From the NCBI RefSeq assembly GCF_004359215.1, contig NC_090613.1, forward strand, positions 350,267 to 414,266: a stretch of 64,000 nucleotides of DNA, written 5' to 3'. A program made the position numbers and the translations under genes. Every line of letters starts with the position of its first letter. The first letter of the stretch is position 1. This document shows positions 1-64,000 of the stretch, one piece after another. The notes beneath the pieces are model-generated. The model was not told where the DNA came from. It searched no databases and saw only the letters and a program-made list of their open reading frames with translations. Origin of the DNA: Bremia lactucae (Eukaryota; Oomycota; Peronosporomycetes; Peronosporales; Peronosporaceae).

Positions 1-1579
1 TCAGTGTCTACTGTAAAGGCCGCTGGATCACCCGGGGCCGAGTCCGTTAAGCCTTCAGGTTCTAACGTGACAACTAGAGGGGTGATGACGAGGTTATTCG
101 ACTCGTCGAACCTCTTTGGTGAGGAGTCATCATCCGATGACTCCGTGAGCGATGACCACTCTGGTAACGTTAGCATGCGTCACCCAGAAAATTAAGTGGT
201 CGCGAGGGGAAGAGTGCTGCTGGTGGTGATAGTTTGCATCACCAGGAAGGGAGTGATTCTAGAGATCGCTCCAAGGGCTAAGTTAACGTTGACGTTAACA
301 TGAGCCAACACGAGAGGGATCGCAATACGTTGCGGTTCGCTCCTGAAAATCGGCCTTGGTTGCCCTCTAGGAGAAACCTCATTCGTTGGTCTGTATGAAC
401 AACGATCGATGTCATATTCCGCTATTCAACTCATCCAGGTTTCACATGCCCGGTGAGGATGAGACGAAATTCCTCACCGATGCCTTTTCCGGCATCGGTG
501 GTACTCCTCTAAGCTGACAAAGGATGTCAAACCTTTGCGCTAAACTTCGACAGCTTTTATACAGCATGTACAAAAATAGGCCGTGAGGTCTGGCTTGACA
601 AGCTAAATGCTTTCCGTGAGCGGTTCGAGAAACAGACCGTAGTCGGTGCATGATATAAGCTGTACTGTTTGTCTTAGGAGACAGGGATTCCTTGCCTCTC
701 GTGGGGGGACCCATGCTCCTGCTGTTTTAAGGGTGCAGGTCATGCCCCAAAAGAAAGCATATTTCTTAAAGATCTTCATTGGAGAACGCTCATCTCTTAC
801 GAGATGCGTGAAGGGATTGAGAACCTCCAATCCTATTACGAGCGCGGAAAGCGCTCGTTCTCCGATGGACCTTCTGTCAAGGAGGATGGGGCTGTTCGTA
901 CTGCAAGACGAAACCTGGAACGTCCAACATCAATTGGGAACGAGGCTCCTAGCTATCATGTGAGGGTGGATACCCTCGCCAACGAACGAGATATCTCGTT
1001 CGAACTCTATTTACCTCTGGGTGGTTCGAAAAGCTTTCAACAAGAAAATGCTTCTCACCACTCGAATCCGTCAATGGATGTGGAGGGGGGGGGTCGGGTT
1101 CGCCTCGTTTGACGAACCCGAATCAACATCATGATTCGGATCACGCCCTTTATTTTTTGAGAAAGGATTCTGATCACGAGCGATCCCGTCGCCGCGAGTT
1201 AGCGGTGATGGCTAATAATGTTTCTCGTGACCAGTTGGTAGATTAAAATTGTGTGCAGGTTGCGACGGATCAACTGGCGAACGAGAGGACACATCAGTTC
1301 CTTCAAAACGAGATGGTGACAGCTCGTCAGAAGATCATTCCCTTGGAGAAAAAATGAGTGGATCGTCTGATTCAAGACAATCAGAGTCGGTACCGAGAAG
1401 ATACGGCTTTGGCTCGGAACCATGAAGCTTTGGTGAATGCCCTAGACTGTTCCGGTGAAATCCGGAACCGGAAGAAGTCTCGTACTGATGGTACGGCGGA
1501 GACGCTGAACATAAGACGTAGGATGCGTACGCATACTAAGAGGCAGCTCGATCGTGTACACATTGCCTTGGCGATGTAG
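1..1579 (+). pseudogene. Antisense ORF (aORF) of gypsy element R1, degenerate
   Basis: This is a broken reading frame running opposite to the pol gene of the same element. Open pieces lie at 4-195, 804-1112 and 1358-1579, with stops and frameshifts between them. The first piece is Ser/Asp-rich (SSSDDSVSDD). A middle block (KLNAFRERFEKQ, then PCLSWGDP) matches the aORF at 30.3-31.9 kb (KLNANRVKFEKR, PCLTWGDP). A later block YEMREGIENLQSYYERGKR matches IEMREAIDVLQSIY there. The 3' half overlaps the chromodomain and integrase tail on the minus strand. The start lies outside the window. The function is unknown; the shared protein blocks suggest it once encoded a protein. Confidence 0.55.
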
Positions 1580-1840
1580 TACACGAAACGGGCCGATAGA
1601 CCTGGGTAGTAATTTATTACTGCCTACATTCGTCACTACATGTTTTTTAGGTTTACAGTAGACAGTACCACTAGGTCATTAACATTAAATGAAAGTATTT
1701 TTGCTCTTCCATTTTTGTGAGAGTTCTATTTCTATCGGTCTACCGCATCAGCAATGGAATCCTGTACAAAACGGGCCACTGCTTTTCTATCCAACAGGAA
1801 ATCACCTGCTGACTGGGTTTTATTTCTGTTTCAGTGCGAC
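885..1840 (-). pseudogene. R1 pol: integrase C-terminal part and chromodomain
   Basis: Minus-strand translation gives the integrase C-terminal segment (motif IGPFRVLHRQGNVYTIELP, about 1640-1500). After a degraded linker comes a chromodomain (about 1050-885) with FLVE, YLVRWRGYPPSHDS and an EPRSQL block. An in-frame stop replaces the usual Trp of the SWEP motif. Chromodomains at the integrase end are typical of chromoviruses and are thought to steer integration to marked chromatin. The copy is dead. The aORF occupies the other strand here. Confidence 0.7.
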
Positions 1841-2029
1841 CGGCTCGCACTGCGGAGATATTAATCTCCTCATTATTGAGGGTATTATCGTTCTCATTAA
1901 TATTATTGTTTTCGGTGCTGAGTCTTTTAGCATCGTTGTCAAAGTCTGTAATATCATTATTGTATTACTGAGTTTGTCAACTTCAATGTTGATTAAATCA
2001 ACATTCGTATCCTCGCATTGACCTTACCG

Positions 2030-2765
2030 CTAATGCGTGACGGCAAGAGCTAAAATGTCCTTACTCGAGTGAGTTCTTTCCCACGTAAATAGAATTCCCT
2101 CCAAACAAGGTGGGTGGCGTAAGACATTTACCAAAAATGGGGTATGCTTGAAGAAGCATGCACTGAATCGTTGATGGTAAATTCTATTATCGGCAAGAAC
2201 TCGCTCCAACTCGTTAAAAAATGGACGAATCCGCGAAGTACTTTTCGAGAATACGTTTGCCCGCTTCGTCTGACCATCTGTTTCAGGATGATCAGAAGTT
2301 GACATTTTCAACTGGGTTCGAAGTGATTTAAACACTGTTTGCCAATTTTTCGCCGTGAATCTAGGGTCTCGATTTGAGACCAGTACGCGGGGTAACCATG
2401 GGAGTCGAAATAAAGACACGAGCACAGCCTTTGGCTTTGATCGACTCCGGGACTGCACCAAAACGTGGCATTGTGCTGTAAAAATCAAAAACAGGAATAA
2501 AATTGTTTTTATGTTCTTCGTCTGAAAAACCGAAGAAGAAGCCCATGGATACAGACTGCCAACATTCTGCCGGAACATGCAGATGTTGTAACATAGCACG
2601 AAATTTAGCATTGGGCTTCACCTGTTGTCAAAATTCGCAAGAACGTATGTACTTGCGGACGAACTCATACTGGCGCGGCCAGTAGAAGTCGCGACTTGTT
2701 GTGAGATAAGTCTTTTCACATCTACTATGATCACTTATTGGTGCATCGTGGCACTCATACATGAT
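2030..2765 (-). pseudogene. R1 pol: integrase zinc-binding and catalytic core
   Basis: The minus strand encodes integrase segments: a CWQSVSM block, then SNRDPRFTAKNWQ and STSDHPETDGQT, the typical gypsy integrase D...DHPETDGQTER signature, then the NxxxH-like downstream segment (HTPFLVNVLRHP). The open frame 2611-2030 covers about 190 residues but joins parts from two frames. No reverse transcriptase lies between this region and the protease at 2.9-3.3 kb, so R1 has an internal deletion. Confidence 0.75.
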
Positions 2766-2879
2766 GCGTAACGCAAATCATTATGGGTGGAAATTTTTCT
2801 TATCAATTGGGTACTTAATGCTTTTCAAGCAAGCATCCTGTTTCGTACCACTCAACTTGTTCGAGTGGTCGAGCTTCAA

Positions 2880-3330
2880 CGCTGCCAGTGCTTGTGCACA
2901 GCCTCGGTAATTATGTCCACGTCACCCTTGCCTGGGCTTGTACACAGCCGTCGGGATCAAACTCCTTAGTATGATTGGTATTCACACTGAAGTCTTGTGC
3001 ATTTATGCAAACGACCGACCGCCAATGCACTCGTTTGTATGACATCAACGTGCTTGTGGACGCTTCAAGACATTCAATAGAGGACTCTCTGCTGAACGAG
3101 AGACAGGCATCGTCACAGCTTGATGCTGCCAACTTTATGAATGGCTCGTACTTTCTGAGCCATGATAATCCAAGAATGACATGAACTTTGTCAACCAAAT
3201 CAAGTACGATGAAATCATCACCGTTTTTTTTCCCTTTAACGTGTATTGGATACCAACTACACGTTTCTTTTCTGTTGCAGATGCGCTTGTTGCTAGGCGC
3301 TATCGCGATCAATAATTTTGAATCTGCGCT
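2880..3330 (-). pseudogene. R1 pol: retropepsin/protease segment
   Basis: The minus-strand frame at 3312-2911 contains DDFIVLDLVDKVHVILGLSW followed by LRKYEP. It is the C-terminal half of the gypsy aspartic protease, seen in better copies as DDFIILDLDDKFDVILGL (24.1 kb, 34.4 kb). A Ser/Cys-rich spacer with INAQDFSVNTNHT follows. The D-S/C-G catalytic segment is not intact. Confidence 0.6.
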
Positions 3331-3559
3331 CTTTTAGCACTGGCCGTGGGGCACTACACCCACAAGCGTTGTGGCCCGTCTTTTGACAACGATTAGATTT
3401 TTGTAACCGATTGAAACTGGAAGAGCGAAGTTTCTCGCTCTCTTTATACGAGAGGTCCATCGGTTCTGGAACTCCGTTATATTGTCGTCTTGGAGGACGA
3501 CAAACTCCAGTGTAGACGAAAATCTATTCCAGACTGAAGCCCTACTGTTTCAATACAGA

Positions 3560-4380
3560 GATTGCTTGTTCTAGCGTCTCTCGTTCGAGCCGGAAAAGTG
3601 AGTCTGAACAAGACCGTCCGCAAGACCATTCATAATCACAATTACTACTGTTTGCGCATCTATTGGATGACTCACGAAACAGCTCACAAGTGTTCGTGGT
3701 TGTTGGGCATAAGCTCGAAGACCACGCTTGCCCTGCTTCAAATTCGGAAGTTTGGCTCGATCCCTGAACTTTGCACGTGGTAGCTCAAACGTTTGTCTGA
3801 GCCGGTCTGAAAGACTTTATACGACCCAAAGACTAATAGGTCGTAAAGCTTGAGCTCCAAGGCCCAGCATTTGGCACGTCCAGCTAGGTTGGACATACCA
3901 AATTTCACTTTCACTTTCGTCGCGTCATCAATGATACGACGAGCTTTTATGGCGTCTAACTCTGCGAACCATCTCAAAAGGGAGTCGCCTTCGATTGCCT
4001 TGAACTTAGAGATTTCGATCTTTAAGCTTTCAAATCGATGCGGAGCTTCGGCTCATTAGCAGCATTTACATGCTGCTGTCTCAACATTTCCAATTGTTAA
4101 GCACCCTATTCTCTCCTTAGCGTGTTGAGGTGAAGCAGGGCTACTTTCTCTCAGGCCGCGTCGAGTTTGCAATGAATGAACTTGGCTAGGGCCGCATCCT
4201 CTTCACCTCTTCCCAGAGTGTACGGCATGGCGCCAACGGCTGGGCCGTCTACGAACTCATTCGTTCGATCGCTCTCCATTCAATATCATTCAAATGAGTA
4301 AACCTTTACGCGTGGCGTAATAGCCTTCTTGATGGGATGGAAATCTCCCTCCTTCTTTATCCACACGTCACACACGTCCA
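3560..4380 (-). pseudogene. R1 gag, degenerate
   Basis: A minus-strand gag relic. The frame at 3977-3738 gives LRWFAELDAIKARRI-like and MSNLAGRAKCWALELKLYD blocks, the retrotransposon gag capsid core found in the family B copies at 45-48 kb. It starts about 50 nt downstream of the LTR end (4433) and carries several frameshifts. This order (LTR, leader, gag) fixes R1 as a minus-strand element with its 5' LTR at 4433-4760. Confidence 0.65.
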
Positions 4381-4432
4381 TGTTGGATGGAACGTGCTTA
4401 GGCCATTGAACGGACTACAAAGTGCTACCAGG

Positions 4433-4760
4433 TAAAATGGGGCACCTTTTACTAGTACTGATCAGTACAAGTTAACCTTAAACCGATTACAGTGAAGGAA
4501 GGGTGCCTTGGAACTTCAGTACAGAGAAAGGTCTCTAAGTAGCTAAGGGGCTTCAGCTACATAAGGTAATTCAAAGGATGATGATAAAAATACTGTATTA
4601 ATATATTTAGTTTCCTACGTAACGATCTTCTATCTTATTGCATCAATATTATCCAATTTGGAAATATTGGAACTTCTTTATTTATTTCCTCTCATAGGAA
4701 CTAATATTTAATTTTTCTCTTAAAGGAAATAATACTTATGTAACGGTACACTCCGTTACA
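4433..4760 (-). repeat. Family B LTR, 5' LTR of R1
   Basis: On the minus strand it begins TGTAACGGAG and ends GGTGCCCCATTTTA, directly followed by CCTGGTAGCAC, the leader/primer-binding region that follows every 5' LTR of families A and B here. It shares TTAGCTACTTAGA and TCAGTACTAG blocks with the LTRs at 45.0 and 56.6 kb. Confidence 0.7.
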
Positions 4761-5475
4761 GCAACCCTGCCTTTGTTCGATGCAGTGATGAAGTGAGCTC
4801 TTTAAAACACACTGTTTCGTGAGAGGCAAATTCTGCAGTTGCTTAAGTGCACAAAGGAGAAATGTTTGTCGATTGCCACTTTAAAAGAGCCACGCATCGC
4901 TGTGTTACTATTCGTTTACTATCCCATCGCTGTGCTACCAGTCACTTGCTATCGATTCTATTTCATTTTCTTAATCGGCCTTGTAAGGATAAAATACACA
5001 CTTTCGAGCTGATGCAATTCTTCAGTTAACCAAATGTGGTAAGTCGATATTACCAAATTTGCACTCACTTCAGATGTCAGATCACAATTATATGTAATAT
5101 ATATAAATATAATAAAAATGAATTCAAGGCAATTGTTCAAGTAAACGTCGAAAAAAGAAGTAAGTTTCGTCATGAAGAAACATAATTCTAATAAAATCGA
5201 CAACTTCTTCATGCCAACATTTCTGCAAATCAAAAGTATGGACAGCATCAAATGCAGCGATTTCGTGTGGTATTAGAGTGCGTAGCAAAGCGCTACGGCG
5301 TCAATCAACCAACGCATCTGCAGACATCCCAGACACCATGATGAGATTCACCTTGGTACGCCTAAAAATGAGAGCAAAATGCGCCGACCCCGTGAAAAGT
5401 GGCAAGACTGGAATAAGCAGCCCCCACTCGAATCAGAAGATCCCACGATTCAGCCCGCTCGAGCTTGTATCGCTC
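4761..5475. other. Non-coding spacer
   Basis: AT-rich DNA between R1 and the PLP-enzyme fragment. I see no gene, LTR or clear repeat apart from short AT runs around 5090-5130. Confidence 0.5.
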
Positions 5476-5938
5476 TCACGGAGCTACGTACGATTGCAAG
5501 GCCTGCGACAGATCTTTTATGAGATCCTTCGCGTCCTCAATACCAATCGATAGACGCACAAGATCCTCCGGAAACTCGCGTGCCTTCCGCACTTCTTCAG
5601 GAATACTAGCGTGCGACATCGCCCCCGGCAACGAAATCAATGAGTTCACACTGCCAAAACTCACGGTAATTTTAAAGAGCTTCGTGACCGTAAGCAAGTG
5701 CTGTGAAAAGGCGAGTGATCCAGTGCGAAAACATACGACCGATCCACAGCCACGGGCCTGTGAATCGTGAATCATCGACTCCGGCGACTTTTTCGGCAGC
5801 AAGGCCGTATAGTGGACCGTCTTGATCAACGGGTGATCTTTTAAAAAGCTGGCGACCTCCGCGGCGTTTTTCTGGGCAGTTAAGACGCGCAGACTCATTG
5901 TCTTAACGCCTCGCAAAAGCAGCCAACAGTCAAAGGGC
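5476..5938 (-). CDS. Cystathionine gamma/beta-lyase-type PLP enzyme, C-terminal fragment
   Basis: About 153 residues of the C-terminal domain of a Cys/Met-metabolism PLP-dependent enzyme (cystathionine gamma-lyase, beta-lyase or gamma-synthase class), which acts in transsulfuration. The visible family pattern is FDCWLLLRGVKTMSLR at the gap edge, SFGSVNSLISLPGAMSH, then the C-terminal VRLSIGIEDAKDLIKDL. The PLP-binding lysine and N-terminal domain should lie upstream but are replaced by the 100-N gap at 5939-6038. Beyond the gap the minus strand is retrotransposon gag, so the gene is either broken by an insertion or simply unassembled. The frame is clean up to the gap and the stop is at 5476-5478. 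The subclass cannot be assigned from this part. Confidence 0.75.
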
Positions 5939-6038
5939 NNNNNNNNNNNNNNNNNNNNNNNNNNNNNNNNNNNNNNNNNNNNNNNNNNNNNNNNNNNNNN
6001 NNNNNNNNNNNNNNNNNNNNNNNNNNNNNNNNNNNNNN
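5939..6038. other. Assembly gap (100 N)
   Basis: Exactly 100 N, the usual placeholder for a gap of unknown size. It joins the PLP-enzyme fragment to a gag fragment, so the two should not be read as one gene even though a minus-strand frame runs through. Confidence 0.98.
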
Positions 6039-6444
6039 GAGCCCTTATGGCATCGTCCAACTCGACAAACCATCTTAAGAGGGTGTCTTCTTCGACTCGC
6101 CTATACTTAGAGATGTCAATCTTTGAGGTTTCGGGACGACGCGTGTGCGTCATCCCAGGTACAGGGGTCTATACCTGCTGTAACCTCAACGGTTGTGCCT
6201 GTTGAGAGCTTTGCTGATCAAGCAAGTCTAACTTTTCCTACGCCTCGTCAAGTTCATGTTGTATGAACTTGGCGATGGCTGAATGGATGGCATTTCTGTC
6301 CAAACCGGACAGCATGGCCAAGATGGCATCGTTCCCTACGGTCGAACTCATTCGTTCGACCGCACTCATTTCTATGTCACTTAGAAAGGAGTAGCTATCA
6401 CGCGAAACGTGATGCGTATTTCCATTGGCATCTAACATGTCCAT
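6039..6444 (-). pseudogene. Family A gag, N-terminal part
   Basis: Minus-strand gag starting at the ATG at 6444 (MDMLDANGNTHHVSRDSYSF), with GNDAILAMLSGLDRNAIHSA and FIQHELDEA, then in a shifted frame ISKYRRVEEDTLLRWFVELD up to the gap. It lies about 50 nt downstream of the LTR end at 6495, as in the copies at 17.6 and 50.5 kb. The rest is lost in the gap. Confidence 0.75.
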
Positions 6445-6494
6445 GTTAGATGATGGAACTGTGGTCCTTGGACGGACTATATAGTGATTCCAGG

Positions 6495-6926
6495 TGTAAC
6501 GGGGCACTGCCGACTTGTACTGCTTCAGTACAAGTCCACTTCGCACTTCTTTAGTGCGAGTGGTGCCTCACGCACTTCACGTACACTATTACGTGCAGAG
6601 AAGACCCTCTTTAAAATACTTGCCTTGAAGAGGGTTTATTTAAAGCTATATTAATAATTTCGTCTTGTCTATCTACTTAATAATAATTTAATTATAAACT
6701 TATACAAAACATGTGCTAAAAGTCTTATCTGTCTTTCTCTTTGCGCGCGTCCAGCGCTGACTGGACCGCGGAGAAAGTAGATATAATGGTCTATATCTAC
6801 CAATGGATAAGATTTTAGAATATTACTATGTAAAGTAATATTCTCCAAATTTTATTTTGCCTTTGAGATAATATATTAATTAACAACCTTTTAGTGTTTA
6901 TTTCATGTAACGATACACCCTTTACA
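6495..6926 (-). repeat. Family A LTR (5' LTR, minus orientation)
   Basis: 432 bp. On the plus strand it starts TGTAACGGGGCAC and ends CCCTTTACA (usual end CCCCGTTACA). Orientation follows from the gag downstream on the minus strand and from the polypurine tracts beside the 3' LTR copies at 30.2 and 39.9 kb. It carries the LTR hairpin set described in the findings. Confidence 0.85.
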
Positions 6927-7261
6927 CATAGGACCTTCCGATATGATGTCTAACCAGTCGAAAATAAGAAACAGCCTGGAAAGCGGCAACGAGAAAGGTA
7001 GCGACTTATTTGCGACTTCTGAAATTAAGAATATGAAGCCAGCAAGCACGAGGCGGGGAAGTTGGTCACGGTCTTCTGCTCCACTTTATAGTTTCTCAAA
7101 TTTTCAACAAAATGAGCTTCCAGTAAACTAATGCAGCATAGTTTATGATGATGGCCGGATTTATAGCTGACTATGACACGTACATTTTTTTAAGTTTCTA
7201 TCACTACCAAACTCTATCCAAAATAATACAATTTTGCGAAGGTAAAACAAAATCACGCACA
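6927..7261. other. Spacer
   Basis: Unique DNA between the family A LTR and the 3' end of the GDA1/CD39-type gene. A 62-codon frame at 6943-7131 has no recognisable features. Nothing else is seen. Confidence 0.5.
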
Positions 7262-9052
7262 TTATTCTCGAGCATCGTCGACAAACATAATCGACAGTGT
7301 TGAGTCCTTATACTTTGCTTTGGGCCCACCGTTAATCACGCGGTGGTAAGTGCTAGAACCTTGTCCTTTTACACCTGCACGACCCGTTGTCAAATACAAG
7401 AACAAACATGCGGCCACCAAGAGTAAGAAACTAAAATTCCAGCCAAGAGGGAGTCCAGCACTTAGCTGTTCGGCCAGCAATTCCGATGCGATGGAAAACG
7501 TGACTTTGCGTTGAAGCGCCTCCAGATACAAAAATGCACCAGTGAGCCAAGCCACGAGTTCGGCTGGGTTGCCATGTTCTACCTCATCATTTGATCCGCG
7601 ACCTGATAGAACTGGCTCCTTCTCGAAACGATCAACGAAATAAATACGATGATCCGTATCTTGAACGCCAAGTTGTTCGAGTAGCACAATGGTATAGCAC
7701 AAGTCGAAGCATAGAATGTTTAATGAAGAGCTACTACTTTCGACCGTCGAATTCAAAGTCACATTTGCGGCAGCAGAGACATGAGTCAGTGTGGCCCCAC
7801 TGACAATATCTTCATAAGGCAGCATACATAGTGTAATAGCAGCTTTACGAAGAGACCAAAGCGTTGGATTCGGGAGAAGCAGTGGCTCCACATGTGATTC
7901 CTGACGCTTGTCTTTTATAGATTTCAACACGCAATGGGTCCTTAACACAGCCTCTCGAAGCACTCCAGATGCGTAAAACGATTCGCCACCTTGAAGCTGT
8001 GGAGCGCTGCCTATAAAGCAAAAGGTCTCCGGTGGACAATTCGCATTGCTTGAAAGAACATGTGACTTGAGTAGCGTCAGACACTTGACAGCATCTCCTG
8101 TGCCTTTCAGCGTCACATTGACACCCTCGACCATCAAAACATGATCTTTGAAGAAACACGGATGCTCCAGAGAAGTCAAAGCGCCGTGTTTTTCCTCAGG
8201 ATGAATCAAAGCCTGCAGAGTTGCATGTCGTCCAAAGCCTGGATATTCCCGCCCATAAAAGTCGCTCATGTTTAGCGCCACATTCACTTGACGCTGTCGT
8301 TTTCCGCGTCTCCATCGCTCTCGCACGTCAAAAATCATTTCAACCGCATCCGAGTCGGATTCAGAGCTCAACTTACCAACTTGTCCCCCTGCGTCCACGT
8401 GCATTACCCCAAAGACTTCCACTTGCCCGGGGCTGAGCGACGGAGCCACTTTTCCAGAGAGATAATTCGTTCCTACTACGTAAAAGTACAGGCGCCAAGT
8501 AGATGGGACAACACGCAAGTCGCCACTCGAAATGACACTTTCATGGTCGTCTTGAGGCTTAATAGATGGCATATTGAGTGCAAAAGGAAAATGTTTGTCA
8601 CGTTTTGCACGAACTCGTAGCCAATCAAGGCGTTCGATAACACGTGTGGCCACAGTCTTGTCCTGTGAAGTGGAATCAGGGGTTGTCTCGGACTCCGCCA
8701 TAACAAAATGTGCAAAACACAGCGATGGATCGACCCGGTTAAGTAGCCACTTCACTGCTTGGTCGAACGCTGGCCGCAAGATCTGATAAATCTCATCAGA
8801 CCGATACTTATCTTTTAGTGTCGCATCGAAAACGTCCTCTATAATCGAAGGCAATAGAGGAAAGTGGTCGTAAACGTTAATACCGTCCTGCTCGTAAGCG
8901 TTTTGAAGGACTAATACACGTGTGCGTGTCCTCGCTAGTACAACAAACACACGGCAATGCGCACGCGCTGGTGGTGGCATGGGCGCATCCTGCACAGCCA
9001 GAGTGCGGCCCAGCACCGTCAACAACAGCAGCAAAAGCGCTCCTTGCTTCAT
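7262..9052 (-). CDS. GDA1/CD39 (apyrase/NTPDase)-family membrane protein, divergent
   Basis: An intact 596-residue frame. Residues 1-20 form a signal peptide (MKQGALLLLLLTVLGRTLAV) and residues 537-556 a C-terminal membrane segment followed by a short tail, so a secretory-pathway type I membrane protein with a lumenal or extracellular domain is expected. Family resemblance is strongest at HPCF (297-300), the Cys spacing around CPPETFCFIGSAPQLQGG (339-356), ASGVLREAV, CFDLCYTIVLLEQLGV (448-463) and the late AWLTGAFLYLEAL block (501-513). This family hydrolyses nucleoside di/triphosphates. The first apyrase region, normally D-x-G-S-x-x-x-R, is here LARTRTRV (39-46), lacking the Asp and Gly; the fourth is VDAGGQV (219-225). 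It may be inactive or altered. No introns are seen. It shares a short divergent promoter with the glycosyltransferase. Confidence 0.7.
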   Translation of the reverse strand: MKQGALLLLLLTVLGRTLAVQDAPMPPPARAHCRVFVVLARTRTRVLVLQNAYEQDGINVYDHFPLLPSIIEDVFDATLKDKYRSDEIYQILRPAFDQAVKWLLNRVDPSLCFAHFVMAESETTPDSTSQDKTVATRVIERLDWLRVRAKRDKHFPFALNMPSIKPQDDHESVISSGDLRVVPSTWRLYFYVVGTNYLSGKVAPSLSPGQVEVFGVMHVDAGGQVGKLSSESDSDAVEMIFDVRERWRRGKRQRQVNVALNMSDFYGREYPGFGRHATLQALIHPEEKHGALTSLEHPCFFKDHVLMVEGVNVTLKGTGDAVKCLTLLKSHVLSSNANCPPETFCFIGSAPQLQGGESFYASGVLREAVLRTHCVLKSIKDKRQESHVEPLLLPNPTLWSLRKAAITLCMLPYEDIVSGATLTHVSAAANVTLNSTVESSSSSLNILCFDLCYTIVLLEQLGVQDTDHRIYFVDRFEKEPVLSGRGSNDEVEHGNPAELVAWLTGAFLYLEALQRKVTFSIASELLAEQLSAGLPLGWNFSFLLLVAACLFLYLTTGRAGVKGQGSSTYHRVINGGPKAKYKDSTLSIMFVDDARE

Positions 9053-9129
9053 GAAGAACTAAAATCGAATTTTTTGTACACCACATTAAAATGATGTGTC
9101 TAACACAATCATATCTAAACCAGCTTCGC
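9053..9129. promoter_or_regulatory. Compact bidirectional promoter region
   Basis: Only 77 bp separate the start codons of two divergent genes (9052 minus, 9130 plus), or 38 bp if the upstream in-frame ATG at 9091 is used. It holds an imperfect inverted repeat, ACACCACATT / AATGATGTGT, around 9078-9099. Both 5' UTRs must be very short or the transcripts must overlap. Confidence 0.5.
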
Positions 9130-10731
9130 ATGGCCGAGTCGTCGGGGCCACGCTTCTTACTGCACGCTTGTGTATTCCTACTGGCACTCATTAGCAGCTT
9201 ATTGCAGCTAGCTTTCTTTGCATTACTGCCTCAGATTAATCTTCACACTGATTATTGCAATGCTACGTTGGCATCGCGTTCGCTGCTGGAAACCACGAGC
9301 GCTGAGCTCGCGGCGCCCATGAAGCTGCTATTCCAGTCGCTGTTCTTGTCTCCGCACGATCTTGAACAGGAAGAGTTGCGGCGCAATGAAATGATTCAAG
9401 AACCGAAGCTGACAATCCGTGGCAAACAAAGTCACGCTCCAGACACGCAATCTGAGAAATTTCGGGATCCCATGTGGGGCGAGGGCGAGACGTTTACAAC
9501 CGAGGCCATGGCAGACGAACAGATGATCAGATTAAAGCAACTGGAAGAATTGGAAAAGGAATTAGAATTTGAGCGCCAACTTAGTTTGCATGCAGGCTTC
9601 TTCCTCCAGACAAGAGGACAGGGTCATGAAGCTATTAACTCCAAGTCTGCTTACTGTATCAATATCGTCACGCCAAATGACTCACCTGGAATTTTGTTAG
9701 ACTCGGAATTATACTTGAGTGTATTACCCTCGGCTCGACCCGTGTACTCGTTCCAAGGTAATTACGAACAGGAGTCTGACAGCAGCAATGGAAAGCCTAT
9801 GCAGCAACTGGAGATGCCTCCATCCGTCATTGACATTTATTTGGAACGACATCCCGTGGATCGAAAGTATTACCCAAATTTCCATGCTCCAAAAGAGAAA
9901 ACAATTTGGATGATGCAAAACGTCGAGTTTTTTGATCGACACGAGTTCGAAAATCCTACAGTAGGAGTAATGATAGTAAAAAATCGCATTGGTCTGAAAA
10001 AAGTGCTCGAGTACAGGCTTCGCCACCAACTCTCGTATTCCGTATTCTATGCAAAGCACACGAGTCGCGATGTGTACCAGCCAGCAATCAAGCGCGATTG
10101 GACCTCATTTTTACATTTGGCCGGATGGAGTCCGTTTAAAAATACGCGAGTGATTCTGCAGGCCTGGGCGTTGCATCCCGAGTGGCCACACCTGGTTCTT
10201 CGTGTGATTAAAGCGAGTTTATGTGAATGGATTGAAGAGCAATTTGGCCCAAAGGAATCGTGGCGACTGCTTAATGTCGACTATACGTGTGGCTCTGTGC
10301 CAGCTGAAGAGAAGGATCGACTGCAGAATGAAATGGGACTGCACTTGTGTCCAAGTGAAACAGAAGGGTTTGGCCATTATATTAACGAAGCGCGAAGTGT
10401 TGGTGCGCTCATTGTGACATCAAATGTACCGCCAATGAACGAGCTGGTGGACGAAAAGAATGGAATACTGATAGGGGAGCCGCACGCGTGGTGGTGGCAG
10501 ACAAAGGGCGACTTGTTTATGCCTTTAGCGCTCGTGACGGTGGCTGATATTGAGCGCAGCGTTGAAAAAATCTTGCTGCTTTCCATTGAAGAGCGGCAAC
10601 GAATGGGTCGGCGTTCAAGATCGAGATTTCTGGAGGACCGCGTATATTTTCTTAATGCGATGGCCGTGTTGGAAGAAAGTTTATGTCAAGATGAGATTCA
10701 AATTAAAAAATTAAAACCATATCTGTACTAG
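9130..10731 (+). CDS. GT-B fold glycosyltransferase (GT4-like), type II membrane protein
   Basis: 533 residues from the ATG at 9130. An in-frame ATG at 9091 would add 13. I prefer 9130 because it puts the signal anchor right after MAESSGPR (hydrophobic segment FLLHACVFLLALISSLLQLAFF in two halves), as in Golgi/ER type II enzymes. A charged stem with a Glu-rich coiled-coil-like stretch (LKQLEELEKELEFERQ) follows. The C-terminal half carries the nucleotide-sugar domain: FLHLAGWSPFKNT, then CPSETEGFGHYINEA with the E-x7-E pair (E425/E433 counting from 9091), and SNVPPMNEL. It should transfer a sugar from a nucleotide donor to a glycan, lipid or protein; the substrate is not predictable. No introns. 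Confidence 0.75.
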   Translation: MAESSGPRFLLHACVFLLALISSLLQLAFFALLPQINLHTDYCNATLASRSLLETTSAELAAPMKLLFQSLFLSPHDLEQEELRRNEMIQEPKLTIRGKQSHAPDTQSEKFRDPMWGEGETFTTEAMADEQMIRLKQLEELEKELEFERQLSLHAGFFLQTRGQGHEAINSKSAYCINIVTPNDSPGILLDSELYLSVLPSARPVYSFQGNYEQESDSSNGKPMQQLEMPPSVIDIYLERHPVDRKYYPNFHAPKEKTIWMMQNVEFFDRHEFENPTVGVMIVKNRIGLKKVLEYRLRHQLSYSVFYAKHTSRDVYQPAIKRDWTSFLHLAGWSPFKNTRVILQAWALHPEWPHLVLRVIKASLCEWIEEQFGPKESWRLLNVDYTCGSVPAEEKDRLQNEMGLHLCPSETEGFGHYINEARSVGALIVTSNVPPMNELVDEKNGILIGEPHAWWWQTKGDLFMPLALVTVADIERSVEKILLLSIEERQRMGRRSRSRFLEDRVYFLNAMAVLEESLCQDEIQIKKLKPYLY

Positions 10732-10968
10732 CGACTCGAAGAAAGCTCCGTGCCTTGTTTGATTAAAGAGAATTGTAGGAGCATTTAATATTTTAAGCTT
10801 ATTGAAAATAATATATCGCGACACTTGGTGGTATTATGATCTACACATCGATGGAATTAATAAATTACAATGGAGCATAGGTCGTCGATGGTTTAGTAAT
10901 CCAATGACCCGTGTCGAAGCAGCTGATGATTTAACAATATTTATAAAGGACATCCACATGTTGGACAC

Positions 10969-11991
10969 TCAATTCAAGTTCTCTGACGTCGTCATGCCTG
11001 AAAGACCAGCGGTCTTAAGCTCGTGACGGCGCTGTGATCGAGCTCTCAAGACACCTCTTAAGAGACCGACAGCGGCTTTTGAAAGGGTGACGGCGACCAT
11101 TGGGTTTTCTGTTTCGAGACGCACAAGATTTGGAGCAATGACAATTGCGAGTTGGTCCACACCCATGTGGTTCTGCGATTGGAACTCGGCTACGTAGGTC
11201 AGTAAGTCTGCTAGCCATAGTATGATACTGCGCTCAACGTCACCTAGCAAGCTCAGTACTTCTAGCTCGACATTTTCAATCGATGCTAATCGCTCCATCT
11301 CACATGCGGGAATTTCATGAAGAATTGGCAATGGAAGCTCTCGGAACCACAGCTTGATGAGATCAGCAAGCACTCGAACGTCGTGCTTCATTCCTCGAAA
11401 AGCACCACAATTAATATCAAGCATCGCTTGATCTCGCTCCGCTTTACTAGGAGATTCGCGAAAGATGTGAGGAGTGATGTACCCTCTTTTTGCGATAAAG
11501 TGTTGCTGCAACATGACAAGCACGGCTGGAATGCGTTCGTCATAGCCTGAAATGGCAATGCGTGGAACCTGTCGAAATGGTAGCTTAAAGTGCTGATTCA
11601 ATAATCGCACAGGGTCGGGATTAACCGCATCTGAGCTCCCAATCATTCTACAGAAGCTCAAGCTTCCAGAAGGGGCGGAGCTTGTGCGTGTTCTCTTGGC
11701 TCGGCGTCCGCCTTTAAAGCTACTTAGGACCGGTGGGTCCAGCGCACTAATCGTGTCGGCACGGCCTCGTTCCACCCCAACGGCCAAATAGTCGGCAAAA
11801 TTGTCAGGGATGCCCTCAAACCTCGCTTCCTGAAAGTTGTAATGAATATGCACATCGTGCTTAACGCCATAGGGTGATCCGATCTGCAAAATCGCGGCCA
11901 AGTCGTCGGCTTGCGGAGCATGAGATGGTGAAGACGGAGACCCGCTATCAGTCTTGGCGGTGGAATGTTCTGGCAGCTGAATATTTAGCAT
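10969..11991 (-). CDS. CRIB-RhoGAP protein (Rho/Rac-type GTPase-activating)
   Basis: 340 residues, ATG at 11989-11991, no introns. Residues 37-63 form a CRIB/PBD motif (IGSPYGVKHDVHIHYNF... then F-x-GIP), which binds GTP-loaded Rac/Cdc42-type GTPases. Residues about 142-318 are a RhoGAP domain: VPRIAISGYDERIPAVL, the arginine-finger segment HIFRESP (R178), the LIKLWFRELPLPIL block and the IVIAPNLVR block with the conserved Asn (N288). CRIB plus GAP on one chain is the layout of plant RopGAPs. The likely job is switching off a Rac-like GTPase in polarity or actin control at membranes. It is convergent with the glycosyltransferase, 237 bp apart. Confidence 0.85.
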   Translation of the reverse strand: MLNIQLPEHSTAKTDSGSPSSPSHAPQADDLAAILQIGSPYGVKHDVHIHYNFQEARFEGIPDNFADYLAVGVERGRADTISALDPPVLSSFKGGRRAKRTRTSSAPSGSLSFCRMIGSSDAVNPDPVRLLNQHFKLPFRQVPRIAISGYDERIPAVLVMLQQHFIAKRGYITPHIFRESPSKAERDQAMLDINCGAFRGMKHDVRVLADLIKLWFRELPLPILHEIPACEMERLASIENVELEVLSLLGDVERSIILWLADLLTYVAEFQSQNHMGVDQLAIVIAPNLVRLETENPMVAVTLSKAAVGLLRGVLRARSQRRHELKTAGLSGMTTSENLN

Positions 11992-13330
11992 CGAAAGGAT
12001 TGAGGGATAGGTGGAATAATCACAAGTGTTAATGGCACGCGTTCACTTGGATAGTGATGGTCTGCAGGTGCATGCATAGAAATATGAATAAGATTTCTGG
12101 AAAAAGGACGGAGCGATCTTAATGATGCTGTCGTGATGAAAAGGCGCGACACCTGTAGCAGTCAGCTGAAGTGGTAAGGATGTCGTGTGCTAGCGAAGTA
12201 AAAAATGTCGTGTGCTTCCCTCGATTGTGAAGGTGTTGTTATCAATATATGAGCTCTCTGTTTGATGGCGTGCATAACCGATTAGGCATTGTCGCCGTTG
12301 GCTAGCGGTGGCTTGCTTTATAGGACTTTTCAAGCCGTTTTGAAACCGCTCGCGTTGTTCATGCTGGTAATACCATTGCGTTTACTTAAAAAAGAGGTTC
12401 AAAGCTTCGCGCATAGTTTGTACAATCACAGTACCCATCACGTCAAAGAAACTTACCAAAAAAACAGAATGTTTTCAGACTACACAGGGATATGGAGAAA
12501 GACTGTTGTGTGTCTTGCGTCACTATTGGTGACCGTGCTTGCATGGTTCGGTGCTAGAAGCTCTGGAGTGGCGACGTATGATTGGTCAGCCATTTTAACG
12601 TCGCCATACCGGTTACACACGTGCTCGGCATTCGTGATAGCGTCGGTGATGACAAACTGAGCTGAGAAAATCCCCCCAGAACTAGAAGCTTTCGCCACCG
12701 TACATGGAGCCGAGCTGGCCTTTTAACCAGCAATTGGGGTAAGGACGCTGGCGACGTAACTCATTTTACATCACGGAGACCGTTTTAGAAGTCGGATGAA
12801 AAGATCACTCGTTCGAATTCTTGATCTTCCTCCAGAAAATTTAATACAATCTGGAAAGAAATATATCAATTTCAAGGAATACAAGCACAGTATAACGTAT
12901 CCCATTATTTGGTCAAATCTCTCCATTGATGCAGACGCAACTCAAGTGGAGAGTGCGCCACAAGCTCGACGGGAAGAGCTCAGAAGCCTGAACGCTTCGT
13001 TTGATAACGAAAGCAGACCCAGTCCATGCTACAACAGATTCCATCAAATTAATGAAGTTAGCCTTTCTTAGACGCACTTGTACCGATGGGAGAATTTACT
13101 CACCACTAATTAAGCAATTTGGAATCGTATGTTTATTTAATGTTTCTCAGCAAGGCGGGGCAATGCCGAAAGTATCAAGAATAGAATCGATCCGTATTCC
13201 TAAATTAGTTTAGTTAGTATGCCCATTTTAAATTACTACCAACACAGTGGAATCACAAATAATGTACTGGCATTTAAGCAAACTCGCTGCAATCTCATGA
13301 ATGCAAACATTTCTAAATTGCGTCCAAGCT
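11992..13330. other. Intergenic spacer, no confident gene
   Basis: About 1.3 kb between RhoGAP and kinase genes. A 91-codon ATG frame at 12796-13071 and an ATG-poor frame at 12289-12660 show no recognisable domain, signal peptide or effector motif. A short repeat (GATGTCGTGTGCT / AATGTCGTGTGCT) occurs near 12180 and 12207. Confidence 0.45.
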
Positions 13331-15942
13331 TTACCGCTTGCCCATTGATTCCGAGATACTTGGGTTGAAAGTAAAGTCAGTAAATGTCGAATTAAGTACC
13401 ATGGATTGGTGCGTGCATACGCTGTCGACGACAGGCTCGGATGTGAATTCCGCGTCAAAATTGCCCACGTCCAGCTCGTTCTGCACCACTGGATGCCACG
13501 GTGGTGTCACCTCGTGCCGCATCAGCCCCTCCCAAGAGATGCCAGTGAAAAAAGGGTGGTCACGCAACTCTTGGGCTCCACGGGATCCAAGGCGCGCGGA
13601 TGGGTTAAATGTAAGCAAACCCGAAATCAAGGACACCGCTTCTGGAGGCATCTCGGGCGGCATCATCGCTGCAATCGATCCAGGTGTCATGATCTTCCTT
13701 ACCATCACTTCGCGATTAATATCGAAAAACGGATGCGCACCTGTAAGCATCTCGTACAGAAATACACCAAGCGACCACCAATCTACTGCGTAGCCATACT
13801 TCTGCATTTTGTATACTTCTGGAGCAAGATACTCGGGACTTCCCACAAGGGTCTGTGCGCCTTTGTCAGACACAACGTTTAATTTGGACAAGCCAAAGTC
13901 AGTAATGCGCACATGACCCGACGCTTCCACGAGAATATTCTCAGGCTTAAGGTCACGGTACGCGACTTTCAAACGATGAAGATGTTCGAGCCCTAGTACA
14001 AGCTCCGCCGCGTAAAATCGCGACAATTCGTACGAAAACCCACCGTCCGACATGTGATGAAATAGCTCGCCACCAGAACAATAGTCGGTCACGAGATACA
14101 ATTTGTCCTTGGTCTGAAACGAAAATCGCAATCGCGCAATAAACGGATGATCAATCTCTTCGAGAATAAGGCGTTCAGTCTTAATGTGCTCCTCTAAGCC
14201 GTGACGAACAACGTTTTTCTTACGCAACACTTTCATCGCGTACACAACGTGCGTGTCTTTCTTGCGCACGAGAAACACTTTTCCAATCGATCCTTTACCA
14301 ATTACTTTAATCAAGTCAAAATCACTAATCGAGACCCCGTGCACGTGCAACGATTTGCTGCTTCGATTACTAGCAATTGAAGCACGCACGGCTGACGAGC
14401 TTACGTCTGTGTCATATGAAGAGCGACGCGCAGTCTTTCGATGATGAGGAGATTCGCTTGCATTGGCTCCTAATACAGCGCTAAGACGGCGACTTTGTTT
14501 CCGAGGCTTTAGCGAATCGAGACGGTGACGAATAACATTTCCAAGCCACGTTCGTGTCTTTGAGTCTGACTCGGCGATAAAATCTGCAGCGCTAGAGCCA
14601 CGATCTCGCGCAGCAACGAAATACGAAAAGGTTGTTTCTAAAGAGAGACTAATCGTCCGCGCTTTGTTGCTGCTGTTGCGCCTCGAAAGCGCAGAAGCTG
14701 GGGACGTTTTTCCGTCCGAATGAGGACTGTTTCCGGTTAAAAAGCCCACAGAAATGCAGTTGCAGATCAGTTTCTCCTCTTCAACTGGAATGTGGCCACC
14801 CACTGGAACGTACGGGTCACCCTTAAAATTAATAGCTCGTTGTTTTAAAAACTGTACGATGCTTGGCGAGGTCGTGGACAGATCAATCCGATACGCGCCT
14901 TCCGCAAACACCATGGCATTCACACGCTTCACAAATTCTTCTTCACGCTTTTGAAGAAGCGTGACCACGGCTTTGGCTCCGAACGAGTACGCTAAGATAT
15001 AGACATTGCGTGCCTGTGCTCGCGAAATGATGTTTTCCCAAACGTACTGCATGTGTTCATCCGGGGAGGAATTGCCTCGAATCGAATACGTATCGTTTCC
15101 AATCGTGACATTATTTGTAGATGGATTAATCACAGCCACACCAAATCGCTTCGCGGCAGCGCTACGTAGGACTGGCAGCATTGATCCGAGCTCAATGCCT
15201 TCTTGAATCAATAAATCTCGACTCCAAATGCCCGGTTGAGCCCCTCGTCCACCATTGACAACCACAAGTAAATTATCCGTCACGCGCCAATCGGACGTCA
15301 AGAAAATGCTTGAACGCGCTTCTTTTGGCTCGTCCGGACGTAAATCAAGCGGTACTCGAGCCTGTTTGAAAGCCAATTCGGCCAGCATCTCTATCTGAAT
15401 GTGAAAGATTGCCGCCTTGACAATCTCATCGAGCTCGCATGCACGTCTTTCGTCACTCATGAACTCATACACAGCTTGGTTTGTCCGGCAGTGGCGAAGT
15501 GTTCCGGCTTCGTCAAAATAGTAGTCCAATTCCTCCAGCGATTCGAGTTGATCCGTGAGCACAACGCTGTCCCGCGTTTCGTACATGCCAGTGACGCTAC
15601 TAGCACTACTGTCTTCAAATTGCTGCTTCTGTAGCCGCTCAGCATCTTCGGCACTCGTGCACAAAATATACTGCTTGCCATCTTCGCAACTCGTGGGGTC
15701 CGCGATTCGCTGCAGCGACGCTGCGAGCAGAATTACGCAGTCTTCTAAGAGCCCCGGTGGCCGCTCCTCCACCTCAATATCGTCATCATTGCAGCTCTAT
15801 ACAATGTCACACGCCCAACGATCAGCTGTCAATAGATGAGATTCTCCTAAGAAGGCACTGCTTTTCGAGCGGAGAATACAAGTACCATGAGGAACTCATT
15901 GACGACAGAAAGCCTTGTATCTGTGGGCATAATAAACGCCAT
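13331..15942 (-). CDS. Arb2-domain / AGC protein kinase fusion
   Basis: The model is 840 residues in two exons (15942-15886 and 15796-13331). Exon 2 alone has no ATG at its head (GTG at 15772, stop TAG just upstream), hence the added exon. The N-terminal half (about 115-375) matches the Arb2/FAM172A domain: YYFDEAGTLRH, LLVVVNGG, IWSRDLLIQEGIELGSMLP, NSSPDEHMQYVWENI, AYSFGAKAV (hydrolase-like Ser), SPSIVQFLKQRAINFKGD. A Ser/Arg-rich linker follows. The kinase (about 512-770) has GKGSIGKV, AMK lysine (K541), YRDLKPEN, DFG, T-loop TLVGSPEYLAPE and an AGC tail ending in hydrophobic motif FTDFTF. All catalytic residues are present. AGC kinases phosphorylate Ser/Thr; Arb2 proteins in fungi act in small-RNA silencing complexes. 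The role of the pair is unknown. Confidence 0.85.
15797..15885 (-). other. Predicted intron of the Arb2-kinase gene
   Basis: 89 nt, donor GTACTT after the codon ATG of exon 1, acceptor TTGTATAG, phase 0. Joining gives NEFLM-SCNDDDIE in frame with the long exon. It is inferred because the main frame lacks an ATG and has a stop directly upstream. Confidence 0.55.
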
Positions 15943-16182
15943 GACGGGAGCTCGTAAACTCGCCCGCGAGTCCTGGACACTCGCCAGCTGCACAAACACG
16001 CGCCTGCTGTCCGTCATGTGCTCGTGCTGCAGGTTATTCGGTCAAAGACACCCGATTCGAACCTAAGCGAACGACAAATCTATTTCGTTGTAATTTAAAA
16101 ACAAATTGATACATTTTTCCACCTGGAATAATTAATATTATTCGATGAGAGAAAATATGTAAAGAAGTTTAAAATTACACCC

Positions 16183-17097
16183 CCCTTTTGGTATAGCCAC
16201 ACACCCTCACCGTATGTTTATTTTAATTACATTAAAAATAAACAGTTTCATTTTCCGCTATATCGCAAAATTGACAGTTGTCCTTTTGGACCTTAATACA
16301 CGGGTACAAAAATAGCACTAAGATTCGCCTATTTGAAGGGTAAGCATGCCCTTATCGCTAATTTTCAGCTCAACTTCTCCCTCGTTGCTCGGTTTGCTGC
16401 TCTTACTTTTCGCTCTTTTTATGACTTGCCAATTAATCGCGAGCGCTTTATGTAACGGAGCACTACAACTTGTACTGCTTCAGTACAAGACCACTTCGCA
16501 CTGCTTCAGTTGCGAGTGGTGCCTTACGTTACTTCACGTACACTAGTACGTGCAGAGGAAGACTACTCTTTAAGACAACTACCTGAAAGAGGGTCAAATG
16601 AAAACTGTATTATTATAATTAAGTTTCTGTTCTTTCTATCTATTAATGCTAACTTAGTTATGAACTAATACTAAACATGCAATTGAAATCTTATCTGTCT
16701 CTCTCGCTTTGCTTACGTTTATAGCTGATTAGTCTGCGAGATAAATAGATACAATGGCAATACCTTTTTATGGATTAGATTTCTGAGCATTACTTTATAA
16801 AGTAATATTCTCCAAATATTATCTACCTTTTAGATAACATATTAATTAACAACCTTTAAGTGTTAATTTCATGTAACGATACACCCCGTTACACTCTTGG
16901 CTTTTCATCACCTGTTAAAAACCCTGCATTCAACATCGTCAAACGAAAACACGCTTTCTAATGTGCCCAGGGGCAAGTCTCATGTAAATAGTTAGGGTGT
17001 CTGGCTATAGCGATTCCCTAATTTAATTTAGGGTGTTTGATGTGCATAACGTTTTTATTCAATACAGACGGGGAGGGGGTGTGGCTTACCAAAAGGT
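16183..17097. mobile_element. Possible small TIR DNA transposon relic, split by an LTR
   Basis: Inverted ends: CCCTTTTGGTATAGCCACAC at about 16184 and, on the minus strand, CCTTTTGGTAAGCCACACCC at 17097. About 26 of 30 positions agree when extended by CCCTCaCCG. Removing the family A LTR inside leaves about 470 bp without coding capacity. Related motif copies sit at 16998-17040, 17079-17130 and 28497-28530. No target duplication was confirmed. Confidence 0.4.
16451..16893 (-). repeat. Solo family A LTR
   Basis: 443 bp, plus strand TGTAACGGAGCAC...CCCCGTTACA. Neither side has gag, a leader or a polypurine tract, so this is a solo LTR left by recombination. The flanks CTTTA and CTCTT are only weakly alike. 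Confidence 0.8.
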
Positions 17098-17150
17098 ATG
17101 TGTGGCTGTACCGGCTCCCTAAAATTAGGAGAATGATGGGGACACCCCCT

Positions 17151-17587
17151 TTAAAACGGAGTGAATCGTTACATTAAATTAACACTTAAAGTCTATTAAT
17201 TAATATATTATATAAAATGTAGAGAATATTTGGAGAATATTACTTTACATAGTATTCTATAAGCTTATCAATTGGGAGATTTAGCCATTATATCTACATG
17301 CTCCGCGGGTTAGTTAGCGCTGGACGCGCGTAAAGAGAGAAACAAGTAAGGCTTTATTACATGTTTTGTATTAGTTTCGAATTAAGTTAGTATTTATAAG
17401 ATAGAAACAATGGAACTAAATTATATTAAATACAGTTTACTAATAACCCTCTTAAAAGCAAGTGTTTTAAAGAGAGTCCTCCTCTGCACGTACTAGTGTA
17501 CGTGAAGTGACGTGAGGCACCACTCGCACTGAGGCAGTGCGAAGTGGACTTGTACTGAAGCAGTACAAGTCGGCAGTGCCCGTTACA
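17151..17587 (+). repeat. Family A LTR, 5' LTR (plus orientation)
   Basis: It ends AGTGCCCGTTACA at 17587 and is followed by CCTGGTAGCACTTTGTAGTCC and then gag. The first bases are mutated (TTAAAACGGAGTGAATCG for TGTAACGGGGTGTATCG). Confidence 0.75.
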
Positions 17588-17637
17588 CCTGGTAGCACTT
17601 TGTAGTCCGTCCAAGGACCACAGTTCCATCATGTTAC

Positions 17638-17885
17638 ATGGACATGTTAGATGATAATGGAAATACGCATCACGTTTCGCGTGATAGCTTCTCCTTTCTA
17701 AGTGACATAGAAAGGAGTGCGGTCGAACGATTGAGTTCGACCGTAGGGAACGATGCCATCTTGGCCATGCTGTCCGGTTTGGACAGAGATGCCCTCCATT
17801 CAGCCATCGCCAGGTTCATACAACATGAACTTGACGAAATGAAGGAGAAAGTAGCCTTGCTGAATCAGCAAGGTCTCTCAACAGG
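17638..17885 (+). pseudogene. Family A gag, truncated
   Basis: From the ATG at 17638: MDMLDDNGNTHHVSRDSFSF, GNDAILAMLSGLDRDALHSA, FIQHELDEMKEKVALLNQQG. After LNQQG (about 17885) the sequence switches abruptly to family D gag on the minus strand, so only about 80 residues remain. The open frame to 18015 continues into unrelated DNA. Confidence 0.75.
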
Positions 17886-18098
17886 TGGAACTCGCGTGAT
17901 TCACGATATTATCGAGCACCAACGTGTCTGTAATACCTCGCGCGTCGCCCATCGTAACGAGATACAATTGGTGCTCGAGCCACGTGCGCTTGGGATCCTT
18001 GCGCTGCGCGAATAGCTTAAAGTTTTTTGCTACAGAAATGGACGTCTTGAACGTGGCAAGCATCCGTCCCATCATGTAGTCAAGCATCGGATGCTCGA

Positions 18099-18549
18099 TG
18101 TAACGGGGCACTACGACTTGTACAGTTTCAGTGCAAGTCCGCTTTACACTGCCTCAGTTGTGAGTGGTGCCTTTCGTTAGGTGACGTACACTGTACGTAT
18201 AGAGGAAGACTTCTCTTAAGACAAGTTAACTTAAGAGGGTAAAATGAAAACTGTATTTATATAGTTAAGTGTCTCTTAATCTATCTTTGTAAATGCTGAC
18301 TTAACTATAAACTAATACCAAACATGTAAATGAATTCTTATCTATCTTATCTTGTAACTCTCTTTGATTTCTTCTACAGCTGATTAGTCTGCGGAATAAA
18401 TAGACATAATGGCCTATACTTATTTATTGATGAGAATTCAGGATATTACTATATAAAGTAATATCCTCCAAATATTATCTACCTTTTCGATAATATATTA
18501 ATTAACAACCTTTAAGTGTTAATTTCATGTAACGATACACCCCGTTACA
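18099..18549 (-). mobile_element. Solo family A LTR with 5-bp target duplication
   Basis: 451 bp from TGTAACGGGG to CCCCGTTACA, flanked by CTCGA at 18094-18098 and 18550-18554. It interrupts family D gag, whose reading resumes on each side (VETWLLE / IEHPMLD), so it is younger than family D here. Confidence 0.9.
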
Positions 18550-19063
18550 CTCGAGCAACCACGTTTCGACTTGCTTGTGATAATAGCTAGGCAGTGCCAC
18601 TCAGGTAGTGGCCGAATAGAATGAACTTTATGTTCTCGGTTCATAACAACCCGTACGCCGCTTGCGACATGTTAACCTGGCGAAGAAACGTGCGTCTCTA
18701 GTCGTAGAACCCTGAGCCGAGACAGCGGTAAAGCTCCATTCCATCGAATTTTGGCACAGTCAGCTTCTGCTACCGCGCGTCCGGCGTCTCGACGTGTCTA
18801 TGCTAATGCCCGTACCTCGGTGGCTGTGCTGCAGCGTGATCCGCGTCATACGCACCGACAGCGTGTTCCTCGTCCATTGCTGGTACCTGCACCGGCGCTG
18901 CTCTGCCGCGGCTGCGGTGGTAGTGCCGAAAAACGCGACTCGATCGAGTAGAAAGGCGAGTAATCCTGACTTGGCGTCGGAGCGCGCACGTAAGGCACCC
19001 TGGCCAACGATTCCGTTCAGGTTGGTGAGCGCGTCAATTCGCACCTTAGCCACACCAAGTTTT

Positions 19064-19091
19064 GCGCCGAGCGCCGAGCGCCGAGCGCCGA
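19064..19091. repeat. (GCGCCGA)4 microsatellite
   Basis: Four tandem 7-bp units inside the family D gag relic. Confidence 0.8.
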
Positions 19092-19449
19092 CGCAACAAG
19101 CCGCTCTCGATGGCCCCGCGCATCCGCTCGTCTTCGCCGAGCTTGATCTGGCTAATCTTTATGCGCTCCATGCGCAACGAAAGCGTATCCAGCACCGCGA
19201 AAACTTTTTCCTCCTTCGCCGAATTCCTTCGTGGGGCTGCGTGTCCTCAACGTCAACAGCAGTATGCGGCGATCGCGCTGGAGATGCTCCGCGTCGCAGC
19301 GAGGCCCTCGCGCGGCCTGCTAAAGCCGATGCTGCCGTGGCGTCTTCTGGTCCAGCCACTACCCCTAAGTTCAGAGTTATCGAAAAAAATGGGTAGCATG
19401 ATCCCCGAGGTCTCGAAATTTCGGACCTAAACCCTGCTGATCTATAGCG

Positions 19450-22400
19450 CTCGATACGAATCTCTGACCTTGTGATGACCCTTCTCGTAGATTCGGATGC
19501 ATCACCAAATTTTGTTAATATCGCGGCTCTAACAAAGAGACTGTCGATGTATGAGGCGAACGTTCATTCGGGACGGCGCACTCGTAAAATTCGAGGGAAG
19601 TCAACTTTAAATCGCCTTCACTTTTAGTGGATTTTCTTGTAGAGAGGAATTCAAGGTGCTAGGTATGGAGAGTCCGTATGTCCTCATCCTAGGCATACCA
19701 AGGTTGGCAAACCACCAACCATTGATCGACTGGCGTACACGCACATTTTTTAGCTCTACGCAGGCACCGGAAAATATGTGCTCCTGCTAGAGGCCTGTGC
19801 AACTGATGTTGTGTCCAACCCAGTTGAGGGTGCGTTGCCGAGGTGTCAAACATCACCAAGTCCTACCCCGACCAGGAGGGACTGGTGAAGTAAACTGGAC
19901 GATGACAAATAGTCGTGCGTCCAGTGGTCCTCCACAGATTCGAGAGCATGTGGCAGTAGAGAGCGAGCTAACAGTATGCAAAGAATCTTAAGAGCCGGCA
20001 CTGAGCCTATAGCCTGGTGCGATTGGAAGAGGTTCGATAGCCGAGCGAGCAACGGCACCCGCTTCCCAGTCAAAGGCCGTGGTAACTCGGAAAACGAGTA
20101 CCCGAAAAACAAGCATGATCAAAGGCACGTCAAAACGAGTGACGTTTGGATCGGTCCGGGCAAACAAGGACGGGATTTCAAACGAAGTGTTCGAGGCCGT
20201 CGAAGACAGAACAACGGAGGCATCCTCAATTAAGGTGATCCAGCACGCCTTGAAATTTGCCGAGGCGATAGTAAAATTCCGGGGGATGCCGTGGGATCTG
20301 TTCCTGATCTTAAGAAAGAAAAGATGCACGAAGTAGTCGCATCACTTCTAGAAGAGAACTTGGTAGACTGTTGCTTGTCATTCACAATGGACGAAAGCAT
20401 CCTAAAATGGGCAAAAAGAAACGGTTCGGTGATCAAGGCTGGGATGCTTTGAGAGACAGCCCATTATTTTTATTCTGTGAAAACATCGTGTTGTGTTTCC
20501 AGAAGAAGTGCCAAGCCGCCTACCGGCCGATATGGGCATCGGGCACGAAATTGGTTTCGAACCTGGCACCAAGTATTGCGTTACCATGCGATGGCTATTA
20601 CCGAAACAACATGTCTATTATGTCGATAAGTTTTTTGACAAGCAAGCCAAGCCGGAATATGTACGTGAAAGCAAGTCGCCTCGCTGCAGCCCAACTTTCT
20701 GTGTGCGGAAGGCCACAGGTGGATGACGCGAGGTTCACGCTTACAATAAGCTATACACGGCCACCATTCCGGTGCACACGCAAATTCCGCGAAAAGATGT
20801 TTTGTTGAACTACATGAGAAAGTATACTATCTTTTCCGCGTTGAATTTTAAAGGATGGCTACTATCGTGTACTCATGAGACAGTCCGATGTAGCCGAAAC
20901 GGCAGTAAGCACCCAAGCGGTATGCTATGGAAGTGACTTGTGATCCTCCTAGGTTTGAAATATACACCAGCGACATCCAACCGAGTGGTGGCTTACGTGA
21001 TGCGACAGGACCGTGTCTACGCGCCCCATTACTTTGACTACGTATTAGTTCATATAATGGCCAAGGACGCGCTAAGCAAAATAGCGTCATTTGGACGCTG
21101 TGTTGCAGACTCTGGTTCAGGCCTTAATTGTGCGTCAACTTGCAAAAGTGCGTCATGTGATTCCCTGTGGTACCTGTGCTGGGCTGCAATGTAAGAACAT
21201 ATGGTGTACGAGCAGACCCAGACAAGGTACAATCAGCAAAGGAATGGCCAATCTCACGACATGTTAGGAATTTGCGCCGATTCCTAGGGCTCGCTGATTA
21301 CTCACATGAATATGGCAAGATTTATGCTGAGCAAACTAAAACATTACCTGACCTCCTTAAAAGGATGCAGAATGAGTTAGTTAAAAGAACCAGAAGATGG
21401 GTTCACATCGGTAAAGTAATCTCAATTGTCGAGGCACCGGTCTTGGCATTGACAGACGGGATGTCTCCTTTAGCGTCGTCTGCGATGCAATTACTTTGAA
21501 ATCAGCAGCGCGCTCATGCAGAAGGATGACGACGGCGTTAGCCGTGTCATGTCTTATCAGGCCCGGCTTTGAAAGCCGCCGAGCTAAATTACCCTTTGCA
21601 TGACAAGGAGCTACTTACAATAAAGTAAGCTCTTGTAAAGTTTCATGTGCACCTATTGGGCACCGAACCATTTGTGGTTTATACGAATCACGCATCACTG
21701 TGGAACGCAATAAAACCACCTCACCTCTCACCAATAATGGTAAGATGGCTTATATTGTGCTCTGAATTCAATTTCAAAATTGAATATAAGCCAGGTAGGT
21801 CGAATACCATGGCTGACGCGTTATCGCGCAGACTAGACTTCAAAAAAAGACAGCAGGAAAGTTTGTCACGTGCTGACACACAAGTTGAGTCCTCAACGTT
21901 GGCAGCCATGAAGGTCTACAATGTGACAAGCTCTTTGAAATAAACAAGAGCTACAATCAGGATGAACATTGTCGCCTGCTGTTAGATTGTTTTGGTGGAC
22001 ACAAGGTCTTCCTTTTGTCGCACCTAAAGGCTAAGCTAAGTCTGTCGATACCATCCAGTGGGCATCTGGGCCGTGAAAAGACATTTTTGCGAGTGTCAGA
22101 ATTTTTTTGGTTGCCACACCTATATCGATGAAGGACAGCTATATTCGCTACTGCGAACAGTGTAGCACATAAAGCCTGCACTGTCCAGCAGTGCGCCATT
22201 AGAGCCGCTGCCGTTTCCAACGGATTGTTAGAAGTCAGTCAGTCTAGACTTTATGTTTGGCATACCACCTGACCATAAGGGCCGGATGAGGCTCGTCGTC
22301 TTCGAAGACAGACTGAGCATAATGATGCATTTAGCACCATATAAAAATCCATCACAGGCAAGGAGGCTGGTCTCTTCTTCCGGGATCATGTATACCGACT

Positions 22401-22870
22401 ACATGAGATGCCCGAGTCCATAGTGTCGGGCCGTAGTCCATAGTGTCGGACAAGGTGCATGTTTCACGACGGCTTCTTGGCGTCATGTGTTAAAGCTGCC
22501 GGGTTGCAAGCTCCACCCGATCATCTGAGACCGATGGCCAAACGTAACGTGCCAATCGGTTTGTGCGGATGTATTGCTCACGGTAGCGATTCCCAAAGAA
22601 TGGACCAAACAATTGCCCCTCCTGGAGTTCGCTATAATTAAAAATGTTCACGCCAGTACGGGTAAGACACCGTTATCTATAAAAGCACTGCGCCAGACTC
22701 GAACGCCAGTCTCGTTTGCGCGCAGCCCGAGTCTTAGTGGGGGGGGGCAATACGCTCGGTGCGATAGAAGGATACATCTTCGTCAATATGACGATGACCC
22801 GCGAGGGTATCATCTAAAAGACAGAAAATTGCCATAGTGACCCTGCCGATTTGGCAGTTGTCAGCCTAGA
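19450..22870 (+). pseudogene. Family D pol: protease, RT, RNase H, integrase (dead)
   Basis: Plus-strand blocks in order: protease-like VDSDASPNFVNIAAL (about 19480) and ILGIPRL; RT approach FEPGTKYCVTMRWLLPKQ (20550), SPTFCVRKATGG, FSALNLKDGYYRVLMRQSDV (frameshifted), a degraded F-DD box near YFDYVLVH; YGVRADPDKVQSAKEWP (21210) and FLGLADYSHEYGK; RNase H VHLLGTEPFVVYTNHAS and SNTMADALSRRLD (21820); integrase GHLGREKTFLRVSEFFWLPH (22060) and PKEWTKQLPLLEFAI near 22600. Many stops and frameshifts are present. The same pol type appears on the minus strand at 63.4-64 kb. No flanking LTR was identified. Confidence 0.7.
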
Positions 22871-23048
22871 ATGGCAAGATGGCTTGCATTTTTTCCGTAT
22901 AAAGTCATGGCAAGGAACGCCTGTGCTCCTAAAAATAACGATTTTTCGTTTTTGACAACTACGTTCTATGACCGATCTAGGTGGTGTCACAGGCGAGTTT
23001 GATATTTGTGATGAAGACTACCAGAATTGGACGTCAAACGTTCCATCC

Positions 23049-23659
23049 GAGTCTTCTCATCGAGACACTTTCGTCCATCGATGAGCTACTGAGAATCCGT
23101 TCGTTGTCAGATAATATTATTGCCGCCCGAATATTGGCTTGTCATCTTTGACAAGTACGCAGATCAGCTTTACTTTGCTACGACAGAGATCACGCAAGAA
23201 CCGTTCCGGTTCAAGCGTTAGCAATTGAGTTATCTCCGAAGTTGACTTTGGAGGCGCTTTGAGATCAAGTTTTTAAGCGCCTCCACTTGATCTATTGTTT
23301 ACGAAGACATTAAATGTCTCAGTCTCTTCTTTGGAACTTCTTTTTAAGAATTCCTGGGATTTTTTCACCAAAGGTTTCTTAGGACATGTACCTGCTGAAT
23401 CTTGGAGACGTATCCCTCAAATTTAAGTTGGGAAGTATCCTTCCCAGCTGCATCTAGCTGTGGTTGAGCTACGATAGCGAGATCCTCTACGATCGACTCT
23501 CCAGTCTATTTAGGACTTTGGCACTGTTTTTTAAAGACGGGCGCTTCAAACTTTCTTGGGTGTTCCTTTTTAAGCAAGCATCCTTGTTTCGTACCACTCA
23601 ACTTATTCGAGTGGTTGAACTTCGACGCTGCCTGTGCTTCTGCACAGCCGTCGGAAGCG
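23049..23659 (-). pseudogene. Family A pol linker fragment, minus strand
   Basis: The minus strand encodes the protease-RT linker of a family A element (DIASDGCAEAQAASKFNHSN, then EITQLLTLEPERFLRDLC). It meets plus-strand gag/pol at about 23660. The left side ends at the duplication edge. Confidence 0.6.
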
Positions 23660-24941
23660 ATGTCTATGTAGTACCGAGAGGTACTGAACGTCATTATGGA
23701 CCGAATGCCAAAAAGGGCAACGGTCGCGGGTCCGACGTTGTTGCGAAATCGCAACAGCGAGGCGGACCGCAAAAAAACGGTCGGGGTAAGTAGGGGCGCA
23801 ATGCCCTACTGATCCAGCAACCTCAAGAGAATTTGCAAATTTCTTGACTAAAGTTGCTCCAGATACACAATCAATATGAGTCTCTGCACCTGGTGATGAG
23901 GTATCCCTCATCACGTTGAAATTAAAAGCGACAAATGATTTGTAACTTAGAGCTTTAGTGTACTGTGGAGCGTCGAAAAACTTTATTCTTCGCCAGTCTC
24001 TAGAGGGCTGTAGGCTCAAATATGTTGAGTGCGACATCCTTCCAACGAATATGACGGTGGGTCTAGCGACAGGCGCATCGATAATAGTAATAAAACAAGT
24101 AGTGAAATTTCACTACACGCTAAAAGATTTACAGTACGATGATGATTTCATCATACTGGATTTGGATGACAAATTTGATGTTATCCTAGGTTTACTTTGG
24201 CTCAAAAAGGTATAAGCCAAGAATGAGCTGGCAGCATCGATATGTAAAGATGCCTTTCACTTGTTCATCAGATGGCCATCTGATGAACGTCTTGGAGCGT
24301 CCACAAGCGTGTGGATGTACTACGAGTGAGTGCGATGGCTTTACTTTGTATGGTCATTAGTACGACTGCACAAGATCACAGTGTGATTAGCAATCACTCT
24401 ATGGAGTCGGCTGCCGGCGGCTGTGCAAATGCACAAGCAGCGCCGAAGGTCCACCACTCGAATTAGTCGAGTGGATACATAAATGTGCGCCTAGCGGGCG
24501 ACATCTAAGAAAAATCCGGGTTGCCCAAAAGGGACAACACGACGATCCTAGGTCAAGTAGAGAGTCGGCCGTAGAGGACCCGACTGTGATAGGGCAATCA
24601 CAGTCGCAAGACGTTTAGGGAATAAGTACTCACGTACTTGAGGAGAAATCTCCTCAAATAGTTAATGCTGAAGTGACTATACTGCAGGATCCCGGGCAAT
24701 TGATCCCTCGGCAGCCTGTGGATATATCCCAGGAAGAAACCGAAACATTGAATGTCTTGGTTGATGATGGGTCAAGAGTAGGCGCTTATACTCTTCATCT
24801 GGATGTGTCTCCGAAGTTAACTTCGGAGATAACTCAATTACCAATCCTAGAACCCAAGCGGTTCTTTAAAGATCTGCATAGTGGTAGAGCCAAGCAGATC
24901 TGCGTACTTGTCACAGGGGACGAATACGTAACCGATATTCG
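23049..24941 (+). repeat. Long exact direct duplication, copy 1
   Basis: About 1893 bp, apparently identical to 33292-35184 (constant offset 10243), with sharp divergence at both edges. Open frames inside are identical in both copies. It contains a head-to-head junction of pol fragments at about 23660. It is either a recent duplication or an assembly artefact. Confidence 0.85.
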
Positions 24942-27890
24942 GCCAGCGGTAATTTTTGCAGAGAACGAACGGGTTTTCAGCAGCTCATCGATGGACGAAA
25001 GTGTCCTTGATGTGAAGACTCGTTTTGAGAGTTATACTACCCAATCCTGGGAGTCACTAAAGACAAATCCTTTATACAAGAATCTGATTGAATTCAGGGA
25101 TGTATTCCCTAAAACAGTTCAATGCGAGTTGCCTCAGGATTAAGGCACTCGACATGAGATCAAGCTCAAACCGGGCTCGAAGTACTGTGTCATGAAACAG
25201 TAGTCACTGACTCGTGAACAAGTACTTGCGATCGATAAATTCTTTATCAATTAATTAAATCGGGCCATGTGAGGGAGCCAACCTCCCCACATAGCTCTCC
25301 GACCTTCTGTGTGCCAAAGACCACAGGAGGGTGGCGGATAGTGCACGTATTCAATAAACTAAATGCTGCAACGGTACCGGCCCAAACGCCGATACCTAGA
25401 AAGACGTAATCTTAGATGGTATGTCTGAGAATACCATATTTTCGTCTATAGATCGGATGGATAACTTATGTCAGATCCTTATGCGTCAACGGGACATCCC
25501 GTACACAGCAGTGAGCACTCCCAGTGGGATGCTCTGGGAATGGCTGCTAATACCACAGGGGCTTACTAACGCCCCTGTGGTAGCCATTCCCCTGCAAAAT
25601 TCAACAGATGCGAAACGAATCTGTTAAGACCGGTGCGAGAATTTGCACGGAGCTACTTTGACGATGTATTCGTCCATAGCCGAGCCATGGACGGAAAGAC
25701 AGACGTGGAAGTTCATAAAACTCACGTTCATCAGGTTCTTTCACTCATGCGAAAGCATAAGTTGTACGCAAATCTCAAGAAGTGTATATTCGCTGCAAGC
25801 GAAATACAATTTCTTGGGTGCATCGTCGGTAAACACGGCGTGCGCCCTGATCCCGAAAAGATTAAGGCACTCACCGACTGACCAGTTCCAGTCGATGTCA
25901 AGGACCTAGAAATTTCCTTGAATTAGCGACGTACTTGCACAAGTACTCACGCAATTATGCCGAGATGGAAGTTCATCGCTCTCGTCTCTTGAAAAAAAAA
26001 GACGAGAAATGGTTATGGAACGCTGATTGTCAGCGTTCCTTTGAAGGTACTAAGGAAAACTTTATCCAATCGCACATCTTGGCGATTGCAGATCAAGACA
26101 GACCATTCCATATGGTCTGTGACGCCAGCGATTTCGCAATCGGCTGTGCGTAAATGCAATACGATACAGATGGCGCGTCGTCTGTTACCAATCGCGTCAG
26201 TCGCAACCAGCTGAACGCGTTACCCAGTGCATGACAAGGAACTCCTTGCCATGAAATATGCACTGTCTAAATTAAAGGTCAATCTCCTCGGAGATAAACC
26301 GTTCATCGTATATACGGACCATGCGTCGTTACGCACGGCCGTAAATAGCCCACCCTTCTCGCAAAGAATGGCGAGGTGGCTATCCTTCTTCGCGTAAGAT
26401 AATTTCTCCTTGGATAATAAACCAGGACGACTTAATGTCGTCGCTGATGCAATATCACACCGACCCGATTCGAGTCAGCTGCGCATTCCCTCAGTGGAAA
26501 TAATTCCACTGTTGCAACACTCATTTCAAGTGTTCTGTCATCAACCTTGTTTGATGACATAAAGAAAGCCTACGCAGAAGATAAGGGTCCACTGCGTTTA
26601 TTGGATCATCTGATGAATCCATCCGATAATACTTTTAAAGATTTACCAGCTTTATATCGATCGTCATCCGATCGACACACAACACGCAACGGCATATTGT
26701 ATTACACAGCAGGTGCAGGCGACACTCCACGTGTCGTCGTCCCAAATCCCAATGATTTGCGCTTGCGAATCATGTATGAGTGTCACGATGCACCAACAAG
26801 TGGGCATGGTGGACGTGAGAGAACTTAACTCTCAGTAAGTCGCGACTTTTATTGGCCGCGCCAGCATCAGTTCAAGCGCAAGTACATTCGGGCTTTCGAA
26901 GTATGACAACGGGTGAAGCCCAGCCCTTCATCCCGTGCACCTCTCCAACCTCTACCACTACCAGCAGAATGTTGGCAGTCCGTATCTATGGACCTCATCT
27001 TCGGATTTAACAAAGACGATCACAAAAACACTTGAATCCTCGTTTTTGTAGACAGATTCAGCAAGATGGTAGATTTTGCTGCAGTGCCAGAGTCTATCAC
27101 GGCTCCGGACTGTGCCCGTGTCTCTATTGACGCGGTATTCAATTCCACGGCTTACCCCGTAAACTGGTCTCGGAAAGAGGTCCACGGTTTACGGCGGAGT
27201 TTTGGCAATCCGTGTTTCGATATCTCGGAACACGGTTGACTATGTCAACTTCTGATCAACCGGAGACGGATGGTCGGACGGAACGAGTAAATCGCGTCCT
27301 CGAAGATATACTTCAAGGTTACGTCCAATCGTATCCGAATTGGGACGACTATTTTTCCGATGGTCGAATTCGCCCTCAACAATTCGGTGCATGCGTCTAC
27401 AACGCGTACCCACCCAATTAGAGGTATCCTCTAGTCTAAGGGGGGGGACTCGCACGAGCAAAGCCTTTCCGGCTCATGCTCATCACGCGTCGAAGTTACC
27501 AACGACGCGAGTGATATCGATGTCGAAGCAATCGACATCGAAGATGAGAAGATCTCATGGCAGTACGCACAAAGCGCACTAAAATAGACAAAATAATGGG
27601 TCAGCAGAAGAATTTCTGCTGGCTCCAGAATCAGTAGTCCGTTTCGTACAGGATTCCATTGCTAACGCAGCGAGCCGTCAGAAATGGAACGCAGACAAGC
27701 ATGGAAGTGCAAACGTTAATTCATTTAAAGTTAATGACTTAGTACTACTCTCTACGGTAAGCTTACCTAAGCGTGTAGTCACTAATGTGGGTAGCAGTAA
27801 ACTGCTAATAAGTTCATGGGCCTTTACGTGTTCTGCATCGCAGAGGCAACGCCTACACAATAGAATTGCCACGTAGAATGCAAACGCATC
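23660..27890 (+). pseudogene. Family A gag end and pol (PR, RT, RNase H, IN)
   Basis: Plus-strand order: basic gag tail KKGNGRGSDVVAKSQQRGG (23710); protease CGASKNFILRQSLEG and DDFIILDLDDKFDVILGLLW (24100-24210); linker KLTSEITQLPILEPKRFFKD; RT IDRMDNLCQILMRQRDIPYT, GMLWEWLLIPQGLTNAP, SYFDDVFVHSRAMDGKTDV (25.4-25.7 kb, catalytic F-DD kept); RNase H VYTDHASLRTA (26.3 kb); integrase DLRLRIMYECHDAPTSGHGG, STSDQPETDGRTERVNRVL (27.25 kb) and the C-terminal VVTNVGSSKLL segment (27.78 kb). It ends at about 27890 without chromodomain, aORF or 3' LTR. Stops and frameshifts are frequent. Confidence 0.8.
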
Positions 27891-29030
27891 CTTTCCTTTA
27901 ACACCGCATCAGTTACCTCTCCTAGAAGCTTATTCATTCAGTGTCTGCGCAAAGCTACTGACTTTGCGTATCCGTCAAATAATCAATGCTGACGTCTTAC
28001 CAACCAGGTTTTGCTCAAAATAAATTATTTTGAACACCATCTTATAAAAAAGGATCATAATGTTCCCCTAGAAGAGAGGTCGCTAGCGCTGAAAGCGATT
28101 TAAGTTCAAACCCTATTTTTTAATCAGTGGACCATTATCAAAGAAAACTGTGCACATTTTGCTCGCCATCACGGCAAAGCGAGTCATAGACCTGGTCAAA
28201 GTCTTGAACACGAGATCAGTAAAGATTATTGTCAAGAATCCTGAACTTCAAAGACTCTACTTCCCATTTTGCTCGATATTTTATAATTATAAAGATAATT
28301 TTACTGTCGGCAACACTAGGCTCCATTCCCCTGCTGCGCTTCCACAATTTTCGGAGTCAGAAATAGGCGGTACGTGTCTTGAACGTCTTAATCGCTTCAC
28401 CACTTTGCGGCTTCATGGGTCTTTTGATTGTCTAGCATCGGCTTTGGCACAGCAGATAGCAATAGCTAGTACTTAAAGAAAAAGAAAACCGGTATGGAAA
28501 CATTCCTTTTTAATATAGCCACACCCCTCAAAAAGCAAAAGAAAACTACTACTAATAATAGGAAAGGTATTGCCACCCCCATTAACACTGAACAATATTT
28601 TTGCGCTTATTTCAGGGTGTGTATCGCTACAACTTCGCCAACATTTATATGCGCTTGTTTTAACCTTCTTGATTGCAGGTCCCAAATCTTCGATTTTGTG
28701 GCACTTGTTCCGTCCTTTCAATGTACTCAAACGGTGACGGATCGCGTTTGGTATTCTTTGATCCATTGGCCGTCCACATGTAGCCACTGAGGCCGGATCA
28801 TTTATCGATGTGCTTGAAATAGATCGTTTTTGGCGTATCTTTGAGCCCTTGCTTCTGTACCCACCACCATGAGCGCAAGCAAGCCAAAAGTTCTGCTGTC
28901 TCGCCGGTTCTTACTGTTGTGTGGTATAATCAGTATTTTTTCTAAAGTACTACGAATTCTGGGAGTGCCCACTACTATGTACGGGATGTCCCGTTCACGC
29001 ATAAGGATCTGATAAATAGTGAATTAATTT
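27891..29030. other. Mixed non-coding DNA with small repeat relics
   Basis: No gene recognised. A motif TATAGCCACACCCC at about 28510 matches the possible TIR ends at 16.2/17.1 kb. A short minus-strand RT fragment (MRERDIPYIVVGTP, about 29000-28960) is an isolated pol relic. Confidence 0.45.
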
Positions 29031-29070
29031 ATTATTAGGTGTATTAACAACTTTTTATAACATAAGAACA

Positions 29071-29206
29071 ATTGAATATTTTAATACTTTTGCTGCTATT
29101 TCTAGTGTTAATTTTTCTTAAATCATATATTAAGTATTTTTGATATATGCTCTCTTGAAAAAAAACTAAAAACAGAAATAGCAGCAAAAGTACTAAAATA
29201 TTCAAT
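29071..29206. repeat. Long inverted repeat (33-bp arms, 70-bp loop)
   Basis: Arms 29071-29103 (ATTGAATATTTTAATACTTT...) and 29174-29206 (...TACTAAAATATTCAAT) are complementary at 32 of 33 positions. The mismatch is G-U compatible in a minus-strand transcript. It lies at the 3' end of the transposase-like frame 29392-29123. Confidence 0.9.
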
Positions 29207-29392
29207 TTCGGAATTTGTAGGCCTTCGTGCGTAATTTCTTCGTTGAATACCCTTTTTGAGATGCAATGCCTCCTCCGCTTCCTCATGGGTCTCATAAATG
29301 AGCTCTAGGGGTGGAGCAAGCAGCATGATGAAGACCGAGAGTGTCGTCGAACCACGAATAATAACTAAATCTACGCCAGCTAGTGGCTTCAT
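29123..29392 (-). pseudogene. FAR1/MULE transposase-like N-terminal fragment
   Basis: A 89-residue minus frame with PPLELIYETHEEAEEALHLK followed by KGIQRRNYARRPTNSE. This resembles the start of the FAR1-type DNA-binding domain found in MULE-derived transposases of oomycetes (pattern F/Y-E-T-x-E-E-A...L...GY...RR). The zinc-binding and catalytic parts are missing, because the frame runs into the inverted repeat and stops. The call rests on one short motif. Confidence 0.35.
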
Positions 29393-29737
29393 TGCGGCAA
29401 ATCTCCTTGACCTTGCTACTCAGGTTACAGGATTTAATCTCACGGGAATTGTGATATTTTTTACGCAGGTACCTCGAGATAATTTTCGCTTAGCAAGCAG
29501 ATTCTCGCTTGGACAGCAAAGGCGGTATCACGGTTTGCATCCGCGTTGGATAATGAGTTGTAAATAAAGCTTCAATACCAGTATAAATGCACCGTAGAAA
29601 ACTGACTGCGCCATGAGCACTGAGTCTTCTTGAAGAAATATAATGAATTGGTAGCAGGCCACAAAATAGCAATTTATGTACTGTTTTTAATAATCCCAAC
29701 TATATCTAAAAAAATCGTTCACGTCCAAGACTGTATA

Positions 29738-30178
29738 TGTAGCGGGGCACTACGACTTGTACTGCTTCAGTTGCGAGTGGTGCCTTACGTTATTTCACGT
29801 ACACTAGTACGTGCAGAGGAAGACTCCTTTTTAAGGTAACTAGCTTAAAGAGGGTTAAATGAATACTGTACTAATATATTAAGTATCTCTTCTTTCTATC
29901 TGTTAACGATAACTTAATTATAAACTAATACTAAACATGCAACTGAAATCATATCTTATCTTATCTTATCTTATCTTATCTGTCTCTCTCTTTTGTTTAC
30001 ATCTACAGTTGATTAGTCTGCGGGATGAATTGATATAACTGCCTATACCTATTTATGGATAAGATTTCTGAACATTATTATTTAAAATAATATCCTCCAA
30101 ATATTATCTACCTTCAAGATAATATATTTGTTAATAACCTTTAAGTGTTAATTTCATGTAACAATGCACCCCGTTACA
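29738..30178 (-). repeat. Family A LTR, 3' LTR (minus orientation)
   Basis: 441 bp, plus strand TGTAGCGGGG...CCCCGTTACA. The polypurine tract at its minus-strand 5' side (30179-30196) makes it the 3' LTR of the minus element to its right. It has lost part of the hairpin region near 29760. Confidence 0.85.
29952..29980. repeat. (CTTAT)n microsatellite in LTR
   Basis: A run of five to six CTTAT/TTATC units. The other family A LTRs have one or two units here, so it expanded after insertion. Confidence 0.85.
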
Positions 30179-30196
30179 TTACCCCTCCCTTAAACG
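30179..30196 (-). promoter_or_regulatory. Polypurine tract (plus-strand primer site)
   Basis: The minus strand reads TTTAAGGGAGGGGTAA immediately before TGTAACGGGG. The same tract precedes the LTR at 39914, so it marks the 3' end of the internal region. Confidence 0.8.
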
Positions 30197-30296
30197 ACAA
30201 TCACTCTGACTGTCATTGGATGGAGTGGTCACTATGTGACCACTTAATTTAAAAACGGTGTTGATTGGTCAGCATCATCATTTCAAATTCCATCGC

Positions 30297-31945
30297 ATGA
30301 AGAACAAACTCATACGGGGTGTTGATAGTGCTGCGCCTTCGGCTGCGGTTGCAGCCGCGGGTAACGCACTGTTATCTCTTGCGGCAGACGGAACGTCTGG
30401 CGTAGTGTCTTCCACTCGCACAACACTAGATGTTGCGAGTGCACGTGGTGAATCACCACGTGAATACGACCCCTCTTTGGAGGTCGACTACGAGTGCGAG
30501 TCGGATGAAGTGGCCGACTCGGGGAGAATGGAGCAGTCGCCTGATATCCGTCAGGCGGCTGACTATGAGCCTTCGAAGGAAAGGGGTCATTCTGATCGAC
30601 GTGGGAACAGTCTATCTGGATCCGACGATGAGGATGATCCCTCATCGCCCGTACGATCTCCCGTACAGTCTCCCATTCGGTCACCTGCACGTGTCTCTGT
30701 GCAAGGTGACGACGATGGCGTAAGGCATCGTAAGAAAAGTTCTTGTGGTACCCCTGCTTCAGTGGGTACCACTCAGGGGAGTGAAGACAGTAAAATGTCT
30801 CATCTCGCGCCGAAAAAGAAGCCGTGGCTTGTGCCAGAACGGCTAATCAATAGCTTGTCTGGAGAAACTACTCCTCACAATAAATATCCCTTAGTTATTG
30901 CGACAAAGCTACATGGCCTTTATCCCAGCGCGAAGAACTTTCGCGCTGAGGAAGATTTTTATCTATGTTTTTCTTAAGCATCGATGGTTTAGTGGCAACA
31001 ATAAGCGAGATAAAGTCTCGCTAATACAAGCCTAGAGCGCGTTCATTCGCAATGTCAAAGACATTGAACACGAAGCCTGGCTTCAAAAACTAAACGCGAA
31101 TCGCGTTAAGTTTGAGAAACGAACTCCAACCGGTGCAAAGTATAAATTGCATCGGTTGTCACGTGAGGCTGGGCTTCCATGCCTCACGTGGGGTGATCCC
31201 AGTCCGTGTTGTGTTGACAACTCGAAGAGGGTAAAAGGGGATGTCTATTCCCTTTCTTCGCCCTGGCGAAGGGCTCGCATCTCTATTGAGATGCGTGAAG
31301 CGATTGACGTTTTGCAATCGATTTACATGCGCCAGGGGCGCGTTTTTTCGATGAGCCTTCTGAACCATCGGGTGGGTCTTGTCATACTGACGGACGAGGC
31401 CCTCAACGTCAGCAACCAGCTGGGGACGAGGCTCCCAGCTGTCATGTGAAGGTCGATAACCACGCCAGCGAATAAGATAACTCGTTCGCTGCCCCTTCAC
31501 ATCACGGGTGTTCTGGATACGTTCCACAAGAAAACGCTGATCATCGTGGGAATCCACCAAATGTTGTGGTGGAGGAGGGAAAATTTGATCCGAACCGTGT
31601 GTCGTATCTAATGTCGAGGATCGACAAAAACGATCACTTCCTCCATGATTTGGAGGAGAGACTTGACCACGAGCGCGGCAAGCGTCGCTCGTTGGAGCAG
31701 ACGGTGCAGTCTCACCATATCGAGCAGTTGGAAGAGACCGTTCGAAGAGTGCGTACTCCATGTTGGAGTACGAACGGAAATATCATGCTGTTCGCGATGA
31801 GCTGTCGTCAGCTCATCGCAGTTTCGAGGATATTCGGAACCGGCATGAGAAACTTCAGGTTCAACATGAGAATCTGGCTTGCGATCACAAGAATCCTTTC
31901 GGGATTCTTGAAAAGGGTGGTCAAATCCGTCCTCAGATAAAGCCG
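30297..31945 (+). pseudogene. Antisense ORF (aORF), family A, best N-terminal copy
   Basis: It starts at the ATG at 30297, 119 bp from the 3' LTR and opposite to pol. Open to 30977 (about 226 residues): Ala-rich start (SAAPSAAVAAAGNALLSLAA), acidic stretch EVDYECESDEVADSG, Ser/Asp SGSDDEDDPSSP, PKKKPWLVPERLINSLSGE and VIATKLHGL. It then continues in other frames: EAWLQKLNANRVKFEKRTP, GAKYKLHRLSREAGLPCLTW, IEMREAIDVLQSIY (31290), and a coiled-coil-like C-terminus (31566-31940) with SRIDKNDHFLHDLEERLDHE and EYERKYHAVRDELSSAH. The 31.2-31.6 kb part is antisense to the chromodomain. The function is unknown; a structural or regulatory protein of the element is possible. Frameshifts make this copy dead. 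Confidence 0.6.
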
Positions 31946-33905
31946 CGTACTGATGGTACGGACTGAGCCGACCAACGTAAAACGTAGGATGCGTTCGCAT
32001 CCTAGGGTCTATCTCCTACGAGATAGACCCTAAATTTAGCCAATGCATATTTCATGGCAAGGAGTTCCTAGTCATGCACTGGGTAATTGCGTTCAGCTGG
32101 TTGCAGCTGACGAGATTGGTAACAGACGACGCGCTCCGCGCCGTCTGTATCGTAGTGCATTAACGCGCAGCCGAATTCGAAATCGCTGACGTCACGGACC
32201 ACGTGGAATGGTCTGTCTTGATCTGCAATTGCCACGATGAGCGATTGCATCAAGCTTTGCTTGATACTTCAAACGAACGCTGACAATCAGCGTTCCATAA
32301 TTATTTCTCATCTTTTTTCAATAAACGAGAGAGATGAACTATCATCTCTGCATAATTGCGAGAGTACTTGTGCAAGAACGCTGCTAAAACAAGGAATTTT
32401 CTAAGTCCTTGACATCGACTAAAATTGGCCAGTCGGTGGTTGCCTTGATCTTTTCGGATCAGGGCGCACGCCGTGTTTACCGACGATGCACCCAAGAAAT
32501 GGTATTTCGCTTGCAGCGAATATACACTTCTTGAGATTTGCGTGCAACTTATGCTTTCGCATAAGTGTAAGAACCTGATGAACGTGAATTTATGAACTAC
32601 CACGTCTGTCTTTCCGTCCATGGCTCGGCTATGGACGAATACATCGTCAAAATAACTCCGTGCATATTCTCGCACCGGTCTCAACAGATTCGTTTCGCAT
32701 CTGTTGGATGTTGCAGGGGAATGGCTGCTAATACCACAGGGGCGTTAGTAAGCCCCTGTGGCATTAGCAGCCATTCCCAGAGCATCCCACTGTAAGTGCT
32801 CACTGCTGTGTACGGGATGTCCCGTTCACGCATAAGGATCTGACATAAGTTATCCATCCGATCTATAGACGAAAATATGGTATTCTCAGACATACCATCT
32901 AAGATTACGTCTTTCTAGGTATCGGCGTTTGGGCCGGTACCGTTGCAGCATTTAGTTTATTGAATACGTGCACTATCCGCCACCCTCCTGTGGTCTTTCG
33001 CACACAGAAGGTCGGAGAGCTATGTGGGGAGGTTGACTCCCTCACATGGCCCGATTTAATTAATTGATAAAGAATTTATCGATCGCAAGTACTTGTTCAC
33101 GAGTCAGTGACTACTGTTTCATGACACAGTACTTCGAGCCCGGTTTGAGCTTGAGCTCATGTCGAGTGCCTTAATCCTGAGGCAACTCGCATTGAATTGT
33201 TTTAGGGAATACATCCCTGATTCAATCAGATTCTTGTATAAAGGATTTGTCTTTAGTGACTCCCAGGATTGGGTAGTATAACTCTCAAAACGAGTCTTCT
33301 CATCGAGACACTTTCGTCCATCGATGAGCTACTGAGAATCCGTTCGTTGTCAGATAATATTATTGCCGCCCGAATATTGGCTTGTCATCTTTGACAAGTA
33401 CGCAGATCAGCTTTACTTTGCTACGACAGAGATCACGCAAGAACCGTTCCGGTTCAAGCGTTAGCAATTGAGTTATCTCCGAAGTTGACTTTGGAGGCGC
33501 TTTGAGATCAAGTTTTTAAGCGCCTCCACTTGATCTATTGTTTACGAAGACATTAAATGTCTCAGTCTCTTCTTTGGAACTTCTTTTTAAGAATTCCTGG
33601 GATTTTTTCACCAAAGGTTTCTTAGGACATGTACCTGCTGAATCTTGGAGACGTATCCCTCAAATTTAAGTTGGGAAGTATCCTTCCCAGCTGCATCTAG
33701 CTGTGGTTGAGCTACGATAGCGAGATCCTCTACGATCGACTCTCCAGTCTATTTAGGACTTTGGCACTGTTTTTTAAAGACGGGCGCTTCAAACTTTCTT
33801 GGGTGTTCCTTTTTAAGCAAGCATCCTTGTTTCGTACCACTCAACTTATTCGAGTGGTTGAACTTCGACGCTGCCTGTGCTTCTGCACAGCCGTCGGAAG
33901 CGATG
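31250..33905 (-). pseudogene. Family A pol on the minus strand, with chromodomain
   Basis: Read right to left: protease-RT linker (33905-33292), RT (32.9-32.4 kb: IDRMDNLCQILMRERDIPYT, GMLWEWLLMPQGLTNAP, RSYFDDVFVHSRAMDGKTDV), start of RNase H (about 32.25-32.05 kb, VRDVSDFEFGCALMHYDTDG), then a jump to the integrase C-terminus (MRTHPTFYVGRLSPYHQY, 32.0 kb) and chromodomain (31.55-31.35 kb: QRFLVERIQN, SYLIRWRGYRPSHDSWEP). The integrase core is deleted. The chromodomain keeps the W-x4-SWEP pattern. The polypurine tract and LTR at 30.2-29.7 kb end this element. Confidence 0.8.
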
Positions 33906-35184
33906 TCTATGTAGTACCGAGAGGTACTGAACGTCATTATGGACCGAATGCCAAAAAGGGCAACGGTCGCGGGTCCGACGTTGTTGCGAAATCGCAACAG
34001 CGAGGCGGACCGCAAAAAAACGGTCGGGGTAAGTAGGGGCGCAATGCCCTACTGATCCAGCAACCTCAAGAGAATTTGCAAATTTCTTGACTAAAGTTGC
34101 TCCAGATACACAATCAATATGAGTCTCTGCACCTGGTGATGAGGTATCCCTCATCACGTTGAAATTAAAAGCGACAAATGATTTGTAACTTAGAGCTTTA
34201 GTGTACTGTGGAGCGTCGAAAAACTTTATTCTTCGCCAGTCTCTAGAGGGCTGTAGGCTCAAATATGTTGAGTGCGACATCCTTCCAACGAATATGACGG
34301 TGGGTCTAGCGACAGGCGCATCGATAATAGTAATAAAACAAGTAGTGAAATTTCACTACACGCTAAAAGATTTACAGTACGATGATGATTTCATCATACT
34401 GGATTTGGATGACAAATTTGATGTTATCCTAGGTTTACTTTGGCTCAAAAAGGTATAAGCCAAGAATGAGCTGGCAGCATCGATATGTAAAGATGCCTTT
34501 CACTTGTTCATCAGATGGCCATCTGATGAACGTCTTGGAGCGTCCACAAGCGTGTGGATGTACTACGAGTGAGTGCGATGGCTTTACTTTGTATGGTCAT
34601 TAGTACGACTGCACAAGATCACAGTGTGATTAGCAATCACTCTATGGAGTCGGCTGCCGGCGGCTGTGCAAATGCACAAGCAGCGCCGAAGGTCCACCAC
34701 TCGAATTAGTCGAGTGGATACATAAATGTGCGCCTAGCGGGCGACATCTAAGAAAAATCCGGGTTGCCCAAAAGGGACAACACGACGATCCTAGGTCAAG
34801 TAGAGAGTCGGCCGTAGAGGACCCGACTGTGATAGGGCAATCACAGTCGCAAGACGTTTAGGGAATAAGTACTCACGTACTTGAGGAGAAATCTCCTCAA
34901 ATAGTTAATGCTGAAGTGACTATACTGCAGGATCCCGGGCAATTGATCCCTCGGCAGCCTGTGGATATATCCCAGGAAGAAACCGAAACATTGAATGTCT
35001 TGGTTGATGATGGGTCAAGAGTAGGCGCTTATACTCTTCATCTGGATGTGTCTCCGAAGTTAACTTCGGAGATAACTCAATTACCAATCCTAGAACCCAA
35101 GCGGTTCTTTAAAGATCTGCATAGTGGTAGAGCCAAGCAGATCTGCGTACTTGTCACAGGGGACGAATACGTAACCGATATTCG
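33292..35184 (+). repeat. Long exact direct duplication, copy 2
   Basis: Partner of 23049-24941. To its left the sequence continues as minus-strand pol (inverted relative to 25.0-26.2 kb); to its right it continues as plus-strand pol, about 10% diverged from copy 1. Confidence 0.85.
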
Positions 35185-38100
35185 TTCAGCGGTAATTTTT
35201 GCAGAGAACTAACGGGTTCTCAGCAGCTCATCGTTGGACGAAGTGTTCTCAATGTGAAGAATCGGATTGAGAGATATACTACTCAATCGTGGGAGTCATT
35301 TAAGATAAATCCTCTTTACGAGGATTTATAAGAATTCACGGATGTATTCCCTGAAGCAATTTTAATGCGAGTTGCCTGAAGATAAAGGCACTCGACATGA
35401 GATCGAGCTCAAACCGGGCTCGAAGTACTGTGTTATGAAGCAGTGGCCACTGCCTCGTGAACAAGTACTTGCGATCGATAAATTCTTTATCAAACGATTA
35501 AAAGCGGGCCATGTAAAGGAGTCAACCTTTCTACATAGCTCTTCGACCTTCTGTGTGCGAAAGGCTATAGGAGGGTGGCGGATAGTACACGCATTCAATA
35601 AACTGAATGCTGTAACGGTACCGGCTCAAACGCCGATACCTAGAAAAGCATAATTATAGATGGTATGGCTAACAATCTTTTCGTCTACGGATCTGATGGA
35701 CGGATCTTATCAGATCCTTATGCGTAAACGGGACGTCTTGTACACAGCAGTGAGCACTTCCAGCGGGATGCTCTGGGAATGGCTAATAATGCCTCAGGGG
35801 CTTAGTAAAGCCCCTGCAATATTGGACAGATGCGTAACTAATCTGTTGAGACCGGTGCGAGAATACAAACCGAGTTATTTTGACGATTTATTTGTCCATA
35901 GCCGGGCCATGGACGGAAAGACGGACGTGGAAGTTCATAAGACTCTCGTTCGTCAGGTTCTTACACTTATGCGAAAGCATAAGTTGTACGCAAATCTCAA
36001 AAAGTGTAGTCTCGTTGCAAGCGGAATACCACTTCTTCGGTGCATCGTCGGTAAACACGGCGTGCGCCCTGATACCGAAAAGATCAAGGCAGTTACCGAC
36101 TGGTCAGTTCGAGTCAATGTCAAGGGACTTAGAAAGTTCATTGAATAGCGACGCACTTGCACAAGTACTCCCGCATTTATGCCGAGATGACAGTTCATCT
36201 CTCTTGTCTCTTGAAAAAATATGAGAAATAGCTATAGAGCCGTGATTGTCAGCGTTCCTTAGGAGGTATCAAGCAATGCTCGATGCAATCGCCCATCTTG
36301 GCGATTGCTGATCAAGACAGACCATTTCATGCGGTCTGTGATGCTACCGAACTCGCAATCGGATACGGATGCCGCGGAGCGCGTCGTCTGTTATCAATCG
36401 CGTTAGCTGCAACCAGCTGAACGCAATTACCCAGTGCATGACAACTCCTTGCCATGAAATATGCACTGGCTAAGTTTTGGGTCTACCTCCTAGGAGAAAG
36501 ACCGTTCATCGTATATACGGACCATGCGTCATTACGCACGGCCGTACATAGGCCACACCTCTCGCAAAGAATGGCGAGGTGGCTAACCTTCTTCGCGGAG
36601 TTATATTTCTCCGTGGAATATAAATCAGGACGACTTAATATCGTTGCTGATGCGTTATCACGACAACCGGATTCGAGTCAGCTGTGCACCCCAACAGTGA
36701 AAGTGATCTTACTGTTGCAACACTCACTACCAGTGTTCCGTCATCAACCTTAGTTGATGACATAAAGAAAGTCTACAAAGAAGATAAGGACCTTCTATGT
36801 TTGATGGATCATTTAATGAATCCATCCGATAAATCTTTTAAAGATCTACCGGCTTTATATCGATCGTCATTCGATCGATGCACAACACGTAGCGGCTCAT
36901 CGTATTACACAGCCGTTACCGGCGACACCTCAAGTGTCGTCGTCCCAACTCACAATGATCTGCGCTTGCGCATCATGTTTGAGCGTCACGATGCAACAAT
37001 AAGTGGGTATTCTGGACGTGAGAAGACTTACCTCACAGTAAGTCGCGGCTTTTACTGGTACCGCCAGTATCAGTTCGTGCGCAAGTACATTCGTGCTTGC
37101 AAGGTATGTCAACGGGTGAAGCCTAGCCCTTCATTACGTGCACGTCTTTAACCTCTACCACTTCCGGTAGAGTGTTGGATCTCCGTATCAATGGACTTGG
37201 TCTTCTGATTTCCCGAAGACGACCACAAAAACAACGGAATCCTAATTCTTGAAAACAAATTCAGCATGATGGTAGATCTTGCTGCAGTACGAGAGTCGAT
37301 CACGGCTCCGGCCGTGCCCGTGTCTTTATCAACACGGTATTTAAACTCCATGGTTTACCCGTAAACTGGTCTTGGATTGAGATCCACGGTTTTCGGCGGA
37401 GTTTTGGCAATCCGTGTTCCGAACTTTCGGAACACGGCCGATTATGTCACTTTCTGATCATCCAGAGACAGATGCTTAAACGAAACACGTAAATAGTGTC
37501 CGTAAAGAGATACTTCGAGGTTACGTCTGATCGTATCCGAATTTGAGCCAGTTTTTACCTATTGTAAAATTCGCCATCAATAATTCGGTGCATGCGTCTT
37601 CAACGCATCCACCGCTCTTCGGGAATAACTTACGCCATCCACGTATACCCACCCAATCAGAGAGATCCTGTAGTTCAGGGGGGGTTGGACTTGCATGAGC
37701 AAAATCATTTCTGGCTTATGCTCATCACGCGTTGAAGTTTAAAACAACGCGAGTGATCCCGATGTCGAAGCAATCGACATCGAAGATGAGAAAGATCCCA
37801 TGGCAGCGCGCACAAAGCGCACTGGAAAAGACAAAACGAATGAGTCAGCAGAGAAATTTCTGCTGACTTGAGAATCAGTAATCCGTTTCGTACAGGATTT
37901 CATTGCTTACGCAGTGCACCGTCAGAAACGGAACGCAGACAAACATGGAAGAGCAAACGTTCTTTCAATTGAAATTAATGACCTATTACTACTCTTCACG
38001 GTAAACCTACCTAAGCGTGTAGTCACTAATGTGGGTAGCAGTTAACTACTACCCAAGTTCATTGGGCCTTACCGTGTACTGCATCGAAGAGGCAATGCGT

Positions 38101-38280
38101 ACACAATAAAATTGCCACGTAGGATGCGAACTCATCCTACGATTTACGTTGGTCGGCTCCGCCCGTTCCATCAGTACGTGGTAATTTCCGAGGACGGATC
38201 TGACCACCCTTTTCAAAAACCCTTAAGGAAGTTTTGCGTTCATGAACCCGATTCTCATGCTGAATCTGGAGTTTCTCGTG
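33906..38280 (+). pseudogene. Family A gag end and pol, near complete
   Basis: Plus-strand order: gag tail (33.95 kb), protease (34.2-34.45 kb), linker, RT (35.4-36.15 kb: FEPGSKYCVM-like LKPGSKYCVMKQWPLPREQV, LMDGSYQILMRKRDV, GMLWEWLIMPQGLSKAPA, YFDDLFVHSRAMDGKTDV), RNase H (36.45-36.67 kb: FIVYTDHASLRTA, LNIVADALSRQPD), integrase zinc-binding part (GREKTYLTVSRGFYW, CKVCQRVKP, 37.02-37.12 kb), a degraded integrase core (37.2-37.5 kb) and the C-terminal TIYVGRLRPFHQY block (38.13 kb). The pol frame does not reach a sense chromodomain because the next 0.6 kb is inverted. Several frameshifts. Confidence 0.8.
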
Positions 38281-38282
38281 TC

Positions 38283-38872
38283 GGGTTTCGCCCTAGGGAA
38301 GTGCTCGCATCTCTATCGAGATGCGCGATGCGACTGACGTTTTGTAATCAATTTATAAGCGCCAGAGGCGCGTGTTTTACGATGGACCTTCTGATACATC
38401 GGGTGGGTCTCGTCATACTGAAGGACGAGGCCTTTAACGTCAGCAACCAGCTGGGAACGAGGTTCCCAGCTGTCATGCGACGGTGGATAACCGCGCCAGC
38501 GAACAAGATGACTCGTTTGCTGCCCCTTGACATCACTGTGGTTTCGGATGCGTTCAACAAGGAAACGTTGACCACCGTGGGAATCCACCAATGGTTGTGG
38601 CGGAGGAGGGAATATTAGATCCGACCCTTGTGTCGGATCTAGAGTCGAAGATCGACAAAATCAATCGCTTCGTCCATTATTTGAAGGAGGGACTTGATCA
38701 CGAGCGCGGTAAACGTCGCTTGTTTGAGCAGACGGTGCAGGTCAACCATATCGAGCGGTTGGAAGACCGTTCGAAGAGTGTGTACTCCATGTTGGAGTAC
38801 GAACGGAATTTCTACGCTCTTCGTGATGAGCTGTCGTCAGGTCATCGCGGTTTCGAAGATCTCCGGACAAAG
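38283..38872 (-). other. Inverted internal segment (chromodomain / aORF middle)
   Basis: In other copies the chromodomain lies on the same strand as pol. Here it lies on the minus strand (38591-38313: QRFLVERIRNHSDVKGQQ, HLVRWRGYPPSHDSWEP) although pol is plus, and the aORF coiled coil (SKIDKINRFVHYLKEGLDHE) is plus although the aORF N-terminus is minus. The whole segment matches 31258-31850 on the same strand, so it is inverted relative to its own element. Breakpoints lie near TTTCG sequences at 38283 and 38865. Confidence 0.8.
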
Positions 38873-38874
38873 GG

Positions 38875-39790
38875 GAGCAAACATCCCCTTTCACTGGTTT
38901 TGTGTTGCCGACACAAGACGGACATGAATCACCCACGTGAGACATGGAAGTCCTGCCTCACGAGACAATCGATGCAATTTAAACCTTGCACCGGATAAAG
39001 TTCGTTTTTCAAACTTAACGCGAATCGCGTAAAGGATTGGAAGCCAGGCTTCGCGTCCAATGTCTTTGACATTGCGAATAAGCGCGCTTGGGGGATTGCA
39101 TCGCGAGTTTTTATCTCGCTTGTTGTTGCCACTATGCCATAGATGCTTAAGAAAAGAGTCGAGATAAAAATCTGTCTCAGCGCGAAAATTCCTGGGATCA
39201 GGCCATGTAGCTTTGTCGCAATAAATAAGGGAAATTTATTGTGAGTAGTGGCCTCTCCAGACAAGCTATTAATTAGCTGTTCGGGCAAAAGCCACGGCTT
39301 TTTCTCAGGGGCAAGACGAGACCTTTTAGTGTCTACGATACCCTGAGTAGTACCTACTGAAGCAGGGGTACCACAAGAACTTCTATTACGATGGCTTACG
39401 CCATCGTCATCACCACGCACAGAATTATGTGCGGGTGACGGCACGAAAGACGGTGCTGGCGACGAGGAATTATCCTCATCGTCGGAACCGAACATGCTGT
39501 AGCGAGTGCTACCAGCACGTCCACCTGAATGAGCCCCCTTATTTGAAGGCTCATAGTCATCCACCTGACGATGATCAGGCGGCTGTTCTGTTCTCATCGA
39601 GTCGGCCATTTCGTCCAACTCGCAATCGTAGTCGACCTCCAAAGAGTGGTCGCATTCACGTGGTGTATGTAGGAGAAGATGACACTACGGCAGACGGAAC
39701 GTCTGCCGCAAGAGACAATAATGCGTCGCCCGCGGCTGCATAAACCGCAGCCAAAAGGGCCGCTCTATTTGCACACCACATGGACTTGTT
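38875..39790 (-). pseudogene. Antisense ORF (aORF) N-terminal half, second family A copy
   Basis: Minus frame 39642-38929 (237 residues): EVDYDCELDEMADSM, YEPSNKGAHSGG, FGSDDEDNSSSP, PEKKPWLLPEQLINSLSGEA and FIATKLHGL. It aligns block by block with the aORF at 30.3-31.0 kb and has the same position between pol and 3' LTR. The start codon region (about 39790) is degraded. Confidence 0.6.
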
Positions 39791-39896
39791 AACAATGCGA
39801 TGGAATCCAAAATGATGAATCTGACCAATCAACATTGTTTTTGATAAAGTTTTCTTACAGTGACCACTCTACTCAATGACAGTCAAAGTGATTGTC

Positions 39897-39913
39897 TTTT
39901 AAGGGAGGGGTGA
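39897..39913 (+). promoter_or_regulatory. Polypurine tract
   Basis: TTTTAAGGGAGGGGTGA directly before TGTAACGGGG of the 3' LTR. It fixes the LTR orientation for family A. Confidence 0.85.
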
Positions 39914-40354
39914 TGTAACGGGGTGTATCGTCACATAAAAATTAACACTTGAAGGTTGTCAATTAATATATTATCTAATAGGTAGATAATATTTAAAGAA
40001 TATTACTTTACATGTACTAATAGTCGAAAAACTTATCCATTGGTAGATATAGACCATTATATCTACTTGCTCCGCGGTTCAGTCAGCGCTGAATCCGCGC
40101 AAAGAGTAAGACAGATAAGACTTTTAGTACATGTTTTGTATTTGTTTATAATTATATTATTATTAAGTAGGTAGACAAGAAAATTTAATTGTATTAACAC
40201 ACTTTTTAATTAACCCTTCTAAAGCAAGCATTTTGAAAAGAGTCTTCCTCTGCACGTACAAGTGTACGTGAAGTGACGTGACGCACCACTCGCACTGAGG
40301 CAGTGCGAAGTGGACTTGCACTGAAGAAGTACAAGTCGGCAGTGCCCCGTTACA
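39914..40354 (+). repeat. Family A LTR, 3' LTR (plus orientation)
   Basis: 441 bp, TGTAACGGGGTGTATCG...AGTGCCCCGTTACA, preceded by the polypurine tract. It is the same length as the 3' LTR at 29738-30178. Confidence 0.9.
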
Positions 40355-40407
40355 TTTTTGGCACAAGCGTCAATTAAAATATACGACTTAGAAACTCGGA
40401 ATCTCTG

Positions 40408-40939
40408 TGTAACGGGCTAAAGTTGCCCTAATGATACACAGTCCCCGTTAAGTACACTTGGTGTCTTAACGGGATGGTCAATTACTTAAATAAAGTAATT
40501 AGACCCACCACTCGGGTGTGGTTCACATTTCTGAGCAACCCTTGTGTATGTGATGCATAGAGGTGCATTCACATTAGGAGGGATAACGCCTAGCGTCATC
40601 CGTTACGCGAGGTGTCTAGATAGTTACACTCACAATACATAGTAGTGTTATTTATAGAGATGACATTTTTGTTTGGTGAAAATAGGTATTTTTATTTAAT
40701 ACCATTAAGTATATAACAGTCTTAAAACCACTTCCTACTTAGTAAGTGCGCACGTTGAACCGGATTACCGCTCCCGTGACGACACTTTACTAGGATACTT
40801 AGTGCGTTGTGTGAGGTCGCTAAGGCGCCCACCACAACTTCCTCACTTCACGCAAAGAAGACGGGCTGGCCGCTTCCTCGCTCGTGCTAGGGTGTGTGTC
40901 TAAGTATAGCGTGGCCGCATTAAGACGTGCCCGCCTACG
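40408..40939 (+). repeat. Family C LTR (plus orientation)
   Basis: About 532 bp, from TGTAACGGGCTAAAGTTG to GACGTGCCCGCCTACG. Matches the LTR at 60874-61406 in reverse. Confidence 0.8.
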
Positions 40940-41568
40940 CTTTACAACTAAGTATTGTCAATTACGAAGAACTAAAACTTTGACACGGCTGGCGGAGTGG
41001 GCTATCAAGCGCAACTATCAACGTAATATGACGCCACCTTATAAGGCAATCCGCTCCGATGTAATGTTATTCCACCGTGCAAGCTTATCCTTCAAATATT
41101 ACACTATCACTAGCAATTGCACCTAAAGTGTATGCAAAGCAGTCAACACATAATGAAATACGAAGCACAACCTCAGATTTGCAATAATGAGGAAGAAGAA
41201 ATCATTCAACGCCTAGCTAATTATATATTTTTAATAAAAATATAAATTTATTTAAAAAAAAATGTGTGCAAGAAACATTATCCTTTTCGGAAAACAGCAA
41301 GAAATAGTCGGTAACCGTTATGGATAGCCGGAAGCACAAAAGTAAAAACGATACGTGTCTTGTATATTTAAATTATGTAACTTAGTACCGTTCTAATAAT
41401 TATTTAAGTAAAAAAATCAGAGACTGAGTACTGTATAAAGCAATCAGTTTCTGTTTTGCTTTGCACGTGTGCGTCCTACTTTGACTTGAATGCATGCGGT
41501 ATCTCCAAGGCACGTGGCCTTCGCCCATATTTCAACGATAGGATGGATGTCACACCCTGAGTGCTAGC

Positions 41569-42042
41569 TGTAGGCGGGCACGTCGTAATGCGGCCACGCT
41601 CTACTTAGACACACACCTTAGCACAGCGTGGAAGCGGTTTATTCAGCTTCTCTTGCGTCCAGTGAGGTAGTTGTGGTGGGCGCGTTAGTGACCTCATCCA
41701 ACGCACTAAGTACTTTGGTTAAGTGTCGTCAAGGGAGCGGTAATCCGGCTCCTCGTGCGCACTAACCAAGTAAAGAGTAGTTTACAGACTGATTTATATT
41801 TTAATAGTATTGAATATAAATACCTATTTTTATAAATCAAAATGTCATTTCTATAGATAACACTTAATATGTATTGCGAGCGTATCGTTCTAGATACCAC
41901 GCGTAGGCGTCATCCCTTCTAATGTGGATGCACCCATGTGCTAGGTCTAATTACTATAATTTAGTAATTGACGGTCCTCATAAGTATACCAAGTGTACTT
42001 AACGGGGACTGTGTAACATTAGGGCAACTTTAGCCCGTTACG
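41569..42042 (-). repeat. Family C LTR (minus orientation)
   Basis: About 474 bp, plus strand TGTAGGCGGGCACG...CTTTAGCCCGTTACG. It forms an inverted pair with 40408-40939, separated by about 630 bp of non-coding DNA. Confidence 0.8.
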
Positions 42043-42140
42043 CTAGCGCTGTATGATTCCGTCACATTTACAATTTTTAGTTGAACTCTCAATTGTACGC
42101 CGGCCACATTACCATTTGTTTGTTGAGGGCAGACCAATGA

Positions 42141-42350
42141 TGTAACGGGCTACAGTTACCCTATGTTGCACAAACTCGTTAAGTACACTTTTAGGTATCT
42201 AATGAGATGATCAATTATTTCATGTGAAGTACTTAGACCCGCCACTTATGTGTGGTGCACAAAGTGACGCTCATAGCTGTATTCGCATTGGAAGGGATGA
42301 CGGCTAGCGTATCCTTATTCCGAGGTATTTAAAATAATACGCTCGCATTG
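42141..42350 (+). repeat. Family C LTR fragment, 5' half
   Basis: TGTAACGGGCTACAGTTACC..., diverged but aligned with 40408-40630 (short blocks TTAAGTACACTT, GCATTGGAAGGGATGACG). Confidence 0.65.
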
Positions 42351-42463
42351 AAGGGATGCACATCTACAGAGGTGGCATTAATCGATTGGATAAAAGGTAT
42401 ATATCTAACAGGATTAAAGATAAATCTTCTTACAAGTGAACAAGTGCGTGGATGGACTACAAG

Positions 42464-42650
42464 TGTAGGCGGGCGCAAGTATAGCAGCGACGCTCTACTT
42501 GTGCACACACCTTCTAGCACAGTGAGGGAGCGTTTAATCGCCTTCTCTCATGTGCAGTGAGGAAGTTGGTGAGCGCCTAAGCGCCCTCACCCAACGAACT
42601 AAGAACCTTAGTACAAGTGACGTCACGGAAGCGGTATTTCCGCTACCCGT
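42464..42650 (-). repeat. Family C LTR fragment, 3' half, opposite orientation
   Basis: GTAGGCGGGCGCAAGTATAG and CACCCAACGAACTAAGAAC match the start of the minus-oriented LTR at 60876. With the fragment at 42141 it makes a composite of two LTR halves in opposite orientation. Confidence 0.6.
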
Positions 42651-42689
42651 CTCTCTGAGCGTGTCAGTGAGGATGAGCCTCAATATCGA

Positions 42690-42977
42690 ATGAGCTCATC
42701 TCCGAACATCATGACGAGTTGGCAGAGTACTTGGCGCGGGGACTTGATGAGTAAGCCCTGGCCAGGTCCTCCTGAGCAACATAATGCTCAGCTGGAGCAG
42801 TTTGAGGCATTCGTGCTTGGACAACGAAGGACCGCGTCGGAGACACAGAGCCTAGCTTCGGCGGAGTCCGTCACTAAAACTCAGGATGACCCAAAGCGTG
42901 AGGAGGCTCGGAACGAGGCTCTCAACAGGACTGTTGAGATGCTCTGCGCCTGGCCGCATCAGCCGAGGCCCAATTAG
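42690..42977 (+). CDS. Hypothetical 95-residue frame beside LTR C relics
   Basis: An ATG frame (MSSSPNIMTSWQSTWRGDLM...) rich in Glu, Gln and Ala, possibly the start of a retroelement gag given its place beside LTR fragments. No domain recognised; it may not be a gene. Confidence 0.25.
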   Translation: MSSSPNIMTSWQSTWRGDLMSKPWPGPPEQHNAQLEQFEAFVLGQRRTASETQSLASAESVTKTQDDPKREEARNEALNRTVEMLCAWPHQPRPN

Positions 42978-43774
42978 ACGGACCCACCCAAGTTCGATAG
43001 AACTGCAACGCACACGATTGTGTAAGAAAGAAAGGTCGTGAGGTGAAATAGGTGAATTAGATTTTGTATTCATCTCTCTCTTCTGTTCCTCTTGTTGCGC
43101 TTGATTAGCTGCGCTCTCTTTACACCAATTATTCTTTACGTCGCTTCCGACTCCTCCAACACCTCGTCGATAACTTAAATGCGTCTCCTAGCGCTACCGA
43201 AATGACGCGTCGCTTCGTGTATGTAAAAACTGCTACACGGCCAGAGATGCAATTTCTAATACTTCTCTCGTGAGTGCTAGGCTGCGCATCTCGTTCGCGC
43301 GCAGCGCTACACCATCGTTATCGCTCCCGTTTTCCTGGTTGCACTGCGCCACAGTCTTCGCTAGCGCACTGCGCCATCACTGCCGCACTCTTTCGTCTTT
43401 GCACAGCACCATAGTTGTCGCTCCTGCTTGATCACTGCTCTGCGCTCCTTCTGCTGCGGGTAGCCACTGCGCCAGGCTCGTCAAGCCGCGCAACGTTGCC
43501 AGCTTAACAGCATCCATTGCTCTCGTCACTAAGTCTGCGAGCATCAGCGCGGAACGGACATGCTGCGTGACTATTGTGTACTTCTAGACGGTTTTGTACA
43601 CAAATGAATATTTAGGGGAATTTTACGCGTGACAGTGTTTGTATAAAATTGGTTAATAGGGGCAATTTACGCCTGAAGACAAAATTTTTATTTATGAGGT
43701 GTGTCCGTTGCAAAAATGAAATGTGTCCGCAGCAATTTTCTAAAATTGTTATCATTATTAATTTTGCCTCAACC
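42978..43774. other. Unassigned spacer
   Basis: No coding signal. Around 43320-43470 the phrase GCACTGCGCCA recurs imperfectly several times. Nothing else seen. Confidence 0.4.
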
Positions 43775-44070
43775 CCACCAATAGTCACAAGACATGATTG
43801 TGCGGTGCGCACCATAGTCAGTTATTACTATAATAAAGTCAGCAGTATATAGAAGATCACTACATAAGAACTTGTATATTTATACAATTTGCTTTTTCTC
43901 TATTTTAGAGCCTTAGAATTTGCTTTAAATAAGTAAAACTTCTTAGCTACTTAGAACCTTCCTCTGCACGTCGTGCACGTAGAGTAGTCGAGGCACTCCA
44001 CTTCACTGTAATCTGTGAAGATTAACTAGCATTGTTATAAGTACAAGCAAAGGGTGCCTTGTTATAACGT
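43775..44070 (+). repeat. Degenerate family B LTR
   Basis: Aligns with 44823-45108: CACAAGACATGATTGTGCGG, TTCTTAGCTACTTAGAACCT and CCTCTGCACGTCGTGCACG. No gag follows directly. Confidence 0.6.
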
Positions 44071-44822
44071 CAAGATACTTCTATAAGTTTGATGAAGGCC
44101 GAACATTAAATCCGCTTCAATAGGTGACTCAAGCAAAATTAGAGATTGATGAGCTTCAGATTGTCTATTTACAAGGTCTCAATTATATGCAAGATCTCTG
44201 GAAATTCCTGAGCCAGGATGTCAACCCCGGTCGACCCCTTGGCACATCGTGGCTGGTCACCGTAATTGTTGGTTATTTCTGGGGTCTCGCTCTAGCAGCT
44301 CGATGTATGTGTGCAGCAAAGCATCATTGTGGCTGATGCAATTTTTCGATGCTCTCGCTTAGCGATTGCTCGGTGCTGACAAAGGCATGACGCCAAAAAA
44401 ACTTGCGACCTGTTGTAGGGCTGAATTGTGATATCCTAGTAAACCGCTGCGTTCCCGTCGACCCAAATTCGTATTTGAGATACGTTGCGATAACATGTCA
44501 GAGTTATATCCAGGTGCGTTTAACTTCGCCCCCGTCATCCTGATTACGGTTCGCTAAGTCATGAACTCGTTCCGAGCCATACATAAGTACGAACAAACGT
44601 ATTTTGACAATATTTTTCTAATATCCAGGCCGAGGATGAGCAGATTGATTGCAGAAGGATGATTATGCTGACACTAGTGTCATTTGGAGCAGAAGAGATC
44701 CTTCTATATCAAGTTATCTTCGTAGAACATGCTTGGTGTGCGAGTGAGCTTCCTCAAAAGTAGGATGTCTCGTTTCACATGAGCAGAAGGAGCGTTAGTG
44801 GTAAGACTAGGCACCCGCGAAT
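44071..44822. other. Unassigned DNA
   Basis: A 70-codon frame at 44124-44336 includes a hydrophobic stretch (LVTVIVGYFWGLALAARCM) but has no recognised homology. Probably repeat debris between two LTR B copies. Confidence 0.35.
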
Positions 44823-45108
44823 TGTCACATGATACAATTGTACGGTGCGCAAGTTGGCGCCATACATAGTATATTATTAATACAACAAAGTCAGTATTAG
44901 ATAAAACATCGTTACATAGGAAATTAAAATATTAGTAAGGTTTTACTTTTCTCTATTTGAATGCCTTACAATTTACCTTTAGTAGCCAAGACTTATTTTT
45001 TACTTAGAACCTTCCTCTGCACGTTGTGTACGTGAAGTAGTCGAGGCGTCCCACCCTCACTGTAATAGTGTAGTTGACAAGTACTGTTGTCAGTACTAGC
45101 AAAAGGTA
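44823..45108 (+). repeat. Family B LTR (5' LTR, plus orientation)
   Basis: Ends TCAGTACTAGCAAAAGGTA and runs straight into CCTGGTAGCACTTTG. Compared with 56702, ten bases (GCCCCGTTAC) are deleted at the LTR end. The left boundary is approximate. Confidence 0.65.
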
Positions 45109-45865
45109 CCTGGTAGCACTTTGTAGTCCATTCAACGGCTACGCACGTTCCATCCAACATGGACATGTTGGATGAAAAAGGAGGGCTATATCACGCAACG
45201 CGTGAAAGGTATACTCATTCGAGTAACCTTGAACGGAGAGCAGCCGACGCACGAGTTTCGTCATCGGCAGGCCAGTCTTAAAGCCATGATGTTCACTCAG
45301 AACACAGATGAACAACATTCGCCCAAAGTTGATTTCATGCAACTCGAAATCGACTGGGCCCAGCAAAACGTAGTCTTGTTTAACCAGCAAGGCTTTCAAC
45401 ACGCGGGGATTTTTAGAAGACAGGGTGCTCAACAGTTAGAATTGTTGAGACAGCAGTATTTGCATGCTGCTAGCGGGCCGACGTTCCGCATCGGCGCGTT
45501 GTGGTATTTTTCTTAGTCATGCCTGCTCTTTTGTAAATTAATATATTTTTATATATATAATAGCTTAAAGACTGGAAATCTTTAAGTTAAAGGCAGTCGA
45601 AGGCGCGTACACTTTAATATGGTTTGTCGAATTAAACGACGCCATTGAAGCTCGCCGCATCAATGAAGATGCGACGAAATTGAATTTTGGCAAGTCCAAC
45701 TTAGCCGGACGTGCAAATCTTTGGCCTTAGGGCTCAAGCATCGCGACCCATTGATTTTCGGGTCGCATGAGGCTTTTAAGACCCGAGCAGGCAATCATTT
45801 TTGCCGCCAGGTGCCGAATTCAGGGCTCGAGCCGAGCTCTTGGATTTGAAGCAGGGCAAGCGTGA
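44929..45865 (+). repeat. Exact direct duplication 2, copy 1
   Basis: 937 bp identical to 47426-48362 (offset 2497), covering the LTR B 3' part and the start of gag. Copy 2 starts exactly after the lone N. Confidence 0.85.
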
Positions 45866-46470
45866 CATACACGCTTACGCCCAACATACACGATACCTGG
45901 TCAGTTGTACCGTGAGTCATCCAATTGACGAACAAACACAGGTAACTGTTTTTATTAAAGGTCTTACAGACGGACCTGTTAAGACCCACCTGTTCCGGCT
46001 AGAATTATAGTCGCTAGACCAAGCGATCTCTATAGCGGAATAGGAAGACTTTAGCCTGAAACAGGTTTTTTTCTTCTCTGGTGCTTATCGTTTACCGAGA
46101 CGACAAGAAAACGGAGGTCCAGAACCCATGGATCTCTCGTATGTAGAGAGCGAGAAACCTCACTCGTCGAGTTTCAAACGATTACAGAAATGTAAACGTT
46201 GTAAAAAAATGAGCCACTACTCATATGAGTGTAGTGCTTCACGGCCAGTGCCTAAAAACTCTGAGCGAAAAGACCGACCGCTTGCTAGAACAGTGGAGGA
46301 CGCGAATCCGACGCCGTTGCGAAATCGCAACGGCAAGGCGAATCATAAAAAAATAGCCGGATCAGTAGATGCAGAGCACCCTATTGATCCAGCAACGTCA
46401 GAAGAATTTTGCAGGTTTTCCGATGAAAGTTGCTCCTCACACACAAACATTGTGTAAAATTGCCCCAGGG
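45160..46470 (+). pseudogene. Family B gag
   Basis: Plus-strand gag with frameshifts: MDMLDEKGGLYHATRERYTH-type start, WFVELNDAIEARRINEDATK (45.62 kb), KSNLAGRANLWP, FRARAELLDLKQGKRDIHAY (45.83 kb), HPIDEQTQVTVFIKGLTDGP (45.93 kb) and a CCHC zinc knuckle C-KRC-KKMSH-YSYEC (46.2 kb). It would form capsid and bind genomic RNA in an intact element. Dead copy. Confidence 0.75.
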
Positions 46471-46800
46471 GATGAGGTCAACCTCATCACCCTGAAAATT
46501 GAAGTGTCAAATAAGTTGCCATGTAAGTCCTCGTCGATTGTGGGGCGTCAAATAACTTTATTTGACGCCAATCGCTAGAAGATCGCTGGCTCAAATTGAT
46601 TGAGCGCGATATCCCTCAAACGAGGATGACAGTGTGCCTAGCAACAGGCGCATCTGTAACAGTTAAGAAACGTGTAGTTAATATCCAATACACGTTAAAA
46701 GGGTAAACATACGGTGATGGTTTCATCGAACTAGATTCGGATGACAAATTTTATGTCATCCTTGGATTACCATGGCTCAGAAAGTCGAGCCATGTATAAA
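46440..46800 (+). pseudogene. Family B protease segment
   Basis: The plus-strand relic continues from gag: LVDCGASNNFI-like catalytic segment (46530), MTVCLATGASVTVKKRVVNI (46.63 kb) and a degraded DDKFYVILGLPWLRK (46.75 kb). It is cut at about 46800 by an LTR B fragment. Confidence 0.65.
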
Positions 46801-46805
46801 TTGGC

Positions 46806-46916
46806 AACTTAGAACCTACCTCTGCACGTCGTGTACGTGAATTCGAGGCACCCTACCTTCATCTGTAATCAGTGTAGGCTGACTAGTACTGCTGTCAGTA
46901 CTAGCAAAAGGTACGT
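46806..46916 (+). repeat. Family B LTR 3' fragment
   Basis: About 110 bp: ACTTAGAACCTACCTCTGCA...CAGTACTAGCAAAAGGTACG, the last part of LTR B including its three hairpins, placed inside the gag/protease array. Confidence 0.7.
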
Positions 46917-47424
46917 CATTTGTGCAACATGCGGCAATAGCCGAGCTCATACAACAATACAATCGACGGGATCCAATAGATAGTAACCTTGTTTCACCAG
47001 CAAGGCTCTCAACACGGAGAGGTGTTAAGAGGCAAGGGTGCTCAACAGTTGGAACGGTTAAAAAAGTAGCATTTTTACATGCTCATAGCGGGCCAACGCT
47101 TCCGCGTCAATCCCAAAGCTTTGAAGTCGAAATATCTTTAAGTTTAAGGTAGTCGAAGGCAACTCATTTCTAAGATGGCTCGTCGAATTAGAAGGCGCCA
47201 TTGAAGCTCGTTGCATCAATAATGATGCGATGAAAGTGAAATTTGGCATGTCCAACTTAGCCGGCCTTGCCAAGTCTTGGGCCTTGGGGCTCAAGCTTTA
47301 CGACTCATTCGTCTTTGGGTCGTATGAGGTCTTTAAGACCCGACTCAGACAAACATTTGAGCCACACCGTGCCGAATTCAGGGCTTGGGCTGAGCTCCTG
47401 GATCTGAAGCAGGGCAAGCGTGAT
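46917..47424 (+). pseudogene. Family B gag fragment
   Basis: Blocks SNLAGLAKSWALGLKLYDSF and FRAWAELLDLKQGKRD (47.25-47.42 kb) from the gag capsid core. It ends at the single N at 47425 in the middle of the KQGKRD block, at the same point where duplication 2 ends elsewhere. Confidence 0.65.
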
Positions 47425-47425
47425 N
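47425..47425. other. Single ambiguous base, probable assembly join
   Basis: A lone N right where an exact 937-bp duplicate begins. It looks like an unmerged contig join rather than a base-call problem. Confidence 0.7.
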
Positions 47426-48362
47426 ATATTAGTAAGGTTTTACTTTTCTCTATTTGAATGCCTTACAATTTACCTTTAGTAGCCAAGACTTATTTTTTAC
47501 TTAGAACCTTCCTCTGCACGTTGTGTACGTGAAGTAGTCGAGGCGTCCCACCCTCACTGTAATAGTGTAGTTGACAAGTACTGTTGTCAGTACTAGCAAA
47601 AGGTACCTGGTAGCACTTTGTAGTCCATTCAACGGCTACGCACGTTCCATCCAACATGGACATGTTGGATGAAAAAGGAGGGCTATATCACGCAACGCGT
47701 GAAAGGTATACTCATTCGAGTAACCTTGAACGGAGAGCAGCCGACGCACGAGTTTCGTCATCGGCAGGCCAGTCTTAAAGCCATGATGTTCACTCAGAAC
47801 ACAGATGAACAACATTCGCCCAAAGTTGATTTCATGCAACTCGAAATCGACTGGGCCCAGCAAAACGTAGTCTTGTTTAACCAGCAAGGCTTTCAACACG
47901 CGGGGATTTTTAGAAGACAGGGTGCTCAACAGTTAGAATTGTTGAGACAGCAGTATTTGCATGCTGCTAGCGGGCCGACGTTCCGCATCGGCGCGTTGTG
48001 GTATTTTTCTTAGTCATGCCTGCTCTTTTGTAAATTAATATATTTTTATATATATAATAGCTTAAAGACTGGAAATCTTTAAGTTAAAGGCAGTCGAAGG
48101 CGCGTACACTTTAATATGGTTTGTCGAATTAAACGACGCCATTGAAGCTCGCCGCATCAATGAAGATGCGACGAAATTGAATTTTGGCAAGTCCAACTTA
48201 GCCGGACGTGCAAATCTTTGGCCTTAGGGCTCAAGCATCGCGACCCATTGATTTTCGGGTCGCATGAGGCTTTTAAGACCCGAGCAGGCAATCATTTTTG
48301 CCGCCAGGTGCCGAATTCAGGGCTCGAGCCGAGCTCTTGGATTTGAAGCAGGGCAAGCGTGA
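47426..48362 (+). repeat. Exact direct duplication 2, copy 2
   Basis: Identical to 44929-45865. It includes the LTR B 3' part (to about 47605) and gag to the KQGKR block. Confidence 0.85.
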
Positions 48363-48870
48363 ACTTCACGCTTATGCCCAGCATACACGATAACTTGTAA
48401 GTTGTATCGTGAGACATCCAAGAGATGCACAAAAACAGGTAACTGTGCTTACTAAAGGCCATGCAGACGGTCCTGTCAAGACTCACCTGTTCCGACTCGT
48501 ACTCGAGACGCTAGTCCAAGCGCTCTTTTATCGGAACAAGAGGACTTCAGCCTGAAACAGGCTTTCGCTTACTTGGGAGCTAATTGTTCTTCAAAACGAC
48601 AAGAGTACGGAGGTTGGGAGCCCATGAACCTCTCGTATGTAGAAGGCGAGAAACCTCGCGGTTAAAGTTACAAGCTATATTAAGAACGCAATTATATCAA
48701 AAGACGGTCCACTACGTTAACGAGTGTAGTGCCCCACACCTAGTGCCTAAAAACACTGAGGCAAAAACGATCGTCCTCGCGCTAGGAACAGCGGGGACGC
48801 GGATCCGATGCTGTTGCGAATTGCAACTGCGAGGCTGATCGTCAGAAGCGGTCGGGGTCAGGTGGGGCGG
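47650..48870 (+). pseudogene. Family B gag, third copy
   Basis: It begins with the duplicated gag part and continues diverged after 48362: LHAYAQHTR-like block (48.37 kb), LRLVLETLVQAL (48.5 kb) and a decayed zinc-knuckle region near 48.7 kb (VNECSAPHLVPKN). Stops throughout. Confidence 0.65.
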
Positions 48871-48879
48871 AGCAATCTA

Positions 48880-49504
48880 CTGATCCAGCAACGTTATAAG
48901 AAATCGCAGGCCTTTTGACAAAAGTTTCTCCTCATACACAACCATTGTGTGTAGTTGCCTCAGGTGATGATGTTAACCTCATCACCTTGAAAATTATACA
49001 GACAAGTAAATTGCCACTAAAGTCCCTAGTCGATTGTGGGGCGTCGAACAATTTCATTTCGACGCCAATCGTTAGAAAAGCGCACACTCAAATTTATTGA
49101 TCGCGATATCTCTCTGACGATGCTGACAGTGCGCTTAGCAACAGGCGCATCTGTGATAGTAAAGAAACGTGTAGTTGATATCCAATACACGTTAAAGGGT
49201 AAACAGCACGGTGATTATTCCATCGAACTTGATTAAGATGACAAATATCATGTCATCCTTGGATTATTATGGCTCGGAAGTAGGAGCCATGCATATATTG
49301 GCAGCATCAAGCCGTGACGCCTGTCTCATTCAGCATAGAGTCATCTAATCAACGTCTTGGAGCGTCCGCAAGCGTGAAGATGCCATGCGAGTGAGTGCGA
49401 TGGCGGTCAGTTCTTTGCATGACTGCACAAGACTTCAGTGTGAATACCCATCACACTGAGGAGTTAGAATCCGATGGCTGTGCGCAAGCACAGGCAGCGT
49501 CGAA
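48880..49504 (+). pseudogene. Family B protease and linker
   Basis: VDCGASNNFISTPIVRK (49040) carries the D-C-G protease signature. MLTVRLATGASVIVKKRVVD (49130), a degraded ILGLLWL block (49260) and the linker with CAQAQAAS-like residues follow. It switches to minus-strand gag at about 49505. Confidence 0.6.
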
Positions 49505-50500
49505 GGTCCACCATTCTAGGGCGTGGAGCACTACACTCATGAGCGTAGTGCTTTAACTTTTGACAGCAATTGCATTTCTGCAATCGCTTGTTGTTCCAAA
49601 AGCGAGGTTTCTCGCTTTCGACATAAGAGAGGTCCATAGGTTCTGAACCTCCCAGTTTGTGTCGTCTTGGAGGACGATATGATGACGAAGTAGCTTGAGC
49701 CTGTCTCAAGCTAAAGTCCTCCTGTTCCGCAACAGATATTGCTTCTTTGAGCGTATCCAGCTCCAAGCAAAACAGGTGGGTCTTTACGTGACCATCCGTA
49801 AGAACTTGCATGAACACCGTAATCAACATGAGTTCATGAACTGGATTGTTCGTGATCCAACTCGCTAAGAGTCGCATGTACTGGGCATATGCGTGAACGT
49901 CACGCTTGCCTTGCTTGAGTTTCAGAAGCTCTGAACGAGCTCTGAACTCAGCCCTGGGCTGTTTAAAGTCAATTTGAGCCGGGCTTTAAAAGCCTCTAGC
50001 GACCCAAAGACGTATGGTTCGCGCAACATATGGCCTAGTGCCCAAATTTGGCACGACCTGCCAAATTTGATTGAGCGAATGCGACTTGCATTTGCTCGTC
50101 GACGATGTGACGAGCCCTTATGGCATCGCCCAACTCGATAAACCACCTTAGGAGGGAATCTTCTTTGACTCCCTTATACTTAGAGATGTCAATATTCAAG
50201 GTTTCGGGACGACGCGTGTGCGTCATCCAAGGTACAGGATTCTGTACCGGCTGTAACCTCAACAGTTCTGCCTGTTGAGAACCTTGCTGATTAAGCAAGG
50301 CTACCTTCTTCGTCGCCTCGTTAAGTTCATGTTGTATGAACTTGGCGATGGCTGAATGGAGAGCATCTCTGTCTAAACATAGCAGCATGGAAAGGATGGC
50401 ATTAATCCCTACGGTCGAACTCATTCGTTCGACCCCTATGTCACTTAGAAAGGAGTAGCTATCACGCAAAACGTGATACGTATTTCTAACATGTCCATCT
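49505..50500 (-). pseudogene. Family A gag, minus strand
   Basis: Read right to left: RDSYSFLSDIGVERMSSTVG (50.45 kb), IQHELNEATKKVALLNQQGS, ISKYKGVKEDSLLRWFIELG (50.15 kb), QSNLAGRAKFGH, then a second frame HELMLITVFMQVLTDGHVKT (49.82 kb), EAISVAEQEDFSLRQAQATS and the CCHC knuckle CNCCQKLKHYAHEC (49.56 kb). It lies about 50 nt downstream of the LTR A at 50549-50987. It ends abruptly at the junction with family B pol. Confidence 0.75.
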
Positions 50501-50548
50501 TAGATGATGGAACTGTGGTCCTTGGACGGACTACTAAGTGCTACCAGG

Positions 50549-50987
50549 TGTAACGGGGCACTGCCGGCTTGTACTGCTTCAGTACAAGTCCACTTCGCAC
50601 TGCCTCAGTGCGATTGGTGGCTCACGTCACTTCGCGTACACATGTACGTGCAGAGGAAGACTCTCTTTAAAACACTTGCTATAAAGAGAGGCAACTAAAA
50701 ACTGTATTAATATAATTGGGTTCTTCTGTTCTATCTACTTAAAACTAGCTTAATTATAAGCTAATACAAAAGTGTACTAAAAGTCTCATCTGTCTTACTC
50801 TTTGCGCGCGTCCAGCGCTGACTGGACCGCGGAGAAAGTAGATATAAATGTCTATATCTACCAATGGATAAGCTTTTAGAATATTACCATGTTAAGTAAT
50901 ATTCTCCAAATATTATCTACCTTTTAAATAATGTATTCATTAATATTCTTTAAGTGTAAATTTCATGTAACGATACACCTCGTTACA
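50549..50987 (-). repeat. Family A LTR, 5' LTR (minus orientation)
   Basis: 439 bp, plus strand TGTAACGGGGCACTGCCGGC...CCTCGTTACA. Its first 110 bp hold three perfect hairpins (50568-50588, 50595-50613, 50635-50648). Confidence 0.85.
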
Positions 50988-51316
50988 AAAAAGATCACTC
51001 GATCCAGCAACATAAGTGATTACCAACCGCTTAAAATAATTTAAGTTTCCTAGCTACAAACCGAAGCTTGTTAAGTAGAAAGGCTTTCAGTCAGGAAAAG
51101 AATAATACCAGCGATGTCAAGGGGGGGCATAAGCTACTGTCGTGTCGTATACAACCGCGAACACCCGTATATTAGCACGCAGCCCCACCGTCGTAGAAAA
51201 AGACTAAGCTGGGCCTAAACTTTTAAGAAAATCTACCGTTGTCGTTAACAAGCCCCCCAGAAAGGAATACTAAAAAAATGATCTGCAAAAAGTAGCCATC
51301 TGTGACATTGCGAATC
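50988..51316. other. Spacer and 5' flank of the tetraspanin gene
   Basis: Unique DNA without coding signal; a G-run at 51120-51127. It presumably holds the promoter of the plus-strand tetraspanin gene. Confidence 0.45.
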
Positions 51317-52722
51317 ATGCGTCCGACCCGCAAACTCCTGCGTCTATTGACGTTACTGAGCTTTTGCTGTGGCGTCTCGCTGCTTGGTCTTGCGCTGCAT
51401 GTAGTTATATCCACAACATTTGGTGCGACTGCAGCTTCGCTTGGGTTCTTGGGTCTTTGCATCGTACTGCTTTCGGTGTTGGGCTTCGTGGGTGCTGGAA
51501 GGGAAAAGAGTCGCTTGTTGCTGTTCTTCTTTTTCATGAATTTTGCACTCGTCACAGGGCTCTTTGTGGCCTGCTATGCCGCTTTTTTCTTACAAAACGC
51601 GCTTGATACTTGGGTGAAGCACCACTGGACGGCGCCCGTCTTGGCAGGACTGCGGCAATCCTCCTGCTGCACCACGTACAGCGATGCAGTGGTGTATTTG
51701 CATAAGCGCAGTGTAGCCATTGGTGCGATTGGCATGACGTGCATGCTTTTGATACTATTTTCCATGTATTGCGTCGTACGCATTGTCACGGTACCCATTA
51801 TTATGCGTAATATGCTATCAGTCATGAACGTCGCCTTGACGCTTCTCGGTATAGCTCTCTTTCTCTTTGGCTTGTCAGGCAAAGTGCACGAAGAAATGAC
51901 ATCGGGTCAAACTTGGATTGGTACGGAACGTGTTGTATTGCAATATCCTTGTACACGTTTGAATTGGTGATTTTTTTTCAATGTAGCCATCATATTCATT
52001 ATTGTCGGCACGTTGATGGTTGCACTTTCAATATTGGGTACCATTGGCGCGAGGTCTAAAAGCCGATCGATGCTTTTTATTGTACGTGATGTCATAGATT
52101 ATTCTAAACGATTGAAATTTGTTGACCAATAGTATTATTATTGCGGTCATCAGTACATTCTTGGTCTCGCGACCTGCCTCGTTGCGCTTATTGTATGTGC
52201 TGTGAGTGCCTTCTTATTTTCTGATCGCCTTGCCACTACATACAACACACACACGAGCTCTTCGCTGGCGTGTGACATTCGTCTTTTCGGCTGTACAAAT
52301 TGCACTGACGTGGCAGCAGAGATGCTACCATGCGAAGGTGTGAGACATACATCAAGCGGGTCTTGGATCTCGTGCAATACCTCGGTAAGCGACGACATAA
52401 TAAACTCCCATAGCGACTGCATTGCCGACATGACCGTATTACATCGTCAAACACATCCGAGTCACGACAAAAGTGATGTACGTTTAATTATTGTCAGCTA
52501 TTTACGACTAAAGGACGTGACTTATCGATTATTTCGTGGCAGATTGCGCAATGCGGCAAATGCCCGGAATGGTCTGCATCCGACATTCAAGCGTACCTTC
52601 AAAGCACGCTTGATCTTCTCGGACTCTTTGCTCTTGTCGTGTGTCTCTTTATGCTCGTAGGATGTAGTAGTGCACTCATTTTGCGACAAAGTCTCGCAGG
52701 GTATCAGACCGACTCGCTTTAA
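51317..52722 (+). CDS. Tandem (8-TM) tetraspanin-like membrane protein
   Basis: Four-exon model: 51317-51920, 51987-52081, 52154-52477, 52543-52722; introns of 66, 72 and 65 nt with donors GTACGG, GTACGT, GTACGT and acceptors TAG, CAG, CAG. It gives 400 residues. Unit 1 has four membrane segments (LLTLLSFCCGVSLLGLALHV; FLGLCIVLLSVLGFVG; FMNFALVTGLFVACYAAFF; GAIGMTCMLLILFSMYCVV) and a short loop with a Cys-Cys pair (SSCCTT). Unit 2 repeats the plan (MNVALTLLGIALFLFGL; FIIVGTLMVALSILGTIGAR; YILGLATCLVALIVCAVSAF; LDLLGLFALVVCLFMLVGCS) with a long Cys-rich loop containing CDIRLFGCTNC, PCEG and CGKCPEW. Basic SR/KSR residues follow TM2 in both units, as in tetraspanins. These proteins organise membrane microdomains. 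The start is the ATG at 51317. Confidence 0.8.
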
Positions 52723-52785
52723 AAAACCCGCGCCACGAGTACCTGTGAAAATTAATAACAAAGCGACATACACGCAGCCATGTTC

Positions 52786-54672
52786 TCATGGGTACACCCC
52801 ACCACAAAGCTGATCTCTCAATTGCTGGTTCACTTCATCCGCAGCGTCTCGTGCTGCAAACGCCACTTGGGCAGCAAAGCGTGCCGCTTCTTCACTATCT
52901 CGCGCCAATTGCACCGACTGCTCCAGTGTCTGAATATCTTCGCGCAAACTCGTGACCTCGGCTTTTAAACTTTCGTTCTGACGCGCGAGGTCGTGAACTT
53001 GCAACTGCATCGCGTGCTTTTCTTTTGTAGCCATACTCGCGTCCATCTGCGCCCTTTCAAGATCCATGTGACCTTTGTTTTCCCAATCTTCTTGCTTCGC
53101 CCTGCTCGTTTCCAATTTCTCCGGGTTTTCCTGGACACCTTGCGCCTTGAACAGCTCAAGTTCTTGACTCATCGCAACGAGTTCACTATCTTTGCTCTGA
53201 ATCAAAGCCTCTGCTACGTGCAGCATCTGCCTCAACGACTCGTGTGTCTCCATCTCCGTCACCACGTTAACAACTTCCTCATTCCCTTCCGCTTCCAGTA
53301 ACGCTTTATCAATTGCTTCCACAACGTCCTGCTTCATGTCCGAAGTTGCCGTCAAAAGTGGCGCTGGAATCGCCACTTCTTGGCTATAGTCTTTGTCTTG
53401 ACACACCACGGCTTTGTTTGTAGCCATGTCCTCATCCATCGTCACGAGCTCGGCAGAAACCCTCTCAAAGTCCTCGTCGTCCCTACTCGCGGGCATTGCC
53501 ACTGGCTCAACCTTTTGCAAGAAAGCCAAAAGCTTCATGCTCGAAGGTCGCGCACGGGCCATCACAATCGGCTCGGAATCGGTCTTTGTGTCCGCTTGAA
53601 CGCTCGCCTCTTCCTCTTCCACGTCTTTTACAGTCTCCACGTCTTGTATCAATGAAGTAATCGGAGGAGTGTCTTCTGTACCAAGAACCACGGAAGGTGT
53701 ATCGACAGTGTTTAAAAACGCCGATAACTTTGACCGGGATAAAGATTCTCGAGGCCTTGATGGTAAGAAAGCTGACGGAATACTCACGCGATTCAAAGGC
53801 GACGCCGGTGGCGACGACAGGGGCGTATGATTGTTATCTTCGACGGTTAATGGGGTCGCGCAACTCGCCAGCGACGACGAGGACGAGACGCTACGGGACA
53901 AGGCTGCGAGTTTACTCGACCATGAGCGCGAGGGAGTGTCATCATGGCTACAGGGCGATGGGTTGCTAACATGGCTACTTTGTGGCGACGACGCGAGTGG
54001 AGATGGACTCGACGGGCTCTTGGCACGAAAAGGCATTCGTAAGCGCGATTTGGAAGCATTGGTGTCGTCAATCAGCACGGGCTGCTCGTCCAAATCGCGC
54101 GGTGACGAGTGGGTACTTGTTCCACTGGACGTGAGGGAAATTCGAGGTGTTCGAGGTGGCTTTGCGGGTTTTGTAGCCACTATCGGCGCGGATGGAAATT
54201 TGTTTAGAAACGAACTTAGACGATTGGCATGGGAGGGACTACTACTGGACGACCGAATTCTGTCCGATGACATGGATACAGCGTTGAGTGTCCCGAGACG
54301 AGGTCGCGTTTTGTTCCGTAATGCGACAATTGTCTCGGACACGGCGACTTCGTTCACTTCATCGAGAAGCTGGACGGTCGTAAAAACCTGGTGTTCCTCA
54401 AGCATCGCGCGGGTGCGACACCATTTGATAAAGAACTGCACGCGCTCAAGCGCGTGGAATTTACTAAGCTGTCGAAGCGAACGCTGAAGTTTCTTGGGCA
54501 GTTCCTCCTCGGGATGTTCGAGCACGACATTGGTCAGGAGACACAATGCCCGGCCGTCGGTCACGAACTCACAGAGCGATGTCGTGTCCACGAGTGGCGG
54601 ATTCAATTCCTGAAGATCTCCGTGCATCTCAAGCTCGTTGCGGATCCATTGGATGCACGCCAGTGATGACAT
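52786..54672 (-). CDS. Calponin-homology-like domain protein with C-terminal coiled coil
   Basis: 628 residues, single exon. Residues 1-122 resemble a CH domain: CIQWIRNELEM, SLCEFVTDGRALCLLTNVV, FHALERVQFFIKWCRTRAM and TTVQLLDEVNEVAVSETIVA, the order of helices seen in actin- or microtubule-binding CH modules. Residues about 140-480 are Ser/Pro-rich and probably disordered, holding three copies of a short motif K/R-L-x-S/A-F-L-x-K/T-V/F (151-159, 315-323, 380-388). Residues about 485-620 form a heptad-rich coiled coil (LARQNESLKAEVTSLREDIQ) suited to dimerisation. A cytoskeletal adaptor is likely; the partner is unknown. Convergent with the tetraspanin gene, 63 bp apart. Confidence 0.7.
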   Translation of the reverse strand: MSSLACIQWIRNELEMHGDLQELNPPLVDTTSLCEFVTDGRALCLLTNVVLEHPEEELPKKLQRSLRQLSKFHALERVQFFIKWCRTRAMLEEHQVFTTVQLLDEVNEVAVSETIVALRNKTRPRLGTLNAVSMSSDRIRSSSSSPSHANRLSSFLNKFPSAPIVATKPAKPPRTPRISLTSSGTSTHSSPRDLDEQPVLIDDTNASKSRLRMPFRAKSPSSPSPLASSPQSSHVSNPSPCSHDDTPSRSWSSKLAALSRSVSSSSSLASCATPLTVEDNNHTPLSSPPASPLNRVSIPSAFLPSRPRESLSRSKLSAFLNTVDTPSVVLGTEDTPPITSLIQDVETVKDVEEEEASVQADTKTDSEPIVMARARPSSMKLLAFLQKVEPVAMPASRDDEDFERVSAELVTMDEDMATNKAVVCQDKDYSQEVAIPAPLLTATSDMKQDVVEAIDKALLEAEGNEEVVNVVTEMETHESLRQMLHVAEALIQSKDSELVAMSQELELFKAQGVQENPEKLETSRAKQEDWENKGHMDLERAQMDASMATKEKHAMQLQVHDLARQNESLKAEVTSLREDIQTLEQSVQLARDSEEAARFAAQVAFAARDAADEVNQQLRDQLCGGVYP

Positions 54673-56489
54673 GGTGACTGTCGAGACGTTCGTGGCGTAG
54701 CTTTAGGTTTCTGTGTGCAGTCGGTTTTTGCACTGTGCAGTCGAGCTCGGTCTTTTTGTGTGCGATTGTGTACTTTGGGTCGTTTGCCTTAACCGGATAG
54801 AAACAAGGTGTGTATACGTTACTTACAGATTCACGAGGATACGAACTATCTGCGAAAACGCGGTTTTGAGAGGATGGGCACCGCAAAAAATTGGTTACAC
54901 TGCCAAGCGACGCTTATCATTTGAGAGTACAGAAAGAAGCCAGTGCTTGAGCTGATTCCACCTTACTGCGCCAATTCCACGAGTCGCAAGAATCGATTTA
55001 TGGATAAAATTGTAGACTCAAGAATATTATCGATCGAAACAAAGCTGCTCGATACCCTAGAGCTATTCTGACACATTTTACTATCGTAGCTTAGAGCCGA
55101 GAGTAACGACGGAATTGATGATACCATATATGCAGCGTTGTCTCAGCGATAATGAAGTCAGCCAAAGGATGCTAAACGCAAAGGTACAAGAAGCTCTAGG
55201 CCAAGAATTATGCATCCTGTTGTGATTTGATACTTATCCGTCAAAGATAGTCCAGGTCGCAAAACACTTTGGTATACTAAACGTTCTCATGAGCTAAATA
55301 ATTATATATTGACAAAGATGTATGCAAAGAGCGCTTCTTCATTCGTTGTGGCGGGGGAAGGCAGGACTTTTATTTCTTTTTTTCTACGTTTTTTTTCTTT
55401 TTTAAATAATTGATTAATTGTTGACATCTTATTTTTTCAATGGTACGGGCGCTCTTTAAACAATGTGTATTAATACAAAGGACTTCATATTTGTTTGAAA
55501 CAAAAAATCAGTTTATCATACAAGAGCACGGTTTGTGCTCTTAGCTGCAACGCAGATCGTCTATTATGCAAGAGCACGGTTTGTGCTCTTAGCTGGCAAC
55601 GCAGATCGTCTACTATACAAGAGCACGGTTTGTGCTCTTAGCTGGCAACGCTCGTCGTGGCAGTGAGTCAGCTTTTCTGACAATACAATACACGGTCGGT
55701 TTCAAATTTGTCGAACATTAAATTCGATTGCAAAACGGCCACTCGTGGCAGCATAGATAACAATAGACCACACAGTTTAAGCACGGCTGAACTTGAACTT
55801 GCTATAGCTCAATATTTACTTAACTCAAATACACGCGCTTTGTTGTTCAAAGCAAATTGGAGTTGCAAGTAATTTTAATTTGTCATGTGTCCTGTATGTC
55901 GAAAACTATGCTTCGGCTATCCAGAGCCGTACCGAATTAGTGTCGGCTTCATTTTTTTAGAATGACACTATTTACTCAGTAAATTCGATGTTTAAGTAGC
56001 CATTTAAATCCCAAACTATTAATTCCTTTTATGCTGTATGAGGCAGAGCTACTTAGCTACTTAAGTCAGAATAAGTCTTTTAGGCGAAACGAGCCACTTA
56101 GTATTGTGGAACTAAAGAAACGACTAATAAAGTCGTACGAGCTTGTGTTATTGTCTCATGGGAGTAACTGTTTTTTTGAACGGTTTCATAAATATTATTT
56201 ATAATAAGAGGAATAATAAGTATCAATTTCTATGAGAGAATACAATAGCAAGATTCGACAACTTTTAGTATAGGATTAAACAAGTACAAACTATTATCTC
56301 TTATTAATTTTGACTTAATAATTCCAAAATCACCAAATTTGGCAATATTGACGCAACAAGACATTAGTGCTATTGATTGGTTGATTTAAGTCTAGATTAA
56401 TCCCGCCAATCGTTAGAAGACACGATTAAGCGTCGCGCAATGAGGCGCATTGCACATCTAGTTTTTAATATTAAAACTAGTAGAGAGAA
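54673..56489. other. AT-rich intergenic region
   Basis: 1.8 kb with no supported gene. It contains the tandem hairpin repeat at 55521-55660 and long T runs near 55370-55420. Its left end is the promoter region of the CH-protein gene. Confidence 0.5.
55521..55660. repeat. Tandem repeat of a hairpin unit (about 2.8 copies, 48-49 bp)
   Basis: Units start CAAGAGCACGG at 55521, 55569 and 55618. Each holds a perfect 8-bp inverted repeat AAGAGCAC / GTGCTCTT with a 5-nt loop (GGTTT), followed by AGCTG(G)CAACGCAGATCGTC. Confidence 0.9.
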
Positions 56490-56702
56490 TATCGTTATGA
56501 AAGAACTTACTATTTTGATACAATTTTACTTTTTCCCTATTCTAATGCCTTAGAATTTATTTTTAGTAGCTAAGACCTTTTAGCTACTTAGAACCTTCCT
56601 CTGCACGTCGTGTACGTGAAGTAGTCGAGGCACCCCATCTTCACTGTAGTCAGTGTAGGTTGACTAAAACTGTTATCAGTACTAGCAAAAGGTGCCCCGT
56701 TA
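56490..56702 (+). repeat. Family B LTR 3' part (5' LTR of the next element)
   Basis: TTTAGCTACTTAGAACCTTC and CTCTGCACGTCGTGTACGTG to GGTGCCCCGTTACA at 56702, then CCTGGTAGCACTTCG. The 5' part is missing or unrecognisable. Confidence 0.7.
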
Positions 56703-56749
56703 CACCTGGTAGCACTTCGTAGTGCGTTTCAACGGTCTACGCATGTTCA

Positions 56750-57815
56750 TCCAGTATAAACATTATAGATGAAATAGGAGGGAGCTTTCAAGCCCCTCCT
56801 GATGGATAGCACGCAACGCGTGAAAGGTTCACTAGTCTTTAGTGACCTTGAATGGAGAGCGGTCGAACGCATGAGTTCAGTCGTAGGGGGCGAGCCGTTG
56901 GCGCAATGCTGTTCACTCTGAACACAGATGAACAACATGCGGCCATAGCTGAATTCATACAACATGAGCTCGAAGGGACCCAAGAAAAAAGTAGCATTGC
57001 TTCACCAGCAAGGCTCTCAACCGCCGATGTGTTGAAAGAACAGGGTGTGCAACAGTGAGAATTGTTTTGATAGCAGCATTAAATGCTGCTAGCGGGCCGA
57101 CGCTTCCGCGTCGATAAAGATAGAGATCTTAAGTTTAAGGAAGTCGAAGGCGACTCCCTTAAAAAGATTTCGTCGAATTAGACGACGCCATTGAAGCTAA
57201 CCGCATCAATGATGATGCGATGAAAGTGAAATCTGGCATGTCCAACTTAGCCGGACGTACCAAATCTTGGGCTAAAGGCTCAAGCTTCACGATTTATTTG
57301 TGTTGGATCGTATGATTTTTCTAACATTCGGCTTAGGCAAACATTTGGGCTGCCACGTACCGAATCTACAGCTCGAGCCGAGCTCCTGGATTGGAGCAGT
57401 TCAAGCGCAATCTTCACGATTATGCCCAACATTCCCGATACGTTGTCAGTTGTGTTTTGAGTCATCCAATTGATGAACAAACACAGGTAACTGTGTGCTT
57501 AAAGGTCTTGCAGACGGTCCTATTAAGACACAACTATCCCGGTTTAAAACTAGAGTCGCTCGTCCAAGCGATCTATATAGCCAAACAGAAGGACTTCAGT
57601 CTTGAGCAGGCTTTCGTTCACTGGAGCTTATCGCTCTTAAGACGACAAGAAACACAGGTTCAGAACTCAAGGACCTCTCGTATGTAGAGAGTGAGAAACA
57701 TTGCTCTTCAAGTTGCAAACGATTGCAAAAATGCGGTCGCTATCAATAGACAGACTACTATGTAGTGCCCACACCTAGAACGCTGAGCAAACCGATCGAC
57801 CGTTTAAAAGGAGGC
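56750..57815 (+). pseudogene. Family B gag
   Basis: Frameshifted plus-strand gag: FTLNTDEQHAAIAEFIQHEL (56.92 kb), SNLAGRTKSWA (57.25 kb), DYAQHSRYVVSCVLSHPIDE (57.42 kb), QTQVTVCLKVLQTV and AIYIAKQKDFSLEQAFVHWS (57.6 kb). The zinc knuckle near 57.73 kb is lost. Confidence 0.65.
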
Positions 57816-57929
57816 AGTGACGACTTGGACCCGACGCTGTTGCAAATCGCAACGGCGAGGCAGATCGTCAAAAAAACGGTCGGGTCAGTAGGTGTGGAGC
57901 GCCCTACTGATCCAGCAACGTCAAAAGAA

Positions 57930-59600
57930 TATGCAGGCCTTTTAACAAAAGCTGCTCCTCACACAAAAAATTGTGTGTAACTGCCCAGGTGATGAGGTTA
58001 CCTCATTACCTTAGATATATAGTGGCAAATAAGTTGCCACTAAAGTCCCTAGCTGATTGTGGGGATCGCAGGTTCATTTTTTAAGCGCGATATACCTCTA
58101 AGGAGGATGACAGTTCGCCTAGTAACAGGCACATCTGTAGCAGTAAAGGAACATGTAGTTGGAATCCAATACACGTTAAAGGGTGAACAGCACGATGATG
58201 GTTTCATCGAACTAGATATGGATAACAAATTTGATGTCATCCTTGAATTTCCATGGCTCAGAAAGTACGAATTATGCATAAACTGGCAGCATCAAGCCGG
58301 CCTCTTGTTTAGCAGAGGGTTATCTCATGAACGTCTTGGAGCCTCCACAAGCGAGTAAATATCCTACGCGTGAGCGCGATGGCCTCACTTGTGGGTCGGT
58401 CGTTTGTGCGACTTCACAAGACCTTAGTGTGAAAACCCATCACACTGTGGAGTTAGATCCCGACGGCTGAGCACAAGCACAGGCAGCGTCGAGTGTTCAA
58501 CCGTTCAAATAACTTGAATTTACGGGAAAAGGATGATTCCTGGAAAAGCAACATCCAAAAAAATCAGAAACGCCTGCCTATAAGAGACAGTGCGAGAATC
58601 CTTGATTGACGGGAGAGTTGATCGTAGAGGATTTCGCTGTGGTAGCTCAACCACAGCTAGATGCAGTTGGAAAGAATACTCCCCAAATTAAATTTGAGGA
58701 AATAAGTCTCCAAGATTCAGCAGGAGTAAGTCCCCAGAAACCTGTGGTTGAAGTCTCCAGGTACCCTTGGAAATAAGTTCCAAAGAGGAAACTGAAACAT
58801 TAATTTTCTTAGTAAACTACGGATCAAGTGTAGGCGCTTATACACTTGATCTGATAGCGCCTCGGAAGTTAACTTCATAGATACCTCAATTGCCAACGCT
58901 AGAATCGAGACGATACTTGCGTGATCTGCGTAGTCGCAAAGTCAAGCAGTTTTGCGTACTTGTCACAGATGACAAGCACGTGACCAATATACGGTCGGCA
59001 ATAGTATCCCCAGAGAACGAGCAGGCTCTCAGCAGCTCATCGATGGACAAAAGTGTCCTCGCTGAGAATAATCGGATTGAGCGTTTTACCTTTCAATTCT
59101 GGGAGTCTTTGAAGATAAATCCTGTTTATAAAGATTTTTATCGAGTTCGAGGATGCATTACCTGAACCCGTACCGTGCGAGTTGCCTAAGGATATAGGCA
59201 CTCGACACGATATCAACCTGATTCCAGGAATGAATTACTGTGTCATGAAGCAGTGGCCCAATTCTTTGCCAATCACTTAGCAGTGGGCCTTATGAGGGAG
59301 TCAACCTCTTCACAAAGCTCTCCGACATTCCGTGTGCGCAAAGCAAACTGGGGGTGGCGGATTCTGCATGCGTTTAATAAATTGAACGCTGCAACGGTAC
59401 CGGCTCAAATGCCAATACCACGAAAAGATGTAATCATTGATGGTACGTCAACGGATACTTTCTTTTCGTCAATGGAATTGATGGACGGATTCTATCAGAT
59501 CCTTATGCGTAAACAGGACATCCCTATCACAGCAGTAAGCACCCCAAGCGGAATGCTATCATGGTGGTTCTGTACCAGAGCTACCTCGCTCCTAAAGTCA
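57930..59600 (+). pseudogene. Family B protease, linker and RT N-terminus
   Basis: Blocks: RMTVRLVTGTSVAVKEHVVG (58.1 kb) and DDGFIELDMDNKFDVILEFP (58.2 kb) of the protease; linker LESRRYLRDLRSRKVKQFCV (58.9 kb) and MDKSVLAENNRIERFTFQFW; RT start SPTFRVRKANWGWRILHAFN (59.3 kb), KLNAATVPAQMPIPRKDVI and MELMDGFYQILMRKQDI (59.5 kb). It stops at GMLSWW (about 59570) before the F-DD box. Truncated by the family C region. Confidence 0.7.
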
Positions 59601-59699
59601 GAGTAAGACTTTTAGACTCAGAAAGTCTCTTAGTTCTTTAGAACTAATGGATTTAACAACTCAGGAAGTCGTACAAGCTATTAAAGCTTGAATCCTAGT

Positions 59700-60800
59700 T
59701 TAACGGATTCAGGGGTGACAACATTCACGTTATTTCCTCTTTGAGGTTGGAACATAAACAGCTATCCGTTTGGTTGTGTTTTGCTTTCCTTGGTTTCATG
59801 ATAGTTAAGCTTGAGTCACAGACTCTTAGCACTTTCCTCGATGATGAGGGAATAGTGGACTTTGAAAGTCACGCTCCATCAGAGTATGAGGAACAAGAGC
59901 GTCGCTCTGATACGCCTTTTCCTCCAGATGAACGTCGGCGGGCCTCGAATCCGTTCCCAGAACGTAGTGCCGCTGATGTCTAAACTGCATTGAGCAGGAC
60001 ACAAGATCCTGAGTCCAACATTATTACGAATCCGCTCGATGAAGAGCAAGAGCGAGCAATCCTCATCGAGTAACAAGCTCGTCGTCGAGCTGCCGAGAAA
60101 GCGAAAGCTAAAGCTCTTAGTGAATACAGATTCACCCCACTTAGTGCGGAAGAGCGTCTCAGAAAATCGCGGGTAACAGCTTGGCCATCTGGACCACCGG
60201 TCTCAGAGGACGCCGGAGGAGATCGCTGCTCGCGACGCTCTTCATGAGCAATACCTTAAGCCAAAGGTAATAACGCGAAGTAAGTATCTGACGCGTTTAC
60301 GTGATCAAGCTCGCGGGGCTTCGGTGACCTCAATGAGGAAAGTTCCGATCATTTTGTTTCCAAACGAAACAAGGAGTGAAAACGAAGTCTCATTTGAGAA
60401 CTGAGTCCACCGGGCCCGCCGACTTCGTAATATTTGCAATATCAGAGAGTCTGCGGATAGAGGAGATGTTCGTTTGGAACGGAAGCTTCGCTTCGATTTC
60501 GCCAAGCTTAAGGCCAAACGCCAGCTACGCTCGGCATTTGTGCCACAAAACGAAAAAAAGGCCTAGCCGATATTCGAGTGCTTCGGTTGACCGTGTAACC
60601 ATAGATTGAGGCCGCAATGAGGCTATAGATCCATCTTATCCCACTTCTAGTGGTGGTAGGTGCCGTTTGATGCGAGTTAACTCTGAGCTTGGCGCTCAAA
60701 AACGTCAACGGCGTACGGGCAATCTTGCCGAAGAAGTACCTCAAACTCCCGAGATTGTTTTCAGAAGAGGGTACTCCAGCCACTTCACCAGATACTGGTA
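59700..60800 (+). pseudogene. Family C-associated gag-like relic
   Basis: Frameshifted plus-strand frames: EEQERRSDTPFPPDERRRAS (59.9 kb), NPLDEEQERAILIE (60.03 kb), ARRRAAEKAKAKALSEYRFT with PLSAEERLRKSRVTAW (60.08-60.18 kb), then HLRTESTGPADFVIFAISES (60.39 kb) and LPKKYLKLPRLFSEEG (60.73 kb). The charged Arg/Glu/Ala-rich SEYRFTPLSAEERLRKSR segment is a gag type I associate with Phytophthora-group LTR elements from memory of the family. Its link to LTR C is only by position. Confidence 0.45.
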
Positions 60801-60808
60801 TTGGAACT

Positions 60809-60873
60809 GATCCTGGTGGTGTAGTGGTCCGCCACTCACTTCAGGCCCGGGAGGTCCTGGATTCGATACCCGG
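60809..60873 (+). other. tRNA-like / SINE-head-like sequence
   Basis: Box A TGGTGTAGTGG at 60817-60827 and a box B-like GATTCGATACC at 60860-60870 (9 of 11 to GGTTCGANTCC), 43 nt apart. The T-stem is imperfect and the anticodon arm unclear, so this is a relic or a tRNA-derived SINE head rather than a functional tRNA. It ends exactly at the edge of LTR C. Confidence 0.45.
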
Positions 60874-61406
60874 TGCAGGCGGGCACGTCGTAATGCGGCC
60901 ACGCTCTACTTAGGCACACACCCTAGCACAGCGAGGAAGCGGTTAAACCTGCTTCTCTTGCGTGCAGTGAGGCAGTTGTGATGGGCGCGTTAGCGACCTC
61001 ACCCAACACACTAAGAACTCTGGTTAAGAGTCGTCACGGGAGCGGTAATCCGTCTCCTCGTGCGCACTTACCAAGTAGGTAGTAAATTTCAGACTGATTT
61101 ATATTTAATAGAATTAAATACAAATACCTATTTTTACCAATTAAAATGTTATCTCTATAGATATCGTTTAATATGTATTGCGAGCGTGTCTTTATAAATA
61201 CCTCGCGTAACGGATGACGCTGGGCGTCATCCCTCCTAATATGAATGCACCCATGTGCATCACAAGCACAAGGGTTGGTCACAAATGTGCACCACACCCG
61301 AGTGTTGGGTCTAATTACTATTATTCAGTAATTGACCATCCCCTTAAGCAAACCAAGTGTACTCAACGGGGACTGTGTAACAATAGGACAACTTTAGCCC
61401 GTTACA
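60874..61406 (-). repeat. Family C LTR, 3' LTR (minus orientation)
   Basis: 533 bp, plus strand TGCAGGCGGGCACGTCG...CTTTAGCCCGTTACA. The purine-rich AAAGAGGGGGATGG on the minus strand beside 61406 makes it the 3' LTR of the minus element on its right. Confidence 0.8.
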
Positions 61407-61424
61407 CCATCCCCCTCTTTAAGA
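61407..61424 (-). promoter_or_regulatory. Polypurine tract of family C
   Basis: The minus strand reads CTTAAAGAGGGGGATGG directly before TGTAACGGGC. Confidence 0.75.
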
Positions 61425-61538
61425 ACGAATTTACATTTTAAAATTCGTCAAAGAGGAGAGAGGAACTGCGAGCAGCTTTACGCGCCGCTAGTTCACTCGA
61501 TCACTCTAGCGCACGTGTTTCCATACACGGCGCCCAAG

Positions 61539-62957
61539 ATGCCACCTAAAAGGGGCCACGTTGGTGGGTCGTCTGCGAAGACGCCCACTCAACCTCGCAC
61601 TAAGCGCACGCGCCGCGTTAATTCGCCGGCCGCGTCTAATGCCTTAGTCGGAAACGCAGACAGCCACTGCGGCTGTCGCGTTAACAGGGCTAAAGGATCC
61701 ATCCCACGTTAACAGTGAGGATGTTGATCCGTCGCTCATTGTCGACTACAATGAGTCGACACCGTTGCCGTAGTGATGCGGACAACGAGCTCATGAGGAG
61801 TGATGATGCGGCATTATTGCCCATCCAAACTTCTCTCATGGCTCACAACATGGAGACAGCATCGTTTACGAATGCTGTCCCATCGTCTGGGCTGGAAAGC
61901 TCAGCGAGAGGTAATGAGAGCGCTGCCCATAAAGGCGCAGCTGCTTCTCCGTTGGGTATAACCGCAACGCCTTATGCTCAGACCATAATTCATAATGGTT
62001 CTGACATAGAGGATTCGGAGCCTAAAGCTCCGCCGACGACACGTGAACGTGCTCAGTCGGTGTCACAAGCCAGTCGTTTAAAACGCGGCTATGTGACGGG
62101 TGGCATTCCAAAGATGCCCCCTCCATCTAAATGGCCTCGTTTAGACGGGCCAAGAGCGTCGCTCCTAGAGCGCGCTCTTGTAGACGCACATAATTATTAT
62201 GGCGTCTTTCAATCATGGAGGGCTCAGGGAAAATCGCTTGGGCGTATTTTCCCGATCCCGGTCGTGTTGCGTTCAAATGAAACGCCCGACCAATACGAGG
62301 CGGAATTTCTGCGCCGCATTCAACCACGTTCCGATGTGATGAAACAGCGGTCGCAGCGAACTGGTGTCGCCCTGCATGTGAAAGAGATCCTGGGCAATAC
62401 TATACCCTATATTTCTTCTCACTACCCCACTTGTGCTAGTCTAGAAGCCTCAGCTGGTGCTCCTTTTCATAGGCAGCAACCAAGCCGGGTACATCAATAC
62501 GTAGGGTATCGATCGGTTCCCAAGAGTAAAAACTCTTCGGGTAACCTTTCCATTGGACGAGGATCTGATACCCTTGCGTCACGGAGCGGTGGGCAAGCAA
62601 CCTTCCAACAAGGAAGCGTTGATTCCCACCCGCATCCATCAGTGCAGGTGGCGCCCGATAGGAGCGGCGATCTCGCCCACCTAATCGCGGCTGCCTTGCC
62701 TTCGTCCGTTCAGTCGCATGCGTTAAGCGCTGCTGAACGACGTATTGCGGATCTCGAGAGTCAAGTCTCACGACTGACCTCGGATCTCGTTGATGTCCGA
62801 GCGAAGGCTCGTCAGGGTTATGAACGCCTGAAGACTCGCTTGGACCTTTTCGAGAGGATAATGCTGAGGGATCCGCGTTACTCGCGTGATGTCCCTCGCT
62901 CTCCAAGTCCTGTTCGTGGAGGGAGGAGTCGGTCTGATAGCTTTTCGCCTTCACCGT
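61539..62957 (+). pseudogene. Antisense ORF (aORF), family C, longest open copy
   Basis: It starts at the ATG at 61539 (MPPKRGHVGGSSAKTPTQPR, basic and nuclear-signal-like: KRTRRVN). Two early frameshifts (VNSEDVDPSLIVDYNESTP lies in a second frame) lead into a frame open from 61715 to 63085. Within it: EDSEPKAPPTTRERAQSVSQ, PPPSKWPRLDGPRASLLERA, DAHNYYGVFQSWRAQGKSLG, PDQYEAEFLRRIQPRSDVMK, then a region antisense to the chromodomain, then a coiled coil AAERRIADLESQVSRLTSDL and an Arg/Ser/Pro tail SPSPVRGGRSRSDSFSPSPS. The layout (acidic/Ser N-terminus, conserved middle, coiled coil) parallels the family A aORF. The aORF proper ends near 62957, where integrase DNA joins. Function unknown. Confidence 0.6.
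62436..62954 (-). pseudogene. Family C chromodomain end of pol
   Basis: A minus frame of 172 residues. A linker with SRDPQYVVQQRLTHATERTK leads into the chromodomain (about 62665-62440): NQRFLVGRLLAHRSV, YQILVQWKGYPKSFYSWEPI, DTLRIDVPGLVAAYEKEHQL. The aromatic cage positions look kept. It overlaps the aORF on the other strand over its whole length. The frame upstream is displaced by the inverted piece at 62958-63390. Confidence 0.75.
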
Positions 62958-63390
62958 CCCCCTGGAGCGAGTTCTTGCCGATGGTAGAATTTGCCATCGA
63001 CAATTCAGTGCATGCTTCTACAAATCATACACTGGTTTTCGTGAATAACTTACGCCACCTACGTATACCCGCCTTTAAAGCATGACTCTTACTAAAGTTG
63101 TGAGGGACTCGCTCGGGCAAAGAGTCTTCTAGCTCTTGATCATCACGCATACACCCGAACGACGCTCGACTCACAGTCGGCGTCACCATCGGTCTCCTTA
63201 ACTAGATGAGGGTATGTGACCTCATTCGGGTCAACATACCGTTTCGAGACCAGAAATACGTCGTTCAGCAGCGTTTAACGCCTGAGACTGAACGGACGCA
63301 GGTAAGGCAGCCGCGAGTAGGTGGGCAAGATCGCCACTCCTATCGGGCGCCACCTGCACTGATGGATGCGGATGGGAATCACGCTTCCTA
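62958..63390 (+). pseudogene. Inserted plus-strand integrase and linker pieces
   Basis: WSEFLPMVEFAIDNSVHAST and FVNNLRHLRIPAF (62.96-63.08 kb) are an integrase segment of family A type. QKYVVQQRLTPETERTQVRQ and RHSYRAPPALMDADGN (63.25-63.38 kb) repeat the pre-chromodomain linker found on the minus strand at 62.8 kb. Both are opposite to the surrounding pol, so a rearranged piece lies here. Confidence 0.65.
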
Positions 63391-64000
63391 CAGAAATTGC
63401 ATTGTTAGGTAGGGTAGCAGTACTTAATAGTACTTTTTCACCCACTCTAAAGCGTTCATTATTTTTGCGACCATTTCGGTCCGCATATTCTTTTTGCTTG
63501 TCCTGTGCGCTTGCCATTGCGTCACGGACTTTACGTACAAAGCGTTGAGCCTCGCTCACGCTTTTAGCATCAAACTCGCCTATGAGACCGCCAAGAGGTC
63601 GGTCATAAGGCGTAGTTTTATTGACCACTGCTGAACTGGCAGGGTCACTAGGGCAAGTTTCAGTCTTTGAGATGATACCCTCATGGGTCATCGTCATATT
63701 GACGAAACTATGTCCCTCTTTCGCACCGAGCATAGTGAGGGGCCCTCCCCCACTAAGACTCGGGCTGCGCACAAACGAGACTGGCGTCCGAGGATGGCGC
63801 AGTCCGTTAATATAAAACGGTGTCTCACCCGTACTGGCGTGGACACTGTTATTTATAGCGAACTCCACAAAGGGCAATTGCTTGCTCCACTCTTTGGGAG
63901 TTGCTATAGTGCGTAAGACATCCGCCACGACCCGATTGGCACGTTCTGTTTGGCCATCGGTCTGGGGATGATCTGCGGTCGACATGTGGAGCTTGCTACC
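63391..64000 (-). pseudogene. Family C/D-type integrase, minus strand, cut by window end
   Basis: Minus frame from 63985: STADHPQTDGQTERANRVVA, PKEWSKQLPFVEFAINNSVH, ASTGETPFYINGLRHPRTPV, VRSPSLSGGG and EAQRFVRKVRDAMASAQDKQ, ending FRVGEKVLLST at about 63425. It is well preserved: no stop in about 190 residues. It matches the family D integrase at 22.6 kb. Confidence 0.8.

What the first reader, a model, noticed from the sequence alone, without database searches (positions are those of the whole stretch)
30297..33290. Conserved antisense ORF downstream of pol in chromodomain Ty3/gypsy elements
In element R1 (1-1579), the 30 kb element, the 39 kb element and the family C element (61.5-63.0 kb), a second ORF lies between the pol chromodomain and the 3' LTR on the strand opposite to pol, and it overlaps the chromodomain. 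Polypurine tracts at 30179 and 39897 and in family C (61407) fix the pol orientation. Protein blocks recur in the same frame and order: an acidic Ser/Asp N-terminus, PWL-PE-LINSLSGE, a KLNA-R--FEK block with PCL-WGDP, EMRE-I--LQS, and a coiled coil. Antisense extra ORFs are known from some plant gypsy lineages; I do not know one described for oomycete chromoviruses, and overlap with the chromodomain is unusual. A gag-like, silencing-related or regulatory role is open.
Basis: partly seen in the sequence, partly recalled or inferred. Interest (0 to 1): 0.75.

Follow-up and report, generated by a model that had tools for sequence, protein, structure and literature searches.

The report
Antisense gene in downy-mildew gypsy retrotransposons
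Mobile DNA elements in what looks like a downy-mildew genome carry an extra protein-coding gene on the strand opposite to their enzyme gene, partly written over the same DNA; backward genes of this kind are known from plant and fungal elements, but I found no report of this one.

Summary
The antisense ORF (aORF) is real, but its copies in this window are broken. In relatives with open frames it starts about 105-120 bp from the polypurine tract at the 3' LTR, runs against pol, overlaps the chromodomain and the linker before it, and encodes roughly 450-590 aa: acidic N-terminus, conserved middle, long predicted coiled coil, basic stretches. In family A (30 and 39 kb elements) the part outside pol is under purifying selection: dN/dS 0.45 (0.34-0.58) in 7 of 10 copies, 0.53 in all 10. 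In the overlap constraint is divided: the chromodomain stretch follows pol, the linker stretch rather the aORF. In family C most of the frame looks neutral among 39 copies (0.95); only the coiled-coil end is constrained (0.48). Named homologues come from Peronospora and Hyaloperonospora. The aORF has one phase against the chromodomain in all four window elements. It is not the element's gag, which lies in sense. No Pfam family or fold identified it. Most likely it is an antisense-transcribed nuclear accessory or regulatory protein, working like Grande gene23 or HTLV-1 HBZ; transcription and function are untested. New variant of a known kind.

The parts
30297..31984 (+). aORF of the 30 kb element (family A), broken by three frame changes near 30.94, 31.34 and 31.74 kb
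   Evidence: tblastn of P0016; ATG at 30297 in the ORF and the leader
30182..30191 (-). polypurine tract (pol strand) beside the 3' LTR of the 30 kb element
   Evidence: read from the sequence printed
30278..30284 (+). INR-like site (YCAYTYY) 19 nt upstream of the aORF ATG
   Evidence: motif definition from PMC3599244
31159..31761 (-). pol 3' end with chromodomain, antisense to the aORF
   Evidence: Pfam Chromo E 2.1e-11
31357..31539 (-). chromodomain of the 30 kb element
   Evidence: tblastn
38140..39666 (-). aORF of the 39 kb element (family A), degenerate, with an inverted segment at about 38264-38881
   Evidence: tblastn
195..1498 (+). aORF of element R1, degenerate (stops and a frame change)
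   Evidence: tblastn with P0016, P0019, P0037, P0043, P0119
871..1065 (-). chromodomain of R1, antisense to its aORF
   Evidence: tblastn
61539..62923 (+). aORF of the family C element; its N-terminal pieces and the 61715-63085 frame are out of register in this copy
61411..61420 (-). polypurine tract (pol strand) beside the 3' LTR of the family C element
   Evidence: read from the sequence printed
61501..61507 (+). INR-like site (TCACTCT) 38 nt upstream of the aORF ATG
62436..62954 (-). pol 3' end with chromodomain of the family C element, antisense to the aORF
   Evidence: Pfam Chromo E 2.4e-8

Best explanation
The aORF is a genuine accessory gene of chromodomain Ty3/gypsy elements of downy-mildew oomycetes. 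I infer that it is transcribed in antisense from a promoter in or just inside the 3' LTR. Its start codon lies about 105-120 bp from the polypurine tract and its stop codon lies at or shortly after the end of the conserved integrase C-terminal module on the other strand, so it uses the tail beyond pol plus the linker and chromodomain of pol (overprinting). The product has an acidic, probably disordered N-terminus, a family-specific middle domain, a long coiled coil through which I infer it dimerises, and basic stretches that look like nuclear localisation signals. I infer that it enters the nucleus and regulates the element there (transcription, silencing or integration), in the manner of Grande gene23 or HTLV-1 HBZ. 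Shown: gene, position, overlap, conservation across species, selection in family A. Inferred: transcription, dimerisation, nuclear entry, regulatory action.
For: Frame open against chance. Purifying selection outside pol in family A: 0.45 [0.34-0.58] for 7 of 10 copies, 0.53 [0.43-0.63] for all 10, 0.42 and 0.41 on two sets of three disjoint pairs; middle domain 0.32 [0.18-0.68]. Of the other five frames only the mirror frame, whose wobble faces the aORF wobble, is below 1 (0.51), and it holds 102 stops in 3200 codons. Divided constraint in the overlap: chromodomain stretch, pol 0.49 (A) and 0.59 (C), aORF 0.99 and 1.35; linker stretch, aORF 0.67 [0.47-1.00] (A, 7 copies) and 0.70 [0.50-0.98] (C, 39 copies), pol 0.93 and 1.05. 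Antisense stops in the overlap, against the number expected from the pol protein and codon usage: 0, 1, 1, 0, 3 against 3.9, 4.2, 6.4, 6.5, 7.7 in five copies (a sixth, 24-pair piece: 1 against 1.0); in five pol stretches outside the overlap 25, 39, 23, 14, 5 against 19.0, 33.8, 16.2, 13.9, 3.6. Homologues: 15 for family C, 32 with a profile, 126 for family A of which 120 were listed. One phase in the 30 kb, 39 kb, R1 and C elements (my arithmetic on coordinates). Helix 430-536 at block pLDDT 89-97 from residue 431. Basic stretches KKPRTD or KKQRTD near the C-terminus (P0016, P0037, P0119) and KRTRR near the N-terminus with an RS-rich tail (P0001; KRTRR also in P0006) read. INR-like site in 23 of 24 family C leaders (2.4 expected) and 10 of 10 family A leaders (1.4 expected). 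gag is separate.
Against: In family C the part outside pol shows no constraint among 39 copies (0.95 [0.81-1.14]), also in the 250 most divergent pairs (0.98), and the mirror frame is lower (0.82); I explain this by old, decaying copies (chromodomain pol itself 0.59), which is inference. In the linker stretch the mirror frame is as low as the aORF (0.59 in A, 0.66 in C), so there the argument for the aORF rests also on its being open; within C only the half 62781-62952 is clearly constrained (0.48 [0.30-0.89]), the other half is 0.92. No transcript, protein or localisation data. INR sites are shared by descent within a family, family A leaders carry the motif on the reverse strand too (10 of 10), and no FPR follows it. 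No DNA-binding or silencing-suppressor domain found. Middle domains of A and C do not align, so a common function is not shown.
Confidence: 0.6

Rival explanations
1. The antisense strand matters as RNA only: a transcript from the 3' LTR pairs with the genomic RNA and tunes silencing, and the ORF is a by-product.
For: Antisense transcripts without coding capacity are described for other elements (PMC7264820, part 2). The part of family C outside pol looks neutral.
Against: dN/dS 0.45 and third-position excess in family A, fewer antisense stops than expected in the overlap, and protein architecture kept across species.
Confidence: 0.1
2. The aORF protein is a structural or particle component (nucleocapsid-like, or a partner in the integration complex) rather than a regulator.
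For: RS-rich C-terminus and coiled coil of family C would fit RNA binding and assembly (my reading of P0001).
Against: A sense gag with zinc knuckle exists; the fold searches matched no capsid, but they are inconclusive.
Confidence: 0.15
3. The aORF is a captured host gene or a nested element carried in reverse.
For: Capture of host genes by LTR elements is described (PMC7264820, part 1).
Against: The C-terminal half overlaps pol in one phase in all four window elements, which a simple insert would not give; two homologue clusters have 524 and 1335 members, as expected of element genes, though many others have one. I did not search oomycete genomes for a single-copy host relative.
Confidence: 0.07
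4. The frame is an artefact of composition or a mirror of pol constraint.
For: The only A-C profile match lies antisense to the chromodomain, so part of the apparent conservation is probably dictated by pol.
Against: Most of the aORF lies outside pol and is constrained there in family A; pol stretches outside the overlap show no lack of antisense stops.
Confidence: 0.03

Closest known systems
Antisense ORFs of plant Ty3/gypsy elements: Grande gene23, RIRE2, Retand, PvRetro13
   Same: Antisense ORF between pol and 3' LTR, kept in most copies; for Grande a nuclear product and a promoter upstream of gene23 (as summarised in PMC7264820, parts 1 and 2 of 3 read).
   Different: Plant hosts; Retand is a non-chromovirus lineage whose antisense ORFs mostly encode TRP28 in a region of 2.9-6.6 kb (PMC11963269, passages). 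No TRP28 (PF04195) match in six proteins scanned here. Here the ORF overlaps the chromodomain and linker; whether any plant case overlaps pol I did not see.
brtn of Boty (Botrytis cinerea)
   Same: Antisense gene in a non-plant gypsy element (PMC7264820; title of Zhao 2011 in the reference list of PMC8365987, passages).
   Different: Fungal host. Its sequence was not at hand and not compared.
HTLV-1 HBZ
   Same: Antisense, 3'-LTR-driven nuclear protein that lowers expression of the provirus (PMC10186651, passages).
   Different: HBZ has a bZIP domain; none was found in six aORF proteins at E 0.1. Resemblance of layout only, no homology claimed.
Chronos elements of oomycetes
   Same: Oomycete Ty3/gypsy elements with a chromodomain (PMC5348765, passages).
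   Different: Chronos carries an extra plant-type RNase H; none was found in the pol pieces scanned here. The word antisense does not occur in that paper's main text.

Membership tests
Antisense accessory ORF of LTR retrotransposons (aORF-3R) | Lies between pol and 3' LTR | tested here: met
   L015: LTRs 1963-2520 and 8588-9144, open aORF frame 7379-8491 on the other strand; it also overlaps the pol 3' end
Antisense accessory ORF of LTR retrotransposons (aORF-3R) | Strand opposite to gag and pol | tested here: met
   Chromodomain, integrase pieces and gag on the other strand
Antisense accessory ORF of LTR retrotransposons (aORF-3R) | Conserved as a protein | tested here: met
   Family A dN/dS 0.45; homologues in other genera. 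In family C within the genome only the coiled-coil end is constrained
Antisense accessory ORF of LTR retrotransposons (aORF-3R) | Own antisense transcription | not testable with these tools
   Only an INR-like motif was seen
Chromovirus (Ty3/gypsy with integrase chromodomain) | Chromodomain after the integrase C-terminal module | tested here: met
   PF00385 and SH3_Tf2-1
Chromovirus (Ty3/gypsy with integrase chromodomain) | RT phylogeny within the chromovirus clade | not tested
   No tree was made; parts of pol read N in many copies
Chronos | Additional plant/archaeal-type RNase H | tested here: inconclusive
   Not found in the pieces scanned; pol was scanned in part only
Retand-type TRP28 antisense protein | PF04195 domain | tested here: not met
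   No match at E 0.1 in P0002, P0005, P0006, P0016, P0022, P0037; not among the 25 of 48 families listed for the 68 members of A3
HBZ-type bZIP protein | bZIP domain | tested here: not met
   No match at E 0.1 in P0002, P0005, P0006, P0016, P0022, P0037

The most novel reading that the evidence does not exclude
Chromodomain retrotransposons of downy mildews evolved an antisense regulatory protein overprinted on their own targeting module: the chromodomain stretch is kept for pol while the adjoining linker is kept for the coiled coil of the antisense protein, so one DNA segment couples the module presumed to guide integration with an antisense, HBZ-like controller, whose core was replaced or diverged beyond recognition between families while the phase was kept.
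Probability: 0.35. Interest if true: 0.75.

Novelty: new variant of a known kind. Interest (0 to 1): 0.5.

Why it matters
Antisense accessory genes of LTR retrotransposons are known from plants and from fungal Boty, with undetermined functions (PMC7264820). A case in oomycete chromodomain elements suggests that such genes arose more than once in unrelated hosts. The split of constraint within the overlap is a natural example of how two antiparallel genes share one sequence. Many repeated 'uncharacterized' or 'unnamed' proteins in downy-mildew proteomes can be recognised as retrotransposon antisense genes rather than host genes.

Tried and rejected
Gag hypothesis: rejected as the element's only gag, because a sense gag with zinc knuckle exists.

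'Core-binding (CB) domain' name of P0022 in UniRef: Pfam gives nothing for P0022 at E 0.1; not used.

Domains: in single-protein scans no Pfam match to an aORF protein reached its cut-off. Among 68 members of A3 the best were coiled-coil families in two members each (E 0.00025 and 0.0009); cut-offs are not shown there and 25 of 48 families were listed.

Family C against a diverged relative in L004: codon-position differences 0.252/0.227/0.315, a weak third-position excess from one pair. A pol translation used as a query was in a wrong frame; its matches were discarded and the chromodomain search was done. A first run of the stop-expectation script failed part-way and was redone.

Rows dropped: L004 from the family C alignment (two aORFs in one span; 39 of 40 copies kept). 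The first family C dN/dS run used 16 of 39 copies (0.86); all 39 give 0.95, the figure I use. Family A figures use 7 of 10 copies (L042, L048, W39 left out for poor alignment); all 10 give 0.53. INR count: 24 of 40 family C leaders could be located. In one search codon usage came from two of the control stretches (both family C), was used for family A too, and two controls share a duplicated stretch of L019.

Promoter idea: INR found, FPR not adjacent; weak support only.

Literature: six searches showed no antisense ORF in oomycete elements that I could recognise from titles and abstract starts. Listings were 11 of 11, 20 of 226, 20 of 27, 12 of 17, 5 of 5 and 15 of 551 papers; the library is PubMed Central under open licences, without bioRxiv and most subscription papers, so this is not proof of absence.
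Full report
What is in the window. The window belongs to an unnamed 115.9 Mb genome. That it is a downy-mildew-like oomycete is my inference from the named protein hits (Peronospora effusa, P. farinosa, P. matthiolae, Hyaloperonospora arabidopsidis). Ten database homologues compared by tblastn map to four elements: five family A proteins to the 30 kb element (30369-31984), the 39 kb element (38140-39666) and R1 (about 195-1498), five family C proteins to the family C element (61539-62923). Each aORF lies on the strand opposite to a chromodomain; the 39 kb copy is disturbed by an internal inversion. None of the window copies is intact.

Relatives in the same genome. A search with the family C frame gave 95 matches and one with the 30 kb (family A) frame 150; both are lower bounds, as only the best candidates are scored. 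I fetched 40 family C copies (the window copy among them) and 8 family A copies. Several keep the frame open. In family C, L003 and L016 have stop-free stretches of 525 and 490 codons that run to the shared stop; L003 holds the start codon 32 codons in, L016 begins after it. In family A, stretches of 389, 400, 428 and 431 codons occur in L042, L041, L046 and L045, the last continuing in the same frame after one stop. The database homologue P0016 (86% identical over the query) is 559 residues long; 13 homologues viewed have 447-593 residues.

Anatomy. One unmasked family C element, L015, has LTRs at 1963-2520 and 8588-9144, 93.9% identical. In sense order it shows Retrotrans_gag and a zinc knuckle, a protease match below its cut-off, RNase H, an SH3_Tf2-1-type integrase C-terminus and a chromodomain. 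L019 adds integrase H2C2 and, below its cut-off, the integrase core; a reverse transcriptase match was seen in another element of the window at 35660-36148. The aORF start codon is about 120 bp from the polypurine tract in the window's family C copy and about 105 bp in the 30 kb element. In L045 the aORF stop lies antisense to PTFYVGRL, near the end of what I recall as the GPY/F module; in L008 (family C) it lies about 15 codons after FYVGRL. So the gene stops close to where conserved integrase begins. aORF codon position 1 faces pol codon position 1 in the 30 kb, 39 kb, R1 and C elements (my arithmetic on coordinates; for A also printed).

Is it coding? In the part outside pol the aORF frame has 4 stops in 3207 codons against 76-342 in the other frames for family A, and 30 in 8551 against 309-551 for family C. 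In family A diversity is concentrated at aORF third positions (0.068, 0.055, 0.118 for 7 copies) and dN/dS is 0.45 [0.34-0.58] (7 of 10 copies) or 0.53 [0.43-0.63] (all 10); two sets of three disjoint pairs give 0.42 and 0.41. The middle domain is lowest, 0.32 [0.18-0.68]. The other frames give 1.06-1.55, except the mirror frame (0.51), which is full of stops. Family C differs: 0.95 [0.81-1.14] over 39 copies, mirror frame 0.82, with clear constraint only in the coiled-coil end (0.48 [0.30-0.89]). Chromodomain pol in the same copies is 0.59. I read family C as old copies whose differences arose mostly after insertion; that is inference. Its protein is conserved across species (15 homologues, 42-87% identity).

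The overlap. Chromodomain stretch: pol constrained (0.49 in A, 0.59 in C), aORF not (0.99, 1.35). Linker stretch: aORF 0.67 [0.47-1.00] in A and 0.70 [0.50-0.98] in C, pol 0.93 and 1.05. The mirror frame is similar to the aORF there (0.59, 0.66) but not open. In C the constraint sits in one half of the linker stretch. Given the pol protein and codon usage, the overlap should hold 3.9-7.7 antisense stops in five copies and holds 0-3; a short sixth piece shows 1 against 1.0; five pol stretches outside the overlap hold as many as expected or more (limits of this control are told under Tried and rejected). The two genes thus appear to share the segment by dividing it. The one weak A-C profile match lies antisense to the chromodomain, so that similarity is probably imposed by pol.

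Protein. Family A: MRG or MRC near the start, acidic Ser/Asp region, helical middle domain with a CPCC motif, a 107-residue predicted helix, KKPRTD-type stretch near the end. Family C: MPPKRG...KRTRR at the start, acidic stretch, a different conserved middle (PIPVVLR.NET, KQRSQRI.FA), predicted coiled coil, RS-rich tail. No Pfam match reached its cut-off in single-protein scans, no PDB sequence match meant more than a coiled coil, and no fold match was usable. The nuclear-signal reading of the basic stretches is mine, not a tool's.

Expression. The oomycete INR motif is YCAYTYY, most common within 50-100 nt of the start codon (PMC3599244, passages). It occurs at -37 to -43 in 23 of the 24 family C leaders that could be located (of 40 copies) and at -19 in 10 of 10 family A leaders, against 2.4 and 1.4 expected by shuffling; on the reverse strand it occurs in 2 of 24 and 10 of 10, and no FPR is adjacent. 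This is a hint, not proof, of an antisense promoter.

Comparison with known systems. Antisense ORFs between pol and the 3' LTR are described for plant Grande, RIRE2, Retand and PvRetro13 and for fungal Boty; for Grande a nuclear product and an own promoter are reported (PMC7264820, parts 1 and 2 of 3). Retand antisense ORFs mostly carry TRP28 and are thought to be regulatory (PMC11963269, passages). HBZ of HTLV-1 is the best-studied functional parallel that I read of (PMC10186651, passages). The oomycete survey PMC5348765 does not contain the word antisense. Six literature searches showed no oomycete case in the papers listed. I therefore file the finding as a new variant: known position and orientation, new host group, new proteins, and an overlap with the chromodomain.

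Verdict. That family A carries a real antisense gene I hold at about 0.95; a nuclear regulatory function at about 0.6, untested.

Noticed in passing
38264-38881: The 39 kb element has an internal inverted segment of about 600 bp that carries part of the aORF and the chromodomain in reverse.
   Followed up: partly
62620-62757 and 63244-63381: Inverted duplication (91%) of a stretch of the aORF/pol overlap inside the family C element of the window: a second rearrangement of the same kind of segment.
   Followed up: no
L004:8924-9658: A second, diverged aORF (about 40% protein identity to family C over its best piece, with stops) lies next to a family C copy and points to a further related family.
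   Followed up: partly
9091-15772: Host-like genes: glycosyl transferase group 1 (9091-10731), RhoGAP with a P21-Rho-binding match (10969-11991), and an 813-aa protein with an Arb2 domain and a protein kinase domain (13331-15772).
   Followed up: partly
51302-54672: A tetraspanin-like ORF (51302-51970, just under the Pfam cut-off) and a 628-aa protein with a calponin homology domain (52786-54672).
   Followed up: partly
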